From Terriglobia bacterium (lineage in GTDB: Bacteria > Acidobacteriota > Terriglobia > Bryobacterales > UBA6623): 64,000 bases of DNA. This document shows, one piece after another, positions 1 through 64,000 of the stretch. How positions within the stretch are numbered: position 1 is the first letter of the stretch; each line of letters begins with the position of its first letter. The translations under genes and the position numbers were made by a program. The stretch lies in the NCBI GenBank assembly GCA_009841225.1, contig VXMF01000056.1, forward strand, positions 51,125-115,124. The letters run 5' to 3'. The notes beneath the pieces are model-generated. The model searched no databases. It was not told the DNA's origin and saw nothing but the letters and a program-made list of their open reading frames with translations.

Positions 1-1
1 C

Positions 2-544
2 CGGGAAGTGATTCCACGGCAGCTGACGTACTCGCGCGAGAGGTACATCCCGGAGCGGACCGAGTGGTACGTGGATGCCGCAGGCCAACTCGACTTGGCG
101 AAACTACTGGAGGCGTTCCAAGGGTACTTCCGGGAGAACGTGGAGCATTGGGTGGAGCACTTCGAATACAAGGAGGCAGGCCCTCAACTGCTGTTGCAAG
201 CGTACCTGCACCGGATCGTGAATGGGGGCGGGCGCGTGGAGCGGGAATACGGCTTGGGACGCGGGCGGACCGACTTGCTGGTGTTGTGGCCGCAGGGCGG
301 GCAGTGGGATCCGGCGCAGGTGACCAAGCATGTGATCGAGTGCAAGGTGGTGCGGCCGGGACAGGGCCAGGAGAGCGTGGTCCGGTCCGGGCTGGAGCAG
401 ACGAGTTGGTACATGGACAGGTGCGGAGCAGAGTCAGGGCACTTGGTGATCTTCGACAGGCGACCGGGCCAGTCGTGGGAAGAGCGTGTGTTCCGGAAGG
501 ATCCTGACCCGGGCGAGAGTCCGATCACGGTATGGGGGCTGTAG
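2..544 (+). CDS. C-terminal part of an AAA-like ATPase with PD-(D/E)XK nuclease-type domain (5' end outside window)
   Basis: The reading frame is open from the first bases of the window, so the GTG at base 8 is probably internal and the gene starts upstream. The visible end carries a PD-(D/E)XK-like core: GRTDLLVLWP, then about 20 residues on, HVIECKV (Asp followed by Glu-x-Lys). The preceding stretch 'VIPRQLTY' and a helical 'LLEAFQGYFREN' segment are typical of the linker in single-gene ATP-binding proteins that end in a DUF1703-like nuclease domain. These proteins are common in genomes rich in mobile genes, and their substrate is mostly unknown. The ATPase part (Walker motifs) is not in the window, so the family call rests on the tail alone. 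Confidence 0.7.
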   Translation, partial: REVIPRQLTYSRERYIPERTEWYVDAAGQLDLAKLLEAFQGYFRENVEHWVEHFEYKEAGPQLLLQAYLHRIVNGGGRVEREYGLGRGRTDLLVLWPQGGQWDPAQVTKHVIECKVVRPGQGQESVVRSGLEQTSWYMDRCGAESGHLVIFDRRPGQSWEERVFRKDPDPGESPITVWGL

Positions 545-582
545 TACGAACCTGACCCGGCTGAGACACTGGCAAGGAGGCA

Positions 583-645
583 ATGATGAAGCCGCATCAT
601 GCTCGCCAGACCACCGGAGACTCTGACGAATTGACACCGGACTAA
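583..645 (+). other. Tiny ORF with strong Shine-Dalgarno (20 codons)
   Basis: AAGGAGG at 574-580 precedes two consecutive ATG codons (583, 586) and a 20-codon frame ending in TAA. The spacing to the second ATG is 5 nt. No family is recognised. It may be a remnant of the start of a lost gene. The remaining sequence to the hairpin at 1023 holds nothing I can support as a gene. Confidence 0.15.
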
Positions 646-1022
646 CCGGCAGTTTCGCTTTGGAGTGCCCCCTCCACGCTGCCAAGATCAACAGGAGTCC
701 AGCGGCCAAGGCGGCTCGGCACTAGTCTGATCGAAGATGCGACGGGTCGATCCATGAACAGCTCACAGCGATTTCACTGGCGCAAGGTCGCTTGTCAGCA
801 ACTTTGGTTGGAAGCTCCCTCGAAAGCTCCGTTGCACATTTTGGGCATGGGTTAGGTCACGATCTCCGTACCATCCATCGAAGACCCTGCTCGATTCTGC
901 TGCGAAAGAAGTCTTGGGTTCCAAAGCGGTCATCGCGCGAGACCCGACAGCAGGAGAATCGGATTGATCACCCCCTCTGTTCATTCGATCTGCACGGGAC
1001 ATGCGCCGTAAATAGACAGAAA

Positions 1023-1046
1023 GGGGGAGCGGTTGCCCGCTCCCCC
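1023..1046 (-). terminator. Rho-independent terminator of cassette A
   Basis: There is a perfect 10-bp stem (GGGGGAGCGG on the plus strand, loop TTGC). On the minus strand it is followed by TTTCTGTCTATTT. It lies just past the stop codon of cassette A. The 24-nt hairpin is identical to the one after cassette B at 5656-5679. Confidence 0.85.
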
Positions 1047-1099
1047 CGGATGACCATGTCGCCACGCCACCTGTGGGTGGTCGACGACGCGGTGTGGTG

Positions 1100-4000
1100 C
1101 TACGGCAGATCTGCGCCGTATGCGCCGTTGATATTCCCCATGCTGTACCTGCCGAGCAAGCCCAGCGGGCCTTCTGCCGAAGATCCCACGAATGCTCCTT
1201 GGTGGTTGGTAATGCTCAAGGTGCCCGGGGTCACGCTGCGGTCCACGTAGTTGACGCTCACACTTCCAGATGTCTCCGCAAAGTCGACCAAGTCGTCATC
1301 TGCTGCAACCACCATCGCCACCGCGGGGAAGACGAGTTCCCGCACATCCTCGTCTGCATTCACGTAGAGGTCGCCGTTGGCATTCTGTAGATTGCTGATC
1401 ACCGTCTGGACCTGAGCGCCAATGGCGAGGTCTGTGCCGCCGGAATCTTGGAGTGCGTTCCACTCGACTCGCACGTCGACTTCGCCCTCGTAGCCTACGT
1501 TGCCTACGAACGCGACTGTCCTGCCTTGGTAATTCGCAGTGGCACCAGCCGGGTAGTTCGGCGAATTCCGCGAGGTGATCTTGGACGCGGACAGCGGGCT
1601 GTAAGCGAACGTGTCCATCTCTGCGTTATCCCAGCCGCCACTACGTTGCGCATCGCGGCTCCGCCTGACACGCCAAGCGCCGAAGCGCGTGTAGTCCGTA
1701 GTCCCGAACCAAGTCTTCACCTGCGAGTCCTTCTCCCCGAAGATATCGCCCGAACCCCTCGTCACGAAGGGCTGGTTGTTGTCCTCCCTCACGAAGAATC
1801 CGTCCTCGTCCGGATCCAGCGCCTCTTCCAAGTTGCTGGCACTGGACAGCGCGAGCAGGATATTGTCGATCTTGGACAGAGCGGTGTCCTTGTCGTAGCC
1901 TCCTCGTACGCTATGCGGTAGCCTTTCGGTGAAATCTGTGCCATCAGTACCTGGGTCTACGTGGGCTCGGTCCGGTTGGAACACGTACTCCAGCAGGGTC
2001 TGCTGCACCTCATGCCACAGGTCCCTCTGCTCATCCGGCACCAAGTCCGCGCTGATCAGAGTCGCCAGAGATTCGCGTAGCTGCTCGATCCTCGCCTTCG
2101 CCAAGGCGCGGTAGATGGCGCCGTTAGTGTTGTGCTCGGCAAACTCCTTGGCCTTCAGTGCAGTCAAGGCGATGTCGTAGGTCCGCGTCGCATCGTCCGT
2201 GGTCGTGTTGTCCTCGCTCCCATCGTCGAGACGGCCCCATGTCCATGTGGGATCGTTCAAGGTCGCCCCGGTGTTTACATCTCCACCGGCCTCCCAGCCG
2301 TACTTGGCAACTGTGATCTTGAGCATGCCGCTGCTCAGTTCGGTCTTGACGTAGTTGTTGGTATTGCCGTCATTTAAGTCAGCAGGTGCCGCTGACAGTA
2401 GCTTGGCCTCGATCGTAGTCACCTCGTCATCCGGCGTTGGCCGACCGACGGAGTCGTCCTCTGTCCTCATCGCGCCGTAGCCTGCTGCAAGGTAGTCGTT
2501 GCTGTCCGGGTTCTCCCCGACCGACCACGTGCCGACCGCTTCGCTTCCGGCTTGGTTGCCGCTTCCTCCCAAGAGTCTTCCGCTGAACGTCGCATCGACG
2601 GACTGCGGAATCGGGCTTCCCGCTCGACGCGCGAAAGTAACGCTCGCTCCTTCGCTAACCACAGTGGGATCTGACATGTCTCCACCCCAGACGCCGGCGT
2701 TAGTCATGGTCATTGTTGGCAGGACGATCGCCTCCACATCGCCGTACTGGTACTCCCAGGGGTCCCCACCGGCTGACGTCAGGCCTGTGATCAGTCCGCT
2801 GACTTTGCTGGTGGTGAACCGGACTTGAATGTCAATGTCTCCTGAGAAATGTGTTCCGGCACCGGAGATTGCGAGCGTCTTGCCCATGTACCTCGCAGTT
2901 CCCGTGGTTGTCTGCACGTAACGCGCCCGGGCCGTCTCGGCGGTGGTGCCGAACCCGAATGCGCCCAGCTCGCCCTTGCTGCCCTGCTGACCGTCTGTGG
3001 TGGCATCGTTATCGAAGACATGCTGCGCATCCGAAGTAGCGTTGTCGCGCTCCTTCTTCATGATCGCCCCGTAGCGGGTATTCCCGAGCATCCCGTAGGA
3101 CACCGACGCTTCCCATTTTGTGGCGTTGAAGATATCCGCCGCGGACTTGCCGTTCGTCGTCGCATTCTCAAGCACGCCGTCATCGGCTAGCGCAGTTCCG
3201 AGCAGATCCTCGGTTGACAATGCGGCGATCAGATCCTCGATTCGGCTCACTGCGTCGTCGTCGTCCGGTGAGACCGTGATTCCGGCGTCGCCGAATACAG
3301 CATCGAGCACCCCTTTGACATTCTTGCTGGCATTGCCGGTACCGGCGGTACCCCATTGTCGACTGACATGAAGGTCCCGGTCGGCTTCAGTTTCGAAGAC
3401 CGCGAGCAAGGCTTGGATATTGGCCTTGATCCCCTCCAGCTCCTCTTTGGCAGCGGCCACGAAGTTGGCACCCATCTGCTCCGACATGCCGTCCGGCAGC
3501 AGGTTGTTGAACGAGTACAGGTCGCCGCCCACTTTCAGCGCCGTCTTGGCCTCGTTCACGTCCTCGGTGTCGTCCTCGTCCCCGGGAATCGTCGGCAGTG
3601 CGCCGAGGCCGACCGTCTTGAAGTCCGTGTCGCCGTCAATGGCGACGTTGTCCAGCCGCGTGCCCATTAGGACTCCGTCCATCATCGTCACGCGGTAGGT
3701 CCCCTGCGACGTATCGATGTCTCCCATTCCGCTGGCGGGCAGTGTGGTGCCGTCGACGTCATACATGTCATCGGCCTCGCGCGTCATGGCCACCAAGCCC
3801 GTACCCTCGATCATCATCGACTCGGGCTCGAAGCGTGCCGACCAGATGCCGTCGGTGTACCACAGCGTGTACGTGTTGCCGTTGTCCGACATCACCTCGG
3901 AGCCGACTCCGACTCCCTCAGAGCCCAGCCACCAGGACATGTCCTCGGCCCGCACCAGCTCCACCGAGCCCTGCGTGCCCAAGGCCACCGTCACCATCAC

Positions 4001-4576
4001 CTTCTGGTACATGGCGCTCCACATGCCCTCGGAGTCCATCATCAGCGCGTACATGTTGCCGTTCGCCGCCGTGTAGACCGTGCCGTCCTTGACTTCCATC
4101 TCGCCGATCCACCAGGTCATGTCCTCGGCCTGCTTCACGGTCACCGTGCCGCCGAGCGCGCCCAGCATCACTTCCTGCATGGCCGCAACGTGCATCACGC
4201 CGATCGGAATGCCGTCCGGCGACAGCACCGCCGCGTAGACGTTGCCGTTCGCGGCCGTCACTGTCGTGTCGGCCGTGATCATCACCCACTCGCCGTTGAT
4301 CATCGCCGAGAAGGTCAGATCCTCGTTCCGGCGGACCTCGACCGTCGAGCCGGAGATCCCCAAGGGGATGCTCAGAGCCGGCGGCTGGACGTACTCGGCC
4401 ATGAACGTGCCGTCATCGCTTATCGTGACGGTGTAGGCGTTGCCGTTCTCGGCGGTGACGCTACCGGCACGACTAGCACAAGTATTGGAAGGCTGGGTGC
4501 TGACGGCACTTAGCCTGTGAACGCTCGGGTGACCAGCTACGACGCGGTTTGTGCGCAAGCTACGTAAGCGGGCCAA
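1100..4576 (-). CDS. Surface repeat/two-barrel protein, cassette A (leaderless paralogue)
   Basis: This 1158-codon ORF belongs to the five-member family in this window. From about residue 37 it has roughly three and a half repeats of about 42 residues (pattern ENGNxY...DGxW...LGxxG...ED), then two modules. Each module has an alpha-helical stretch (for example around GANFVAAAKEELEG) and a beta-rich domain containing TRYGA/TRFGA, an F-xG-xF/L-G-G 'GTWSV' strand pair and a final G-A-Y/F-G-A. Barrel I lies near 500-700 and barrel II near 960-1158. Unlike paralogues C-E there is no signal peptide or lipobox: the first 36 residues are unrelated basic sequence, and homology starts abruptly at VTAENGN. 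Cassette B starts at the same motif. It could be expressed without export, or be a silent copy. The function of the family is not established; the barrels recall bilobed TbpB-type surface lipoproteins. Confidence 0.75.
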   Translation of the reverse strand: MARLRSLRTNRVVAGHPSVHRLSAVSTQPSNTCASRAGSVTAENGNAYTVTISDDGTFMAEYVQPPALSIPLGISGSTVEVRRNEDLTFSAMINGEWVMITADTTVTAANGNVYAAVLSPDGIPIGVMHVAAMQEVMLGALGGTVTVKQAEDMTWWIGEMEVKDGTVYTAANGNMYALMMDSEGMWSAMYQKVMVTVALGTQGSVELVRAEDMSWWLGSEGVGVGSEVMSDNGNTYTLWYTDGIWSARFEPESMMIEGTGLVAMTREADDMYDVDGTTLPASGMGDIDTSQGTYRVTMMDGVLMGTRLDNVAIDGDTDFKTVGLGALPTIPGDEDDTEDVNEAKTALKVGGDLYSFNNLLPDGMSEQMGANFVAAAKEELEGIKANIQALLAVFETEADRDLHVSRQWGTAGTGNASKNVKGVLDAVFGDAGITVSPDDDDAVSRIEDLIAALSTEDLLGTALADDGVLENATTNGKSAADIFNATKWEASVSYGMLGNTRYGAIMKKERDNATSDAQHVFDNDATTDGQQGSKGELGAFGFGTTAETARARYVQTTTGTARYMGKTLAISGAGTHFSGDIDIQVRFTTSKVSGLITGLTSAGGDPWEYQYGDVEAIVLPTMTMTNAGVWGGDMSDPTVVSEGASVTFARRAGSPIPQSVDATFSGRLLGGSGNQAGSEAVGTWSVGENPDSNDYLAAGYGAMRTEDDSVGRPTPDDEVTTIEAKLLSAAPADLNDGNTNNYVKTELSSGMLKITVAKYGWEAGGDVNTGATLNDPTWTWGRLDDGSEDNTTTDDATRTYDIALTALKAKEFAEHNTNGAIYRALAKARIEQLRESLATLISADLVPDEQRDLWHEVQQTLLEYVFQPDRAHVDPGTDGTDFTERLPHSVRGGYDKDTALSKIDNILLALSSASNLEEALDPDEDGFFVREDNNQPFVTRGSGDIFGEKDSQVKTWFGTTDYTRFGAWRVRRSRDAQRSGGWDNAEMDTFAYSPLSASKITSRNSPNYPAGATANYQGRTVAFVGNVGYEGEVDVRVEWNALQDSGGTDLAIGAQVQTVISNLQNANGDLYVNADEDVRELVFPAVAMVVAADDDLVDFAETSGSVSVNYVDRSVTPGTLSITNHQGAFVGSSAEGPLGLLGRYSMGNINGAYGADLP

Positions 4577-4652
4577 GACAGCTAAGGCGGCCTCCGATCC
4601 GCCGAAGTTCGACTACTGGGGAGGGCAGTAAGCGGCTCCTCCTTAATTCGCT

Positions 4653-4826
4653 CTAGTCCACAACAGAGCGTGGCTCTTGACCACTCTGATCGAAGCTAAG
4701 AGGCATGACAATCGACTCGGTGCTAACCCGATGGATGATCGGACTTGCGGGCGTGCTGCGAAAGCCGAGCCGCTCATAGAGACGAGCTGTGGGAGTGCCG
4801 AGCCTGACCCTCAGGCTCACACACTC
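4653..4826 (-). pseudogene. 3' remnant of a GNAT-family acetyltransferase
   Basis: The C-terminal motif of GNAT N-acetyltransferases is readable (LRVRLGTPTARLYERLGF, the acetyl-CoA-site alpha4/beta6 region), followed by about 30 residues to the stop. Upstream of ECVSLR the sequence is unrelated, so the N-terminal two thirds are missing. It sits between cassettes A and B, consistent with repeated rearrangement here. Confidence 0.55.
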
Positions 4827-4861
4827 TTGAATTCGTGGGTACATTCGGTATGGTGAGATCG

Positions 4862-5050
4862 ATGAGCGCAGAACTGATCGGCATCCTGAGCGTCGGTGTG
4901 GCACTGGCCGGACTGGTCTTGCGACTGTCGGCGGGGATTGATGGGATAGAGGATCGGCTAGCTAGCGTCGAGCAGCGCTTGGCGCGAGTCGAAGGGCTGT
5001 TAGAAGGACTTGGCCTATCGGGTCGAGTCGTTCCAGCTACGGGAGACTGA
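4862..5050 (+). CDS. Small protein with N-terminal membrane helix and coiled coil
   Basis: The product has 62 residues from ATG 4862 (the ORF track start at 4835 adds nine unlikely residues). Residues 4-22 (LIGILSVGVALAGLVLRL) form one hydrophobic segment. Residues 27-50 (DRLASVEQRLARVEGLLEGL) have the heptad pattern of a coiled coil. Small proteins of this plan are common in bacteria without assigned function, and some accompany toxin or phage genes. The frame is well formed and ends in TGA. No partner is apparent, because its neighbours are a GNAT remnant and cassette B. Confidence 0.55.
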   Translation: MSAELIGILSVGVALAGLVLRLSAGIDGIEDRLASVEQRLARVEGLLEGLGLSGRVVPATGD

Positions 5051-5655
5051 GCACATCAGTGCAATTTCTGGTCCCATGAGGGATCCCGTCAACAGTCATT
5101 CCACCAAGGCGGACCCCGCAGCCGCGGAGAGTCGTCTGGAAGAATTCTTCAAGATCCAGACCTGCCACAGATGACAGCTAGCGGATTGCAGACCTAGCTA
5201 AGATTCGCCGTTGCTCGAGACCATAGGGAGACGGTCAGGTTTGCCTTGGAAGAGCTACAAAACATCCCGTTGATGTTGCCTTCCTCTCCAGTCTTGCCAA
5301 TGATCCGAACATATGCCACCTGACCATTGATAGGAACCATTTCCACGCTTTGCCCCAGAACAGCGAATTTCCAGCTTGCCTTTCTCGATAACAAGGGAAG
5401 TGGTCAAGCAGGACTCGTCCAATAACACTGACAAACGCGGTTTCACATTTCATCTGAGAACGCTAAGCAGCGAGTTTTCGTCATCGCCGCAAGCGACGAT
5501 CCCGGCCGGAATGGTGCTTCCCCTTCCCAGACTTTGCAAGACCATTTGGCGATCGAACTTCATTGTCAGAGTCAGAATCGCTCACAAGAGTAAACTCCTC
5601 CGTTGATTCCCCTTCCTCTGTCCATTCTCCGAAACCAACCCAACAATACGAAAAA
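5051..5655. other. 605-bp stretch without a supportable gene
   Basis: The GC content is lower than the surroundings (many A/T runs around 5230-5450). Short minus-strand ORFs (for example 5194-5394, containing VAYVRIIGKTGEEGNINGMF) look protein-like, but they are interrupted and match no family I recognise. They may be a decayed gene. Confidence 0.4.
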
Positions 5656-5679
5656 GGGGGAGCGGTTGCCCGCTCCCCC
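5656..5679 (-). terminator. Rho-independent terminator of cassette B
   Basis: The 10-bp GGGGGAGCGG stem with TTGC loop is the same as after cassette A. On the minus strand it is followed by TTTTTCG. It lies about 30 bp past the stop of cassette B. Confidence 0.9.
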
Positions 5680-5711
5680 TGGCAGGTTGATTCTGACGAA
5701 TCTTGCCGAGT

Positions 5712-8700
5712 CTAGGGGACCTCGACGCCGAACGCACCGTAGATGTCCACACCGAGGTCGTCGGTATGACTCCCGTCGGGTGCAACACGACCGATCGTGT
5801 CGTCGGTCAATGTCCACGTTCCGATCGCGCCGAGCGGTCCGTCCACTCCCTGGCCCACGAACAGCGCCTTGACGCTGTTGGTGCCAGTTGCGTCGATGTC
5901 GGCCCCGGCGAGGGCGCGGCGGTACCGGACACCCGTGACGCTCGCTTCGCCGTAGGGGATGTTGCCGTCAGCATCCGCTGTGCCAGCTTCGCCGACGATC
6001 ATGTTGTTGGAGAAATCTCCCTGTCCGCCCACGATGATGTTCATTGTGGGGAACACGATATCCATGACCTCGTTGCCTGCCGCGGTTGCTACCGTGACAT
6101 CCGCGCTGCCGCCCTGCGACAGTGGATCGCCCACTGCGGACTGCAGGCCGCTGATCGTCAGCGCCATCGTGCCAACCGTGGTACCCGCGTTCACGTCGGC
6201 GGGAGTCCCCCAGCTGACGTCCACGCTGGCGGTGCCGTAGAGGATCACCGTGTTCTGGAGCGCAATCGTCTCGCCCGTGTAGGTCGCGCTGCCGTCCTGC
6301 GGGAAGCTCAGGTTCTGCAGCGTGCCGACATTCGTCGAATCCAGCGGGCTGTAGGCATACGTGCCGGGTCCGCCGTGCGGTCCGCGAATTACGTTCGCCA
6401 CATTGCCGTCGTTCCTCCGAGCGCTCGTCGTGCTCTCGCGCCGCCAGAAGCCGAAGCGCGTGTAGTCCGTCGTCCCCATGGCCGAGAACACCTTGTACTC
6501 CCGCTCGCCTCTCAGGTTGGCAATGGTCCGAGTGCTGACCTCGTTCCGCCTATCCGCGGCATCGTACATGCGGAAGTCTGCTTCATTCTCCCGTGCGTCC
6601 GTGGCGGGGTCGTCGGCCGTGCCGCTATCGTAGTGATCGAAGATCCCCGTTCCGTCCGGATCGAGGGCATCCTCCAACTTGGCGTTGCTAGACAGCGCGT
6701 CCAAGGCGCGGTTGATCAGGTCAATCGCATCCGCTTCGGAATCCAGCGCGGTGTAGGCGTCGGTCAGCTTCAGCGGCAGCAGTCCGCCGAAGAAGTTGAA
6801 CTGCACCGCGTCCTGCACTCTCACCCAAGCCATCTCCTCGGCAGTTTGCGTGTCGGCCGAGTTGAGGCCCTGCAGGGTTGACAGCAGGTCGCGCTCTCTC
6901 GTGAGTGTTGAGACAACGCCATCGATCCACTTCGGACCGTTCATCGCAATCTGCGCGCCGTTGTTCCCCGCTAGCGCCGCCAGGTCCCACTTGGCGGTGA
7001 TCAGAGTCTCATCGGCAGCTTCGCCGAGCGCTTGGTAGGTCGGGGCAGTCGCGCCGTCGCGGCCGGCCCAGCCGTACTTGCGCTGCTTCACCGTCAGCAT
7101 CCCGTCCGCGATCGACACGCTGGTCAGGTTCTCCGCCGCGTTGGCTTCGACGTTCGTGAACAGCATCGCGGTCGCCGCCGAGCCGTCGTCTCCGGAAGGC
7201 ACTGGCCGGGTCGCGTCCGCGACGTGCACCACGCCGAAGCCGCCCGTGATATAGCCCGAGCCATCCGGATCTCCGACAGACCACGTGCCGTTGGCCTCGC
7301 TCCCCGCGTCAGCGCCCTGGCCCAGCAGGATGCCCTTGAAGGTATTCATTTGGTTGTTGACGGGCCGCAGCAGCCCCGAGTTGGCGGTGTAGAAGATCGC
7401 GGCGTTTTGGCCCGTGCGGTCGTCGGCGCCAGTGGTCCACGTGGCGTTCCTCAGCAGGTCCGCGTCGTCCAGCACGATCCGGTCCACGTCCGCGAAGTTG
7501 TGCTGCCAAGGCAGCCCGTCGGCGTCCTCCAGCCCGCTCACCACGCCACTGACCGAGTTGGCCTTGAAGCGCACCTGGACATCCATCATGCCCGAGTAGG
7601 TATCGCCAGACGCGGTCACAGCCCGGGTCCCACCCGAGTAGCTGGCAATCCCCGTCAGCGAGACCGCTGCCGCGTCCGCGGACCGCAGGGTCTGCTGCAT
7701 CGTCGAGTACGAGAACGCCCCGTACTCGCTCGTGCTCGCGCCGGCCTTGGCGTTTCCGGACGTCTTCCGCAGCGCCGTGCCGTAGCGCGTGCTGCCGGTC
7801 ATGCCCATCGTCGCCGAAGCGCTCCACATTACGCGGTTGAACGCATCCGCCGCCGCGCCGGCGCCCAGCGCCTGGCTCTCGAACACCCCGTCGCCGTCCT
7901 CGGCCGTCGCCGCGACAAAAGCGTCCTCGCTCGACAGCGCGTCGAGGATGTCGTCGATTTCGTTGAGGATGTCCTCCTCCCGTGGCGGGGTCATCCTGAC
8001 GGCCGAAGTGGGATCGGTTTCAGCATCGCTGTCGGTACCGAAGATGTTGTCCAGCGCCATTTCGAGCTTGGTCCACTGGCCCCCGAGAATCCCGGTCTCC
8101 CCTTCAAGGTTGCTCGGCTTGGTGTCGAGGGCGAGCAGCGCGGCCACGTCGGCTCGGATCTTTTCGATCGCCTTCACGGCCTCGGCCACGAAGTTCGCGC
8201 CCTCGTCGCTCGCCATGCCGCTGCCCAGCAGGTCTCCTATCGAGAACATGCCCTCGCCGTCGTCTTCGGTGCCCGTCGTGATAAGGTACGTCCCCGCCTC
8301 GTTGGCCACCGTATCGCCGTCGTTGGTGCTCAGTCTCGGAATGGGCAACATGTTGGTCACATAGTGGTCGGTGTCGGGGTCGATGGCCGCGTCAAACCGC
8401 GCTCCCATCAGCATCCCGTCTTCCATCCAAATGTGATACATGGCACCGTCCACGGTGACGTCGCCCACGCCAGTCTCGGGCAGGGTGCTGCCGTTGACGT
8501 CGTACATGTCATCGGCCTCGCGGGTCATGGCCACCAGGCCCGTGCCCTCGATCATCATCGACTCGGGCTCGAAGCGCGCTGTCCACACGCCGTCGGTGTA
8601 CCACAGCGTGTACGTGTTGCCGTTGTCCGACATCACCTCGCTGCCTACGCCGACGCCCTCAGAGCCTAGCCACCAGGACATGTCCTCGGCCCGCACCAGC

Positions 8701-9188
8701 TCGATCGAGCCCTGCGTGCCCAGCGCCACCATTGCCGTCACCTTCACGTAGGTGGCGGTCCAATCGACGTGGTCGTCGTGCTCCATACTCGTCAGCACGT
8801 AGTCGTTGCCGTTCGCCGCCGTGTAGACCGTGCCGCTCTCGACGTGCATCTCGCCGATCCACCAGGTCATGTCCTCGGCCTGGGTCAGCGTCACCGTGCC
8901 GCCGAGCTCGCCCAGCATCACTTCCACCATCGCCGCCACGTGCATCACGCCGATCGGAACGCCCTCCGGCGACAGCACCGCCGCGTAGACGTTGCCGTTC
9001 TCGGCCATCACTGTCGTGTCGGCCGTGATCATCATCCACTCGCCGTCAATCATCGCCGAGAAGGTAAGGTCTTCATTCCGGCGGACTTGGACTGACGAGC
9101 CCGAAATCCCCAGAGGGATGCTCAGCGCCGGCGGCTGGACGTACTCGGCCGTGAACATGCCGTCGTCGCTGATCATCACCGTGTACAT
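5712..9188 (-). CDS. Surface repeat/two-barrel protein, cassette B (leaderless paralogue)
   Basis: This 1158-codon ORF is a close paralogue of cassette A: both share PPALSIPLGISGS, EDMTWWIGEM and a long identical stretch around EDMSWWLGSEGVGVGSEV. The order is about three and a half repeats of 42 residues, helical segment I (near 330), barrel I (about 465-655), helical segment II (about 760) and barrel II (about 905-1158), ending GAFGVEVP. The frame is open upstream of ATG 9188 for only about 27 codons, through an AT-rich sequence with no other start codon. Recognisable homology begins at TVTAENGN, exactly where cassette A begins. There is no signal peptide, lipobox or clear ribosome-binding site. 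It is either a truncated gene, a cytoplasmic product, or a silent donor copy. A tyrosine integrase gene starts 370 bp from its 5' boundary. Confidence 0.75.
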   Translation of the reverse strand: MYTVMISDDGMFTAEYVQPPALSIPLGISGSSVQVRRNEDLTFSAMIDGEWMMITADTTVMAENGNVYAAVLSPEGVPIGVMHVAAMVEVMLGELGGTVTLTQAEDMTWWIGEMHVESGTVYTAANGNDYVLTSMEHDDHVDWTATYVKVTAMVALGTQGSIELVRAEDMSWWLGSEGVGVGSEVMSDNGNTYTLWYTDGVWTARFEPESMMIEGTGLVAMTREADDMYDVNGSTLPETGVGDVTVDGAMYHIWMEDGMLMGARFDAAIDPDTDHYVTNMLPIPRLSTNDGDTVANEAGTYLITTGTEDDGEGMFSIGDLLGSGMASDEGANFVAEAVKAIEKIRADVAALLALDTKPSNLEGETGILGGQWTKLEMALDNIFGTDSDAETDPTSAVRMTPPREEDILNEIDDILDALSSEDAFVAATAEDGDGVFESQALGAGAAADAFNRVMWSASATMGMTGSTRYGTALRKTSGNAKAGASTSEYGAFSYSTMQQTLRSADAAAVSLTGIASYSGGTRAVTASGDTYSGMMDVQVRFKANSVSGVVSGLEDADGLPWQHNFADVDRIVLDDADLLRNATWTTGADDRTGQNAAIFYTANSGLLRPVNNQMNTFKGILLGQGADAGSEANGTWSVGDPDGSGYITGGFGVVHVADATRPVPSGDDGSAATAMLFTNVEANAAENLTSVSIADGMLTVKQRKYGWAGRDGATAPTYQALGEAADETLITAKWDLAALAGNNGAQIAMNGPKWIDGVVSTLTRERDLLSTLQGLNSADTQTAEEMAWVRVQDAVQFNFFGGLLPLKLTDAYTALDSEADAIDLINRALDALSSNAKLEDALDPDGTGIFDHYDSGTADDPATDARENEADFRMYDAADRRNEVSTRTIANLRGEREYKVFSAMGTTDYTRFGFWRRESTTSARRNDGNVANVIRGPHGGPGTYAYSPLDSTNVGTLQNLSFPQDGSATYTGETIALQNTVILYGTASVDVSWGTPADVNAGTTVGTMALTISGLQSAVGDPLSQGGSADVTVATAAGNEVMDIVFPTMNIIVGGQGDFSNNMIVGEAGTADADGNIPYGEASVTGVRYRRALAGADIDATGTNSVKALFVGQGVDGPLGAIGTWTLTDDTIGRVAPDGSHTDDLGVDIYGAFGVEVP

Positions 9189-9559
9189 GTTTCCGTTCTC
9201 GGCGGTAACGGTGGATCTATGTTCGGCTGCAAGAAAACTATTTCTAAATATATAATGCTAAATTATTTACGAAATTCTCACAGTTCGAAGTCCATCACTG
9301 TGACATACAAAAAAGTGGTGACAAATCACTGCGTTATCTTCGAGTATCAGTGCCCCACTGCGTGCAGAACAGTGACCTTCAACGGGACGCTCCCAGCATT
9401 CGCGACGGCTGTTGCAGTGGGCCGATCGGCGAATAGTCGGATTCTGCGGTTCATCCCGATGGCCACCGCTCACCCAGCCGGCCACGAATCTCTGTACGGC
9501 GGCATCGAAATATGCTCTCGCCGACTGCAGGGCCGAGCCCCTAACAGCGAGGCAATCGT
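9189..9559. other. AT-rich boundary between cassette B and the integrase gene
   Basis: From about 9230 to 9330 the base composition drops sharply (TATTTCTAAATATATAATGC and similar), in contrast with GC-rich sequence on both sides. The junction with cassette B falls at about 9215. No gene, tRNA or clear attachment-site repeat is visible. It could hold the integrase promoter or a recombination site. Confidence 0.4.
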
Positions 9560-10726
9560 ATGAAGCGGCTGAGAGACGCTCGATATGTCCGCGGTCTCTT
9601 AGTTCCCGGAGAGCGAGTGCGGATGCACTCGCTCGGGGGCGGCCTGATCCTGCGTGTCGGCAAATCCGGCACGGGGTCGTGGGTCCAGCGTATTACCGTC
9701 AACGGCCGCCGCAGGGATATCGGGCTCGGGCCGACCCGCACGGTCTCTCTCGAGCAAGCGCGGGAATGGGCGAATCTCAACAAGTACAGGGTCCTGATCG
9801 GACATCCCGACGCGGTCGTTGGAATCGCTGAGATGCGGTGGCCACGCCCCTCGACCGTGCCCTACTTCGGCGAATTCGCCAGGTCGGTAGTCGAGTCCCG
9901 CCAGGACCTCAAGCGCGATGTGCAGCGCGCGCACTGGATGAGCACGTTCGAGAACCACTGTCGGTTGCTCTATCGCAAGCGAGTTAACGAGATCCGGCGA
10001 CAGGATGTCATCGCCGTGTTTGAGGAGAGAGTGGAAGGCGGCGAGATCCTCTGGACGGCGAAGCCCGCTGCCGCGAAGCTAGCGCTACAGCGTCTAGGCT
10101 ACGTGTTCACGGTCGCAATGGGCCGCGAAATCATTGCCGAGAATCCGGCGGATGAGGCACCCATCCGGGCCGCTTTGCCGCGGATCAGGGGCAACGGCAG
10201 GACCCGACACCACAAGGCAATCCCCCATACCGAGCTGGGCGCGTTTCTCGCCCGGCTGGACCGGTCGAGGACCGCCCATTCCGCGACCCTGTTTCTCGCT
10301 CTGACGGCGGTCAGACGGATGGAGGTTCTGGAGGCGGACTGGAGCGAGGTCGATATGGAGACGCAATCATGGACGATTCCGGCCGGTCGTGCGAAGACCA
10401 ATCGAGACCATGTCGTCCCATTAAGCAGAGCAGCGATCGGCGTTCTCGACCGAGCGCATGCACGGACAAGGGGGGCTGGGCGGATCTTCGCAATATCCCG
10501 AACGGCAGTGCAACGCGTATTCTCGGCTGGCGGCGGGACGGCTCACGGAGTCCGTAGCGCGTTCCGCTCTTGGTGCCAGGACGCGGGCAAGGTCCGCGAA
10601 GTCGCTGAACTGTGCCTCGGGCATCGGATCGGCAGTGCCGTCGAGCAAGCCTATGCGCGGTCGAGCCTGCTTGAACACCGTCGCGAACTCATGAGAGAGT
10701 GGGCCGAGTACCTCGGCCTGCAGTAG
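9560..10726 (+). CDS. Tyrosine recombinase/integrase (phage P4-like)
   Basis: The product has 388 residues. The N-terminal part (LGGGLILRVGKSGTGSWVQR) is the DUF4102-like arm-binding domain of P4-type integrases. The middle part is a SAM-like core-binding domain. The catalytic domain has the full set: Arg252 (TAVRRMEV), His329 and Arg332 (HGVRSAFRSW), His355 (LGHRIGS) and Tyr365 (EQAYARS). It should therefore be an active strand-exchange enzyme. Start ATG 9560 follows GCGAGG at suitable spacing. P4-type integrases usually lie beside a tRNA or other attachment site. None is visible here; the neighbour is instead the 5' boundary of cassette B. No excisionase or other phage gene follows. Confidence 0.9.
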   Translation: MKRLRDARYVRGLLVPGERVRMHSLGGGLILRVGKSGTGSWVQRITVNGRRRDIGLGPTRTVSLEQAREWANLNKYRVLIGHPDAVVGIAEMRWPRPSTVPYFGEFARSVVESRQDLKRDVQRAHWMSTFENHCRLLYRKRVNEIRRQDVIAVFEERVEGGEILWTAKPAAAKLALQRLGYVFTVAMGREIIAENPADEAPIRAALPRIRGNGRTRHHKAIPHTELGAFLARLDRSRTAHSATLFLALTAVRRMEVLEADWSEVDMETQSWTIPAGRAKTNRDHVVPLSRAAIGVLDRAHARTRGAGRIFAISRTAVQRVFSAGGGTAHGVRSAFRSWCQDAGKVREVAELCLGHRIGSAVEQAYARSSLLEHRRELMREWAEYLGLQ

Positions 10727-10921
10727 GCCCTGACCGCATTCGATTCTCAATGCAGTCCATCCGGACCCGTCCGATAGTTCGCTCTGTTCCCCTAGTCTGA
10801 TCGTGACGGAAATGAAGCTCGCCCGTCCAGAACGGCCGCTAGAGCGTGACGTGACCGACCAGAGCGATGCCGGCACGTCGGGATCGCTCAGCAACGTGCG
10901 ACCATTGAAGCTGCTGCCAAG

Positions 10922-11308
10922 ATGTCCGAAACCAAGATCGGCCAATTCCGTGACCTCCTTCAACTCGCCAGCGAACCGCTCCGGCCTGTAATGGAGAGTG
11001 TCCGGACTCTCATTTTCGAAATCGATCCGGGTGCCTGCGAAGTGGTTCGCCTTGGCGAGAAGGCGGCTTCGTACGGTTGCGGACCTCGAAAGATGAGTGA
11101 TGGCTACGCCTACATCATGCCCTTCCGCTCGTGGGTCAACCTCGGCTTTTTCCAAGGCACGAAGCTGATGGATCCGCACGGCTTGCTGGAGGGCACTGGT
11201 GCCAAGCTGCGCCACATAAAGCTCCGTACAGTCGCTGAGACCGAGCAACCGGGCGTTCGAGAACTGGTCGAGGAGGCCTACACCGAACGCAAGGCCGCAT
11301 TGCGCTGA
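10922..11308 (+). CDS. DUF1801 domain protein
   Basis: The 128-residue product is recognisable as DUF1801 (YdhG-like) by the block MSDGYAYIMPFRSWVNLGFF, followed by DPHGLLEGTGAKLRHIKL. Family members are small soluble alpha/beta proteins of unknown biochemical role. The length is typical and no domain is missing. It stands alone, about 195 bp after the integrase gene on the same strand. A weak start (no clear ribosome-binding site) leaves a little doubt about the exact first codon. Confidence 0.8.
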   Translation: MSETKIGQFRDLLQLASEPLRPVMESVRTLIFEIDPGACEVVRLGEKAASYGCGPRKMSDGYAYIMPFRSWVNLGFFQGTKLMDPHGLLEGTGAKLRHIKLRTVAETEQPGVRELVEEAYTERKAALR

Positions 11309-11995
11309 AGCTGTCGGGTGTCCGAAGGAGGGTACGTCCTTCGCCTTGAAGAACTCGCGAGAGCGCTGACGCTCCGGCTAACACCTACTATGTGGTTACA
11401 GGCGCAGGTCGGATCTCAGGGCAACAAGCAGCGAGGTGTAGCAACCACTCCCTAGCTGTGCTGCAATATCAGGTGAACACTGCTGTACAGCAACTGCAGC
11501 TTAGTCCGATTCAGGCTGCGAAGGGCCACCGGTTCCGTCGGTGACTTGCGCAGCACCGTTCGCAGGGTCTTCGTCGGTGTTTGCCGCAACTATGTGCGAT
11601 CAGCACGCGCCCGCCGCTCACGGAAGGGCTGATGCGTTCCGAGATTCAGGCTCGTCCGTTGGGAGCGGATCGCATCGGCGGAGCCAATCGCTGGCTGATG
11701 GTGCAATATATGGGAGCACGAGTGTTCTCCATGGTTCGAGGTAGGCAAGGGATATGACGATTCGTATCGTTCGCCGGCAAGCGCGAACTGGACTTCTCCC
11801 CAGAGGAAACCAGTCCAGGCCTGAGCTTGTCGGCGAGCAGCGGGTCAGCCTCGTGCGAGCAATACCGCATAGCACCCTTCGTCGGACTCTATTGGTCACA
11901 CTAGGCGCGGATGGCGGCAGCCTCGACCGAACGCAAGTCTCGAGCGTCTCGGCCACAGCCGGCTTCCGCGGACAGCAGGTTTCCGGATAGCCGCC
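11309..11995. other. 687-bp intergenic region with a hairpin and a 12-bp palindrome
   Basis: A 7-bp stem (CGAAGGA/TCCTTCG, 11323-11343) lies just after the DUF1801 gene and could be a weak terminator, but it has no T-run. TGCTGTACAGCA at 11481-11492 is a perfect 12-bp palindrome and a possible operator. I see no gene in it. Confidence 0.35.
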
Positions 11996-13264
11996 ATGTT
12001 CCGAACGACAAGGCGAGGCGCAATCCGATCAGCGTTAGGAGGAGTCTTCATGGCACCGTTGACAACAACTACAAGCAAGGCTGCAAGCGACAGTGGCGCG
12101 GACGGCCAGCAAATCGTCCTGGGCATGTCAGCCGCATTCTCGGGCCCTACTAGGGGTCTCGGGATCGAGCTGTACCGAGGGGCCAGCGCGTACTTCGAGC
12201 ACGTCAATAGCAGCGGAGGCGTCCACGGCCGAAAGATCGCACTCAAGACCTATGACGATGGGTACCAGCCGGATCCGTCGGTGCAAAACACGATGACGCT
12301 GATGCTGGAGGACCGGGTGTTCGCCCTGTTCGGCTATGTTGGCACGCCAACGGTGACGCGCGTCCTCCCCATGCTGAAGAAGTTTCAAGATCAGACCGTA
12401 TACCTGTTCTTTCCGTTCACCGGAGCCCAGCCTCAGCGGGAACCGCCCTACTCAGACTTCGCATTTAACCTGCGCGCGTCCTACCGGCAAGAAACTGCTG
12501 GCCTCGTCGACAATTTCGTCTCGATTGGCAGGAAGCGGATCGCGGTGTTCTATCAGGCTGACGCCTACGGTCGTAGCGGCTGGGAAGGCGTCAGAAGGGC
12601 TCTGAGGGAGCACGGGGAAAAGATTGTTTCAGAAGCCACCTATCGCCGGGGCCAGAGGTTCGAAAGTACCATGGGTCGGCAGGTTGAGATTCTAAAGGCT
12701 GCGAATCCCGACGCGGTGATCTGCATCGGGGCCTATGCGGCCTGCGCGGCCTTCCTGCGGGACGCGGTCGACCTCGGACTGCAGGTTCCAGTTGCCAACC
12801 TGTCCTTCGTGGGCAGCGAGAGCCTGTTGCAGCTGATCACCGAATCCCGCCCGGACAGGGACCGCTACACCGACTTGTTGGTCAATTCTCAGGTTGTCCC
12901 CAGCTACGAGGATGCCCGGATTCCGGCTATCCGGGAGTACCGCCAGCTAATGCTGCGGTACAACCCGGATCCTCCGCAAGACCTGCTGGAGCAGGCCTAC
13001 AGCCCTCTTCCCCAGAGCTTTGTCAGCTTGGAGGGTTTCCTCGACGCGAAGATGATGGTGAAGATCCTCGACGTGCTCGGCGAAAACCCCGATCGAACAA
13101 ACCTGGAAAGCGCGGTATTCTCGATCCAAGACTACGACCTCGGAATCGGGGAATTGGTCTCGTTCGCCCCGGACCGCAGGCAAGGCTTGCAGACCGTCTA
13201 CTACACGATCGTCGACGCGGGACGCTTCGTCCCCTTGGACGATTGGAAGCGCAGGTTTGCCTGA
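11996..13264 (+). CDS. ABC-type substrate-binding protein, Leu/Ile/Val-binding family
   Basis: The 422-residue periplasmic binding protein is of the Peripla_BP_6 (LivJ/urea/amide-binding) type. The N-terminus has a twin-arginine-like signal (TTRRGAIRSALGG) followed by IVLGMSAAFSGPTRGLG, the usual first strand of the family. Two-lobed features follow: GGVHGRKIALKTYDDGYQPD, then FALFGYVGTPTVTRV. No permease or ATPase genes accompany it. Instead it overlaps or abuts a Cache-HAMP membrane protein and an MFS transporter. This suggests that it serves as a ligand-presenting subunit for sensing rather than uptake, an arrangement known for binding proteins paired with receptor proteins. The ligand cannot be told from sequence. 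Confidence 0.85.
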   Translation: MFRTTRRGAIRSALGGVFMAPLTTTTSKAASDSGADGQQIVLGMSAAFSGPTRGLGIELYRGASAYFEHVNSSGGVHGRKIALKTYDDGYQPDPSVQNTMTLMLEDRVFALFGYVGTPTVTRVLPMLKKFQDQTVYLFFPFTGAQPQREPPYSDFAFNLRASYRQETAGLVDNFVSIGRKRIAVFYQADAYGRSGWEGVRRALREHGEKIVSEATYRRGQRFESTMGRQVEILKAANPDAVICIGAYAACAAFLRDAVDLGLQVPVANLSFVGSESLLQLITESRPDRDRYTDLLVNSQVVPSYEDARIPAIREYRQLMLRYNPDPPQDLLEQAYSPLPQSFVSLEGFLDAKMMVKILDVLGENPDRTNLESAVFSIQDYDLGIGELVSFAPDRRQGLQTVYYTIVDAGRFVPLDDWKRRFA

Positions 13265-13265
13265 G

Positions 13266-14036
13266 ATGAGCCTCCAGAGACTGTTCCAGAAGACCCTCTT
13301 CGGAATCTTCTTCCTCTTCGGCATGATCGGTGTCGCGACCTCGGTGCTTTGCATCAGGACGGTCGACAGCTATCTGTCGCGGGAGTACGAGGCCAACAGC
13401 AAGGGCATCGCGAAGACAATCGCGGATGCCAGCGTGGACATCATCCTGAACCGCGATCTGTCGGTGCTGCAGTCCCTGATCGACCAGTTCGTCGAAATCC
13501 AAGGCATCAGCTATATCTACATCACCGACGAGACCGGTGAATTCCTTGCCCACACGTTCGTTCCCGGAGTCCCGGAGGAAATCAGGATCGGCTACACGGG
13601 AAGCACCGAGACGGTGGAACGGAGGCTGCCCGGAATCGGGGACTTTGTAGAGGTAAGCAGCCCGATCTTGGCGGGAATCTCTGGGAACGTGCACGTGGGC
13701 ATGGACATGGGTCTCCTGTCGCTGAGGATTCAGGGTGCGATCGGCCAGCAGGTGTACCTGATCACGTCGATTTTCGTCGGCGGCGTATTCGCTGCCATCT
13801 GGCTCATGGGACTGGCGGCGAAACCGATAGCGCAGCTTCTCTCCTACGCCGTCAAGCTGGCGGGCGGTCGAGCCGACGGCGACGATCGCAGCGAGAAGTT
13901 GCTGGCGCGAGACGACGAAGTCGGGCATCTCGCCAGGCTCTTCCTGTATTTCTCGGAAGCTAAGGATCCGAACAGGATCGAGCGAGCGACTGCCGCTGGG
14001 CCAGATCCTGACATGTCTGGAGCGCTTGGCGGATGA
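13266..14036 (+). CDS. Membrane sensor with extracytoplasmic Cache-like domain and HAMP, no output domain
   Basis: From ATG 13266 the product has 256 residues. It has membrane helix 1 (residues about 11-32), a periplasmic sensor region (about 33-165, including ISYIYITDETGEFLAHTF, the pattern of a single Cache domain), membrane helix 2 (VYLITSIFVGGVFAAIWLMGL) and a HAMP-type linker (PIAQLLSYAVKLAGG...RDDEVGHLARLF). It ends about 25 residues after HAMP, with no kinase, cyclase, GGDEF or phosphatase domain. The gene follows the binding protein directly and overlaps the MFS gene by 4 bp (ATGA), so all three are probably co-translated. It may signal through another protein, for example the REC-PP2C phosphatase at 47.4 kb, or simply be a truncated sensor. 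Confidence 0.8.
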   Translation: MSLQRLFQKTLFGIFFLFGMIGVATSVLCIRTVDSYLSREYEANSKGIAKTIADASVDIILNRDLSVLQSLIDQFVEIQGISYIYITDETGEFLAHTFVPGVPEEIRIGYTGSTETVERRLPGIGDFVEVSSPILAGISGNVHVGMDMGLLSLRIQGAIGQQVYLITSIFVGGVFAAIWLMGLAAKPIAQLLSYAVKLAGGRADGDDRSEKLLARDDEVGHLARLFLYFSEAKDPNRIERATAAGPDPDMSGALGG

Positions 14037-15361
14037 GCCTTGCCGGAGCGATCGGACGGCGTCATGTGATCGTCGTCGTATGCACGCTTCTGCAGCTCTG
14101 TTTGGGGACAGTCTATGCCTGGAGCTTCTTTCAGTCGCTCCTGGTCAGTCAACTCGGCTGGACCTACATCCAGACGGCCTATGCCTTCAGCATCACGATT
14201 TTCTCGCTAGGCATCGCAGCGGCTTGGGCTGGCCGGGCTCTGCCACGGTTCGGGCCCCGCAAGCTCGCCACCTTGGGCAGCGCGATGTTCGCCGCTGGCT
14301 ATGTCGCGGCAGGTACCGCACTAGAGATCGAGTCAATGGCTCTGTTCTATCTCGGATACGGCTGCGTCGGCGGTGCGGGGATCGGACTGGGATATGTGAC
14401 CCCGGTGGCGACTGCGGCCAAGTGGTTTCCAGAACGCAAGGGGCTGGTGACTGGCATAGTCATCATGGGTTTCGGGCTCGGCGCGTCGCTGCTCAGCAAA
14501 GGCCTTGCCCCGTATCTGGTCACGCTGACAGATGGGGACCTAGCACTCGTGTTTACTGGGCTGGGGATTATTTTCGGCTGCATCTTGATCCCCAGCAGCC
14601 TACTTCTGACCGATCCCCCGAAAAAGCAAGAGCCGCCGGTACCCGCGAAGGCAATCGCAACCGATGCCGGCCAATCCAGTGATTCCGACTCGATTGCGGC
14701 CAGCCTGTACTCCTCGAAGTTCTTGATCATGTGGCTGGTCTTCTTTTTCAACATCTCCGCCGGAATCTCGGTGATCAGCGTGCAATCCCAGTTATTCCAA
14801 GATGTCTGGAGGCTCGGCGAGCCCTTGGCGGAACCAGAAGCCCTCGCCCAGTACGGAGCGACATTGATCGCCGTTAGCTCCTTGTTCAACGGCGTGGGCA
14901 GGCTGTTCTGGGCATCTCTGTCGGACCGTTTCGGACGCACTCGAGTGTTCCGGATTCTGCTTGCGAGCCAAATGGTGGTTTTCGGCGTGCTGATGTCAGA
15001 GAGAGATCCGTGGATATTCGCGGCGCTTGTTTGCTATATCCTGCTGTGCTTCGGCGGCGGTTTCGCGACCATGCCATCCTTCGTCTCGGATGTCTTCGGG
15101 TCCAAACGGATGTCAGCGATCTATGGGACGATCCTAACAGCCTGGTCGGCGGCCGGCATATTCGGCCCGCTGTACATGGGTTATCTGCGGGACCAGTACC
15201 CGGACCGCTTTGTCATCTACTGCTTCTTGGTCGGGGTCTTGATCCTCGGAATGGGCTACGTGTTCTCGTACCTGTTGAATGACGAGCGCATCCGCACGCA
15301 CCCACCGACCCTTGAGGGGACGCTTCGCCAGTTTGGTATTCCCCGGCTGCGGAAGCCGTAG
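14033..15361 (+). CDS. MFS transporter, oxalate/formate antiporter (OxlT-like) family
   Basis: The 442-residue protein has twelve hydrophobic segments. The start (RHVIVVVCTLLQLCLGTVYAWSFF) and PRFGPRKLATLGSAMFAAGY are characteristic of the OFA subfamily of the major facilitator superfamily, which moves small carboxylates such as oxalate, formate or lactate. A hydrophilic central loop (KKQEPPVPAKAIATDAGQ) separates the two six-helix halves. It is the third gene of the operon with the binding protein and the Cache-HAMP sensor, overlapping the latter by 4 bp. Context suggests that the transported compound, or a related one, is also what the sensor pair detects. Confidence 0.85.
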   Translation: MSLAGAIGRRHVIVVVCTLLQLCLGTVYAWSFFQSLLVSQLGWTYIQTAYAFSITIFSLGIAAAWAGRALPRFGPRKLATLGSAMFAAGYVAAGTALEIESMALFYLGYGCVGGAGIGLGYVTPVATAAKWFPERKGLVTGIVIMGFGLGASLLSKGLAPYLVTLTDGDLALVFTGLGIIFGCILIPSSLLLTDPPKKQEPPVPAKAIATDAGQSSDSDSIAASLYSSKFLIMWLVFFFNISAGISVISVQSQLFQDVWRLGEPLAEPEALAQYGATLIAVSSLFNGVGRLFWASLSDRFGRTRVFRILLASQMVVFGVLMSERDPWIFAALVCYILLCFGGGFATMPSFVSDVFGSKRMSAIYGTILTAWSAAGIFGPLYMGYLRDQYPDRFVIYCFLVGVLILGMGYVFSYLLNDERIRTHPPTLEGTLRQFGIPRLRKP

Positions 15362-15481
15362 TAGTCCTGCTGCCCGTCGCGATCTACGGCGGCAAGTCCG
15401 CTTGGTCGGCGCTGCAGGAAGTGCACGGGTTGATCGACCCGACGCTGCCGCTGTCAAAGACCTTTGCCACGGAGACCTGTC

Positions 15482-15871
15482 CTATCGGACTATGACAACT
15501 TCGGCAGCTGTCTCGATCGGCACGTCTGCCCAAGCCCGGTCAGTGGTGAGGATGGGCGCGCCTTCAGCTATGCCCAGAGCAAGGCAGGCCCGGTCTCCGA
15601 GCGATAGTCCTAGAGGCCGCGTTACTTCGCGGCGGGCCCCTGCCATGAGCGCTTGCTCTGTGTCAAATCCTCGGACTTCCAAGCTGAGGCCTGACAGGAT
15701 TTCGAGCACCTCTTGGCTGTCAATCCCGCGGTCGCAAAGTATTGCGGCGACCTCCGAGAAATTGACGGAGGATACTACTACTTGTGCGAAGTACGGCTCG
15801 ACCATGACAGAGCCCGGCTCGCGATACAGCACGGCGAGCAGGGCCGAGGCATCGAGCACTGCCCTAGGCAT
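15482..15871 (-). CDS. vapC: PIN-domain ribonuclease toxin (VapC)
   Basis: The 129-residue PIN protein has the acidic active-site residues in order: LDASALLAVL (Asp6), NFSEVAAIL (Glu), LSLGDRACLALG (Asp) and ILTTDRAW (Asp). It should cleave RNA when free of antitoxin. It overlaps the upstream antitoxin gene by 8 bp, as is usual for vapBC pairs. It is one of the few toxins in this window with no visible damage. Confidence 0.88.
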   Translation of the reverse strand: MPRAVLDASALLAVLYREPGSVMVEPYFAQVVVSSVNFSEVAAILCDRGIDSQEVLEILSGLSLEVRGFDTEQALMAGARREVTRPLGLSLGDRACLALGIAEGAPILTTDRAWADVPIETAAEVVIVR

Positions 15872-16214
15872 CGCCCGATTCCCTACGAGCCTCTGCCCGC
15901 CGGTCTTCGATCAATTCGTCCGAAGCCAGCTTGCCGCCTGGCTGAGCGATTCGCGCAATCCGGTCCTGCGTTTTCCTCAACTCCCGCATTCTCGTCGTGA
16001 GGGTCACGTGGTCCCCACGCGGATCGAAGAACACCTCCGTGCGCTGGCCGGCAATGCCAAGCACCGCTCGAAGTGCAGCCGGGATCACGACTCTGCCATC
16101 TTCTGCCACTGTCGCGCTGAATTGCTGTCGGCGCTTCCTGTTTCGGGCTTCGAACACCGTTACTGAACTACGTGAGGAGACCTGGGCTGCGACCCCTTTG
16201 TTCCGAGGTGTCAT
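15864..16214 (-). CDS. vapB: AbrB/SpoVT-type antitoxin of the VapBC pair
   Basis: The AbrB-fold DNA-binding block is clear (FSATVAEDGRVVIPAALRAVLGI), followed by a hydrophilic tail that would bind the toxin. The family's antitoxins repress their own operon and neutralise VapC. The first 25 residues of the ORF (up to FEARNRKRR) lie inside a 62-bp sequence that recurs at 17.45 kb. The true start is therefore probably further in, for example the GTG reading VFEARNRK. The ORF-track start at 16214 is uncertain. Confidence 0.82.
   Translation of the reverse strand: MTPRNKGVAAQVSSRSSVTVFEARNRKRRQQFSATVAEDGRVVIPAALRAVLGIAGQRTEVFFDPRGDHVTLTTRMRELRKTQDRIARIAQPGGKLASDELIEDRRAEARRESGDA
16134..16196. repeat. 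Copy 1 of a roughly 62-bp direct repeat
   Basis: The sequence from CTTCCTGTTTCGGGCTTCG to GCTGCGACCC recurs at 17455-17516 with only a handful of differences. It covers the 5' end of vapB on the minus strand. Both copies sit at the upstream edge of toxin-antitoxin genes and bracket the intervening minus-strand cluster. Confidence 0.8.
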
Positions 16215-16319
16215 AACGCGCGACAGGGGCGATGATTGGACAGGTTCGGGGAGTACCCGGCGGCCGCTCGGCCCGATTTCCCTCCAAATCCCGCAGCACC
16301 AGCGCCGCGAGTGCGCAGC

Positions 16320-16679
16320 TCAGCCGTCCGGTAGGGCTTGCCCACCACCGTTTCGCAGGAAGCGCTCCACAGACTCGACGAGCTTGGGGAATTCGATCTC
16401 GATGGCAGTCCAGACAATGTCCCTGCTCATCTCATGATAGGCGTGAACCAAGCGGTTCCGCGTCGCCGAAACTGCAGCCCAAGGCACCTACGGCATCAAT
16501 CTGCATGTGTCCGGAGTGAGCCGGCTAGCCGCCTCACCAACAACCTCCACCCGCTTGACCTGGGCGAGGAAGAAATTCTCGTCGGTATCGAAATCCGCTC
16601 GAGTGCGCCCGGCAGCCTCCTTCATCGCTGCCCGAGCCCAATCAAGGATGTCCAGCAGCCGGGCTCTGTCCTTCGACAT
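16320..16679 (-). pseudogene. HEPN-domain toxin gene interrupted by an in-frame TAG
   Basis: The first 63 codons (MSKDRARLLDILDWARAAM...) encode the N-terminal half of a HepT-like (DUF86) HEPN ribonuclease. An amber codon at 16488-16490 ends the ORF. The same frame then continues for 55 codons: VPWAAVSATRNRLVHAYHEM... carrying the catalytic Rx4H motif (RNRLVH) and DIVW, to a TGA at 16320. Only the nonsense codon separates the halves; there is no frameshift. The gene overlaps the MNT antitoxin gene by 38 bp. The full toxin would not be made unless the stop is suppressed. Reinitiation at the GTG directly after the stop would give the catalytic half. Confidence 0.82.
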
Positions 16680-16971
16680 ACTGCACCTCGGCCGAGTCCA
16701 GCACCGATTGTCGGAAATGGCGGCTCAGTTCCTCCGCCACCTTGAGGTCCACCTTGCGCCCGCCAAACAGAGCCGGCAGGCTCATCTCCATGCCTGCATA
16801 CGCGAAAAGCCCCGGGATGCGGTCGGGAGAAAACTCCACCAGCACGTCGATGTCGCTGTCGGGCCGGAAATCGTCCCGCAGTGCCGAGCCGAACACAGAC
16901 AGCTTGGCGATCCCGTTGGTCCGGCAGAACTCCGCCAGCTTCTCCCGGTCGACAGAGACTCGAGCGTTCAT
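16642..16971 (-). CDS. mntA: Minimal nucleotidyltransferase antitoxin (MNT)
   Basis: The 109-residue product has the nucleotidyltransferase signature GSALRDDFRPDSDIDVLVEF (Gly-Ser followed by two Asp). In MntA-HepT systems this enzyme neutralises the HEPN toxin by AMPylating a tyrosine near its active site. Here the toxin gene next to it is broken by a stop codon, but the antitoxin is intact, with both catalytic Asp present. The C-terminal 20 residues overlap the start of the HEPN gene. Confidence 0.88.
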   Translation of the reverse strand: MNARVSVDREKLAEFCRTNGIAKLSVFGSALRDDFRPDSDIDVLVEFSPDRIPGLFAYAGMEMSLPALFGGRKVDLKVAEELSRHFRQSVLDSAEVQYVEGQSPAAGHP

Positions 16972-16986
16972 GGCCGTTTCCCCATT

Positions 16987-17223
16987 CTACCGTGGCAGTG
17001 CCGGTTCCAACGATTGCGCGACGCGCGAGCCTGAGGAAATGCAACGGACATTCGTCCCGCCATAGAACCCGTACAGGCGGCCTCGCCGGTAAGCCACCCG
17101 GAGCCAGCGAGAGCAGAGCAGCACCTCAACACAGTACAATTCTCCGACACCAATGGCACGCTCCGCCGGACCAGAGAGAAGCCGGAGGTGCGAGGTTACC
17201 GGCTCAGCGTCGACTTGAAACAC
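16987..17223 (-). CDS. Small hypothetical protein upstream of MNT
   Basis: The ORF has 78 codons. The segment LYCVEVLLCSRWLRVAYRRG...YGFYGG, with alternating hydrophobic residues, looks like a small beta-barrel (a vague resemblance to DUF5348-type proteins). It overlaps the upstream hypothetical ORF and ends 15 bp before the MNT gene, so it could belong to the same minus-strand transcript. No firm family is recognised. Confidence 0.3.
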   Translation of the reverse strand: MFQVDAEPVTSHLRLLSGPAERAIGVGELYCVEVLLCSRWLRVAYRRGRLYGFYGGTNVRCISSGSRVAQSLEPALPR

Positions 17224-17414
17224 GAGCCGACGGAGGAACCCGCCGCAGCGGAGGGTGCACCGCCGGCCGGATCCGGCTTGCGTCGCCAGCAGTCTATTCG
17301 CTCGCCATTCTTGTAAATCTCGATGCCGGAACGTCGAGACTCGTCCTTGTCGAAGCCATAGCAGATCCAGCGGCCCTGCCGCTGGCTGGCGACATCCGGG
17401 CCCTCCTCGCGCAA
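17196..17414 (-). CDS. Small hypothetical protein, possible first gene of the minus-strand TA cluster
   Basis: The ORF has 72 codons. The core GRWICYGFDKDESRRSGIEIYKNGERIDCW reads like folded protein rather than a shadow frame, and the frame is open upstream into the 62-bp repeat. The start is uncertain. No family is recognised. It may be a remnant. Confidence 0.3.
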   Translation of the reverse strand: MREEGPDVASQRQGRWICYGFDKDESRRSGIEIYKNGERIDCWRRKPDPAGGAPSAAAGSSVGSCFKSTLSR

Positions 17415-17454
17415 GCCGTCGATGCGGACGTCAACCTGCGGACCATGCTTCTTG

Positions 17455-17516
17455 CTTCCTGTTTCTGGCTTCGAACACCGTTACTGAACTACGTGAAGGA
17501 GCCTTGGCCGCGACCC
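17455..17516. repeat. Copy 2 of the roughly 62-bp direct repeat
   Basis: This is nearly identical to 16134-16196 (one mismatch in the first 40 bases, several in the last 20). It lies 25 bp upstream of the ribbon-helix-helix antitoxin gene on the plus strand. Confidence 0.8.
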
Positions 17517-17540
17517 ACGAAGTCTGGTAGAACGTATGGC

Positions 17541-17771
17541 ATGCAGAAAACGACCGTGTATCTGCCAGCCGAACTCAAGACTGCGCTGCGATGCATGGCC
17601 CGTGACATCGGGACCTCGGAAGCGGAGTTGATCCGCCAGGCAGTCGGGGAGAAGGTGCTGCTGCGACATCCTCGTCCCCGACCGCGCATTCCGCTTACCG
17701 GTCGCGGGCTTGGGGATCCTGAAGCCGCGGATCGCGTCGACGAGTTGCTCGCTAGATTTGGGCGCCACTGA
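17541..17771 (+). CDS. Ribbon-helix-helix (CopG-like) antitoxin
   Basis: The product has 76 residues from ATG 17541 (the long ORF-track frame starting at 16881 is spurious upstream). KTTVYLPAELKTALRCMA is the RHH DNA-contacting strand, followed by GTSEAELIRQAVGEKV. The proline-rich tail would bind the toxin. The partner PIN toxin gene follows after 9 bp but is truncated after 14 codons, leaving this antitoxin without its toxin. Confidence 0.8.
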   Translation: MQKTTVYLPAELKTALRCMARDIGTSEAELIRQAVGEKVLLRHPRPRPRIPLTGRGLGDPEAADRVDELLARFGRH

Positions 17772-17780
17772 TCGACGGTC

Positions 17781-17825
17781 GTGGTTGACACCAGCGGTCT
17801 GTTGGCGACCCTCTTTCCGGGATGA
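17781..17825 (+). pseudogene. N-terminal fragment of a PIN-domain (VapC) toxin
   Basis: GTG followed by VDTSGLLATLFPG and a stop. The first conserved Asp of PIN nucleases is present (VDTSGLLA), then the frame ends and the end of the next, minus-strand gene begins within 45 bp. The rest of the toxin has been deleted. Confidence 0.7.
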
Positions 17826-17866
17826 CGATCACGCTTCCAAGTGGTGTATTCGTAGCGCTCCGTACT

Positions 17867-20800
17867 TTACTGTGTCTGAAAGACCACCGTGTTGCTCCTG
17901 ACTCCATCGGCGGCAATCTGAACTTCGTGTTCGCCAACGGTGAGGTCTGATGGCAGGACCACGATGACCTCGTATACCCCTGCCTCGAGGGTTGAAAGAC
18001 CGCTGGATTCGACCTCAACCGTGCGGTTGTCAATCCACGCCTGAGTTGTCGCGACTACCAGCTGCGGTGTCTCGCTGTCGCCTGCAAGGCCGGTCCTACC
18101 CTCTGGGCTGACCGCCCCCAAGCCAGTGCAGTGAATCTTCAGGCGTTCGCCCGCACTGGGCAGTGCCTCGTTCTGCAATGTAAGGGGATCGTCTTCGCGT
18201 TCGGCTGCACCGATCCGCTCAGGAAAGATTCCCGGCTGCACGGCGCTCACGGGAATCGCGGCGACAGCGCTGCGTCCGTACGGCGTTGCCACGCCGACGT
18301 TGACCGATGTGCCTTCCGCCCAGAATGGCAGCTGGAACGTCACTTCTAAGGGTGAAACTCGCACAAGAGGAGCTCCTACGCCATTGATAGGTACGCGAAT
18401 CAGGCCCAGGCGGTCGGGCAGCGTCGGGACCTCCGTCTCCGTGTCCGGTTCGGCCACCAGTTCTTCCAGAGCCAGTTGCGAACCACGCAGCGTGAGCAGA
18501 CTCCCCGGCGCGAATCCACGGCCCGGGCTAGCAGGCGCCTGACTGGCGGCGTTGACGACATTCGAGACCTCGAACGTTGGCGGTCCAGGAGTCGATCGAA
18601 TCGTCGTCGAAACCGCCACTTCCGGCGCGTCCTTAACGCGCGCCACGTACTCTGTGTCGCCCAGCGTCGCTCCCAGCTGCCAGTTCACCGACACCTCCCC
18701 GAAAGCGTCGGTTGTCGGACTCGCGATGATCGGGCTGTCCTCACCGGCTGCGAGAAACTCCATTGCGACACCGCTGTACCGCACGTGATCCTCGTCGCGC
18801 AGCACAAATCCCAGCGGCGATCTCAGTTCATCCCCGGTCAGACCGTAGAGTTCTGGCGGATGCATCCGCAGCATCTTCATGCCCTCGAGGCCGGAACGCA
18901 CCCTCAGCCGAGTTCGAGGCTGGTCATAGCCGAGTTCCGAGGCCTCGGCCACGAGCGAGGTCACGCCTGCTTCGAGCCCGATCACTTCGAATTCGGCATG
19001 CAACTCTCCAGCCGGGATCGTCACAGTCGCCGGCACCGCGGCGATCGCGTCGCCCAGGGTCAGCTGGACTGTCAGGTCGGTATTCCGCGCGTCGGCGATT
19101 TCGATTCGTACACGGCCAGTGCTTTCGGCAACCACACCGCCTGCGGGCCAGGTCGAAAGGTGGAGCATGCGCACTAAATCGGTGGCGATCGTGGCGCGAT
19201 CGTCCAAGTGCGCGATGAAATAGCCGCGCCAGAGGCGGCGCAGCCGCTCCAGCCGCCTAAGCGTGTCCGGGTCTGGAGCCGTCCCTTGATCCACCACCAG
19301 CACGAACGCAAACCGGAAGTGCCGCTGCGATACCGATGTGTCTGGCCTGCGCGCGCCGTGTGCAGCGATGATGTCTTCGATGCGGACCTCCTTGCGCACG
19401 CCGTTGAACTTCACGCCAGCCTCGGGTGATCGCGAGCGGGCACCGTGGGACATTGCCGAAGGAACTTCGACGAGAAACGAGGGCTTGACCTCGTCTGGAT
19501 CGAAGAAGCCCATCAGGTACTTGTCCAGAGCGCTATAGGTCTGAGACGCGGCGAAGGTCTCAAAGCGGGGGTTTGCCTCGGCTCCGTTGTCGCGGATCGC
19601 ATTGCCCTCGAGCACGGACGCATCCGTGTTGAAGTAGAAGCTCCAGTGATTCAGCTGCCGGCCTAGCGTCGTCGGGTTGAAGTGACCGGTCTCTGGATCC
19701 TTGAAGATTGCGTTGGCCAAGAACCTGTGGCCGATCTCGTGTGCGAGCACCGTGAGCAGCGAGCTATCGGGGCGGTAGGGGATCGGCTCTAGTGGATTGT
19801 CAGGGTAAGCGGAGATCGGACCCATGTTTACGAACGAACCCGTGCGGCGCGGCGAACCGAAGTAAGGTCCCGAATTGGACACGGGCTTCCCAATGCCCGT
19901 GACTTCGTTGCGCACAGTGTAGGCATGCGCCAGAGTATGGACGCTGGCATCCAGGCCCAGGTCGTTGAACAGGATCACCGAGTCGTAGGCGTCATCTTGA
20001 GAGCGGAAGAACTGGTGAAACGCCGCGAACTCGTCAATCGTTGTGGCTGAAGTGAAGACCTCGGCCAAGATCGCTGTCTCGTCGAACACGTCCGCTGACG
20101 CTGCACTCCAATCGACCGCCAGAGAGGGTCGCGTCACGTCGCCCGGGAAGATCCCCACGATCGCCGCTGGCAGGTCGATGTCACCGTAGCGGAATTCGAT
20201 CGAGTCGTCCGCGCCCAAGGTCAGCTGAAACGTCTGGAGGTTGCCGACACCCTCGCGTGCCCAGAGCGGGATCCCGTGCCAGGTCACCACAACGCGGTCC
20301 GGCGAGGCAGCAAAGTAGATTTGTCCGGCAACGCTGGGGTCCATGTCCTCGAAGAGCGGAGCGATCCGCGGTGGCCCGCCCGCCGCCCGCGCGTAGGTGC
20401 GGTAGTTGGAACTCGGTTCCGGAGCGACGAAAGTCAGATTGCCGTCGGAATGCACATAGGCACCTGGATAGGTCTTTCCGTAGTACGTGAACTCGAACGG
20501 CAGCTCGATCCTGACGGCGTCGTCGTCACCCAGATCGAGCGGCACTCCCTGGGCACTGATCGGCGGAAGGGCGGTAGCGTCCGATGACTCTATCTGGAAA
20601 CTCTCGTCCCGTGAAGTGATTAAGATCCTGCGCCCTTCAAGGTCGACCTGATTGGCCGGCGACACGATTTCGGGCGTGGCCTCGATGATCGCGATCTCGC
20701 CGACGGAGGTAGGAACACGAGGTACGTCTTGCGAACGCCGGGTCGGCACGACGGATAGCGACGACAAGCGCGGCAGCTTTCGCGACGGTACGTGCGGCTG

Positions 20801-20980
20801 CCGCGCGCTGGGATCGAGCAGCACATGTTGCTGGTGGAGAAAGACTGTTTCCGCCGCGCTGCGCTGCGCGTCGCAGAGGCCAATCCCCGACGTGGCAGGG
20901 GCTGCCGACACCCACGGCACCGCAACGAGCGTGGCCGCGGCGGCGCCGAGCATGGGTGCAGAGCCCATCCTAAGTCGCAT
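17867..20980 (-). CDS. Large secreted zinc metalloprotease with nidogen-like and Solibacter-type C-terminal domains
   Basis: From ATG 20980 the product has 1037 residues. This start gives a clean signal peptide (MRLRMGSAPMLGAAAATLVAVPWVSA), whereas the ORF-track start adds 50 non-signal residues. The domain order is: an N-terminal region; a nidogen-like beta domain (FEFTYYGKTYPGAYVHSDGNL to FRYGDIDLP, about 150-280); a catalytic region with AHEIGHRFLA (HExxH zinc site) followed by ASVLEGN and ALDKYLMGF; and two Ig-like regions. The C-terminus (NAASQAPASPGRGFAPGSLLTLRGSQLA to SNTVVF) resembles the domain first described in Solibacter and common in Acidobacteriota. It is probably exported and degrades extracellular protein. 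There is no third His in an HExxHxxGxxH pattern, so it is not an astacin. Neighbouring genes do not form an operon with it. Confidence 0.75.
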   Translation of the reverse strand: MRLRMGSAPMLGAAAATLVAVPWVSAAPATSGIGLCDAQRSAAETVFLHQQHVLLDPSARQPHVPSRKLPRLSSLSVVPTRRSQDVPRVPTSVGEIAIIEATPEIVSPANQVDLEGRRILITSRDESFQIESSDATALPPISAQGVPLDLGDDDAVRIELPFEFTYYGKTYPGAYVHSDGNLTFVAPEPSSNYRTYARAAGGPPRIAPLFEDMDPSVAGQIYFAASPDRVVVTWHGIPLWAREGVGNLQTFQLTLGADDSIEFRYGDIDLPAAIVGIFPGDVTRPSLAVDWSAASADVFDETAILAEVFTSATTIDEFAAFHQFFRSQDDAYDSVILFNDLGLDASVHTLAHAYTVRNEVTGIGKPVSNSGPYFGSPRRTGSFVNMGPISAYPDNPLEPIPYRPDSSLLTVLAHEIGHRFLANAIFKDPETGHFNPTTLGRQLNHWSFYFNTDASVLEGNAIRDNGAEANPRFETFAASQTYSALDKYLMGFFDPDEVKPSFLVEVPSAMSHGARSRSPEAGVKFNGVRKEVRIEDIIAAHGARRPDTSVSQRHFRFAFVLVVDQGTAPDPDTLRRLERLRRLWRGYFIAHLDDRATIATDLVRMLHLSTWPAGGVVAESTGRVRIEIADARNTDLTVQLTLGDAIAAVPATVTIPAGELHAEFEVIGLEAGVTSLVAEASELGYDQPRTRLRVRSGLEGMKMLRMHPPELYGLTGDELRSPLGFVLRDEDHVRYSGVAMEFLAAGEDSPIIASPTTDAFGEVSVNWQLGATLGDTEYVARVKDAPEVAVSTTIRSTPGPPTFEVSNVVNAASQAPASPGRGFAPGSLLTLRGSQLALEELVAEPDTETEVPTLPDRLGLIRVPINGVGAPLVRVSPLEVTFQLPFWAEGTSVNVGVATPYGRSAVAAIPVSAVQPGIFPERIGAAEREDDPLTLQNEALPSAGERLKIHCTGLGAVSPEGRTGLAGDSETPQLVVATTQAWIDNRTVEVESSGLSTLEAGVYEVIVVLPSDLTVGEHEVQIAADGVRSNTVVFQTQ

Positions 20981-21142
20981 TCCCACCGCTTTGATTGTCA
21001 CACTTAGCGCCAAAACTTGCGAATCTTGCTGGTCGGACCTTAGCAAGCTAGATGAAGACCCCGATATAGAAGCCGAACTGATTGCGATGCTGGGCAGGGC
21101 ATAGGCGGGCCGGGCTAGCAAGCCGTCCACTACAATGCGGGG

Positions 21143-21793
21143 ATGTCGGCGACGTCGATTGGAAAACTCGCCTCCAAAGCCTCGGGCCGCACACGGGGCC
21201 TTTACCTCGACGATGCCTGGGCTTGGTCACGATCGCAGGCGGATGCGCTGCGTCGGCGCGACATCGATGCGATCGACTGGGAGAACGTGATCGAGGAAAT
21301 CGAAGACGTGGGTAACCGTCATTCCGATGCATGGGCGTCGCACTGCAGGAACGTCATCTCGAACCTGCTGAAGATCGAGCATAGCGGCGCAGCGGAGGCC
21401 GTCGACCACTGCCGCAAAGAGATCGTGGCTTGGAGGCGGGAGATGTACGGCAAGCTCTACGAAAATCCCGGAATGAAGAGCAGTCTCACCGAGCTGCTGG
21501 ATAGGGCGTGGAGGCTCGGCAGGGGGGATGCCGTGCAGGCGCTGGCCGAGCAAGCCGGTCCCGAGGACTGGGTGGCGGGGAAGAGGGGTTTGCGCGGCTG
21601 GCAAGGGCGCTTGCCGCTGGAGTGCCCGTACAGCCTCGAGGAAATCGTTGGCTACGACCCCGTCGACAAGAGGGCCGAGCCCGAGCCTGACGTCTGGCCC
21701 GCGTCCGTGGCTCGGCGGCTGAACGAGAAACTGGGTAGGGGCTACCCTGTGCCGCATCGGGCCCCAGAGCCCGAGAGCGGGCGCTCGCGCTGA
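21143..21793 (+). CDS. DUF29 family protein
   Basis: The 216-residue product is recognised by LYLDDAWAWSRSQADALRRRDIDAIDWENVIEEIEDVG, the N-terminal signature of DUF29, and by HCRNVISNLLKIEH. Members are helical cytoplasmic proteins of unknown function, abundant in cyanobacteria and in bacteria with large mobile gene pools. The protein is longer than the usual 140-160 residues because of a C-terminal extension rich in Trp, Pro and Arg. It is divergent from the large protease gene. Confidence 0.8.
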   Translation: MSATSIGKLASKASGRTRGLYLDDAWAWSRSQADALRRRDIDAIDWENVIEEIEDVGNRHSDAWASHCRNVISNLLKIEHSGAAEAVDHCRKEIVAWRREMYGKLYENPGMKSSLTELLDRAWRLGRGDAVQALAEQAGPEDWVAGKRGLRGWQGRLPLECPYSLEEIVGYDPVDKRAEPEPDVWPASVARRLNEKLGRGYPVPHRAPEPESGRSR

Positions 21794-22002
21794 GCGGATC
21801 GGCGGGCATATTGGGAGGCACTGGGGCCGGGTCGGCCGCTCGTACTCTATCGCTGTAGTCGCACTGCGGCCGTCTTGAGCACTTCGCCAGACGGGTGGGT
21901 CCGCAATGCTGCCTGAGCCTCCACAGCCGGCGAGCGTGTAAAACATAAGCGGTCCGAATGTCTTAGTGAATTGGCTCTTAGTTGGTACACTCTTTGGATG
22001 CC

Positions 22003-24513
22003 GTGGTTCGGGGTCTGTGGAGCCGTGCGCTGCTTTGCGGGATCATAGCTCCCGTATGGGCGCAGAGTGCGGAGACAGCAGACCTACCGCGCATACCGTC
22101 CGCCGAGGACAGAACGGCTCTTTCCGGCACTAGCGACCGTGCGCCCCAGGACTTGCGGACAGCGGTCTTTCGCGGGCGCGAACTGTCGTACGTAGTCGTG
22201 GACGGCATGGCAGTCCACGCCGGCGATATCGTCCTGGGTCCGGCTAGCGACATCGAAGCCGCCTCAGCCGGCCCGGGCCTTTCCGAACGTTCCGAGCCGC
22301 TCATACCGGTAAGGCGTGATACCGCCCCCGCCAGCTCGGACAAGCTCTGGCCCAATGCGACCGTTCCATACGTGATCGACAGCGACCTCTCGGATTTGCA
22401 GCGCCAGAACGTCGAGAGCGCCATCGCTGAATGGAATGGCAAGACCGTAATCTCGCTGGTAGCGCGGACTGCGGAGGCGAACTATGTGCGGTTCCGAAAC
22501 ATCGCCGTGGGCAACTGCAGGTCCAGAGTCGGCATGGTCGGCGGGGAGCAGGCGATTGGCTTGCCGCCTGGGGGCTGCTCGGCCCACGCAGTCGCCCACG
22601 AGATCGGCCATGCGATCGGGCTGTGGCACGAGCACCAGCGTGTGGACCGATGGAAATACGTCTCGATAGAAGTCGGTAATCTAGACCGGTCCCTAGACGC
22701 TTGGTTCAAGGCGGAACATCCGGGCAGTGACTTCTATGACTTTGCGTCGGTGATGCACTATGGCCCTCTGACCGCGACTGCCAACGGCGGATTCGTGATG
22801 GAGACCATCCCACCCGGGATCGACATCCCCGCTGCAGGACTGTCTGCCGGCGACATCGACGGGGTGGCGCGACTCTACGGACAAGTGCCAGAGAAGTTGA
22901 CGATTTCCAGCAATCCTCCCGGTCTGGACGTCCTAGTAGACAACGTGCGCTACACCACTCCGGTGAGTTTCGACTGGCCGGATCGCAGCATCCACACGAT
23001 CGAGCCGCCAGTGTCAGTCGTCGAGGGAGAGACGCGCTATCTGTTCGGTCGCTGGAATACAGGCGGGAACCGCTTGCGCTACGTGATCGCCGGCCAGGTC
23101 GGAACGTGGCTAGAGGCCAATTTCATCGTCCAGCACCGAGTGGAAATCGAAGCTCGTCCCCCTGACGCGGGCGAAGTCGTGGTCACTCCGCGTACGCCGG
23201 ACGGGTATTACACGATCCGCACTCCGATGCGGGCCGAGGCCAAGGCGGATCCCTCCGGCGAGTACCAGTTTTGGCAGTGGGGCAGCAACCTGCACGGCGA
23301 GCACGGCCGCTCGTCGAATCCGGCGACTTGGGCCGTGGACCGGCCGGAAAAACACTTCCATGCATATTTCGTGGATCACCCCTTGGTCCGCATCACCTCA
23401 ACGGTGGATCCGTTCACTGTCTATGTCGACGGCACGCTGCGCCTAGGCCCGCTCGCGCTTTCCCCTGAAGAGCATTCCGATCCCGTCGAACTCAGGGTCG
23501 ACGAAGTCCGTCCGGCTCCGGGTCCGGGACTGCTGCGTCATCGATTCGAGCGCTGGAGCAACGGCGGGGCAATCTCCCAGAAGGTCGTCCTGCCGCAGCA
23601 GGGCGGGGAGATCTCGGCCGAGATCGTGCCCGAGGTTCCGTTGTCCTTCTCCGTGGCCCAATCCGGAACCGGGACAGTCACGGTGGAGCCTGCCTCGGTA
23701 GATGGCTATTACCCCAAAGGCACTGCCGTTCGTGTCACTGCCAGGCCTTCTTTCGGCTGGACGTTCGCCGGGTGGATTGGCGAGATCGGCTCAGTAGACC
23801 CGGCGGCTCAGCTGGAAATGGTCCGCCCCATCCATCTGAAGGCATCCTTCTCCCTAGTCGGTTCTCTGCAGGTTGACGAGGAAAGCCTCCTCGAAGAGCC
23901 GTTCCTAGATCAAGGACTTGTGGGTTCTGAACGCATGACGGGGGACTTCTGGCCTCCCTCCGAACCGGCCGAGGATCTCTTCCGAATCAAGATTTCCCCC
24001 CCTGATGGCGTAGTCGAGCGATTCGCCGAAGCCACTCAACTGGCGCAGGTCCGGCCGACGGCCGTCGATACCACGGCACAGACTTCCAATCTAGATCTTC
24101 GGTCGAGGGTGCTTGATTACTCCGGTTCCGTTGGAAGCGAGGTCAGATCAGGGACGATCGCGAGCGACTTGGCGAGTCTGCGGGCAAAGACGTTCGTGTC
24201 TCCGCCGGGGAACGATCCCGAACCGCAGGTGCTTGGGCTAGTGAATCACAGCCAACAGCAGATGCGGTTCGTGGTCGAGTCTGACCGCCCGTGGTTGTTT
24301 GCTTACCCAAGCGAGGGGACGCTAGCGGGCGGGGAAAGTGCTCAGGTCGCCGTGAGCGTCTCAAGTGCCGGGATGCCGCCAGAGACGTATCGCGGCCAGC
24401 TCGTGGTCCGTCAGATTCCAGCGGATGTGGCGGGGGACGGAGTGGCCGAGACAGTCTATGTGACATTCGTGAGCGTGCCCAGCGGCCGAGGGCCGCTCGT
24501 CCAGACTCAATAG
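22003..24513 (+). CDS. Secreted astacin-like metalloprotease with PEGA-type and repeat domains
   Basis: Starting at GTG 22003 the product has 836 residues and a signal peptide (VRGLWSRALLCGIIAPVWAQ); the TTG at 21982 is an alternative. After a pro-region the catalytic domain carries HEIGHAIGLWHEHQR (His199, Glu200) and the Met-turn SVMHY (Met251), the hallmarks of the M12A astacin family. Beyond residue about 300 come a PEGA-like segment (TISSNPPGLDVLVDNVRY), several 'FxxWxxGG' repeats that recur in the protease at 41.2 kb, and a C-terminal beta domain. It probably acts outside the cell on host or neighbour proteins. It is a paralogue of the 41.2 kb gene. Confidence 0.85.
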   Translation: MVRGLWSRALLCGIIAPVWAQSAETADLPRIPSAEDRTALSGTSDRAPQDLRTAVFRGRELSYVVVDGMAVHAGDIVLGPASDIEAASAGPGLSERSEPLIPVRRDTAPASSDKLWPNATVPYVIDSDLSDLQRQNVESAIAEWNGKTVISLVARTAEANYVRFRNIAVGNCRSRVGMVGGEQAIGLPPGGCSAHAVAHEIGHAIGLWHEHQRVDRWKYVSIEVGNLDRSLDAWFKAEHPGSDFYDFASVMHYGPLTATANGGFVMETIPPGIDIPAAGLSAGDIDGVARLYGQVPEKLTISSNPPGLDVLVDNVRYTTPVSFDWPDRSIHTIEPPVSVVEGETRYLFGRWNTGGNRLRYVIAGQVGTWLEANFIVQHRVEIEARPPDAGEVVVTPRTPDGYYTIRTPMRAEAKADPSGEYQFWQWGSNLHGEHGRSSNPATWAVDRPEKHFHAYFVDHPLVRITSTVDPFTVYVDGTLRLGPLALSPEEHSDPVELRVDEVRPAPGPGLLRHRFERWSNGGAISQKVVLPQQGGEISAEIVPEVPLSFSVAQSGTGTVTVEPASVDGYYPKGTAVRVTARPSFGWTFAGWIGEIGSVDPAAQLEMVRPIHLKASFSLVGSLQVDEESLLEEPFLDQGLVGSERMTGDFWPPSEPAEDLFRIKISPPDGVVERFAEATQLAQVRPTAVDTTAQTSNLDLRSRVLDYSGSVGSEVRSGTIASDLASLRAKTFVSPPGNDPEPQVLGLVNHSQQQMRFVVESDRPWLFAYPSEGTLAGGESAQVAVSVSSAGMPPETYRGQLVVRQIPADVAGDGVAETVYVTFVSVPSGRGPLVQTQ

Positions 24514-24882
24514 GAACGAGGGACCTGGACGAACCGTAGCGCTTGGCGACCTAACCCTCTTGAGTCGGGTGCTCGCCCCGACTGGATGAAACAGGTGCAA
24601 AGGACGGGCACGGGCGACGGGTTGACTGCTACGTCCCTCTGTTGGAATACGGAGCGGAGGCGAGGGTGGTCGCAGTCAGTTTCCGTGAGTAGTTTCGCGA
24701 TCTTCCACCAGCGTGCGGCTTCCCGGGCTCTCTCCCGGGCCCAGCGACCGCTATAGCTACGCGCTGCGAGCCCAGGGCGGCGGGGGCGCAATCGGAGAAT
24801 TCCAAGGGAGAACTATACGACGACAGGATTTCGTTTGGTCGCACCATATGCCAATCACAGTGCTATATTGTTCCGTCGTTCC

Positions 24883-25131
24883 TATTGGATCGAAGTGATC
24901 GAGCGCATATGGCGCGAGTTGCCGGGTGTAGACCATGCGGATCGCCAGCAGCGTGGCCGCCGTCAGCACGAGAGCGTTGCCCAGCGCGGGATTCGGGGCC
25001 AGCGGACACTCGGTGTGCGCCGTAAACACCCACGCCACGCCGCAGAACGCGATCACGAGTCCGGTTGCGCGGACGAGGTTGAGCCGGTCCTCGGGCACGA
25101 CTACGGCCGAGATCACGGATCTGCCTATCTG
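24883..25131 (-). pseudogene. Fragment of an EamA/DMT-family transporter
   Basis: EDRLNLVRATGLVIAFCGVAWVF and ALGNALVLTAATLLAIRMVYTRQLA match two adjacent helices of the EamA (drug/metabolite transporter) repeat. Both flanks are unrelated, so over half of the protein is missing. The rest of 24514-25241 holds no recognisable gene; the minus-strand ORF at 24507-24791 is unassigned. Confidence 0.55.
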
Positions 25132-25241
25132 TGGAGCGGTTGAGGCAGGTTTGCTGCCGCTATCCAGCCTCTCCAAATCGGGTCATGTGGACGCACACCG
25201 AATGACGGAAACGCAGGGCGGCCCTCATTACGCGTAGGAAA

Positions 25242-28200
25242 CTACGGGGTTAGATCCGCGCCGAAGGCTCCCTCGATTGTGCCCCACTCCCAGGTTCCAA
25301 CCACGGCGCGCGGCCCTGCCGGGTCGTAGCCGACGAACTTACCCGTGGTTGAGCCGGTGATGAAACTCCTCTCGCGGCGACTCGGGTCGAAATAGCGGAC
25401 TCGAACAATAGACGTGCCGCTGAACCCAATTCGGTCTAGCGTGTCGAGCTGGACGCTCGCTCCGTCGAAGATGAGTTGGCTGACCTCGAAGTTTGCGTCC
25501 AGCAACGGCCCGCCATTATCTGTCCTCGCTAGGTTTTCGATGACCGTGGTGACCGCTGAGCCATCCGGCCGATCGCTTCGCCAGCGAACACTGAGGCTGA
25601 TATCACCGTCGTAGAACGCTGTCCCGTCTGAGCTGACGTCCACGGCCAACGTGCGCCCGACATAGGTTGAGTTGAACCCCCTGGGGAAGTTCGGGTCGCC
25701 GGTCGAGAATATTGTTTGCCCAATCTGGCTATAGGCGAACACCCCGCTGCGCTCGTTCCCGGTCGCCGCCTCCACCGGCGAGAGGGCGTTCTCACGAACG
25801 TGCTTGGCCCACACGCCGAATCGGCCGTAGTCGGTGTTGTCGTACTTGACCTCGACTTCGTACTCGAACGCCGCGTAAATGTCCTCGAAGTCGTAGTCGC
25901 CGTTATCTAGGCTGGATTGGCTCAGGGTGCCGTCGAAAACGCCCCCGTCTTCGACCGCGTCACGGAAACTTGCGGGACTAGCTAGGGCTGCAAGGGCGTC
26001 CTGAAGAAGCTCGACGGCGTCCTCGTCGCGATCCGCGAGGCTTGACCCAGAGGGGTAGCGCGTGCCCAGCAGCACGCTGGTGCCCGTTCGACTGCCGAAG
26101 ATGTAGTCCTGCAGGGTTTGGTTCGCATCCTCCCACAGCCTCTCGCGGCTCTGCAGCGCGGTGCTCGTGCTCTGGTCGAAAATGTTGATGTAGATACTCA
26201 GCAGGCTGAGCTGCCGGTCCAGCTCTTCCTGCGCCTTCTGGAACAGCCGGGGGCCCACAATGATGGTCCCGCCGCTGGCAGACAGCTCGGCGGCGGGCAG
26301 CTCGATGCGGTCGTTGTCGGTGTCGCGCGCGTCGATCGTGATGTTCCCGTCACTATCTGGCCGGGCCACCAGCCAGGTCTCGGCCACCTCGCCGAGATCG
26401 GGCGTCGGGACCACCGGACGAACGGGCGGCGGGGGTCGCGTGGATGTTCCGTGGGAGTCTACGCCGAAGCCGCCCGCCAGGATCACGTTCCCTCGCGAGC
26501 TGAGGCTCCAAGTGCCGATAGCAGATTGCCCTGCGTCCGCTCCGCGGCCCACGAAGCGTCCTTCGAACTCTGAGCTCAGCGACCGAGGCGAAAACCGGAC
26601 CGCGAGCGGGTTGAACGAAACGGAGGCGGTGCCACTGGATGCCGGTTCGAACGAGCCGTCACTCGAATGGAGCCTGGCAGTGGGCAAGTGAATCGTGTCC
26701 ACTTCCTGCAGGGAGTAGCGCCACAGGCGGCCGGTCACGTCTTGCAGGTCGGTAACCAGGCCCGTGACCTGCCTGCTGGCAAACCGCACGCGCAGCTCGA
26801 TGTTGCCCGTGTAGATGGCTTGGCTGGACTCCCTGCTCGCTGCGACCGTCTCGCCAAGGTAGAGTGCCTCCCCGCTGCCCGGCAGATCTCGGGTCCGCGT
26901 GGGCTCCAAAGGGCTGTAGGCGAACGCGCCGATGCCTTCCGTGCCGGACGCGAAGTCTAGGGGACGCGAGGCCGCGCTCCGTTCCTGCTTGGTATACGCT
27001 CCGTAGCGTGTCGCGCCAGTCCAGCCGAATCCTAGGCGGGTAGCGCTCCGCACCGCGAAGTACGTGTCATCGCTCTCGTCGGCATCCACTAGCCTCGAGC
27101 GCGAAAAGATACCGCTGTCAAGTGATTCGCGAAAGGCAGATGCGCTGCCTAGCGCCGCCAGCACGTCTTCGATGTCCTCGATGAGCTCTTCGTAGTCAAT
27201 GGTGATGCCATTCCGCTCCTTGGGCGCGTCCTGGCCCAGCAGCGTTCTGCCCTCGCCCGGGAAGACGAGGCTCAGGTGATCGGCGATGCGGTCCCAGCGC
27301 CGTTCGATCGTCGTGGCCAGGCTCGGGGCCGATTCGGCGAGTCCGATCAAAACCTCGAGATCCTCGAGCTCGTTCGTGATCAGGGCGAGCGCTTCTTCTG
27401 CGAAGGTCACTTCGCGGTCGGCCCGGCCGTGCGTGAACAGCCCGTGCACCGAATACTCCAGACCGTTCACCTCGAGGATCGAGCCTTCGCGCGTGCTAGT
27501 GCCGCTGTCGCTGGTCAAGCGTACCCGTGGAGTGACGCCAACGTAAGTGACCAGCGCGTCAGTTGTCAGCGGCTCGCCGGGATCGGGCCTGCCGGGTGGA
27601 ACCGTCGTGCGCACGGCCCGCCAAGTACTGCCTGCGACCTGCGTCAGTACGTAGTTCGAACCGCCGACGGAGATCACGTCGCCGCTGCTTACCGAGGCGC
27701 CTTCGTACAGATAGGAGCCGTCCTCGACTTGGGTCAGGACGATGCTTCCGCCGGTGCCCGGCAGGACGACGTGAATCGGCATGGGCTGCGGCTCGGCTCG
27801 CCAGGCCCCGTCCACCAGCGTGAGCCGGTAGCGGTGCCCGTTGACGGTGGAGCGCACGACGTGGCCGCTGCGAATGGCATCGTCTCCCAGAGTCCACTGG
27901 CCGTTTTCTTGCCGAATCACTCGGATCACGCCGCCGTATGCCCCTAGGTGCACCGTCTCGGGCTCGGTCACGAAGCTTGCAGTCCAGCGCCCGTCTGTCC
28001 CGAGCGAGAACCTGTATCTTGCGCCAGCCGCCTCGCGAACTTCGCCGCTCCATAGCGGCGTGCCATTGAGTTCGAAGGTGCCCGCTTCCAGCCTGGTGAC
28101 CTGCACCGTCGTGCCACTCGCCCCCAGCGCCACCCGTTGAGGCTCCGATGGCACGAAATGTGCTTGCCACATACCGTCTGTGCCTAGGGCGAGTGTGTAG

Positions 28201-28826
28201 CGGTTGCCGTTGGCTGCCCGCACCACGTGGCCGCTGCGAAGCTCCGCATCGTTGAGCCAGAAGCTGCCGTTCTCGCGCATTTCGATGTCCACGGCGTCGC
28301 CGCTGATGCCGAGCGCGAGGCGCACAGGATCCGGCGCCACGAATTCCGCGCTCCAGCTACCACTGGTGCTGAGCTCCAGTTCGTAGCGGTTGCCGTTGCC
28401 GGCCGTGACTACGTGGCCGCTCTGCACGGCAGAGGAGCCGAGCTGGTAGGTGCCGTCCTCCTGGAGTTCCAGGGTGACTTCGTCGCCGCTGGTGCCTAGC
28501 TGCACGCGTGCAGGATCCGGCGAAACGAATGCGGCACTCCATGTGCCGCCGGACAGAGTCAGGCGGTAGGTGGCCGCGTTCTCGCCGCGAACGGTGCTGC
28601 CGCTGGTGAATGGCTGGCCGTTGTGCGTCCAGCCCCCGGCTTGGGTCGAGATCACGGTGGTGGCGCCACCCCGCTCGCCCAGTGTCACGACCACGACGGC
28701 GGGCACGAACGGTGGGGGAGCGGGAATCCTGGGGGCGGGTTCGCTCGCACAGCCGACCAAGACAGCCGAGACAAGCGCGGAGAGGACCACCCAGCACAAG
28801 GCGGCGGTTCTGGGGTTCCGATTCAC
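25242..28826 (-). CDS. Surface lipoprotein with 42-residue repeats and two TbpB-like barrels, paralogue C
   Basis: I place the start at GTG 28826, because AAGGAG lies 8 nt upstream and the product then opens with a lipoprotein signal ending AVLVGC, cysteine at residue 26 exactly as in paralogues D and E. The ORF-track start adds 41 unlikely residues. The product has 1194 residues. A proline-rich linker (PAPPPFVPA) is followed by six repeats of the NGNRYxLxL..DGxWxAxFVxP type (to about 400), helical segment I (EEALALITNELEDLEV), barrel I, helical segment II (QKAQEELDRQLSLLS) and barrel II, ending GAFGADLTP. The barrels have a YxGxxxAxS..IYTGNIELRVxF pattern and a GRFVGxG...AIGTWSL..GGFGV end, reminiscent of TbpB lobes. 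The ligand is unknown. Its promoter region is shared with the divergent paralogue D. Confidence 0.88.
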   Translation of the reverse strand: MNRNPRTAALCWVVLSALVSAVLVGCASEPAPRIPAPPPFVPAVVVVTLGERGGATTVISTQAGGWTHNGQPFTSGSTVRGENAATYRLTLSGGTWSAAFVSPDPARVQLGTSGDEVTLELQEDGTYQLGSSAVQSGHVVTAGNGNRYELELSTSGSWSAEFVAPDPVRLALGISGDAVDIEMRENGSFWLNDAELRSGHVVRAANGNRYTLALGTDGMWQAHFVPSEPQRVALGASGTTVQVTRLEAGTFELNGTPLWSGEVREAAGARYRFSLGTDGRWTASFVTEPETVHLGAYGGVIRVIRQENGQWTLGDDAIRSGHVVRSTVNGHRYRLTLVDGAWRAEPQPMPIHVVLPGTGGSIVLTQVEDGSYLYEGASVSSGDVISVGGSNYVLTQVAGSTWRAVRTTVPPGRPDPGEPLTTDALVTYVGVTPRVRLTSDSGTSTREGSILEVNGLEYSVHGLFTHGRADREVTFAEEALALITNELEDLEVLIGLAESAPSLATTIERRWDRIADHLSLVFPGEGRTLLGQDAPKERNGITIDYEELIEDIEDVLAALGSASAFRESLDSGIFSRSRLVDADESDDTYFAVRSATRLGFGWTGATRYGAYTKQERSAASRPLDFASGTEGIGAFAYSPLEPTRTRDLPGSGEALYLGETVAASRESSQAIYTGNIELRVRFASRQVTGLVTDLQDVTGRLWRYSLQEVDTIHLPTARLHSSDGSFEPASSGTASVSFNPLAVRFSPRSLSSEFEGRFVGRGADAGQSAIGTWSLSSRGNVILAGGFGVDSHGTSTRPPPPVRPVVPTPDLGEVAETWLVARPDSDGNITIDARDTDNDRIELPAAELSASGGTIIVGPRLFQKAQEELDRQLSLLSIYINIFDQSTSTALQSRERLWEDANQTLQDYIFGSRTGTSVLLGTRYPSGSSLADRDEDAVELLQDALAALASPASFRDAVEDGGVFDGTLSQSSLDNGDYDFEDIYAAFEYEVEVKYDNTDYGRFGVWAKHVRENALSPVEAATGNERSGVFAYSQIGQTIFSTGDPNFPRGFNSTYVGRTLAVDVSSDGTAFYDGDISLSVRWRSDRPDGSAVTTVIENLARTDNGGPLLDANFEVSQLIFDGASVQLDTLDRIGFSGTSIVRVRYFDPSRRERSFITGSTTGKFVGYDPAGPRAVVGTWEWGTIEGAFGADLTP

Positions 28827-29089
28827 TTGTGATGCTCCTTGATTTACTACAGCATAGTCTATTGCGTTCTTGCGACGGACTGTTGATGCCTCGCCGCACT
28901 CGAATTGAGCCCGAGCCTGCCCGCTGTTGCGTAAGATAGTTCCGGTCAATAGTGGCGAGCTGTGCTCCGGATCGGGCGGACGTATTCGCTAGTTTGGATG
29001 CCGGTGGTTCTGCGGAAAGGACAGAATTGGCGGCAATTCTTGACGGTGAGGGAGTTCGGATCAAAATTCGAGGCTTGTATTACATTCCC

Positions 29090-29099
29090 GTGCTATACT
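29090..29099 (+). promoter_or_regulatory. Extended -10 promoter of paralogue D
   Basis: TGC-TATACT (TATACT at 29094-29099) matches the extended -10 form TGnTATAAT. It lies 29 bp before the ATG of paralogue D. No good -35 box is present at the usual distance. The whole C-D divergent spacer is only about 300 bp. Confidence 0.45.
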
Positions 29100-29127
29100 G
29101 TATTGGCCAAAACAAGGGGAACGGAAA

Positions 29128-32100
29128 ATGATGCGTAAATGGAGCCTGCCTATTCTGGCGAGGGCCTGCCTCGCCGCATCAACCGCTGTGCTCTTTCTTT
29201 CCTGCGGCGGAGACTCGGCAGGACCGACAACTCCGCCGCCTCCGCCGCCATTCCAGCCCCAGACTGTTGTGGTGCAGCTGGGCACAAGGGGCGGTGCCAC
29301 CACACTCATCTCTACGCAGGCTGGCGGCTGGACGCGCAACGGCCAGCCCTTTACCACCGGTAGCACTGTAACGGGCGAGAATGCCGCCAGTTACCGCCTG
29401 ACTCTCTCCAACGGCAGGTGGACGGCCGAGTTCATCGCGCCCGATCCCGAACCACTCGTGCTCGGCGCGAGCGGCGACGCGGTACTGCTGCAGGCCCAAG
29501 AGGACGGCAGCTACGAGGTCGATGGCGAGCCCTTGGCAAGCGGCAGGGTGGTCGAGGCGGACAATGGCAACCAGTACCGGCTTGTGCGGGGCTCCGACGG
29601 TACTTGGATGGCGGAATACGTGCCCCCCGCGCCGCAGCTCGTGCATCTGGGCACGAGCGGCGAATCGCGCCAAGTGAGTCGACTTGAGGACGGCGGGTAC
29701 ATCGTGAACGGGGTGCCGCTGGCCCCAGGCTCGCTGATCACGACAGGTAATGGCAACCGCTATACGCTGACCCTCGGCGGTGATGGAATGTGGGCCGCGG
29801 TGTTTGTCGAATCCGACCCGCAGCGTCTACAACTTGGCACAAGCGGCGATGCGCCGTTGCTGATTTACCGCCAGGAAAACGGGACTTTCCGCTTGAATAA
29901 CGAACCATTGCTGGGCGGCCGGGTGGTTGAGGCCAGCAATGGCAATCGCTACCGCCTCACCTTGGGCCCGGATCGCTCGTGGCTAGCAACCTATATCCCC
30001 GAACCGGTCACGGTGCGGCTCGGAGGTACTGGCGGGACCGTCAGCTTGACTCCCAACGAAAACGGAACATGGCTACGGGGATCTGCCTCGTTCTCCAGCG
30101 GCGACAGGGTCACGGGCAGCAACGGATTTGAGTACGTCTTGACGCTTGGGTCTGACGGCTGGTTCGCAGAGCCGGTGCCGATGACCGTCGAGGTTGAGGT
30201 GGTTGGGTCGGATGCGCAAGCCTTCCAGCTGGCGCGGTTGGTAGACGGCACGTATCTCTACGACGGCGAGCCGGTCAATTCAGGCGACACGGTGACTGTG
30301 GGCGGAAGCACCTACAGGCTGCAGTTCGCCAACAATCGCTGGACCGCGCAATTCTTGCGAGGAGTAATCTTTGTGGAGTTGGGCGGGCCAAATGACCTCA
30401 TAGAGCTGACCCGGAATGCGGACGGCACCTACGAGTACGACGGCCGGCGCGTGCGCAGTGGCTCGATTCAGAGAAGTCCCAACACGGGCATACGCTACCG
30501 GCTGCGCTTGGCGGGCGGAGTTTGGACGGCGAGCGTGTATGTGCCCCCGACGGTCGACCCCGGTGGCGGCGACCCCGGTGTCGGAACGCCGCCGGTCGGG
30601 GCGGAGAACATTTTCGACGCATTGCCGGAGGAACTGATTGACTCTAACGGCGCGTTCAGTGCCAGTGATACTTCGACTGACGCCAACTATAGGATCCAGT
30701 CCGGCGTCAGCGGTACGAACGCCGATGGCGACCGGGTCGATTACGGCCGCTACAGCGGTAGCGGAAGCTACGAGGACGATACTTTCGTCGAAAGCGTGCT
30801 GCGGGCGATTGCCAGCATTCTTGAGGACATCGAGTCTCAGGGGCTGGCTGATGGGGACGACTCCCAGAGGTTTGTTGCTGGCGTGCTGATTGATGCCGGT
30901 TGGCCTAAGGTGGTGCAGGAGTTAAATGCGATCTTCGGTGGCGACCCGATATCGTTTACCAAGCCCGTGAGGGCGGGAGCGACGGATATCGACGAGGCCG
31001 TGGATGAGCTCGAGGATCTAAGGGAAGACCTCTCCGATGTCGCCAAGTTCAGAAGCAGGTTCATGACGCGGATCGACGCGGCAACTACTGCCGACGCTGA
31101 CGCCACCGCCGACACGATCTTCAACGCGAGAAAGCGGGTGCTGGCCTTGGGATCTTCAGCCAATACGCGCTTCGGCGTGATTTCCACGCTGCCTGACACT
31201 GCAACCGCCGTGACCGTGGCCGGTGGGGATGAGACGGTCGGTCGAGAACCCTTCGCATTCAGCCCGCTCTCGGCTACGCCGACGGCTGATCTGCCCAGTC
31301 GCGGAATCGCGCGCTACACCGGCAGGACCTGGGCAGTCGATGACGATCTAGCGCTGTACTCGGGCTCGATCGTATTGGAGGCCTCGATAGCGATCGAGCG
31401 GGTCACCGCGACGGTCTCGGACCTGCGCCGCAGCGACACCAACGCGAGTTGGATGCACAGCGGCAAGGCCGTGCGAGAGATCACGCTGCCCGAAATCAAT
31501 CGCGTCGAATTCCAAGACAACGGATCGTTTGCGAGGACCGGCGCTAACGCTAGGGTGGTCTATGACGAGTTCGGCGGCCTCTCGTTTGTTGATGTCGGTG
31601 CATCTGCCCTGAATGGGCAGTTTGTGGGAGGCAGCGATGGCCGGAGTCCGGGAGTAGCGGCAATGGGCACTTGGGAGGTCGGTGATCTACTGGATGGATC
31701 GTTCGGGGCAGAGCACATCAGGACGAATGCTGCGACACTTCCATCCCCTGTCTCTGCTGTAAATCACGGCTCGACCGGAATTGATACGGCCGCTGACACA
31801 CTGACGATCACCGGATTCAGTCACGTATACCCGCTCGCTGGCCTTGCAAGCTCGACCCGGACCATTGCCCCACTGACAGCGACGCTCCGGCTCGGGACCA
31901 CGTCTCTTACTCGCTTCGGGGCTTGGAAACTCGTGGACAATACAGACCCGGCGAGTCCGACGATGACAAGTGGGGTCTTCAACTATAGCCAGTTGAGGCC
32001 AACGGATTTCGGCACCAATTTTCGCCCGCTCAGGGGAATTGCTCAATACGCTGGTCGGACAGTGGCGGTTGATTCCGACGGCGATCTGTACAACGGGAGC

Positions 32101-32451
32101 TATCGACTCAACGTGACTTGGGACTCTGGTGGCGACACCATCAGTGCGGCGATCAGCGGCTTGAGTGGATTCACCCTAGGCGGCCAGACCGTGACGCAGA
32201 TTGGTTTTCAAGGTACTGCCTCCGGCACAACCTTCTCAGCGAGCACAACGACAGTCCAGTATGCAACGAGCACACAAGGTGTGGCCCTGCCGTCTGGCAC
32301 CACCGCGACGCATACGGGCACGTTCTTGGGCAGTGGAGGTCCCGACGGACCCTATGCTGTGGTCGGGTTTTGGAGCCTGACGGATAGCAATCCCACCCCC
32401 AATTACACGATCAACGGGGCCGTTGGTGCCGACCTAGTGCGGGCTCCGTAG
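29128..32451 (+). CDS. Surface lipoprotein with 42-residue repeats and two barrels, paralogue D
   Basis: The 1107-residue protein has a lipoprotein signal ending FLSC (Cys26), then a Gly-Asp-Ser/polyproline linker. Seven repeats (each with LGxxG..., ED/ENGxY, NGNxYxL and W-xA) run to about residue 470. A helical segment (VESVLRAIASILEDIES, about 550) precedes barrel I (TRFGVI... to GSFGAE, about 678-857). Barrel II (TRFGAW... to GAVGADLV, about 928-1107) follows without the second helical segment present in the other paralogues. The start is ATG 29128, preceded by AAGGGGAACGGA. It is expected on the outer membrane or exposed on the surface. It is divergent from paralogue C, with which it shares the first repeat almost word for word (GGATT.ISTQAGGW). 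Confidence 0.88.
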   Translation: MMRKWSLPILARACLAASTAVLFLSCGGDSAGPTTPPPPPPFQPQTVVVQLGTRGGATTLISTQAGGWTRNGQPFTTGSTVTGENAASYRLTLSNGRWTAEFIAPDPEPLVLGASGDAVLLQAQEDGSYEVDGEPLASGRVVEADNGNQYRLVRGSDGTWMAEYVPPAPQLVHLGTSGESRQVSRLEDGGYIVNGVPLAPGSLITTGNGNRYTLTLGGDGMWAAVFVESDPQRLQLGTSGDAPLLIYRQENGTFRLNNEPLLGGRVVEASNGNRYRLTLGPDRSWLATYIPEPVTVRLGGTGGTVSLTPNENGTWLRGSASFSSGDRVTGSNGFEYVLTLGSDGWFAEPVPMTVEVEVVGSDAQAFQLARLVDGTYLYDGEPVNSGDTVTVGGSTYRLQFANNRWTAQFLRGVIFVELGGPNDLIELTRNADGTYEYDGRRVRSGSIQRSPNTGIRYRLRLAGGVWTASVYVPPTVDPGGGDPGVGTPPVGAENIFDALPEELIDSNGAFSASDTSTDANYRIQSGVSGTNADGDRVDYGRYSGSGSYEDDTFVESVLRAIASILEDIESQGLADGDDSQRFVAGVLIDAGWPKVVQELNAIFGGDPISFTKPVRAGATDIDEAVDELEDLREDLSDVAKFRSRFMTRIDAATTADADATADTIFNARKRVLALGSSANTRFGVISTLPDTATAVTVAGGDETVGREPFAFSPLSATPTADLPSRGIARYTGRTWAVDDDLALYSGSIVLEASIAIERVTATVSDLRRSDTNASWMHSGKAVREITLPEINRVEFQDNGSFARTGANARVVYDEFGGLSFVDVGASALNGQFVGGSDGRSPGVAAMGTWEVGDLLDGSFGAEHIRTNAATLPSPVSAVNHGSTGIDTAADTLTITGFSHVYPLAGLASSTRTIAPLTATLRLGTTSLTRFGAWKLVDNTDPASPTMTSGVFNYSQLRPTDFGTNFRPLRGIAQYAGRTVAVDSDGDLYNGSYRLNVTWDSGGDTISAAISGLSGFTLGGQTVTQIGFQGTASGTTFSASTTTVQYATSTQGVALPSGTTATHTGTFLGSGGPDGPYAVVGFWSLTDSNPTPNYTINGAVGADLVRAP

Positions 32452-32714
32452 GTCGACTCCCGTCACGTCGGATGGGCGTGACAGCGCGGGCAAGGCTCCG
32501 AGTCAAACGAAGATCGGTTGCCGATTCGGCGCGCCGTAGCAGGCCGATTGCCGGAGCCAGCGGAGGGAGTTTCCTTGCGACGGGCGTTCACGTCCCCCAG
32601 CGCCGACGTGTGCCGTATCGGAGAATCACGGATCGCCTCCAACAACGTGCCTCCAGGGCTGACCACTGCCCACCACTCGGAATCCGCACCCAAGAGGGCG
32701 CCGATAGGGCGGCT

Positions 32715-33323
32715 TCAGCGCACACGGCGACGCAGCACCGACTTTAGCCTCTCCGGTGCGGTGCGCCTCGGATCCGAAAGATACACATCATGGTGCTTGC
32801 CGGCAAGCTCGAGTCCGTTCGATTTCGCAAATGCATGCATGGTGGAGATCGCCCCTCCCATGGATTCGTATGGGCCGACGTACAGGCACTGCACGGCTTG
32901 GCCCTCTTCCAGTTCTTCCGTTCTCATGTTCCGATGGGCAGCGGTGGTCTTCCCCTTCTTGTCCAGCACTTCCAAGACATCCGCGGTGTCTTCTTCGGAG
33001 ACATGATCAGCCTGGACGAGCATCAGTGTCCACTGCCACTCATCGGCGCGATCCTCGTCGAACGCGGACTCGTCATCTGCCCACCAGAGCGCCTCGAGCG
33101 GCGGCACGACGAAGTCGGCACGGCCGCCTGCCTTTAGTCGGAACTTGGTCGTGTAAGCCGTTGAATACAGAGCGCTGATCGCGTCTTGAAACGCCGCGCC
33201 ATCGGGCGACCCCTTGCCGTCGATCATCCAGTACCGAAACCTCGGCACTTCGACCAAGTGCGGCTCGCGCTTCGGCGCGAACAGGTGCTTGTACTGTTTC
33301 TTGACGTCGATCTTGCCCGCCAT
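32715..33323 (-). CDS. GyrI-like small-molecule-binding domain protein
   Basis: The 202-residue product matches the GyrI-like/SOUL-type effector-binding fold: KQYKHLFAPKREPHLVEVP then YWMIDGKGSPDGAAFQDAI, a central PPLEALWW and QWTLMLVQADHV, with the second repeat half (EEGQAVQCLYVGPYESMGG). Stand-alone proteins of this family bind or hydrolyse small hydrophobic compounds; the ligand is unknown. The sequence is complete and lacks the HTH that some relatives carry. It has no evident operon partner. Confidence 0.8.
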   Translation of the reverse strand: MAGKIDVKKQYKHLFAPKREPHLVEVPRFRYWMIDGKGSPDGAAFQDAISALYSTAYTTKFRLKAGGRADFVVPPLEALWWADDESAFDEDRADEWQWTLMLVQADHVSEEDTADVLEVLDKKGKTTAAHRNMRTEELEEGQAVQCLYVGPYESMGGAISTMHAFAKSNGLELAGKHHDVYLSDPRRTAPERLKSVLRRRVR

Positions 33324-33499
33324 CGCTTCCTCGTCACTTTCAGCCTACCCGCACGCGCCTGCTGGGTCGTTCCGCGTGGCTCGCGGGCTCGGTACCAGCA
33401 GAAGGCATGGGAGGACCATCGCATGCCGCGCGTGGGAGTAGGCGCGCTGGCCGGCAGCCGTGTCTACGAGTCACCTAATGGGGCGTCTGCGCGTTAGGC

Positions 33500-33665
33500 T
33501 TCTCGGCTGACAGCCGTAGCGGTGATCATGCAGATCATTGAGATTCCGCACAGTAGCAAGAAGCAGTGCCGTTAGCCCGCGACGAGAGTTGTCCCGCAGC
33601 CGCCCGCAACCCGTCCGATGAACATCTCTGACCTATAGCCGGTCAGCGAGACCATGCCGACTGCA
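33500..33665 (-). pseudogene. Fragment duplicated from the C-terminus of an MFS transporter
   Basis: This stretch matches, base for base over long runs, the 38740-38920 part of the MFS transporter gene (GAGATTCCGCA..AGCAGCAAGAAG and later blocks) but contains deletions and stops. It is a decayed partial copy lying between paralogue D and the IS630 remnant, in the same orientation as the intact gene. Confidence 0.6.
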
Positions 33666-33686
33666 GTGCCATCCAATCAGATCCCA

Positions 33687-34019
33687 TCAGTGTTCTCGCA
33701 GTATTTTTTGACAGCCGGAACAGCCCCAAGACTGATTCGTGAAGCGGTTGGTGTGGATTCGCATCGGCATTCCACACTCGGGGCAGGTCCTCGCGCCAGA
33801 ACTTTACTGATCCCGCCCCAGAGCGACGATTCGAACTTCCGATGGGTTGTTCGCGGATAGGCCCCGAGCAAACTCTTCGGCTGTGGCACCGGTCGTCAGC
33901 AGATCGTCCAGCAATAGAACTCTCCATCTGTCCCAGTCACAATTGCTCTCGAATGCTCCTCGGACTGCCGCCGAAAGTTCGAAGGTCCGCATCCGCTTGA
34001 AACCTCGTATTTTTCGCAC
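33687..34019 (-). pseudogene. ComF-like phosphoribosyltransferase with C-terminal zinc ribbon, 5'-truncated and split by an in-frame TAA
   Basis: The upstream part (FKRMRTFEL...RVLLLDDLLTTGATAEEFA) is the PRPP-binding core of a ComF-type phosphoribosyltransferase. After GRDQ a TAA at 33804-33806 ends the ORF. The same frame goes on with TCPECGMPMRIHTNRFTNQ, then WGCSGCQKIL, a four-cysteine zinc ribbon, to a TGA at 33687. The N-terminal half is absent. The two pieces are probably one gene broken by a single nonsense codon. Confidence 0.6.
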
Positions 34020-34086
34020 TCACCTGAGGTCATCCTTGACACCCTCGATATCAGCACGTAGTGCTCTGTATTGCAGGTGGCAGTAA

Positions 34087-34820
34087 TTAACTCCCGCTCT
34101 GCTCCAAGGCTTGCCTCGCCCGTTGGATCTTGGCGAGGATCTCCGCTCCGCTGGCCTTCCAGCGGTACGGCTTCGCCGCGCGGTTGGGTTGCTCCAAATA
34201 CGCCACGATCGAGTCCTTGAGCTCCTTCACGCTGGTGAAGCTGCCTTCCCGCACGCCGTCCTCGGTCAGGTCGCCAATGAACCGTTCCACCACGTTCATC
34301 CACGAACTGGAGGTCGGCGTGAAGTGCATCTGGAACCGCCCGTGCTTCTTGAGCCAAGCCTTGACGGTGCCGTGGTTGTGCGTGGCGTAGTTGTCCGCAA
34401 TCACGTGCACGTCCAGACCCCGCGGCACCTCCCGGTGGAGCTGCTTCAGGAAGCGCAGCCACTCCACGTGCGTGTGCTGGTGCTCGGTCCGGTAGATCAG
34501 CTTGCCTTCGAGGTAGCTCATCGCCGCGAACAGGCAGATCGTGCCGTGCCGAATGTCGTCATAGGTCTTGGTGTGCACGTGCCCCAATCCCAGCGGCAGG
34601 GCGGGCTGGGTGCGCTCCAGCGCTTGGCCTTGCGTCTTCTCGTCGCAGCACAGCACGACCAACTTCTCGGGCGGGTCTAGGTACAGTCCGATCACGTCCC
34701 AGAACTTCGCCTCGAAGTGCTGGTCGCCGGAGAGCTTGCATGTCTCCGTGCGATGGGGCTTGAGGTCATGGGGCTTGAGGTCATGGGCGGCCCAGATGCG
34801 CTGGACACTACACTGGATCG
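34087..34820 (-). mobile_element. IS630-family transposase, 5'-truncated
   Basis: The DDE domain is complete: VLCCDEKTQ (Asp), HVIADNYATH (Asp) and SSWMNVVERFIGDL (Glu), with the typical C-terminal tail. The N-terminal helix-turn-helix is missing: homology begins at about SVQRIWAAHDLKPH and runs into the ribosome-binding site of lipoprotein E. A 15-bp tandem duplication (unit ATGGGGCTTGAGGTC, 34753-34782) repeats the residues DLKPH. Clear terminal inverted repeats are not visible. The element is therefore probably immobile by itself. Its insertion or deletion created the present upstream region of lipoprotein E. Confidence 0.85.
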
Positions 34821-34833
34821 AGGAGCGTAACGA

Positions 34834-37800
34834 GTGACTTGGAATTCTAGGACTGCGTCCATGCACTGGCTGGTCCTCTTCGCAGCGGTCGCTGCCATTC
34901 TGTCCGGCTGTGCGAGTGAATCGTCCCCGAGGCTCCCCGCGCCACCACCGTTCGTGCCAACAACCGCGGTCGTGACGCTAGGGACCAAAGGCGGCGCCAC
35001 GACGCTGATTTCGACGCAATCCGGCGGCTGGACCCACAACGGCCAGTCCTTCAGCAGCGGCGAGACCGTCCGCGGCCAGAACGCGGCCACCTACCGCCTG
35101 ACGCTGTCCGGCAACACTTGGAGCGCCACCTTCGTGCCTGGCGACCCGACGCGCGTGCGCCTGGGCAGCAGCGGGGACGAGGTCAGCCTCGCAATGCAAG
35201 AGGACGGCAGCTACCTGCTCGGTACCGCGCCGATAAGCAGCGGCCACGTGGTGAGCGCCCGCAATGGCAACCGCTACGCCCTCAACCTAGGCGAGAGCGG
35301 CACCTGGAGCGCGGAGTTCCTCCCCCCTGACCCGCTGCGCATCGCTCTGGGCACCAGCGGCGATTCGGTGAACATCGAGCGGCGCGAGGACCGCAGCTTC
35401 TCGATAGGCGGCTCGCCCCTGCTCAGCGGGCACGAGGTGCGGGCCGCCAACGGCAACCGCTACACCCTGGCGCTTGGCACCGACGGGATCTGGCGGGCGG
35501 ACTTCGTCGGGTCGGCCCCGCAACGGGTGACGCTAGGTGCGAGCGGCCGCACTGTGCTGGTGACCACGCTCGAAGACGGCACGCACCAGCTCGATGGCGG
35601 GCCGCTGAGGAGCGGCGAGGTGCGAGAGACGGCCAATGGTGCCAAGTACCGGTTCTCACTCGACGCCGACATGCGCTGGTCTGCGACATTCGTGACAGAT
35701 CCCGAGATCGTGAGCCTTGGGGCCCACGGCGGCACGGTGCTGGTGGCCCGGCAAGAGAACGGCCTCTGGACACTGGGGGGCCGGACCATCTTCAGCGGCC
35801 ACACGGTGCGAGGCCAAAACGGCCACGACTACACGTTGGTTCTGGTCGGCAGCACCTGGCAGGCCGTTCCACATCCAGTAACCATTCAAGTCCCCTTGCC
35901 GGGCACGGCAGGGATCATTTCCCTAACCAGAGCCGAGGACGGCACCGTGCTGTACGAAGGGCGCGAGGTCAGCAGCGGGGACGCGATCACGGTCGGCAGC
36001 TCCAGGTACTTTCTAAGGCAGGTGGCGGGCGGCGGGTGGCAGGCGACACTGACCCCGGTTCGGCCGCCGCCCCCTCCGGGTGCGCCGCCGATCAGCGACA
36101 CGCTGGCAACCTATGTTGGGGTCAGCCCGCGAGTGAGACTGACCGAGGAAGGCGGCAGCGGCTCGCGCGCAGGCTCGGTGTTCGAGCTGAATGGTCTGGA
36201 GTACTCCGTGCACTCGCTCTTCTCGAACGGCACGGAGTTCCGCGAGGTGACCATTGCCGAAGAGGCGCGTGGCCTGATCGCGGACGAACTCGCTGACATC
36301 CAGACCCTGATTGGCCTGACATCTGTCACAAGCGGGCTAAGCTCCGATATCGAACGCCGCTGGGATCGCATCAGCTCCCACTTGAGCAAGGTCTTCCCGG
36401 GCGAGGGCAGCCGGCTGATGGGGCTGAACACGCCCAAGCTGCGGAATGGCCGCATCGACTATGACGAGGTCGTTGACCGCGTTCAAGATGTGCTCGCAGC
36501 ACTCTCCAGCAGTTCCGCCTTTCAGTTTGCGCTCGATGACGGAATCTTCTCGCGCTCAAGGCTCAATCCCGACGACAGCCACGACAGGTTCTTCGCCGTG
36601 CGCAGCTTGACGAGTCTCGGGTTTGGCTGGAGTTCGGCGGCGCGCTACGGGGCGTATTCCAAGCGCGAACGCAGCGCGCTCTCGAGGGGGCTTGGCTTCC
36701 CGTCCGGCAATGCAGGCATCGGGGCATTCGCCTACAGCCCGCTCGAGACCACGCGTACAAGCAGCCTGCCGCGCAGCGGCGAGGCGTTCTACTACGGCGA
36801 GACGGTCGCAGCAAGCAGAGAGTCACGCCAGAGCATATACACGGGCGCTATTGAGCTGCGGGTGACGTTCGCCAGCAGGCAAGTCACCGCGCTGGTGAGC
36901 TCCCTGCGAGACTCTGGTGGCCGCGCGTGGCGGTATTCCTTCCAGGATGTGGACGTGATCGCGTTGCCCACCGCTAGGATCAGCGCCAGCGACGGCTCGT
37001 TCACGCCAAGAACCCCAGGCACCGCCGCACTCTCGCTCTCGAGCTCAAGCGCCCCTCGGTCGCGTGCGTTGAGCGCGGAGTTCGAAGGACGCTTCGTGGG
37101 CCGCGGCCAAGAATCCGGCAGAACCGCGATCGGCACTTGGAGCCTGACGAGGGCCGGGAGTGTGATCCTCACAGGCGGATTCGGAGCGGACCGATCCGTG
37201 CCACCTAGGCGGCCCCCGCCCGTTGTCCGGCCGATACCCCCATCCAGTGATCTGGGCGAGCAGGCGGCGACGTACATAACGGCCCGGCCAGACAGCGACG
37301 GAGACATTCGGATCGCGGCGCGGGACTCCGAAGACAACCGGATCGCGCTGCGGGCTTCCAAGCTGTTCACGGACGGCGAGGACGTCGTCACCGGAGAATC
37401 CTTGATTCAGAAGACGCAGAACGACCTGCGGGACCTGCTCAGGCTGCTGGATGTCTACATCCACGTTCTAGGGCCGAATGACCCCTCGGCGCTGCGCAAT
37501 CGCCAAACGCTCTGGCAACAGGCGAACGAGACGTTACAGGACAACGTCTTCGGCAGGCCGAACGTGCTGGGCCGCACCTATCCGCGATCCGGATCCCGCC
37601 TAGATGACCGCGACGACAAGGCCGTCGACCTGCTGCGGGATGCCGTCGTAGCCCTGTCCAGCCCCGCGAGGTTCGAAGATGCGGTCCAAGAGGGCGGCGT
37701 GTTTGAAAACACCCTGAGCCAGTCTAGACTGGATCGCGGCGACTACGACTTCGAGGACATCCACGCGGCGACCGATTACAGGGTGGAGGTCGAGTACGAC

Positions 37801-38400
37801 AACACGGATCATGCTCGATTCGGCGCGTGGGTCAAGCTGGTCCGTACTACAGCCCTCCCGTCCGCGACCCTTGCGTCGAGGATCGAGCGCGCCGGCACGT
37901 TCGCCTACAGCCGGATTGGCCAAACAGTGTATTCAGCCAATGACGTGAATTTCCCGAGAGGCTTCACCTCCAACTACTACGGGCGCACCGTAGCCGTGGA
38001 TGCCAGGTCGGACAGGCCGCCTAGGTTCTATGACGGCGATGTGCACTTGTCGGTGCGGTGGGGCAACGACGGCCCCACTTTCTCTAGCGTCACCACAATC
38101 ATCGAGAACCTGTCCACGACCGATGGCGGCGAGCCCTTTCAACTTGGCGGCTATGACGTCAGTCACCTCATATTCGCTTCGGCGAGCGTCCAGCTCGACA
38201 GTCAAAACCGCATTGAATTCGACGGGATCTCCCCGGTGCGGGCGCGCTTCTTCGATCTAGGCCGCTCTGAGAGAGATAACGGCACGGGCAAGACCGAGGG
38301 GAAATTTGTCGGCTACGGCGCGGCCGGGCCGAGCGGCGTGATCGGGACTTGGGACTTAGGGTCGCTCGAAGGAGCATTTGGAGCCGATCTGGTCCCGTAA
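34834..38400 (+). CDS. Surface lipoprotein with 42-residue repeats and two TbpB-like barrels, paralogue E
   Basis: The product has 1188 residues. GTG 34834 is preferred: GAGGAG lies 8 nt upstream, and the lipobox AILSGC then places the cysteine at residue 26 as in C and D. The order is a proline linker, six repeats (to about 400), helical segment I (about 474-520), barrel I (about 610-800), helical segment II (QKTQNDLRDLLRLLD, about 857) and barrel II (about 985-1188), ending GAFGADLVP. It is the closest relative of C, sharing whole phrases such as GAFAYSPLE, RSGEA-YYGETVAASRES and YDFEDI. Its upstream flank is a truncated IS630 element rather than the C/D-type leader, so its expression may depend on the IS remnant. 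Confidence 0.88.
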   Translation: MTWNSRTASMHWLVLFAAVAAILSGCASESSPRLPAPPPFVPTTAVVTLGTKGGATTLISTQSGGWTHNGQSFSSGETVRGQNAATYRLTLSGNTWSATFVPGDPTRVRLGSSGDEVSLAMQEDGSYLLGTAPISSGHVVSARNGNRYALNLGESGTWSAEFLPPDPLRIALGTSGDSVNIERREDRSFSIGGSPLLSGHEVRAANGNRYTLALGTDGIWRADFVGSAPQRVTLGASGRTVLVTTLEDGTHQLDGGPLRSGEVRETANGAKYRFSLDADMRWSATFVTDPEIVSLGAHGGTVLVARQENGLWTLGGRTIFSGHTVRGQNGHDYTLVLVGSTWQAVPHPVTIQVPLPGTAGIISLTRAEDGTVLYEGREVSSGDAITVGSSRYFLRQVAGGGWQATLTPVRPPPPPGAPPISDTLATYVGVSPRVRLTEEGGSGSRAGSVFELNGLEYSVHSLFSNGTEFREVTIAEEARGLIADELADIQTLIGLTSVTSGLSSDIERRWDRISSHLSKVFPGEGSRLMGLNTPKLRNGRIDYDEVVDRVQDVLAALSSSSAFQFALDDGIFSRSRLNPDDSHDRFFAVRSLTSLGFGWSSAARYGAYSKRERSALSRGLGFPSGNAGIGAFAYSPLETTRTSSLPRSGEAFYYGETVAASRESRQSIYTGAIELRVTFASRQVTALVSSLRDSGGRAWRYSFQDVDVIALPTARISASDGSFTPRTPGTAALSLSSSSAPRSRALSAEFEGRFVGRGQESGRTAIGTWSLTRAGSVILTGGFGADRSVPPRRPPPVVRPIPPSSDLGEQAATYITARPDSDGDIRIAARDSEDNRIALRASKLFTDGEDVVTGESLIQKTQNDLRDLLRLLDVYIHVLGPNDPSALRNRQTLWQQANETLQDNVFGRPNVLGRTYPRSGSRLDDRDDKAVDLLRDAVVALSSPARFEDAVQEGGVFENTLSQSRLDRGDYDFEDIHAATDYRVEVEYDNTDHARFGAWVKLVRTTALPSATLASRIERAGTFAYSRIGQTVYSANDVNFPRGFTSNYYGRTVAVDARSDRPPRFYDGDVHLSVRWGNDGPTFSSVTTIIENLSTTDGGEPFQLGGYDVSHLIFASASVQLDSQNRIEFDGISPVRARFFDLGRSERDNGTGKTEGKFVGYGAAGPSGVIGTWDLGSLEGAFGADLVP

Positions 38401-38694
38401 GGCTGCGCACGCGGCCAGTCCGGGTGCAGGCCGTCTCGCTTGCACGCGAGCCGCGCAGCGGTCGCGACTCGTTGCGGCTGCATTGGCCAAGCGCTCAGTG
38501 GTTTTCACGTTGCGATGCCATGTCACTGGGAACCCTCACGCTGAACGAAGTGGCGCTGCCAGAGGCACCCGAGCACAGCTTCCCGCTGCAGACCTGAGCA
38601 ACTCCGGTGCAGCAGAAGGCATTCGACTTGCTGGGAGTCGATCCCGCACGATTTGTTGCCAGTAACGTGGCAGCTTGAAGTGCCGCTCTCTCCT

Positions 38695-40002
38695 TTATTT
38701 CATTGCAGATAGCTTCGATCTAGAAGGTGAAGTTACGTCTAGGCGTGCGGCCGCTCTGCTCACAGCCGCGGCAGTGATCAGTCCGACCGTTGAGATTCCG
38801 CAAAGCAGCAAGAAGAAGTACTGATAGCCCGCGACTCCCGGAAAGTTGTCCAGCAACCGGCCCGCGATCGGTCCGATGAAGATGTCCGGCGTATACCCCA
38901 TCAGCGAGATCAGGCCGACAGCAACGCCGGTCACCGTGTGTGGCACGCGGGTCTGCTCGAGCAGCGCGAAGTAGAGGCCCCTTAACGCGTAGACGCCGAA
39001 ATACGTGATCACGAGGTTGGTGTACACGATCGCGAGGACTTCTGGGCTGGCGTCGAGGAGATCCAATATAGCCCAGCAGCCCGCCAAGGCTCCGAACGAA
39101 ATCCAGGTGAGGCGCGCGATTCCGAACCGATCCCCCAAGAGGCCCGCCCCCACTGCCGCAACGAGGCGCAAGTAGCCTGCGTTGGCGGTAAAGCCCGCCG
39201 CGTCAGCTTCGTTCATTCCGAGGACGTCATAGGCGTACCCGGAGTAGTAGTCGATCCCCTTGTAGCCGGAATACGCGCAGGTCACGATGACCGCTGTCAG
39301 CCACACCGCGCGCATTCCGAACACCGTCCGAATCGCCGGCCAAGTATTCCGGCCACGCTCGAGTTCGTCAGGCGAGGAATCAGGGATGCACACCCAGGCA
39401 ACAATTCCCGCTGCCAGGGTGGCGAGCGTGTATTGGAGGATGACTATCTGCAGTGCGCCCGCTCGAGTCGCTTCATCGGCCAGCGCCGGGTCACTGCCGA
39501 GGCCCGTCCGTAGCAGCATCACGCCGAGGCTTGCAAAACATGCTGCCACGAGGCCGCGGCCCCCGTCCAGCAGACCAAAACCGCGACCTTGAGAAACCTC
39601 GCCGCCCCAAGACCTAGTCGCCCTGATCAGTGCCCCCCAGTACAGAAAAACGGAGGTAACGCCCCAGAAGGCATAGAGAAACGCGAGACCTGCAAACCCA
39701 GGGTAGGACATCAAGTACACGCCGCCCGCGGCGGTTGTGGCCAGTGAGATGGTCATCAGCCTGCGCGCCGAGAAATGGTCGGCTAGGATACCACCTGGGA
39801 AATACCCGATCATGGCGAAGACACCGTAGAATACGAACGCGTCCCCGAGGTCGGCGTTGGAAAGCCCGAACACGTCGAGGACTGTCGGCCGGTAGTATCG
39901 GGGCAGGTGATAGGGCAGGCTGAAGATCATCTCGCCGCCGAAGACAAGCGCGAACATGGCGAGGAAGCGCGAGCTGAATCCGGACGTAGGCGTTGTCGGC
40001 AT
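38695..40002 (-). CDS. MFS transporter (12 helices)
   Basis: From ATG 40002 (MPTTPTSGFSSRF) the product has 435 residues; the ORF-track start adds 16 residues without a ribosome-binding site. Twelve hydrophobic segments are visible. GGILADHFSARRLM is the loop 2-3 motif of the major facilitator superfamily, and GDRFGIARLTW its repeat in the second half. The substrate is not deducible; the overall plan is like sugar-phosphate or nitrate/anion family members without closer markers. A decayed copy of its C-terminus lies at 33.5 kb. It is adjacent to lipoprotein E, tail to tail with a 295-bp spacer that holds nothing recognisable. Confidence 0.8.
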   Translation of the reverse strand: MPTTPTSGFSSRFLAMFALVFGGEMIFSLPYHLPRYYRPTVLDVFGLSNADLGDAFVFYGVFAMIGYFPGGILADHFSARRLMTISLATTAAGGVYLMSYPGFAGLAFLYAFWGVTSVFLYWGALIRATRSWGGEVSQGRGFGLLDGGRGLVAACFASLGVMLLRTGLGSDPALADEATRAGALQIVILQYTLATLAAGIVAWVCIPDSSPDELERGRNTWPAIRTVFGMRAVWLTAVIVTCAYSGYKGIDYYSGYAYDVLGMNEADAAGFTANAGYLRLVAAVGAGLLGDRFGIARLTWISFGALAGCWAILDLLDASPEVLAIVYTNLVITYFGVYALRGLYFALLEQTRVPHTVTGVAVGLISLMGYTPDIFIGPIAGRLLDNFPGVAGYQYFFLLLCGISTVGLITAAAVSRAAARLDVTSPSRSKLSAMK

Positions 40003-40109
40003 TAGAAGGGGTGGATTGCAGTGGACTCGGACTGCTTGGTCACGACACACCAGCAGCGAGACTAAAAGCCCTCAGATTCGTTGCGGCCCGATGCCCTACC
40101 ATTGTCCAC

Positions 40110-40260
40110 TAGTCAGGGTGTTTTTCAGGGCGTCCGCGCCGTCCGCTATGACCATCATCACTAGGGGGTGCACATGACAGAGATACCGGCGAGACAGGAC
40201 GCGGCCATGCGCCGCGACCCGCCACATCGCGGATCGGATATCGCGGATGTTGGCGGCAAT
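40110..40260 (+). pseudogene. Decayed higBA remnant, copy 1
   Basis: The last residues of a HigB toxin (GVRAVRYDHHH, stop at 40162-40164) are followed after 9 bp by the beginning of a HigA antitoxin (MTEIPARQDAAMRRDPPHRG). After about 22 residues the antitoxin frame is lost. The segment is strongly similar to 45150-45270, where the antitoxin is still complete. Confidence 0.6.
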
Positions 40261-41087
40261 GCTAGTTCGCACACTTTCGGGCGTGTCGACAATCGGGCCG
40301 TTCCGCCTTCGCCGTCCCCATCGAAGATCCGGACGCGTTGGCCAAGCTCTCCCAGGCGCTGGCGCTAGTGTGCGGGGAGTTCGACAGGACCTTGGAGCCG
40401 CCGTCACCCGCGTCCCCGGCCACATCGGCTGATTGCGCTTCAACTGCAGGCAAGCAGCGATTCTCGAAGCTCCCCATCAGGTCCGCTCCCACCACCCGCT
40501 CCTGCTCCAGACAGAACCATGGGAGACTGGACGATTTGAGCCTGACCGGCTGCTCGGGTGTCGGCAGACGGTCCGCCCCGACTCGGAACGGCGTGGGCCG
40601 CGCACTAGCAGCCTGAGCCTCCCTAGCCGTCGACTGCATCATTCCCGCCCAGTTGCGGGAGAGTCGCTCCTGACCACAGGGCATTGCTGTTGCCGACTAT
40701 TAGCGGGCCAAGTCTTTTCCAATGAGAGTTTAAGCATGATCCCCTCCACCCAGGCTCATTTCGTGACGGAAGAGTTCTGGGAGAGGCGACGACAGGCTGG
40801 CCTGCTCGACAGCCACCTGCGCGAAGACCGCCTCCGGCGGGCGGAACCTCCCGCACCGAGAGCCCCAAGAATGCGTGTTGCCACCGGGGCCGGCGTGTCG
40901 TGGAAGCGATCCTAGCGGAACAAACCGGCGAGTGGGCGTGCAGGGGTACAAGTACATGACACTGGACTCTTGGCTGGCCAGCGGTGACAATGAGCTGTTC
41001 AAGCCCCAATCGGTGGCAACTCGATAAGCTAGGCCCAATCTTGGCGGGATCCAAAACGAAGATCCCGCATCCACAGCTTCCGGGGAC
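40261..41087. other. Region without a supportable gene between the higBA remnant and the protease
   Basis: Several open frames exist on both strands (for example a plus-strand frame with AFAVPIEDPDALAKLSQALALV near 40300-40370 that looks protein-like), but none has a good start and a recognisable family. It is probably decayed coding sequence. Confidence 0.35.
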
Positions 41088-41222
41088 ATGACCGCGAACG
41101 AGAAACGAAGGAATATGCTGTGGTCGTATCTGCATGTGGAGATGCATTTCCCGCTCTCGAGTTCAAGCCGTTCGACAGGGGCAGGCTGTTGCAGAACCCG
41201 ACTTCGAGCTCACTGTCCATCG

Positions 41223-44200
41223 ATGCCGAGACCCCTCCAGGTTCAAGGAATAGGCGGCTGGGCGAGGTTCCGTCGTCGGTTCGCGCTTCGACTACAGCAG
41301 CTTGCCCTGACCCTGGGCGCGTCGGTCTTCGTTTCTGGACTGCTCACTCCGTGCGTACTCTTCGCAGCCGAAGGCGCTGTCGAATCGGTACAGCTACCGA
41401 ATGGCTTCACGGGCGTAGCCATAGTCGGCGGCGAGGCACTGCACTACGAAGTCATCGACGGCCTCGCAATTCACGACGGAGACATGGTTCTGGGCAGGGT
41501 CGAGGAGGTCGTTGAAGCCACTCGCCGACGACGGTCCGGGAAGCCGTTCCCGGGCCATTGGCCCGAGAGGAGGCACCTCTCGGCCGTGGGCGGGGATTAC
41601 CTCTGGCCGGATGGAATTGTCCCGTACGAGATCGAACCGGGCTTCACTGCGAGAGCACTGCAAGACATCGAAGCAGCAATCCACGAATGGAATTCCAGAA
41701 CAGTCCTCACGTTCGTGGCACGGACAACCGAGCCGTCGTTCGTCCAGTTCCGACCCCGATCGTCAACCCCGTCGCGTCCGGGCTGCAGCGCAAACGTAGG
41801 CTACCGGGCCAGCGGGGCGCGCGCAGTGTCGCTTCGGGGCCCCCAAGGCTGTGGGATGACGGCCACGGTTCATGAAATCGGGCACGTGATAGGTCTGCGC
41901 CATGAACACCAACGCAAGGATCGGGACAGACACATTCAGGTTTCCGATGCGCTGCGCACGGGGCCGAGCAGGTATTCGTATTCCAGTAACCGCCCGGTGA
42001 GCGGACAGTACGACTACGCCTCGGTGATGCACTACACCGGAGGAATCGAGTCGATTCCTCCCGGCATGCCGATCAGGTCGTCGACGTGGTTGTCAGCGGG
42101 GGATATAGACGGAGTGGCCCGAATGTACGGAATGGCGCCGACCTCGACAACGATCTCAACGAATCCACCGGGGCTGGAGATCGTCGTTGACGGGCAGCGC
42201 GTTGTCACGCCCGCCACGTTCGACTGGGCTGCCGGTAGCGAACACGTACTGCAGGCCCCTTCCCCTCAATCGTTTGGAACCGAGCGGTACGTCTTCGGGC
42301 GTTGGAACGACGGCGGCGGTTCCGAGAGGACGATCGCGTCCGACCCGGATGTCACCTGGCACGAGGCCAGCTTCGTCGTACAGAAGCAGTTTCTCGCTTG
42401 TGCCACGCCGCCGGGTGCGGGTCAAGTGACAGTGAGTCCGGAATCGAGCGGTGGCTTCCATACCCTGGGGGCGCCGATCGAGTTTGAAGCGGTCTCGGAG
42501 CCGGACAGTGGCCTCCGGTTCGTGGACTGGGACTTGAACAATTCCACGACGCGGCACGGTGAGTCCAAGAATCCTGCTTCCGTCGAGAGCGTCAGTCGCT
42601 TGAGCGGCTGGACAACCTACGAAGCCCGTTTCAAGGCCGGTCCATTCTTCGTCATCGACACTGACGTCGACAAGGCGCGGATCGAAGTCAACGGCAGGTC
42701 CCGGAACTTGCCGCTCGCATTCCACGCCGCGGAGCATCAGGACGGCATCAGCGTCGATGCCCCCGAGACGATTCCCGTGAGCAGCGGATTCCGGTACCGC
42801 TTCAAGGGTTGGAGCGACGGAGGGGAGCGCGCCCACACGGTCGATGTGCCTGCGACAGGCGGATCCCTGCGACTGGATCTCGTCCGGGAGTACCTCATAG
42901 CCGCGCGTCCGGTCGGCAGAAGGGATAGTGATGCAGCGCTCCAGATCACGCCGGAGTCCGAAGACGGTTACTACGAGGAAGGAACGCAGGTGACGATGAC
43001 GGCCGTTCCGACGGCCGATCGGCATTTCGCCGGATGGGTCGGTGCCGTATCCGGTTCCGAGTTGGTCCAGACCGTCGAGGCGGACGCTCCGAAAGGCCTT
43101 TGGCCGGTCTTTACCGAGAGCCAGCCAGTGGCCCCGGGCGAATCGATCGACGTAACGCTTGCGGCTACCAATCAACTCGAACTCCACAACCGTTCGGACG
43201 GCTACAACGTCCTTGTACCGAGCGACGCGAATGCGTTGACCGTCACCTTCCAGTCGACCACGCCCGGAGCCGAGGTCGATCTTTACATGGCTCTCGGCAG
43301 GGAAGTTGCCGAGCGGCAAGGCGACGACGGAGAGACCGTAGCGATCCTTGCGGACTTCGAGTCGAAAACGGCGGGCTCCAGCGAGAGCATCACCATCAAT
43401 CGGAGTTCGATTCCGCCACTGCTCAACGAGATCTACTCCATCGGCCTGGCGGTCCATCCGACACAGAATGAAATCCAAGGCACGCTGTCGGTGGAGGTCC
43501 AGCGGAGCGGGATCACAGGAGCGACTCCGGCGGCGCTGACGTTCATCAGCAGCAACACGAGCGATCGCGCGCCTCAGACGATCCGACTGAGTCACGCAGT
43601 GACCGGTTCGGTCCGGTACCGGATCGATTCGAGCCTCGCCTCGGTCACGGCCTCCCCGCACGAATGGGTCCAAACGGAATCCGGGACTACCGACATCGCC
43701 GTCACTGTCAACAGCGCGGGTCAGGAACTCGGTTCCCACCAAGGGATGCTGACAGTTGTCCGGGTCACCGAAGACGGAACCGTTCCCACAGGGATCGAGA
43801 TCCCGGTCCTAGTGGGAATCATTGACAGCAGTTCCAGCACCACCAGCGCTCCGAAAATCAGCCGTGTCCGAATCGCCAGCCGTCCAGGCAGGGGGAACAC
43901 CTACGTCGAGGCCGAGCAGATCGCGGTCGAGGTGCACTTCAGGGAACCCGTCCAGGTCACCGGGACGCCACGGATCGCTCTTACCGTGGGCGATGAGACG
44001 CGGCAAGCGGATGGTGCCGGGAGCAGCACGAACCAGTGCGGGGGGCACGAACGAATCCTGTTCCGTTACGAAGTGCAGGCCGAGGACATCGACGCGGATG
44101 GCATCGGGATCGCGGCCAACGCCCTGACGCTCAACGGAGGTGCCATTCGGAGTCTGGACGGAACGGACGCGAGTCTCGCTCTCCGCGATCATGCTATCGC

Positions 44201-44987
44201 TGCGGCGCGAGGCCACAACGTCGACGGCAGCTTGGTGCTCCCGCCCTGGGTGGTCAATGCGGGGATTGCAACCGATCCACAAAATGGGACGGCATACGGT
44301 GCAGGCGAATGGATCCGGGCTTGGGTGCGATTCGACAGACCGATCGAAGTATCCGGCACTCCGCAACTGGCAATGACGATCGGTGACCAGACACGCCAGG
44401 CAAATCGCTATGCCACCGGCACGACTACCTTGTGGTTTCGCCATTTGGTGCAGTCCGATGACTTGGACAGCGACGGCATCGGGATCGCCGCCGACGCGCT
44501 GACACTGAACGGCGGAACGGTCCGAGGGACCACCGGTGCCGACGCGGAGCTTGACCTCGGGCCGCGGGCCATTGCCGACGCGGAAGGGCATGCCGTGGAC
44601 GGCAGCAAGCCAGCCATCCTAGTCGTGCGCAGACTGGGAATCCGTACCGAACCGCAGGACGGATCGGCGTACGGGACTGGCGAGGAAATTGGCGTGTGGG
44701 TGGAATTCACCGGACCGATCGAGGCGTCGCGTGGTGTCCAACTGGAGCTGGACGTAGGAGGCCGCAGGCGCCTGGCGACTCTCTCCAGCAGGCGTACGTC
44801 GACGTTGGTCTTCGGATACCGGGTCCTATCGGGTGACCGGGATGCGAACGGTATTGGAATCCCGGCGGATGCGGTGAAACTCAACGGAGGGTCCGTTTGG
44901 AGCCCAGCCGGTGCCACGGTGGACGTTGGTCTAGGTGACCACGCGATTGACCGTGCGGACGGACACCGGGTACGGGGCGGCGGATAA
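41223..44987 (+). CDS. Secreted astacin-like metalloprotease with C-terminal calcium-type beta repeats
   Basis: ATG 41223 gives 1254 residues and a plausible export signal (FRRRFALRLQQLALTLGASVFVSGLLTPCVLFAA). The ORF start at 41088 is possible but adds 45 non-signal residues. The catalytic domain carries HEIGHVIGLRHEHQRKD (His217) and the Met-turn SVMHY of astacins. It is followed by a PEGA-like segment (TISTNPPGLEIVVDGQR), WxxGG repeats shared with the 22 kb protease, a BACON/Ig-like region (GATPAALTFISSNTSDRAPQ), and three roughly 120-residue repeats (AYGxGExIxxWVxFxxPIE, DxDxDGIGIxADALTLNGG). The Asp-rich loops could bind calcium. It is flanked by two higBA remnants in direct orientation. 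Confidence 0.85.
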   Translation: MPRPLQVQGIGGWARFRRRFALRLQQLALTLGASVFVSGLLTPCVLFAAEGAVESVQLPNGFTGVAIVGGEALHYEVIDGLAIHDGDMVLGRVEEVVEATRRRRSGKPFPGHWPERRHLSAVGGDYLWPDGIVPYEIEPGFTARALQDIEAAIHEWNSRTVLTFVARTTEPSFVQFRPRSSTPSRPGCSANVGYRASGARAVSLRGPQGCGMTATVHEIGHVIGLRHEHQRKDRDRHIQVSDALRTGPSRYSYSSNRPVSGQYDYASVMHYTGGIESIPPGMPIRSSTWLSAGDIDGVARMYGMAPTSTTISTNPPGLEIVVDGQRVVTPATFDWAAGSEHVLQAPSPQSFGTERYVFGRWNDGGGSERTIASDPDVTWHEASFVVQKQFLACATPPGAGQVTVSPESSGGFHTLGAPIEFEAVSEPDSGLRFVDWDLNNSTTRHGESKNPASVESVSRLSGWTTYEARFKAGPFFVIDTDVDKARIEVNGRSRNLPLAFHAAEHQDGISVDAPETIPVSSGFRYRFKGWSDGGERAHTVDVPATGGSLRLDLVREYLIAARPVGRRDSDAALQITPESEDGYYEEGTQVTMTAVPTADRHFAGWVGAVSGSELVQTVEADAPKGLWPVFTESQPVAPGESIDVTLAATNQLELHNRSDGYNVLVPSDANALTVTFQSTTPGAEVDLYMALGREVAERQGDDGETVAILADFESKTAGSSESITINRSSIPPLLNEIYSIGLAVHPTQNEIQGTLSVEVQRSGITGATPAALTFISSNTSDRAPQTIRLSHAVTGSVRYRIDSSLASVTASPHEWVQTESGTTDIAVTVNSAGQELGSHQGMLTVVRVTEDGTVPTGIEIPVLVGIIDSSSSTTSAPKISRVRIASRPGRGNTYVEAEQIAVEVHFREPVQVTGTPRIALTVGDETRQADGAGSSTNQCGGHERILFRYEVQAEDIDADGIGIAANALTLNGGAIRSLDGTDASLALRDHAIAAARGHNVDGSLVLPPWVVNAGIATDPQNGTAYGAGEWIRAWVRFDRPIEVSGTPQLAMTIGDQTRQANRYATGTTTLWFRHLVQSDDLDSDGIGIAADALTLNGGTVRGTTGADAELDLGPRAIADAEGHAVDGSKPAILVVRRLGIRTEPQDGSAYGTGEEIGVWVEFTGPIEASRGVQLELDVGGRRRLATLSSRRTSTLVFGYRVLSGDRDANGIGIPADAVKLNGGSVWSPAGATVDVGLGDHAIDRADGHRVRGGG

Positions 44988-45038
44988 CTCTCGGCCGATC
45001 TCGTCATCGGTCGGGCAGGGGTGTAGCGCAGTTTCGGT

Positions 45039-45179
45039 ATACGGCTCGGCTTGTTGCCTGATACCCGCAGGCCACGCGCCGACGAATGGAGCATCCGCGT
45101 CTCACACGGTTGGCACGTCACGTTCAGCACGGACGGTCCGGATGCCCGCGCCGTTCGGTACGAAAACTATCACCACTAG
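45039..45179 (+). pseudogene. C-terminal remnant of a HigB (RelE-fold) toxin
   Basis: The frame DEWSIRVSHGWHVTFSTDG...RYENYHH ends in TAG three bases before the HigA ORF. The pattern (SIR...W..TF...G..A..V....YH) is the second half of HigB. The first half, and any start codon, are missing, so the toxin is not made. Confidence 0.6.
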
Positions 45180-45182
45180 GGG

Positions 45183-45497
45183 GTGCACATCACAGAGATG
45201 CCGGCGAGACAGGACGCGGCCATGCGCCGCGACCCGCCGCATCCCGGATGGGCTATCGCGGATGGCTGCATCGGCCCGGAGGCGGCTCGGCACGGCGGCG
45301 AGCGGACGATAGCTGCCGCCGCAGCTCGACTGGGAGGGACCCCCGCCCAGCTATCGAGGGTGATCCACGGACATTGCGCGATCAGCCCGGCCATGGCCGT
45401 GCGCCTAGCGATGGCCGGATGGGGCAGCGCCGAAGGGTGGCTGTGGGAGCAGGCCCGATGGGATATCGCCCGCGAGCGCAAGCGGATGGCTGCCTGA
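45183..45497 (+). CDS. higA: HigA-type antitoxin (XRE helix-turn-helix)
   Basis: The product has 104 residues from GTG 45183, or 99 from ATG 45198. RRDPPHPGWAIADGCI is the HigA N-terminal signature. The helix-turn-helix follows (AAAARLGGTPAQLSRVIHGH), then ISPAMAVRLAMAGWGSAEGWLWEQARWDIARE, the family C-terminus. It would repress its promoter and bind HigB. The upstream toxin gene is truncated, so this is an orphan antitoxin. The decayed copy at 40.1 kb shares its first 22 residues. Confidence 0.82.
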   Translation: MHITEMPARQDAAMRRDPPHPGWAIADGCIGPEAARHGGERTIAAAAARLGGTPAQLSRVIHGHCAISPAMAVRLAMAGWGSAEGWLWEQARWDIARERKRMAA

Positions 45498-45534
45498 TGC
45501 GCCCAGCCAGAGTGGATCGCGGCGCGGTGTTGTT

Positions 45535-45618
45535 TCACGTCAGTGGGGTGCCCGAAGAGTCGGTTTCGCGATGACGCTCTGCGGCCACTAGCGCACTTGT
45601 GTCGACTACGATTCCCAT
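45535..45618 (-). pseudogene. N-terminal fragment of a PIN-domain (VapC) toxin
   Basis: MGIVVDTSALVAAERHRE starts inside the last codons of the Phd-like antitoxin gene (overlap 13 bp), as in intact phd/vapC pairs. The first PIN Asp (VDTSALVAAE) is present. The frame stops after 27 codons and the remaining hundred or so residues are gone. Confidence 0.7.
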
Positions 45619-45875
45619 GGGTTAGTCGCAGGTTTGTCGGATGCGTTGATTACATCTAGGTCGTCGGCGAACGCCGGGTCGCTTTCGGCACCGTCACACC
45701 AAATGCTGAGCGCATCCCCAAGAGTGGCGCCTTTAGTCCCGTCTTCGATCGGCACGATCCGTGCGACGGGCCTTCCGCTCCGCCAGACGACAAACGAGTC
45801 GCGGCGATAGCGCACCTTGGACAGAACATCTCCGAGGTTGCGGGCGAGGTCCGTAGCTCGAATCGTATGTTCCAT
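45606..45875 (-). CDS. Phd/YefM-family antitoxin
   Basis: The 89-residue product has the Phd/YefM N-terminal DNA-binding fold (IRATDLARNLGDVLSKVRYRRDSFVVWRSGRPVARIVP) followed by an acidic tail for toxin binding. It is the intact half of a pair whose PIN toxin is truncated just downstream. The ATG at 45875 is the natural start. Confidence 0.85.
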   Translation of the reverse strand: MEHTIRATDLARNLGDVLSKVRYRRDSFVVWRSGRPVARIVPIEDGTKGATLGDALSIWCDGAESDPAFADDLDVINASDKPATNPWES

Positions 45876-46119
45876 ATTTCTCTATTCTTCAGAATCACAT
45901 GCGCCGCCTGTGTCGGCTCTTGTTGGAACACGATCCAAGAGACAGGCGGTGCGGTAAAGGCATTCTGCGGCGCCCCGCCCCCGAGTGAGCTTGAAGACTA
46001 TCCCCGTCCGGCCAAGCCAGCTTGATGCCTGGTCCCGCAGGCTCCGCGACGGCGCATGCAACTTGGTCAGCACAGGCCAACCAGCTCCGGCCGGACGACC
46101 GGGCGTTGCGCTGTCGCGG

Positions 46120-47103
46120 TTACTCGACGAAGTAGCCTGCGCCGACGAGAATCGGAATGCCGTAGGCTGTGACTCGCTGGACGATCGAGACCTTGCGCCC
46201 CATGCTGCCAGTAGCCGGGTTAATGGTGTCGTAGTACAGAAAGATCTCGCCGAACGCATCGCCGATGGCAGCCACGTCGCGACCCACGAACGGATCCTCG
46301 GCCAAGCCGCCTCGGGTCCATTCCGCAAGGCTCACTCCGTTCACGGCCAGCCCGCGGCCGGTGAACACGTGGTTGCCTGCCAGGTCCACTCCGAACACGT
46401 AAACCGAGCCTGACTTCCAGCGCTCGTCGGATCGAAACATCTGGGTCGCGAAATACCCTCTTGCCTCGACTTGCAGTGCAGCGCAGCGCACGAATTCCCG
46501 CAGCTTGGCGTTGGAGGGTTCGGCGGAGAGCCCGGCGGCATTGACTTCCTCCCTCTCGCAAGCGCCCGGGAAGTCGCGCCGATACACGCCGGAGCCGATG
46601 TAGGCCGGCGTTCCGTTCCAATCGACGGGCAGGATGTACGATGCTTTCGGCGCGGGGGACCCGGTGGCAGGATTCCTGAAGGTGTAGTAGTACCAGCCGC
46701 CGCCGTACTCCTCGATCACGCGCACTGCCGCCGCCTGCCGATCGGCCCCGAAGCTGTCCGTGCGGTCGAAGGTCGTCCAGTGCTCCCGGGACGGGATGGG
46801 AGGGAACAAGAGCGACCTGGCCTTGCTCCCGTCAGGAATCAGCTCCACGCCGAAAATGTAGGTTGGGCCGCTCTTCCAGCGCGGATCGTTGTGGAAAAGC
46901 TCGTAGGCCGCATCGACGCCCACCTCTTCGATCAATTCGTGGGCGCAGTGCACGAACGCCTCGACGTCTGCTTCTGTCCTCACTGCGCTGGCTGCGATGC
47001 TGCGCTCCGCGCAAGCAGCCTCGGATTGCGCCGGAGCGACCAGAAGGGCGGTACAGAAAATAGCAGCCTTAGAGACTAGGGAAGCATTACGGAAAGTTCT
47101 CAT
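46120..47103 (-). CDS. Secreted double-Cache sensory protein
   Basis: From ATG 47103 the product has 327 residues; the upstream extension in the ORF track is not signal-like. The signal peptide (SLVSKAAIFCTALLVAPAQSEA) is followed by two repeats of the same Cache-2-like domain. The first has GGGWYYYTFRNPATGSPAPKASY and GTPAYIGSGVYRRDFP; the second has FLYYDTINPATGSMGRKVS and PILVGAGYF. Such domains bind small ligands outside the membrane, usually as part of receptors. Here there is no membrane anchor or output domain, so the protein would act as a soluble periplasmic ligand sensor. It is divergent from the REC-PP2C gene 300 bp away, a plausible signalling partner. Confidence 0.75.
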   Translation of the reverse strand: MRTFRNASLVSKAAIFCTALLVAPAQSEAACAERSIAASAVRTEADVEAFVHCAHELIEEVGVDAAYELFHNDPRWKSGPTYIFGVELIPDGSKARSLLFPPIPSREHWTTFDRTDSFGADRQAAAVRVIEEYGGGWYYYTFRNPATGSPAPKASYILPVDWNGTPAYIGSGVYRRDFPGACEREEVNAAGLSAEPSNAKLREFVRCAALQVEARGYFATQMFRSDERWKSGSVYVFGVDLAGNHVFTGRGLAVNGVSLAEWTRGGLAEDPFVGRDVAAIGDAFGEIFLYYDTINPATGSMGRKVSIVQRVTAYGIPILVGAGYFVE

Positions 47104-47402
47104 TTCTCGAACATACCAGAAGCTGAACCGTCTCTGAAGTCCGGGACGGTAGGGCCACGTCCATCGAGAGTGTATCTGCACGCGGGAGAGATTCCGCAGC
47201 CGCCTGACGGACGGCCTGCGGCGCTAAATTTAGCCCGTTCGCCACGGCGAGAGCGGTTCCGGCTCGTGCCAGAAATCGGGCGGGTCGGGGTATAGAATAG
47301 TCACAGTAGGTACTTTGTGGGCAAAGGCAAGGGACCCGCAGCTGAGAGGTTGCGAGCTCTTGCCCTTGGCGTGGCATTGACGGCTCTTAGCGGGAGGATA
47401 TT

Positions 47403-48584
47403 GTGCAAAGTGCAGTGGACGTAACACCGGGCGGGCCACACCGCATCCTAGTGGTCGACGACGAGCCCGATCTGGAGCAACTGGTTCGGCAGCGGATGCG
47501 GCGCGAGATCCGCTCCGGGGAGTACGTGATGGAGTTCGCCCACAACGGCTTGGAAGCGCTGGCCAAGCTGGACCGGCAGGATCGCTTCGACATCGTGCTG
47601 TCTGACATCAACATGCCCCAGATGGACGGACTGGAGTTGCTGCAACGGATTCCGAGCGTCGATCCGGATGTGCGCGCCGTGGTCGTCTCCGCCTACGGGG
47701 ACATGAAGAACATTCGCACGGCGATGAATCGGGGGGCGTTTGATTTTGTCACCAAGCCAATCGATTTCGGCGACTTGCGGGTGACGATCGACCGCACCTT
47801 GGAAAACTCGGTGGTCTGGAAGCAGGCGATGGAGTCGCGCGATCAGCTGGCGGTATTAGAGAGTGAACTCGACGTGGCCCGCCGGATGCAGGCCTCGATC
47901 CTGCCGACCGAGTTCCCGGAGGAGGACAGCTTCGAGGTCCACGCCAACATGGAGCCAGCCCAAGCGGTGGGCGGGGATTTCTATGACGTGCAAGACCTGC
48001 CCGACGGACGTGTGGGCGTGGCGATAGCTGACGTGTCGGGCAAGGGCGTGCCGGCGGGATTGTTCATGATGTCGAGCCGGACGCTGCTCAAGGGGGCGGC
48101 GATAGGATCGAGCGATCCGGCCACCGTGCTGACCACGGTCAACGGCGTTCTCAGCGATGACAACGCCGAGATGATGTTTGTAACGGTGCTTTATGCGGTG
48201 TATGACCCCGAGACGCGCATCTACACCTACGCCAGCGGAGGCCACGACAGCCCGTTGGTGGTGCATGCCGATGGCACTGCGACACTGCTGCCTCACACTG
48301 GGGGTGTCGCGCTGGGCGTGATGCCGGGAATCGAGTATCAAACGCAATCAGTGACGCTGGAGGAAGGCGACACCGTGCTGCTGTATACCGATGGGGTCAC
48401 CGAAGCGCAGAACAGCGACGGCGAGCAGTTCGGCTTGGAACGGTTACGGGAGACCTTCCGCGGGCAGGCACCGAAGGGAGCAGGGACGGCTACCTCGGAG
48501 GTGTTCTCAGCGGTACGGGAGTTCGCCGGAGACGCAGCGCAGTTTGACGACATCACATGCCTAGCACTCAGCCAGAGGGGTTAG
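47403..48584 (+). CDS. Response-regulator PP2C/SpoIIE-type phosphatase (RsbU-like)
   Basis: The 393-residue product has two domains. Residues about 10-130 are a receiver domain (ILVVDDEPDL, phospho-acceptor Asp68 in VLSDINMPQMDG, Lys in FVTKPID). After a helical linker (ELDVARRMQASILP, the usual entry to RsbU phosphatases) residues about 190-390 form the SpoIIE/PP2C domain with metal-binding GGDFYDV, IADVSGKGVPAG, GGHDSPLV and DGVTEAQN. Phosphorylation of the receiver is expected to control dephosphorylation of a STAS antagonist. Start GTG 47403 has GGGAGGA 4 nt upstream. The anti-sigma-type kinase gene follows after 6 bp and a STAS gene is convergent with it. Confidence 0.92.
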   Translation: MQSAVDVTPGGPHRILVVDDEPDLEQLVRQRMRREIRSGEYVMEFAHNGLEALAKLDRQDRFDIVLSDINMPQMDGLELLQRIPSVDPDVRAVVVSAYGDMKNIRTAMNRGAFDFVTKPIDFGDLRVTIDRTLENSVVWKQAMESRDQLAVLESELDVARRMQASILPTEFPEEDSFEVHANMEPAQAVGGDFYDVQDLPDGRVGVAIADVSGKGVPAGLFMMSSRTLLKGAAIGSSDPATVLTTVNGVLSDDNAEMMFVTVLYAVYDPETRIYTYASGGHDSPLVVHADGTATLLPHTGGVALGVMPGIEYQTQSVTLEEGDTVLLYTDGVTEAQNSDGEQFGLERLRETFRGQAPKGAGTATSEVFSAVREFAGDAAQFDDITCLALSQRG

Positions 48585-48590
48585 GCATCG

Positions 48591-49004
48591 ATGGCCGACC
48601 AGCTCAGCCTCAACTTGGAGTCCAGCCTTGAGGCGCTGGGCGAGATTGAGCGGGCGGTCACAGAGTTCGGGGCTGAGAATGGATGGCCCGACGATCTGCT
48701 ATTTCATGTGCAGCTCACGCTGGACGAACTGGCGACCAACGTGATCAATCACGGGTATGGAGCAGGCGGCCACAGCTTTCAGATCACGGTCAAGTCCTAC
48801 CCAGAGGTGGTGCAGATCGAGCTCGTCGATGAAGCACGCCCGTTCGATCCACTGCAAGATGCCCCGCAACCGGCCATCGACGCCGGCGTGCATGAGCGGA
48901 AGGTGGGAGGGCTAGGCGTGTATATCGTGAAGGAGCTCATGGACGAGATGGAGTACAGGCGCGAGGGCGGCAAGAACTGCCTCACGCTCGTGAAGAAGCG
49001 CTGA
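48591..49004 (+). CDS. RsbW/SpoIIAB-like serine kinase (anti-sigma type)
   Basis: The 137-residue GHKL ATPase has an N-box LTLDELATNVINHGYG and a G1 region VDEARPFDPL, then GGLGVYIVKELMDEMEYRR. These features identify the HATPase_c_2 family of partner-switching kinases, which phosphorylate a STAS protein and sequester a sigma factor or other target. It is translationally close to the phosphatase gene (6-bp spacer). No sigma factor gene is in view, so the final target is unknown. Confidence 0.9.
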   Translation: MADQLSLNLESSLEALGEIERAVTEFGAENGWPDDLLFHVQLTLDELATNVINHGYGAGGHSFQITVKSYPEVVQIELVDEARPFDPLQDAPQPAIDAGVHERKVGGLGVYIVKELMDEMEYRREGGKNCLTLVKKR

Positions 49005-49236
49005 TCGTCCCGCCAGATCGCTGCTTGTCAGCGTCGAGCAGCGCGTCCTCGTGGTAGGTACAGCCGCACATCGGTCGGCCGTGTTGAACCTCCGCGACGA
49101 GCCCGATTGGAACGACTGAGCCTCCTCCGTCCTCCGGAGCAGCGGAGTCACACTGATTGCTCAGAACCTAAGCTCTATTGCGCCATGTGCCTGGTCCTGA
49201 ACGCAGACATCGACGAATTGATCGGGCCAGAGCGCT

Positions 49237-49572
49237 TCAGCCGCTGAGCGATGCGACAGCCTCGTCCCTGGTCTTATGGATCGAAACGACTTCGTCAACA
49301 CCGATCGCGAACAACTTACGGACATGCGGTTCAATCTCACACAAGCAGAACCCTACGGCCCGCTCTTCGAGATTCTTGGCGGTCAGGAGAATCGCGCGCA
49401 GTCCGGCACTGCTGATGTACTTCAGCAGCTCGAAGTCAACCACCAACGCACGGTCACCCTCTTGGACGATGTCGCAGAGCGCACACTCGAATGCAAGGGC
49501 GTTGCTTCCATCTACGCGGGCGCAGCTGGTAACGATCACTACGCCGTGCGTTCGCTCGAAGTTCAACTTCAT
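49237..49572 (-). CDS. STAS-domain anti-sigma factor antagonist (RsbV/SpoIIAA-like)
   Basis: From ATG 49572 the product has 111 residues; the ORF-track start adds 10. VVIVTSCARVDGSNALAFE and the loop YISSAGLRAIL (Ser54/Ser55, the phosphorylated position in SpoIIAA relatives) are diagnostic. It is convergent with the kinase gene and separately transcribed, unlike rsbVW operons. In the expected cycle the kinase phosphorylates it and the PP2C protein restores it. Confidence 0.88.
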   Translation of the reverse strand: MKLNFERTHGVVIVTSCARVDGSNALAFECALCDIVQEGDRALVVDFELLKYISSAGLRAILLTAKNLEERAVGFCLCEIEPHVRKLFAIGVDEVVSIHKTRDEAVASLSG

Positions 49573-49855
49573 GCCAAGTGTCCTAGTAGTCTCTTTTCTC
49601 ATGCATTAGACAGATCCATACTGGCTTCTGCATCAACAGTGTGTCGTAAGCATATCATCCAAACAGACCATTGCGTGACTGCTGCCGTCAAATCGCGCGT
49701 GGACCAGCGGCAGCGCTGCCCCGCTGCCATGCCAGGGAGGCCGGGGGATACCTAGGCTACGCCCGGGCTCTAGGTCTGCAACGTCGGAACGTGAGTCGAT
49801 TGGCCGGGCAGCGCGTGCGGGGCAGCTACCACCGTAGACCGCGAACAATCGGCGC

Positions 49856-49884
49856 TTGGTCTCATAGCATACATGCTATATACT
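49856..49884 (+). promoter_or_regulatory. Promoter with embedded palindromic operator for the toxin-antitoxin pair
   Basis: TTGGTC (49856-49861), 17-bp spacer, TATACT (49879-49884) form a good sigma70 promoter. The spacer contains ATAGCAT-AC-ATGCTAT (49864-49879), an almost perfect inverted repeat, the expected site for autorepression by the antitoxin. Transcription should begin at about 49891, the first base of the toxin start codon, implying a leaderless mRNA. Confidence 0.65.
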
Positions 49885-49890
49885 TGCGGT

Positions 49891-50217
49891 ATGGTCTGGC
49901 GTGTTGAGACGCTGAACGACGCGGTGGACAGGGAGTTCGACGCGCTGCCCGCGGACATCCGGGCGCGGTTTGCGCGCACTTGCCAGTTGATTGCCACGGT
50001 TGGCTTGGAGCAAATGGGTACACCACATGTCAGGCACGTGACCGGTCCGCTGTGGGAAATGCGCCTCGCGGGTCGGGATGGGATTGCCCGGGCGCTCTAT
50101 GTCGCCGCAGCGGAGCGGCGGGTCGTTGTGGTCCGCGTGTTCGTGAAGAAGACCCGTCGCACGCCAAGCCGGGAGATTGAGACGGCGCTGCGGCGCGCGA
50201 GGGAGGTATTGCGATGA
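49891..50217 (+). CDS. RelE-superfamily toxin, phage Gp49/HigB type
   Basis: The product has 108 residues from ATG 49891; the ORF-track ATG at 49873 lies within the promoter. The fold is recognisable by FDALPADIRARFARTCQLI, PHVRHVTGPLWEMRLAGRDGIARALYVAA and VVVVRVFVKKTRRTP. This PF05973-type family cleaves mRNA at the ribosome. It overlaps the antitoxin gene by 4 bp (ATGA), with the toxin first as in higBA. The sequence is intact. Confidence 0.88.
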   Translation: MVWRVETLNDAVDREFDALPADIRARFARTCQLIATVGLEQMGTPHVRHVTGPLWEMRLAGRDGIARALYVAAAERRVVVVRVFVKKTRRTPSREIETALRRAREVLR

Positions 50218-50492
50218 CAAAGGTTGCTGAACTGCACGAGCGGTGGAGCCGGGACGCTGACTATCGCGAGGCGTATGAGCGGCTAGGACCGGAATTCGAG
50301 GTGGCGCGTGCACTGATCGAGGCGCGGACGCGCGCGGGGTTCACCCAGGCGGAGTTGGCGGTTCGGATGGAGACGACACAGTCGGCGGTGGCGCGGATGG
50401 AGAGCGGACGGGTGCCGCCGTCGATGCGGACGCTGGCGAAGTTCGCGCGAGCGACGGGTACTCGTTTGCGAATCAGCTTCGAGCAGGGGTGA
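50214..50492 (+). CDS. XRE-family antitoxin (HigA-like)
   Basis: The 92-residue helix-turn-helix protein has RAGFTQAELAVRMETTQSAVARMESGRVPPSMRTLAKFARATG, the full XRE domain, preceded by a short N-terminal arm (WSRDADYREAYERLGPEFEVARALIEA) typical of the Gp49-partner antitoxins. It is co-translated with the toxin by a 4-bp overlap and is the likely repressor at the palindrome in their promoter. Confidence 0.9.
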   Translation: MTKVAELHERWSRDADYREAYERLGPEFEVARALIEARTRAGFTQAELAVRMETTQSAVARMESGRVPPSMRTLAKFARATGTRLRISFEQG

Positions 50493-50648
50493 GGCGGACT
50501 TGAGGCAGGAGGACAGAAGCCTGCAGCGCTCGGAAATGCGGCGTGTACCGCGGTTTATCTGACAGTCGCTGTACCGCGACGCTCGCGGACCCGCTACCCC
50601 CTGCCCCCGCCCCGTCTCGTCCAAGCGATGCTCCGAGCCACGAGCAAC

Positions 50649-50900
50649 TCACTCTAGGCGGAATTCTCGCTCGATCTCCTCATGCGGGATCCCCTTGCCG
50701 CCGTTCTGCCTGAGCCATTCTTCGGCCTCCGCGACCAACCGCGCTTCTTCCTCGGTTTCCGGCTCGTCAGATTCCGGGGCGTTGCGGCAGGCAGCAGCAA
50801 GAGGGCTCGGGTAAGTTGCTAGGAATTTCTTCAAGCCCGCGACTTGCCTGTCAGTCATCCGATCGATCTCTTCGTGAACTTCCGTGCGAATGTCAGACAT
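50649..50900 (-). CDS. Small antitoxin-like protein
   Basis: The product has 83 residues from ATG 50900. The acidic C-terminus EEARLVAEAEEWLRQNGGKGIPHEEIEREFRLE resembles the tails of small antitoxins that end in 'IPHEEVxREFGL'. The N-terminus (VHEEIDRMTDRQVAGLKKFLATY) is helical. No toxin gene follows: the next 150 bp are non-coding. It is either an orphan antitoxin or a small protein of unknown role. The ORF-track start 46 residues upstream is unlikely. Confidence 0.6.
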   Translation of the reverse strand: MSDIRTEVHEEIDRMTDRQVAGLKKFLATYPSPLAAACRNAPESDEPETEEEARLVAEAEEWLRQNGGKGIPHEEIEREFRLE

Positions 50901-50923
50901 TTCGATTTCTCCCGCGTCCTTCG

Positions 50924-51118
50924 TTATAGGCCCGCGTCGAGCGGCTGTCCCAATACCGGTATGAGCCGCGCACCCACCAATACGTTCGGATCGTAACAGA
51001 ACACCGCCCCGCACTCCTCCTTGACGAATGCAACGCACTTCTGCCGATCAGTTGCGACTAAGGTCGGTTGTGATCGTCCGTTAGTATCCAAGTTGGTCGC
51101 ACCATCGAACAAGTCCAT
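50924..51118 (-). CDS. Short hypothetical ORF upstream of the antitoxin-like gene
   Basis: The frame has 64 codons (core KCVAFVKEECGAVFCYDPNVLVGARLIPVLG) and ends 23 bp before the next gene on the same strand. No family is recognised and the start is weak. It may be a fragment of a lost gene. Confidence 0.2.
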   Translation of the reverse strand: MDLFDGATNLDTNGRSQPTLVATDRQKCVAFVKEECGAVFCYDPNVLVGARLIPVLGQPLDAGL

Positions 51119-51192
51119 CGATTGGGACGACGAGGTTGCGGACCGCCTTGATCAACAACCAGGTGGCGCAGCTTCAGTCAAAGTACTGCGCG

Positions 51193-52926
51193 TCAGCGTC
51201 GCTCGTAAGCGTGGAACACGTATTGCTGCACCATCCGCTGCGTGTTGAAGAAAGAGCCGTTCAGCGAGATCGCCCCGCGCATCACGGCTGCGTAGGCGTT
51301 GCGTTGTTCGTAATACAGCGGGAGCACAACCCGCTCGAGTTTGTCGTAGAGGGCGTGCGCGACACTCACCCGATCATCGAGCGCGCCTCGGTAGTTCGCC
51401 GCCGACCAGCCGGTCACTCCTTCGACATGGCCTTCGAGCCACCAGCCGTCCAGCACGCTCAGGCTCGGCACGCCGTTCAGGGCCGCCTTCATGCCGCTGG
51501 TCCCGGACGCTTCGCGGGTCTTCTCCGGCGAGTTCAACCATAGGTCCGACCCGCTGGTAAGGATCCGGCCCAAGTCCATCTCGTAGTTCTGCAAGTAGAC
51601 GATCTTGACCAGTCCCTCCAAGGCGCGAGCCGCTTCGTGGACATCCTGGATTGTTCCCTTGCCGCCTTGGTCGCGCGGGTGCGCCTTGCCTCCGAACACC
51701 AGCTGGAACCGCCCGACATGCCGGGCGATCCAGCGCAGCCGGTCCAGGTTCTGAAACAGCAAGTCGCCGCGCTTGTAAGGCGTCGCCCGCCGAGCGAAGC
51801 CAATCGTGAACGTCTCCTCGTCCAGTACTTCGCCTGTGCGGTCGCGCACGGTCCGGATCAGCGCTAGCTTCGACTTATGGTGCGCCGCGAGGATCTCGTC
51901 GGCGGATATGTCGCTGGCGTAGCGCAAGTAGACGCTGTCCCGGCGCCACTCTGGGATGTGGCGGTCGAAGAGATCGCTCATCGCCGGGGCCGCCCAGGTG
52001 ACCGGGTGGATTCCGTTGGTCACGCCGTGGACGCGGTAGCCGGGAAACATCTCCTGCGAGACCGCTTGATGGATCTTCGCGACGCCGTTGGCGTAGCGCG
52101 AGCACTCGAAGGCGAGCTTCGTCATGTTGAGCACGTCGCCCTCGAGCAGGCGGGCGGCTGCCAGCAGGTCTGTTCTGGGCGCGCCAAGGACCTTTTCCAC
52201 CAGCGACCGGTGAAAGCGATCGTGTCCGGCCGGGACCGGTGTGTGCGTGGTAAACACGCACCTGTCCCGGATCGTCGCCAAATCCGCTTTCGTGGGGCGC
52301 TTGCCGCGCCGGGACTCAATCTGGTCCTCCAGCAGCGACAGGCCCAGCAGGGACGAGTGCCCCTCGTTCATGTGGTAGACCTCGATGCCGCCATGGCCTA
52401 GAGCGGTCAGGATCCTCTGGCCTGCTATGCCGAGGATCGCCTCTTGGCAGAGTCGGTAGCGGTCATCGCCGCCGTAGAGATAGTGCGTCAGCGCGCGATC
52501 CGCGTCGCAATTCTCTTCAAGATCGCTGTCCAGCAGGAACACCGGGACGCTGTGGCCGGTGGCGCCGGCGATGCTGAAGCGCCAGCAGCCCACGGTGACG
52601 TCGCGGCCCTCGATCTCGATGCAGACCTTGGCATCCATGCGGTCCAGCACGCCGTCCGGCGTCCACTCGACAGGGTGTTCTGCCTGCTGCCCCGCAATGC
52701 TGATGGACTGGCGGAAGTAGCCCTTGCGGTACAGCAGCGTCACCCCGATCATCGGGACGCCCAGGTCGGCCGCCGAACGAAGGGTGTCCCCGGCGAGCAC
52801 GCCCAGGCCGCCCGAATACGTCGGGATGGCCGAGTCCAGCCCGATCTCCATGGAGAAGTAAGCCACGCCCGCCAAGCTGCTGCCCGGCCCTGTTGCCGAG
52901 AGCGAGTTGGTCGGTGTTGCCGTCAT
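51193..52926 (-). CDS. glgP: Alpha-glucan (glycogen) phosphorylase, short form
   Basis: The 577-residue phosphorylase is of the compact type found in Thermus/Thermotoga-like sequences. It releases glucose 1-phosphate from glycogen. The pyridoxal-phosphate lysine is Lys480 in EASGTSGMKAALNGVPSLSVLDGWW. Other markers are AYFSMEIGLDSAIPTYSGGLGVLAGD at the N-terminus, YHMNEGHSSLLGL, VFTTHTPVPAGHDRF and VTNGIHPVTW. It starts 4 bp after the glgA stop, so both are read from one transcript. No residues appear to be missing. It is paired with the debranching and 4-alpha-glucanotransferase genes on the opposite strand. Confidence 0.92.
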   Translation of the reverse strand: MTATPTNSLSATGPGSSLAGVAYFSMEIGLDSAIPTYSGGLGVLAGDTLRSAADLGVPMIGVTLLYRKGYFRQSISIAGQQAEHPVEWTPDGVLDRMDAKVCIEIEGRDVTVGCWRFSIAGATGHSVPVFLLDSDLEENCDADRALTHYLYGGDDRYRLCQEAILGIAGQRILTALGHGGIEVYHMNEGHSSLLGLSLLEDQIESRRGKRPTKADLATIRDRCVFTTHTPVPAGHDRFHRSLVEKVLGAPRTDLLAAARLLEGDVLNMTKLAFECSRYANGVAKIHQAVSQEMFPGYRVHGVTNGIHPVTWAAPAMSDLFDRHIPEWRRDSVYLRYASDISADEILAAHHKSKLALIRTVRDRTGEVLDEETFTIGFARRATPYKRGDLLFQNLDRLRWIARHVGRFQLVFGGKAHPRDQGGKGTIQDVHEAARALEGLVKIVYLQNYEMDLGRILTSGSDLWLNSPEKTREASGTSGMKAALNGVPSLSVLDGWWLEGHVEGVTGWSAANYRGALDDRVSVAHALYDKLERVVLPLYYEQRNAYAAVMRGAISLNGSFFNTQRMVQQYVFHAYERR

Positions 52927-52930
52927 GGTG

Positions 52931-54733
52931 TCAAGCGCTGGCGGTGCGGGCGGACGCGCGCGACAGAGTCAGCCTAGTTGCCCTGCCAGATGCTGGAATG
53001 CGCACTCCGTACAGCCGAGCGTAGCGGTTGAGCGTTGCTGTCCAGTTGTACTTCTCGCGGACTTCTCGGTCCGCCGCCTGCTGCATCCGCCGCAAGGCGT
53101 CTGGATTTGCAGCCAAATCTAGCGCGCGGCGCATGGCACTCGCCAAGCCGCGCAGGTTCTCGCGATCAGTGGTGGCGAAGTAGCCGAGGCCAGTCACGCC
53201 ATCGATGACCTTGGACAGGCCTCCGACTTGGTTGACGATCGGCAGGTTTCCGTTCAACTGGGCGATCATGTCGATCAGCCCGCACGGCTCGTAGCGGGAC
53301 GGGACGAGCAGGAAGTCCCCGGCTGCGTAGATCCTGGCCGCCAGACTGTCGCTAAACCCCTTGATCACTGCCACCCGGCCGGGAAACTGCTCTGCCAGAC
53401 GCAGCAGGCCGGAGAACACGAACGGCTGGTTGCCCTCACCCAACACGCACAGGCCGGCCTCGGCGTTCGTGCTGAGCACTTCCTGGGCGGCGCGCACGGC
53501 GATGTCCACGCCCTTTTGGTCAGTCCAGCGGCCCACGAATGTGAACAGGCAGCCGCTGTCAGCCAGACCCCGCAAGCTGCCGTGGCGGTCCGCCGCGCGC
53601 ACGCCCCAAGTGGGGTCCAGCTCGCGCTTGGAGAGCCGCTTCGCGAAGCGCTTGCGGAAGGCTGGCTTCCAACCGAAGCCGCCGGCATCCGAGAGACGCA
53701 TGCCCACTTGCCTACGGATCGCTTCCGGGCCCTTGAGCGCGGCCGAGACGCCGTTAACGATGCCTTCGAGTGGGATCGAATTCTGTGCCAGGAACTCCGA
53801 GAAGCCGCGCAGGTCGGCATCACCGCCCGAGGTGTGCAAGTGTGCCCCTTGGACTTCCCAGGCATAGCCGTCGCTGACCGTAGTGAGGTGGTCGGCGTAC
53901 AACGCAGCCGCTGCGAACGGATCGAATTCCCCCTCGATCGCGCACTGCGACACTGCCGCTAGGGGCAGGCCGCTCGCTGCCGCCACGAACCCCAGATCGG
54001 CGCAGCGCTGCCGATAGGAAACGCCGCAATTGTGGGCTGTCACCACGAAGCGGCTGTCCGCGCACGGCGAGGGCGGCTCGGCCAGCTTGGCCATCATCGG
54101 CAGCATGGCGGTGTGGGCATCGTGGCAATGGACGATGACAGGTCGGCGCTGCCTCTCGATCCAAGCCAAGGCGGCCTTCTGAAGCAGCACGTTCATTGCG
54201 AAATAGTCGAAGTGTCCGCTGCCCTCTTCGAGAGGGAAGTCCTTGGGCGGGAGCTCCGCGCCGCAAACCATCCGGTCGGCTGGCGAGGCCTCTAGGATCG
54301 CCTTCACTTCGCCGGCGGTATAGGTGTACGGCCGCTGCTTGCCCACGAAGCGGTCAGCGACCACTTGCGCCACTTGTAGGCGCACTGGTCCGGAAAACTG
54401 GATCGTCTCGATCGCCGCCGGTTCGGTTCGGTGCGGCTTGTCCGAGTAGGCCATCGGGATGTCGTACGCCGCGGGATCCAGATAGCGCACCTCGTGATCT
54501 TCCCAAGGCAACATCGCGGAGATGCGCTCGGCCAGCGCCCTTTGACGCTCGCGGCTGTAACGGCCGTAGTGCGGCACAAAGATGGTGGAATGAAGCCCCT
54601 GCTTGACACACTCCAGTGCCAGCTGCAGGACCACGTCGCCGACGCCACCGGCAGCGACAATTTCGGCGCACTCCCGCGCGACGTGGACGACGTGCGGCGC
54701 TTTGGTGCGCAAGGATGTCCTAGTGTTCTGCAT
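52931..54733 (-). CDS. glgA: Glycogen/starch synthase (GT5)
   Basis: The 600-residue GT5 synthase makes alpha-1,4-glucan, normally from ADP-glucose. The N-terminal loop reads ECAEIVAAGGVGDVV, where the classic K-x-G-G-L lysine is replaced by alanine. The C-terminal Rossmann domain is standard: FTFVGRWTDQKGVDIAVRA, LLVPSRYEPCGLIDMIAQLNG and VNQVGGLSKVIDGVTG. The protein is longer than the usual 480 residues through insertions in the N-terminal half. It is the first gene of the glgA-glgP operon, divergent from glgX. A good promoter lies about 190 bp upstream. The substitution could alter donor use or mark a GGVGDVV subfamily. Confidence 0.88.
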   Translation of the reverse strand: MQNTRTSLRTKAPHVVHVARECAEIVAAGGVGDVVLQLALECVKQGLHSTIFVPHYGRYSRERQRALAERISAMLPWEDHEVRYLDPAAYDIPMAYSDKPHRTEPAAIETIQFSGPVRLQVAQVVADRFVGKQRPYTYTAGEVKAILEASPADRMVCGAELPPKDFPLEEGSGHFDYFAMNVLLQKAALAWIERQRRPVIVHCHDAHTAMLPMMAKLAEPPSPCADSRFVVTAHNCGVSYRQRCADLGFVAAASGLPLAAVSQCAIEGEFDPFAAAALYADHLTTVSDGYAWEVQGAHLHTSGGDADLRGFSEFLAQNSIPLEGIVNGVSAALKGPEAIRRQVGMRLSDAGGFGWKPAFRKRFAKRLSKRELDPTWGVRAADRHGSLRGLADSGCLFTFVGRWTDQKGVDIAVRAAQEVLSTNAEAGLCVLGEGNQPFVFSGLLRLAEQFPGRVAVIKGFSDSLAARIYAAGDFLLVPSRYEPCGLIDMIAQLNGNLPIVNQVGGLSKVIDGVTGLGYFATTDRENLRGLASAMRRALDLAANPDALRRMQQAADREVREKYNWTATLNRYARLYGVRIPASGRATRLTLSRASARTASA

Positions 54734-54919
54734 GACTTCAGACCTACCTACCGAACCGCGGGCCGTAGGCGGCAGCTGACCTTACCCGACCGACAGTGCA
54801 AACGCTACGCAACGCCACGATTCCCCCAATGATCCAGACGGCGGCTTGCGTGCGTGAACTCGAAGTTAGAGAGACCACCACCCTCCCGAGCCAACGCGAA
54901 CGGAGCGGCCTCTTCGACT

Positions 54920-54948
54920 ATATTATCGGTATCGGCGGCGGCCGTCAA
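54920..54948 (-). promoter_or_regulatory. Probable sigma70 promoter for glgA-glgP
   Basis: On the minus strand TTGACG (54943-54948), a 17-bp spacer and TAATAT (54920-54925) lie about 190 bp upstream of glgA in the divergent glgA/glgX spacer. No operator is obvious. The leader is long. A promoter for the plus-strand operon is not clear. Confidence 0.5.
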
Positions 54949-55068
54949 ACCTGCCGCCCGAGAACGCTCTCGGTCGCGCGCAGGGGTGGTCTGGATGGCC
55001 TGAGGTCGTGGATTCCGGGCGCGGCCCGCATGGCTGGACCGCCTTGTCCCAGCGCTGCTAGCAAGAAC

Positions 55069-57159
55069 ATGGGCAGAGCCGAATCTCGGGGGACGCCGCA
55101 CCCTCTCGGAGCGAGCCTGTTCCCCGATGGCGCGAATTTCGCGCTGTTTTCTGAACACGCTGAAGCGGTCGAGCTGTGCCTCTTCGATTCGCCCCGCGAG
55201 CGGCGCCCGACCGAGGTGCTGTCGCTGGCGTCGCGTACGGGCCGGGTCTTCCACGCGCGTTTCGGCGGGATCAGGACGGGCCAGATCTACGGCTATCGCG
55301 TGCGCGGACCGTGGGACCCCGACGCCGGCCACCGATTCGATCCGTGCAAGGTCGTGTTGGATCCGTATGCCCGCGCAATCGCACGCCCTCCGAAGTGGGG
55401 GCCGGAGGTCTATTCCTACAGGTCCGACACCTATCCCAATCCAGCTGCGCTGGATCAAGCCGGGAGCTACCTCCACAGTGGCGATTGCTCCCCACTGGGC
55501 ATCGTGGTCGACACGGCCCCTCCATTCAGCGCGGCGAGCCGCCCTGGCACGAGCTGGCGTGACACGCTGATTTACGAGTTGCACGTCCGAGGGTTTACGA
55601 GACTCCACCCGGAAGTGGATCCGGGCTTGCGAGGCACCTATGCAGGCTTGGCATCCGAGCCCGTCTTGGAACACCTGCGCAGCCTGGGCGTTTCAGCCGT
55701 CGAACTGCTGCCCGTGCAGCACTTTGTCGATGACCACCGACTGACCAAGCTCGGGCTGTCCAACTACTGGGGCTACCAGCCGCTGGGCTACTTCGCACCC
55801 GAACCGCGCTACGCCGCGGCCACCGGCGCGGCGGTCGCGCAGGAATTCCGCGACATGGTGGTGCGCTTCCATCAAGCGGGCATCGAGGTCATCCTCGACG
55901 TGGTCTACAACCACACGGCGGAGCAAGGCCACGATGGCCCCACACTGTCGTTTCGCGGCATCGACAACGCCAGCTACTACCGCTTGGAGCCCGGCGACAG
56001 GCGCCGCTACGTGGACTACACCGGCTGCGGCAACACACTCAACGCCCAGCATCCGGCCGTCGTGCGCCTCGTCATGGACAGCCTGCGGTACTGGGTCGAA
56101 GCAATGGGCGTGGACGGTTTTCGGTTCGACCTTGCCACCGTCATCGGGCGTACCGAGCGCGGCTTTGACCGCCGGGCGCCCCTTCTCGCCGCGATCAGCC
56201 AAGATCCGATCCTCCGCTCTGTCAAACTCATCGCCGAGCCGTGGGATGTCAACTCCCACGACAGCATGCAACTCGGCAACTACCCCTTCGATTGGGCAGA
56301 GTGGAACCTGCGCTTCCGCGACGAGACGCGGTGTTTCTGGCGCGGTGATGCCCACATGGCGCCGCGGTTGGCCTCCCGCCTCGCCGGCAGCAGCGATGTC
56401 TTCGGGCTCCGTCGACGTTCGCCCCAGGCCAGCGTCAATTTCGTAGCGTCCCACGATGGCTTCACGTTGGCCGACCTCGTCACCTACACGCGCAAGCGTA
56501 ACTCCGCCAACGGGGAGGGCAACCGTGACGGCGAGTCGAACAGCCACAGTTGGAACTGCGGCGCAGAGGGCCCGACGCAAGACGGGCAAGTACTGGCCGT
56601 GCGTGAGCGGCAGCAGCGCAATCTGCTCGCAACCCTGCTGCTGTCGCAGGGTGTGCCGATGCTCGCGGCCGGCGACGAGTTCGGACGCACGCAGCGGGGA
56701 AACAACAACGCCTACTGCCAGGACAATCAGATCAGCTGGGTCGACTGGGCCCAGGCGGAAGGCAGTACGCTCCTGGAATTCGCGCGGCGTTTGGTCCAGA
56801 TCCGTCGCAACGAACCAGCCCTGCGGCGTGAGCGCTTCTTCGAAGGGCGCATGGATCCTGAAACCGGGCTCAAGGATGTCACCTGGCTTCATCCGAGCGG
56901 TGAAGAGATCGCTGCCGGGGACTGGAGCCGCGACAGCCTGCAGTGCTTCGGCGCACTCGTTGCCGCCGCTGGCGGCGCTGCGTTGCTGCTGCTGTTCAAC
57001 GGATCGGAGCACCGGTGCGTATTCCGCCTGCCGGAGATGGCCGGCTGGAAGGTCGAGCTCGATACGGCGCAGGACAGCTGTGCACCAACCGACTTGGACG
57101 GCCGCGAATACCAATTGACCGATCGCAGCTTCGCGCTGCTGAGGGCGGAAGGTGGTTGA
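55069..57159 (+). CDS. glgX: Glycogen debranching enzyme (isoamylase-type GH13)
   Basis: The start is set at ATG 55069 (MGRAESRGTPHPLGASLFPDG), where homology begins; ATG 55030 is possible and the track start at 54796 is not. The product has 696 residues. An N-terminal CBM48 (ANFALFSEHAEAVELCLFD) is followed by the GH13 barrel: DVVYNHTAEQG, GFRFDLATVIGRT (Asp354 nucleophile), LIAEPWDV (Glu390 acid/base), ASHDGFTLADLV (Asp463). It removes alpha-1,6 branches left by phosphorylase. It overlaps malQ by 8 bp, heading the glgX-malQ-glgB operon. Confidence 0.92.
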   Translation: MGRAESRGTPHPLGASLFPDGANFALFSEHAEAVELCLFDSPRERRPTEVLSLASRTGRVFHARFGGIRTGQIYGYRVRGPWDPDAGHRFDPCKVVLDPYARAIARPPKWGPEVYSYRSDTYPNPAALDQAGSYLHSGDCSPLGIVVDTAPPFSAASRPGTSWRDTLIYELHVRGFTRLHPEVDPGLRGTYAGLASEPVLEHLRSLGVSAVELLPVQHFVDDHRLTKLGLSNYWGYQPLGYFAPEPRYAAATGAAVAQEFRDMVVRFHQAGIEVILDVVYNHTAEQGHDGPTLSFRGIDNASYYRLEPGDRRRYVDYTGCGNTLNAQHPAVVRLVMDSLRYWVEAMGVDGFRFDLATVIGRTERGFDRRAPLLAAISQDPILRSVKLIAEPWDVNSHDSMQLGNYPFDWAEWNLRFRDETRCFWRGDAHMAPRLASRLAGSSDVFGLRRRSPQASVNFVASHDGFTLADLVTYTRKRNSANGEGNRDGESNSHSWNCGAEGPTQDGQVLAVRERQQRNLLATLLLSQGVPMLAAGDEFGRTQRGNNNAYCQDNQISWVDWAQAEGSTLLEFARRLVQIRRNEPALRRERFFEGRMDPETGLKDVTWLHPSGEEIAAGDWSRDSLQCFGALVAAAGGAALLLLFNGSEHRCVFRLPEMAGWKVELDTAQDSCAPTDLDGREYQLTDRSFALLRAEGG

Positions 57160-59200
57160 TCCCTCGCTCCAGAGACTGGCGCGCCTCTACGGTGTCCAAG
57201 CTGGCCATCGGGACGGATTTCGCCAGGACCGATACCCCGAGCAGGAGGCGCTCCTTGCCGTGCTGCGGCATCTCGGGGCCGACGTTGTCAAGTCCGACGA
57301 CGTGCCGCGCGAGATCCGGCGCGCGGAGATCGAGCGCTGGGAGCGCATCAGCGATCCGGTAAGCGTTTCGTGGGTGGGGCAGGGGAGCCTTCCCGAGCCC
57401 GACCGCGTGTCTATCCGGCTCCGCTTGCCGATCTCTTTGGAGGCCGAGCGGCTTGATCTCTCGATCGAGAACGAATCCGGTACCCAACGCCACGTGTCGG
57501 CGGAACTGCGACGCCTGACCTGTAGGCGAAAGGCAACTGTCCATGGCCGCTCCTACTCGGTAGCCGAACTGCCGATCGGCGGCTCGCCTTTGGCGGCCGG
57601 CTATTACCGGTATCGGGTCAGCGTGGCCGGGCGCGAGGCCGCTGGCCTGCTCGTCCGCGCGCCGCGATCTTGCTTCGGCCTGAAACGGGGCTGGGGAGCG
57701 TTCGCGCCTCTGTATGCGCTGCATTCGCGGAATTCCCCCAGCGTTGGCACATTCACGGACCTGTCCCGATTGACTGCATGGGTGGGGAGCATGGGAGGCG
57801 GCTTTGTCAGCACGCTGCCACTGCTCGCCTCGTTCCTGGACGAACCGTTCGAGCCGAGCCCGTACATGCCCGTCAGCCGTTGCTTCTGGAACGAACTCTT
57901 CGTGGATCTGCTGTCCGTGCCCGAGTGGTCGCCCGAGTTTGGAGGAGTCGGCGATGCGCCCACAGGTCGGCATATCGACTATCGGATCCTGATGCGCGGC
58001 AAGCGAGCGGCTCTAGAAAAGGCGCTGGCGAGATTGAACGGGCAGCGGCAGGAATCGTTCGCCCGATTCGTGGAACGGCGTGCGGAGTTGCGCGCCTACG
58101 CTGCCTTTCGAGCCGGACTCGAGCGCGGACTTTGCGAGCCGCCGGAGTTTACGCTGGGGGATCCGGACTGCGCCTATCATGCGTTTGCCCAGTGGATCAC
58201 TGAAGAGCAACTCAACGCGTTGGCCGAGCGGGCTGCGGCACACGGTCACCAGCTGTGCCTTGACCTGCCCTTGGGCGCGCATCCGCGCGGCTTTGACAGC
58301 CACCGGTACGCGGATATCTTCCCCCACGGCATCGCCGCAGGCGCTCCACCCGACCGCTTCTTCAGCAAGGGGCAGAACTGGGGCTTCGCACCGATCAATC
58401 CTCGCTTGGCGAGGGAGCAGGGGCACGCGTACTTCATCGCGTGCATCCGCCACCACATGAGGCTTGCGGGAGTGCTCCGAGTGGATCACTTGATGGGACT
58501 GCACCGCTTGTACTGGATTCCGGAAGGCTTCGACGGGGATCAAGGAGTCTATGTCCGGTATCCCGCCGAAGAGCTATACGCCATCCTGTGCCTGGAATCG
58601 CAGCGCTCCAGCACGGCCGTCGTGGGAGAGGACCTCGGCACTGTGCCGGGATACGTAAGGCAGCGCATGGCCGACCACGGCCTGAGGCGCATGTACGTTG
58701 CGCAGTTCGAATACCGCGGACACGGGGACCCGCCCTACGACGCCCCGGCACGCCAGAGCGTGGCCTCGGTGAATACTCACGACACAGCGATGTTCGCTTC
58801 GTTCTGGACGGGCCGCGACATAGACGACCAAGTCGCCCTAGGCCTGTTGGACGATGACCACGCCGACGACGCCCGCAGGCGGCGAACACGACTCCGGCAG
58901 GCCCTTCTCAGCCACTTGCGCAAGCTTCGCTTGATCCAAGGAAGGCAGCCGTCCGCCGATACCGTGTTGCGGGCTTGCCTGACCATGCTGGGCGCGTCCG
59001 AAGCAGAGTGTGTCATCGTGACGTTAGAGGACCTTTGGGGCGAGACCGATCCGCAGAACACGCCCGGGACGGATCAGGAGCGTCCCAACTGGACGCGCAG
59101 GGCGCGGCTCTCGCTTGAACAGATCCAAGCGGACCAGGGTGTGGTGTCCGCACTGACTAGCATCGCGCGGGCCCGGCGTTCTTCCGCTCAGCAGCACTAG
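57152..59200 (+). CDS. malQ: 4-alpha-glucanotransferase (amylomaltase)
   Basis: The 682-residue GH77 enzyme is of the long E. coli type. The catalytic triad lies in GVLRVDHLMGLHRLYWIPEG (Asp445 nucleophile), VGEDLGTVPGYVRQRM (Glu493) and SVNTHDTAMFASFW (Asp544). It disproportionates maltodextrins released by GlgX so that phosphorylase can use them. Start GTG 57152 lies inside the end of glgX. The stop at 59200 directly abuts glgB. All three genes are therefore likely to be translationally coupled. N-terminal beta-sandwich regions precede the barrel as in the family. Confidence 0.92.
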   Translation: MVDPSLQRLARLYGVQAGHRDGFRQDRYPEQEALLAVLRHLGADVVKSDDVPREIRRAEIERWERISDPVSVSWVGQGSLPEPDRVSIRLRLPISLEAERLDLSIENESGTQRHVSAELRRLTCRRKATVHGRSYSVAELPIGGSPLAAGYYRYRVSVAGREAAGLLVRAPRSCFGLKRGWGAFAPLYALHSRNSPSVGTFTDLSRLTAWVGSMGGGFVSTLPLLASFLDEPFEPSPYMPVSRCFWNELFVDLLSVPEWSPEFGGVGDAPTGRHIDYRILMRGKRAALEKALARLNGQRQESFARFVERRAELRAYAAFRAGLERGLCEPPEFTLGDPDCAYHAFAQWITEEQLNALAERAAAHGHQLCLDLPLGAHPRGFDSHRYADIFPHGIAAGAPPDRFFSKGQNWGFAPINPRLAREQGHAYFIACIRHHMRLAGVLRVDHLMGLHRLYWIPEGFDGDQGVYVRYPAEELYAILCLESQRSSTAVVGEDLGTVPGYVRQRMADHGLRRMYVAQFEYRGHGDPPYDAPARQSVASVNTHDTAMFASFWTGRDIDDQVALGLLDDDHADDARRRRTRLRQALLSHLRKLRLIQGRQPSADTVLRACLTMLGASEAECVIVTLEDLWGETDPQNTPGTDQERPNWTRRARLSLEQIQADQGVVSALTSIARARRSSAQQH

Positions 59201-59202
59201 TG

Positions 59203-61161
59203 ATGGACCCGATGGCGCAGCCGAAATTCCTCACCGAGTGGGACCTCGGCCTGCTCGCGGCCGGCACCCACTACCGCAGCTTCGAGAGTTTGGGAGCACA
59301 TCCCGCGTATACCGGCGAGTCTGCCGGAACACGTTTCGCAGTCTGGGCGCCTAACGCTGACGCCGTCTCCGTGATCGGCGATTTCAACGATTGGGACCGA
59401 AGCCGCCACCCTTTGGTCAACCGGGGCTCATCCGGCGTGTGGGAGGGATTCGTTCCGGGAGTCGGTGACGGGGCGCTCTATAAGTACAGCATCGTGTCGG
59501 AGCATCACGCTTATGAGGCTGAGAAGGCAGACCCTTATGCGTTCGCCTGCGAGGCGGCACCGCGCACTGCCTCCAAGATTTGCGACCTAGAAGCCTACGA
59601 ATGGGCGGATGCGAAGTGGATGGCCGAGCGGGCGGCGCGGAATCGGCACGACGCTCCGCTTGCCATCTATGAGGTACATCTGGGTTCGTGGATGCGCGTC
59701 CCTCACGAAGGAGACCGCTGGTTGACGTACGCCGAGTTGGCGACGAAGCTAGCTGACTATGTCGAGGAGATGGGCTTCACCCACGTGGAACTGCTGCCGG
59801 TGACGGAGCATCCTTTCGGTGGCTCTTGGGGTTATCAGACTACTGGCTATTTCGCCCCGACCAGTCGATTCGGAGATCCCCGCGCCTTCATGGCGCTAGT
59901 CGACACGCTGCACCAGCGCGGAATCGGAGTGGTCATTGACTGGGCTCCGGCTCACTTCCCTGACGACCCGCACGGCTTGGCACGCTTCGACGGGACCCAC
60001 TTGTACGAGCACATGGATCCTAGAATTGGTCGTCATCCGCACTGGGACACGTTGGTCTTCAACTACGGTCGAGCGGAAGTTGCGAACTTCTTGATCGCAA
60101 GCGCCATTTTCTGGTGCGAGAAGTATCACGTCGACGGCATTCGCGTGGACGCGGTCGCCTCGATGCTATACCGCGACTATGGCAGGCAGGACGGGGAATG
60201 GATACCGAACCACCGCGGCGGCAATGAGAACTTCGAGGCAATCCGCTTCCTGCAGACGTTCAACGAGCAGGTCTACGGACACTTTCCCGATGTCATGACG
60301 ATGGCCGAGGAATCGACGGCGTGGCCCCAAGTCACGCGTCCTACGTCGCATGGCGGCCTTGGATTCGGCTTCAAGTGGAACATGGGCTGGATGCACGACA
60401 CGCTCGCCTACATGAAGTTAGATCCCATCTATCGGAAGCACCATCACAATCGCCTTACCTTCAGCATGCTCTATGCGTTTCGCGAGAACTTCCTCCTCCC
60501 CTTCTCGCACGACGAGGTGGTGCACGGCAAGGCGGCACTGTTGGAGAAGATGCCCGGCGGGGAGGGGCAGAAGTTCGCCAATCTGAGGCTGCTGTATACG
60601 TACCTGTACACGCACCCGGGCAAGAAGCTGATGTTCATGGGTGGAGAGTTCGCGCAGCGGGCCGAGTGGAATCATGATCGGAGCCTGGACTGGCACCTGC
60701 TGGAGCACGGCTCGCACCGGGGCGTGCAGCGCCTCGTTGCCGACCTGAACCGGCTCTATCGGGAAAAGGCAGCCCTGCACCAGACCGATCTAGAGGATCG
60801 GGGTTTCTCGTGGGTGGACTGCCAGGACTGGGAGGCCAGCGTAGTCAGCTTTCTGAGACTCGGGGCGGTCGCTGCAGAATCGCTCTTGGTGGTCTGCAAC
60901 TTCACGCCGGTTGTGCGCGAGGGCTATCGCCTCGGCGTGCCACGACTTGGAGGGTGGAAGGAACTGCTAAACAGCGACTCGGAGCACTACGGCGGGTCCA
61001 ACATAGGCAATCAAGGACTAGTGGAAGGCGAGCAGGTGCCATTTCACGGCCACGTATACTCAGTTCGACTGACGCTGCCGCCTCTTGGCGCTGTCGTCTT
61101 CGAGTCAGCTGAAGACTTGCCGGAGGCCAAGGCCGACCAGCTTGACTCTCGAGCGAGATAG
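59203..61161 (+). CDS. glgB: 1,4-alpha-glucan branching enzyme
   Basis: The product has 652 residues from ATG 59203, two bases after the malQ stop. It lacks the extra N-terminal N1 domain of E. coli GlgB and begins directly with the CBM48 (GTRFAVWAPNADAVSVIGDFNDWD). The GH13 sites are HVDGIRVDAVASMLYRDY (Asp316), TMAEESTAWP (Glu369) and PFSHDEVVHGKAALLEKMPG (Asp437). It introduces alpha-1,6 branches into the chains made by GlgA. It is the last gene of its operon. glgC, which would supply ADP-glucose, is not in the window. Confidence 0.93.
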   Translation: MDPMAQPKFLTEWDLGLLAAGTHYRSFESLGAHPAYTGESAGTRFAVWAPNADAVSVIGDFNDWDRSRHPLVNRGSSGVWEGFVPGVGDGALYKYSIVSEHHAYEAEKADPYAFACEAAPRTASKICDLEAYEWADAKWMAERAARNRHDAPLAIYEVHLGSWMRVPHEGDRWLTYAELATKLADYVEEMGFTHVELLPVTEHPFGGSWGYQTTGYFAPTSRFGDPRAFMALVDTLHQRGIGVVIDWAPAHFPDDPHGLARFDGTHLYEHMDPRIGRHPHWDTLVFNYGRAEVANFLIASAIFWCEKYHVDGIRVDAVASMLYRDYGRQDGEWIPNHRGGNENFEAIRFLQTFNEQVYGHFPDVMTMAEESTAWPQVTRPTSHGGLGFGFKWNMGWMHDTLAYMKLDPIYRKHHHNRLTFSMLYAFRENFLLPFSHDEVVHGKAALLEKMPGGEGQKFANLRLLYTYLYTHPGKKLMFMGGEFAQRAEWNHDRSLDWHLLEHGSHRGVQRLVADLNRLYREKAALHQTDLEDRGFSWVDCQDWEASVVSFLRLGAVAAESLLVVCNFTPVVREGYRLGVPRLGGWKELLNSDSEHYGGSNIGNQGLVEGEQVPFHGHVYSVRLTLPPLGAVVFESAEDLPEAKADQLDSRAR

Positions 61162-61232
61162 AGCTGGATCGAGGGTCATTGCGTCCGGTTGCAAGTGCAC
61201 GTGGCGGATGGCCCCGCCTCGCTGAAGAAACT

Positions 61233-61247
61233 AGGTGAGACTCACCT
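61233..61247. promoter_or_regulatory. Palindromic operator upstream of relB-like gene
   Basis: AGGTGAG-A-CTCACCT is a perfect 15-bp palindrome just upstream of a -10-like TACAAT (61251-61256). It is about 50 bp before the antitoxin ATG, the usual place for autorepression by RelB/DinJ. Confidence 0.55.
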
Positions 61248-61299
61248 CCGTACAATCTGGTGGGATGCAACACAACGTCAGACAAGAAGGGACGTAGCA

Positions 61300-61563
61300 A
61301 TGGCTGCTAATCAACTAGTCCAAGCTCGAATCGACGGGGCCGTAAAGGAAGAAGCGGCAGCGGTGCTAGCCGCTATGGGCCTGACGGTGTCCGACGCGGT
61401 GCGATTGTTACTCACGAAAGTGGCACAAGAGAAGGCTCTTCCTTTCGCGTCACTGATTCCCAATGCTGTCACGATCAAGGCGATGAAGGAAGCCCGCAGG
61501 GGCAGCCTGAAGCGATTCGGCAGTGTGCAGGAGCTGCTCGACGATCTGGATGCGGGCGACTGA
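61300..61563 (+). CDS. relB: RelB/DinJ-family antitoxin
   Basis: The product has 87 residues from ATG 61300, preceded by GAAGGGA at good spacing; the ORF-track extension is not coding-like. The RHH domain is clear (LVQARIDGAVKEEAAAVLAAMGLTVSDAVRLLLTKVAQEKALPF), followed by an acidic toxin-binding tail ending ELLDDLDAGD. It overlaps the YafQ-like gene by 14 bp. Confidence 0.9.
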   Translation: MAANQLVQARIDGAVKEEAAAVLAAMGLTVSDAVRLLLTKVAQEKALPFASLIPNAVTIKAMKEARRGSLKRFGSVQELLDDLDAGD

Positions 61564-61783
61564 GCACGCCAAGCAGTTCAAACGCGATTACAAGCGCGAG
61601 TCTCGTGGGCGTCATCGAGCATATCTTGATGGCGACTTGTTACCAGTCGTTGATGCGCTTGCCCAAGATGCACCACTTGATTGCCTCGCGAGGCTTCTGT
61701 TCCTAGATCCGTGCGACAACTCTAGTTGGAAAGAAGCGGTTCGTTTGATTGGTCTGATAATCTGCATGGTTCAACTTGGTTGA
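61550..61783 (+). pseudogene. YafQ/RelE-like toxin with a degenerate C-terminus
   Basis: The first 45 residues (TEHAKQFKRDYKRESRGRHR...VVDALAQDAPL) are a good YafQ N-terminal half. After that the sequence should reach the conserved 'DHxLxGxWxGxRxCHixPDlxLIY' block, but it reads LARLLFLDPCDNSSWKEAVRLIGLIICMVQLG and stops. Catalytic histidines of the family are absent. The gene has probably frameshifted or diverged and is inactive. Its antitoxin is intact. Confidence 0.65.
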
Positions 61784-61798
61784 CTGGAGGTTGGACGG

Positions 61799-62344
61799 AT
61801 GGCCGAGCTCGTCTATGTCGATAACTCGAACCTCTTCATCGAGGGCAGACGCGTCAAGGCCGTGGACACAGGTGCGGCTAACAACATCTATGACGCGATG
61901 AACAACCGCATCCTCGACATGAGATACAAGATTGACTTTGGCAAGCTGCACAGCTTGCTTGCCGGCGACGACATGTCAGCAATTAAGCGCTGCATGCTGT
62001 TCGGAAGCCGCCCACCGCCCAACGACAGCCTTTGGGAGATCGCTACACGTGTTGGCTTTGAGGTCCGCGTAGTAGACCGCAATGCCCAAAACAGAGAGAA
62101 GAAGGTCGACACGGGAATAGTCACAGCGATGCTAGCTGATTCGTACGAAGTTGCCGAGACCGACAGCGACGTCATTACACTGGCCGCTGGCGATGCAGAC
62201 TATGTCCCCCCCGTAAAGGCGTTGGTCCAGCGTGGATTCACTGTGCATGTAGCCTTCTGGAATCACGCGGCTCGCGAGCTCAAGAATGCGGCATCACATT
62301 TCTTTGGTCTCGACCAGTACTTGAACCACCTGCAACTCCGATAG
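61799..62344 (+). CDS. NYN-domain (LabA/DUF88-like) putative ribonuclease
   Basis: The 181-residue product has the PIN-like NYN fold: VYVDNSNLFIEG near the N-terminus (first Asp), KKVDTGIVTAMLADSYEVAETDSDVITLAAGDADYVP (second and third Asp with the GD-x-D loop), and a C-terminal ASHFFGLDQ. Proteins of this type are predicted metal-dependent RNases; their targets are usually unknown. It begins 15 bp after the degenerate YafQ gene and may be co-transcribed with relB. All conserved acidic residues are present. Confidence 0.85.
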   Translation: MAELVYVDNSNLFIEGRRVKAVDTGAANNIYDAMNNRILDMRYKIDFGKLHSLLAGDDMSAIKRCMLFGSRPPPNDSLWEIATRVGFEVRVVDRNAQNREKKVDTGIVTAMLADSYEVAETDSDVITLAAGDADYVPPVKALVQRGFTVHVAFWNHAARELKNAASHFFGLDQYLNHLQLR

Positions 62345-62379
62345 CGGTGCGTCTGTTCGAAGCAACAAGTAGACCTTCG

Positions 62380-62740
62380 CAGCACGTTGCGGTCCGGCTC
62401 CGGCTGCGGGCGCCGTGGCCGGAGGAACTCGGCCCGTTGCGGCCGGGCGAACTGGTGGCCGACCAAGTGGCCGAGATCCACAGCCCGGGCACGCAAGCGG
62501 GAGGCGATCAATCGGCGGGTGAGCCGCGACCTGAGCTGTAAGGATGGCGCTGTGCACTCCTTGGTCGATGTCGGGGAGGACGGGATCCGCTGGTCGCGGC
62601 CAGCCGACCGGATCGAGGTGGAAGCGGAACTGGACGGGGTGTACATCATACGCACCACCCTGGAGGCCGAGCAACTGGGGGGACGAGGCGGTGGAGACCT
62701 ACTTCGCCTGCGCCAGTAAAGCTGGTCGACCCCGATAGTA
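62380..62740 (+). mobile_element. Remnant of an IS1634/IS4-type transposase
   Basis: GAVHSLVDVGEDGIRWSRPADRIEVEAELDGVYIIRTTLEAEQL is characteristic of the DDE insertion region of IS1634-like transposases. A frameshift in the G-tract near 62675 separates it from DEAVETYF. Neither the N- nor the C-terminal part is complete, so the copy is dead. Confidence 0.5.
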
Positions 62741-62757
62741 GAGCCGTAGAGCGCCGT

Positions 62758-63099
62758 TCACTCGGCTCCTATCCCCCGTCGAAGTTTCTCCGTGACCAGC
62801 CCGAGTTGACCCGCCGACACCCGACCTAGCTTCAAGGCGTCTGCCGCTTCGATTGTCGCTATCTTGGCACTACGGATGAGGGATGGGGAAGGCAGGCCCG
62901 CCATCTTCAGATTGCTGAGTGGCACATCGTCAGGCCAGCCCCTGTTCTCGGCGCTGGTAATCATGACGACCCACAACAGTCCGTGTAAGTCCTCGAGTCG
63001 AGCCGTTGACACGACCAATGCAGGTCGCCATTGGCGCGTCGCGCGGTCCGTGTACGGAAACGGTACCTTTATAACGTCACCACGCTCAAAGTTCTGCAT
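62758..63099 (-). CDS. mazF: MazF/PemK-type endoribonuclease toxin
   Basis: The product has 113 residues from ATG 63099. FERGDVIKVPFPYTDRATRQWRPALVVS is the SH3-like N-terminus of MazF, with the catalytic Arg in the RPALVVS strand. VVMITSA supplies the Ser/Thr strand, and IRSAKIATIEAADALKLGRVS the C-terminal part. It overlaps mazE by 14 bp and is intact. Confidence 0.9.
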   Translation of the reverse strand: MQNFERGDVIKVPFPYTDRATRQWRPALVVSTARLEDLHGLLWVVMITSAENRGWPDDVPLSNLKMAGLPSPSLIRSAKIATIEAADALKLGRVSAGQLGLVTEKLRRGIGAE

Positions 63100-63310
63100 A
63101 GGCTCTGGCGTCCGCTTCCGAGTGCCATTCCTCGAAGGAGCGGAACGGATCATCTGCCGTGGCGCCGGTCCGGGCCTTAGTGAGAATCACTTGGCCATCA
63201 ATGATTTCGTATAGCAGCTCGTCCCCAGGCTGCAACCCAAGTGCTGAGCGGATTGACTGCGGGATAGTAGTCTGAGCCTTGGAAGTTAGCTTGCTGATGA
63301 TCAAAACCAC
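63086..63310 (-). CDS. mazE: AbrB-type (MazE-like) antitoxin
   Basis: The 74-residue product has the AbrB swapped-hairpin motif SKLTSKAQTTIPQSIRSALGLQPGDELLYEIIDG at the N-terminus, then an acidic toxin-binding tail (DPFRSFEEWHSEADARAYAE). The start is GTG 63310. The promoter 30 bp upstream is strong. Confidence 0.9.
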   Translation of the reverse strand: MVLIISKLTSKAQTTIPQSIRSALGLQPGDELLYEIIDGQVILTKARTGATADDPFRSFEEWHSEADARAYAEL

Positions 63311-63337
63311 ACCTCTGTTTGATTGGGCATGCCTCCC

Positions 63338-63366
63338 ATTGTAAGGAATTTCCTTGCGCTTGTCAG
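63338..63366 (-). promoter_or_regulatory. Sigma70 promoter of mazEF
   Basis: On the minus strand CTGACA (63361-63366), 17-bp spacer, TACAAT (63338-63343). Transcription would begin at about 63331, leaving a leader of about 20 nt before GTG 63310. Confidence 0.6.
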
Positions 63367-63412
63367 CTCATATGACGAGGCTGTCAATGGGCATCGAACA
63401 TGGCCCACACGG

Positions 63413-63907
63413 CTAGTTCTCGGTCTTCGCCGTCTCCGAGAGGTTGCTGGCCGTGTTGCACGGCTCATCCTGTGCCTCAGCTCTCTTACTCGAGAGCTGT
63501 TTCAGGATCTCTTCAGGGCTAATGTCGCCCTTCATCTCTAGAACAAGGTCGGGATCAACCGGCTCGTCGAATCGTACGGCAGACACACTCTTCAGACCCA
63601 GCATCCACGCCTTCGCAACTCGATGCATGCCATCAAGAACTTCATTGTCAAAACTCAAAATGATCGGAAACGTCGGGTCGGAATCCCGAATTTGCTTGGC
63701 ATGCCTTGCTACTGAACGACATGTAGGCGTGTCAACTCCATAGCCATACCATGGCTCGTCGCTGTCGAATTCAGGCAGGTCATCAATCGATACTTCAACG
63801 ACCTCAAGTCCTCGGGATAGTCGCCATAGCCGCTCGACATCCCAAACGTGCAAGATCTCGCCTTCAACGACGCGACCGGCGATTCGCGAAGTTAGCTGCT
63901 CATTCAT
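63413..63907 (-). CDS. ParB-like N-terminal domain protein
   Basis: The product has 164 residues from ATG 63907 (MNEQLTSRIAGRVVEGEILHVWDVERLW); the ORF-track start adds 12. The segment FPIILSFDNEVLDGMHRVAKAWMLGLKSVSAVRFDEPVDP is the ParB/Srx-fold core (a 'DGxHRxxKAxxxG' loop), where relatives bind CTP or a cofactor. The function of these short stand-alone versions is not known. The acidic C-terminus is probably flexible. It is on the same strand as mazEF. Confidence 0.65.
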   Translation of the reverse strand: MNEQLTSRIAGRVVEGEILHVWDVERLWRLSRGLEVVEVSIDDLPEFDSDEPWYGYGVDTPTCRSVARHAKQIRDSDPTFPIILSFDNEVLDGMHRVAKAWMLGLKSVSAVRFDEPVDPDLVLEMKGDISPEEILKQLSSKRAEAQDEPCNTASNLSETAKTEN

Positions 63908-64000
63908 CTCACCATCCCCACGAAAAGGAACCGCTACGCCCACCTAGTCTAGCTTCCGTGTCGGCAGTCAAGGCCAGACCCGTGCGGGTAGGTTCTGAAA

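Follow-up and report, generated by a model that had tools for sequence, protein, structure and literature searches.

A P4-type integrase at the junction of silent lipoprotein cassettes in an Acidobacteriota genome: a candidate surface-switching locus

The window, that is, the whole stretch of 64,000 nucleotides analysed here, makes up the right-hand end of contig C24 (115 kb) and carries a tyrosine integrase gene beside a headless copy of a large surface-lipoprotein gene (Table 1). The integrase matched Arm-DNA-bind_3, Phage_int_M and Phage_integrase in Pfam, each above the cut-off, and phrog_1 integrase in PHROGs (E 1e-40). Comparison of five species, namely this genome and those designated G001, G003, G005 and G010, gave 85-94% identity among the integrases, with R252, H329, R332, H355 and Y365 (the complete R, H-x-x-R, H and Y set) invariant in 5/5 orthologs; these matches and residues bear out a preliminary description of the region, which had named a catalytically complete P4-type integrase. 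The dN/dS ratio was 0.13-0.16 in comparisons of this genome, G003, G005 and G010 and higher, 0.17-0.28, in those with G001, and the gene is under purifying selection. Each genome holds one member of this clade, always sited at a cassette junction, so that the adjacency seen here recurs in the four other species. The interval 9189-10726 had been noted for the integrase; the gene occupies only its later part, and 9189-9559 is upstream sequence that comprises the margin of the lipoprotein gene and a conserved intergenic flank. Likewise, the 370 bp given as the distance to the neighbouring cassette agrees with the spacing of the two start codons (372 bp between ATG 9560 and ATG 9188), but the integrase lies about 350 bp from the junction of that cassette, because homology among cassettes continues past ATG 9188 and ends at about 9208-9212.

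The cassette that adjoins the integrase flank (cassette B) has neither a promoter nor a signal peptide. A complete copy of the same gene lies ~33 kb to the left on the same contig, in the orientation opposite to the silent cassettes, and its segment C24:27490-31018 is 83% identical to cassette B at the DNA level over 3.6 kb. Four headless copies were identified, all on the minus strand, with starts at C24:40163, 49036, 55582 (cassette A) and 60332 (cassette B), the last two being within the window. A promoter-like sequence was carried by the expression site only, and none was found in 4300-9700, which covers the upstream regions of cassettes A and B. One copy with promoter and signal and further copies with neither is the arrangement of an expression-site/silent-cassette system. 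All four headless copies begin at the same bases, CRTYACCGCCGARAAYGG, which are also present inside the complete copy, and from this junction they stay open in the same frame for 1118-1203 codons. Joining the 5′ end of the expression site to each of the four silent cassettes yields a single open frame of 1266-1351 aa (1266 aa with cassette A and 1312 aa with cassette B).

Table 1. Features of the locus; positions refer to the window unless preceded by C24, the 115-kb contig
Feature	Position	Strand	Remarks
Complete lipoprotein copy	C24:27048-30959, outside window	+	Lipobox LALGLAGC; promoter-like TTGACA-18-CATGAT with TG
Expression site (promoter, lipobox, first domain)	C24:26750-27490, outside window		Promoter-like sequence as above
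Silent cassette A	1100..4456	-	1118 codons open from junction
Cassette A terminator hairpin	1020..1049	-	30-bp match to 5653-5682
Cassette A junction	4436..4462	-	CGTCACCGCCGAGAACGGCAAC
S-flank upstream of cassette A	4459..4644	-	Common to silent cassettes at C24:40163 and 49036
Silent cassette B, headless surface-lipoprotein gene	5712..9206	-	1164 codons open from junction
Cassette B variable tail	5715..8453	-	Predicted TbpB/NHBA/fHbp-like beta-barrel lobes
Cassette B terminator hairpin	5655..5680	-	
Cassette B junction (putative recombination core)	9188..9212	-	CGTTACCGCCGAGAACGGAAAC; limit of homology to complete and silent copies
I-flank, conserved non-coding	9213..9559	+	Columns average 82% identity in an alignment of five species
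Tandem 14-bp AT-rich repeat, putative arm-type sites	9244..9271	+	Consensus CTAAATNATTTAYG x2
P4-type tyrosine integrase, catalytically complete	9560..10726	+	388 aa; Pfam, PHROGs, catalytic residues, dN/dS

Directly after the junction, the copies share a ~740-bp module; between copies of this genome, its identity is 77-95%. The module is followed by tails of ~900 aa, which are 29-40% identical between most types; the complete copy and cassette B belong to one type (78%). Cassette A matches the complete copy with 95% identity over its first ~740 bp and with about 30% amino acid identity over the rest. A near-identical terminator hairpin ends cassettes E, A, B, S1 and S3 and G003_C115, and a different hairpin ends the S2 cassette (type T2) and its G003 ortholog. 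An AAA ATPase gene is present between the silent cassettes in three copies with 73-88% mutual identity (C24:40450-45069 and 50050-51669). The preliminary description had suggested looking for shared sequence near 4480, 29.1 kb and 34.8 kb; the first of these sites shares the junction, but the other two do not. The genes at 25.2, 29.1 and 34.8 kb were considered as array members and rejected, as they are full-length paralogs with neither the shared junction nor the shared terminator hairpin, and those at 29.1 and 34.8 kb have their own lipoprotein signal. Two of these paralogs, 25242-28949 (-) and 34834-38400 (+), form a 3.6-kb inverted repeat with 69.5% identity, and the third (29128-32451) lies between its arms.

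With a junction-spanning probe, the truncated copies of the five species were all found to start at positions 149-157 of 401. The sequences upstream of them fall into non-homologous classes, namely the integrase flank (I-flank), the S-flank (three copies in this genome, 77-79% identical over 149-186 bp) and the flank of G003:C115, which would amount to no fewer than two, and possibly three, independent upstream contexts, since some may be old homologs diverged beyond recognition. Judged from these alignments, the junction is evidently no chance break. An imperfect inverted repeat of the form 7-7-7 (GTTACCG-CCGAGAA-CGGAAAC) could be traced at the junction, but was given no weight, being weak in other copies. 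Two assemblies break close to the junction: the integrase contig of G010 ends exactly 55 bp beyond it, these 55 bases being identical to the complete copy of G010, and the complete-copy contig of G005 stops 58 bp beyond it. Such ends are typical of a k-mer assembler where differing upstream sequences lead into one cassette start; in this set of one assembly per species they are the only hints of alternative orientations, and alone are no proof of inversion.

The stretch between the junction and the integrase had been described as AT-rich, and no other 60 bp of the 115-kb contig are in fact as rich in A+T as its positions 9231-9290 (77%). Among this genome, G003, G005 and G010, homology extends upstream of the junction by as much as 600 bp. 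In these four species, a tandem 14-bp repeat lies ~35 bp from the junction; it is intact in G003, nearly intact in G005 and G010, and degenerate in its first copy in this genome, and is absent from G001. Lambda-type integrases have arm sites, and by analogy we infer that the repeat is the putative binding place of the Arm-DNA-bind_3 domain. No further occurrence within one mismatch was found on the 115-kb contig, and no arm-like repeats were found beside the other silent copies, which counts against switching by the integrase.

A P4-type integrase with such a repeat at one side would also fit one end of an ordinary integrative element, and P4-type integrases usually belong to islands. Such an element may have attached in the lipoprotein gene, cut it and decayed, with the integrase as its remnant and the right-hand variable DNA as old cargo; the region to the right of the integrase does differ in size and content among species. 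We regard this history as distinctly unlikely. No tRNA was found within the window, as previously described, or in the surroundings of the junction, and a tRNA att pair was rejected on these grounds. An att pair at a tRNA outside the window, with the island ending there, had been named as the outcome that would refute an action on the cassettes, and none was found anywhere on the 115-kb contig. The tRNA-Pro called by ARAGORN at C24:39634-39722 lies inside lipoprotein coding sequence and was judged spurious. The two sides of the integrase have no direct repeat of at least 10 bp in common, a search of this genome with the flank 9195-9300 gave no second significant match, and neither a second att site nor a duplicate of the displaced 5′ half of the lipoprotein gene was found. 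The two marks of an integrative island at a tRNA, a tRNA at the integrase end and a paired att repeat, are thus both absent here. Moreover, the remaining silent copies are truncated at this same point with no integrase beside them, and the integrase is still under purifying selection. The statement that excisionase and phage structural genes are lacking was upheld for the neighbouring ORFs tested against PHROGs, among which the integrase was the sole match to a named phage function; the genes that mark a prophage are therefore absent from this set. A phage origin was also considered and rejected, as viral contigs contained neither a related integrase nor the junction motif.

The integrase and the I-flank are orthologous in all five species, and the lipoprotein region is rearranged between species. 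On the basis of one assembly per species, the cassette beside the integrase is of type T1 in this genome, T2 in G003 and T5 in G005; as aligned, the cassette type in this slot changes between species exactly at the junction. The T2 cassette of G003 is the ortholog of silent cassette S2 of this genome (C24:36553-40161; 79% aa identity over 970 aa and 80.6% DNA identity over 3.8 kb), which lies behind another flank, at a distance of 20 kb from the integrase. The dS of T2 (0.36) is near that of the integrase (0.43-0.46). T2 is headless in both species, with more than 1200 codons free of stops and a tail dN/dS of 0.35, which is not expected of a gene that is never expressed; together with the open frames and terminators, this value argues that the silent copies are maintained in a usable state. 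G001 has a degraded junction, a degraded arm repeat and a frameshift in the adjacent cassette, and the junction, the cassette and the constraint on the integrase seem to decay together. A coincidence, in which a repeat-rich lipoprotein gene duplicates and decays beside an unrelated integrase, would be in keeping with the rearrangement of the region and with the frequency of lipoprotein-family paralogs on the contig; we nevertheless consider it highly improbable, given that the silent copies still have over 1100 codons open, are under purifying selection, and have terminators and one common junction.

We give a little better than an even chance to the reading that the integrase serves as the dedicated recombinase of a locus that switches surface lipoproteins and is built of an expression site and silent cassettes. 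The expression site would be joined at the short core CRTYACCGCCGARAAYGG to one cassette at a time, while the silent cassettes, inverted and devoid of promoter and signal peptide, would each open with the core and mostly close with the same terminator. The cassettes do have a common site at their 5′ ends that is inverted relative to the expression site, and the complete copy on the plus strand and the silent copies on the minus strand are so oriented as to permit inversion. A crossover between the core of the expression site and an inverted silent core would invert the intervening DNA and thereby join a new cassette in frame to the promoter and signal. The integrase would bind the arm-type sites (Table 1) beside the core of the cassette that adjoins its own gene. 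We infer from the sequence that the integrase makes this crossover, that inversion is its product and that its purpose would be to vary a Slam-type surface lipoprotein.

The main alternative is that cassettes are exchanged in the same expression-site/silent-cassette system by RecA recombination or gene conversion through the ~740-bp module, the integrase being a bystander or only the maker of the truncations. This we hold to be possible, if somewhat unlikely. The module is 91-95% identical among copies of this genome whose tails are only 30-39% identical at the amino acid level, and it is more alike within a genome than between species; being so homogenised (95% between the complete copy and cassette A), it would serve RecA exchange as well. 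For T2, the tails have a dS of 0.36 and the modules one of 0.53, indicating that module and tail recombined separately. The alternative also agrees with the synonymous sites at the junction, which show no extra conservation relative to the rest of the module (0.74 versus about 0.78), a result that counts against switching by the integrase. However, RecA exchange leaves unexplained why silent copies with unrelated upstream sequences start at the same base and why five species have kept an intact, selected integrase at the same junction along with a conserved arm-like repeat. The earlier proposal that the recombinase could move or invert cassettes rather than integrate a phage gains much support from the recurrent junction, the change of cassette in the slot between species and the putative arm sites, but homologous recombination through the module may account for some or all of the swapping. 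Integrase-driven and RecA exchange can coexist, by analogy with the PsrA-dependent and PsrA-independent inversions of pneumococcus.

As to the product of the cassettes, their tails had no sequence match in Pfam, NCBIfam or PDB, and only the predicted fold was informative. The AlphaFold2 model of the cassette B tail was of moderate confidence (mean pLDDT 70), and its best Foldseek matches were TbpB (1.9e-7), NHBA (9e-6, TMt 0.72) and fHbp (3e-5), along with HphA; whole-protein TM-scores were low, so that the likeness concerns the barrel domains and not the full chain. One SlipAM (Slam-like) gene above the cut-off was present in this genome, compared with 0/14 control genomes. The lipobox and the predicted TbpB-like barrel would together place the protein among Slam-dependent surface lipoproteins of the TbpB kind. 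The cassettes resemble TbpB, NHBA and fHbp in predicted tail fold, in the lipobox of the complete copy and in the Slam-like SlipAM of the genome, and differ from them in the lack of Pfam or PDB sequence matches and in having helical inserts and an N-terminal repeat module.

Several known systems share parts of this anatomy. The integrase has the Arm-DNA-bind_3, Phage_int_M and Phage_integrase architecture of genomic-island P4-type integrases; unlike those, it is accompanied by no tRNA site, att pair or cargo, and lies beside cassette junctions in five species. In the R64 shufflon, the gene for Rci adjoins the last segment of the array, and segments flanked by sfx repeats alter the tip of PilV, a constant N-terminal part being followed by alternative C-terminal parts. 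A tyrosine recombinase beside a cassette array and the combination of constant N-terminal with alternative C-terminal parts are common to both, whereas here whole cassettes of ~3.5 kb with 900-aa variable tails are concerned. In mycoplasmas, silent vsa genes lack the N-terminus. The vpma locus of Mycoplasma agalactiae is a surface-lipoprotein cluster with a single promoter and recombination sites at the 5′ ends of its genes, in which Xer1 acts by inversion (PMC2268961). It is similar, as are vsa/HvsR of M. pulmonis and vsp of M. bovis, in its linked tyrosine recombinase, terminators after the genes and single promoter. The present locus differs from vpma in its P4-type integrase, a putative switching enzyme with an N-terminal arm-DNA-binding domain, in its non-mollicute host, and in the position of the junction, which falls within the coding sequence, downstream of the signal peptide and the first domain. 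At the cod locus of Streptococcus pneumoniae, expressed and silent hsdS genes are exchanged by inversion between inverted repeats, and inversions independent of PsrA occur as well (PMC7096588). One expressed copy, silent copies and a tyrosine recombinase gene within the locus are shared features, whereas the target there is a methyltransferase specificity gene, and the enzyme type and site sequences differ.

Our literature search found no paper on antigenic variation in Acidobacteriota. We judge it evenly balanced whether the locus is one of antigenic variation in this phylum, in which a tamed P4-type, arm-binding integrase of mobile-element origin would shuffle 3.5-kb TbpB-like cassettes behind one promoter. 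If so, a phylum of free-living type, not known for antigenic variation, would have a switch devoted to a large surface lipoprotein, and the locus would be an example of an island integrase turned resident DNA switch. The closest relatives are uncultured Bryobacterales, and the relatives found, which are MAGs of Bryobacterales, Terriglobia and Acidobacteriota, come from metagenomes, some apparently sponge-derived, as some isolate names suggest. If real, the switch would offer uncultured symbionts or sponge-associated bacteria a testable means of surface variation, directed against host immunity or phages.

A second recurrent breakpoint, which the core does not explain, lies at the boundary of module and tail (TGGATGCAAGACGG, equivalent to C24:28250), where three fragments with differing upstream sequences begin in three species (S1 of this genome at C24:34763, L097:4670 and L014:7577). 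Outside the window, a gene for an XerC/D-like recombinase (Phage_int_SAM_1 and Phage_integrase; C24:34864-35790, or L025:14864-15790, minus strand) ends ~100 bp upstream of the truncated cassette tail at C24:34765. Its closest relative, in G006, adjoins an additional copy of the 5′ end of the expression site, truncated at its promoter; that genome has two such ends (L097:7150-7516 and L096:1-314), one with the full promoter and one cut just downstream of the -10 region. The second breakpoint and the XerC-like recombinase, both of which weigh against switching by the integrase, show a history of the locus richer than the simple model.

To the right of the integrase, the DNA up to a conserved flank measures 0.15 kb in this genome and a few kb in relatives (variable segments at L012:1573-8800, L013:5452-7600, L014:5571-9120 and L011:4073-6436). 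The ORFs there, named only by reading them, are reverse-transcriptase/maturase-like, VapBC-like, NYN-like and DUF29-like, with duplicated DUF1801-like fragments. In L011, the DNA after the integrase is homologous to the intergenic region between cassettes A and B of this genome, which places that integrase within the array. A further site, 11348-11370, to the right of the DUF1801-like gene, holds 1.6-3 kb of extra DNA in L012 and L014 and almost none in this genome.
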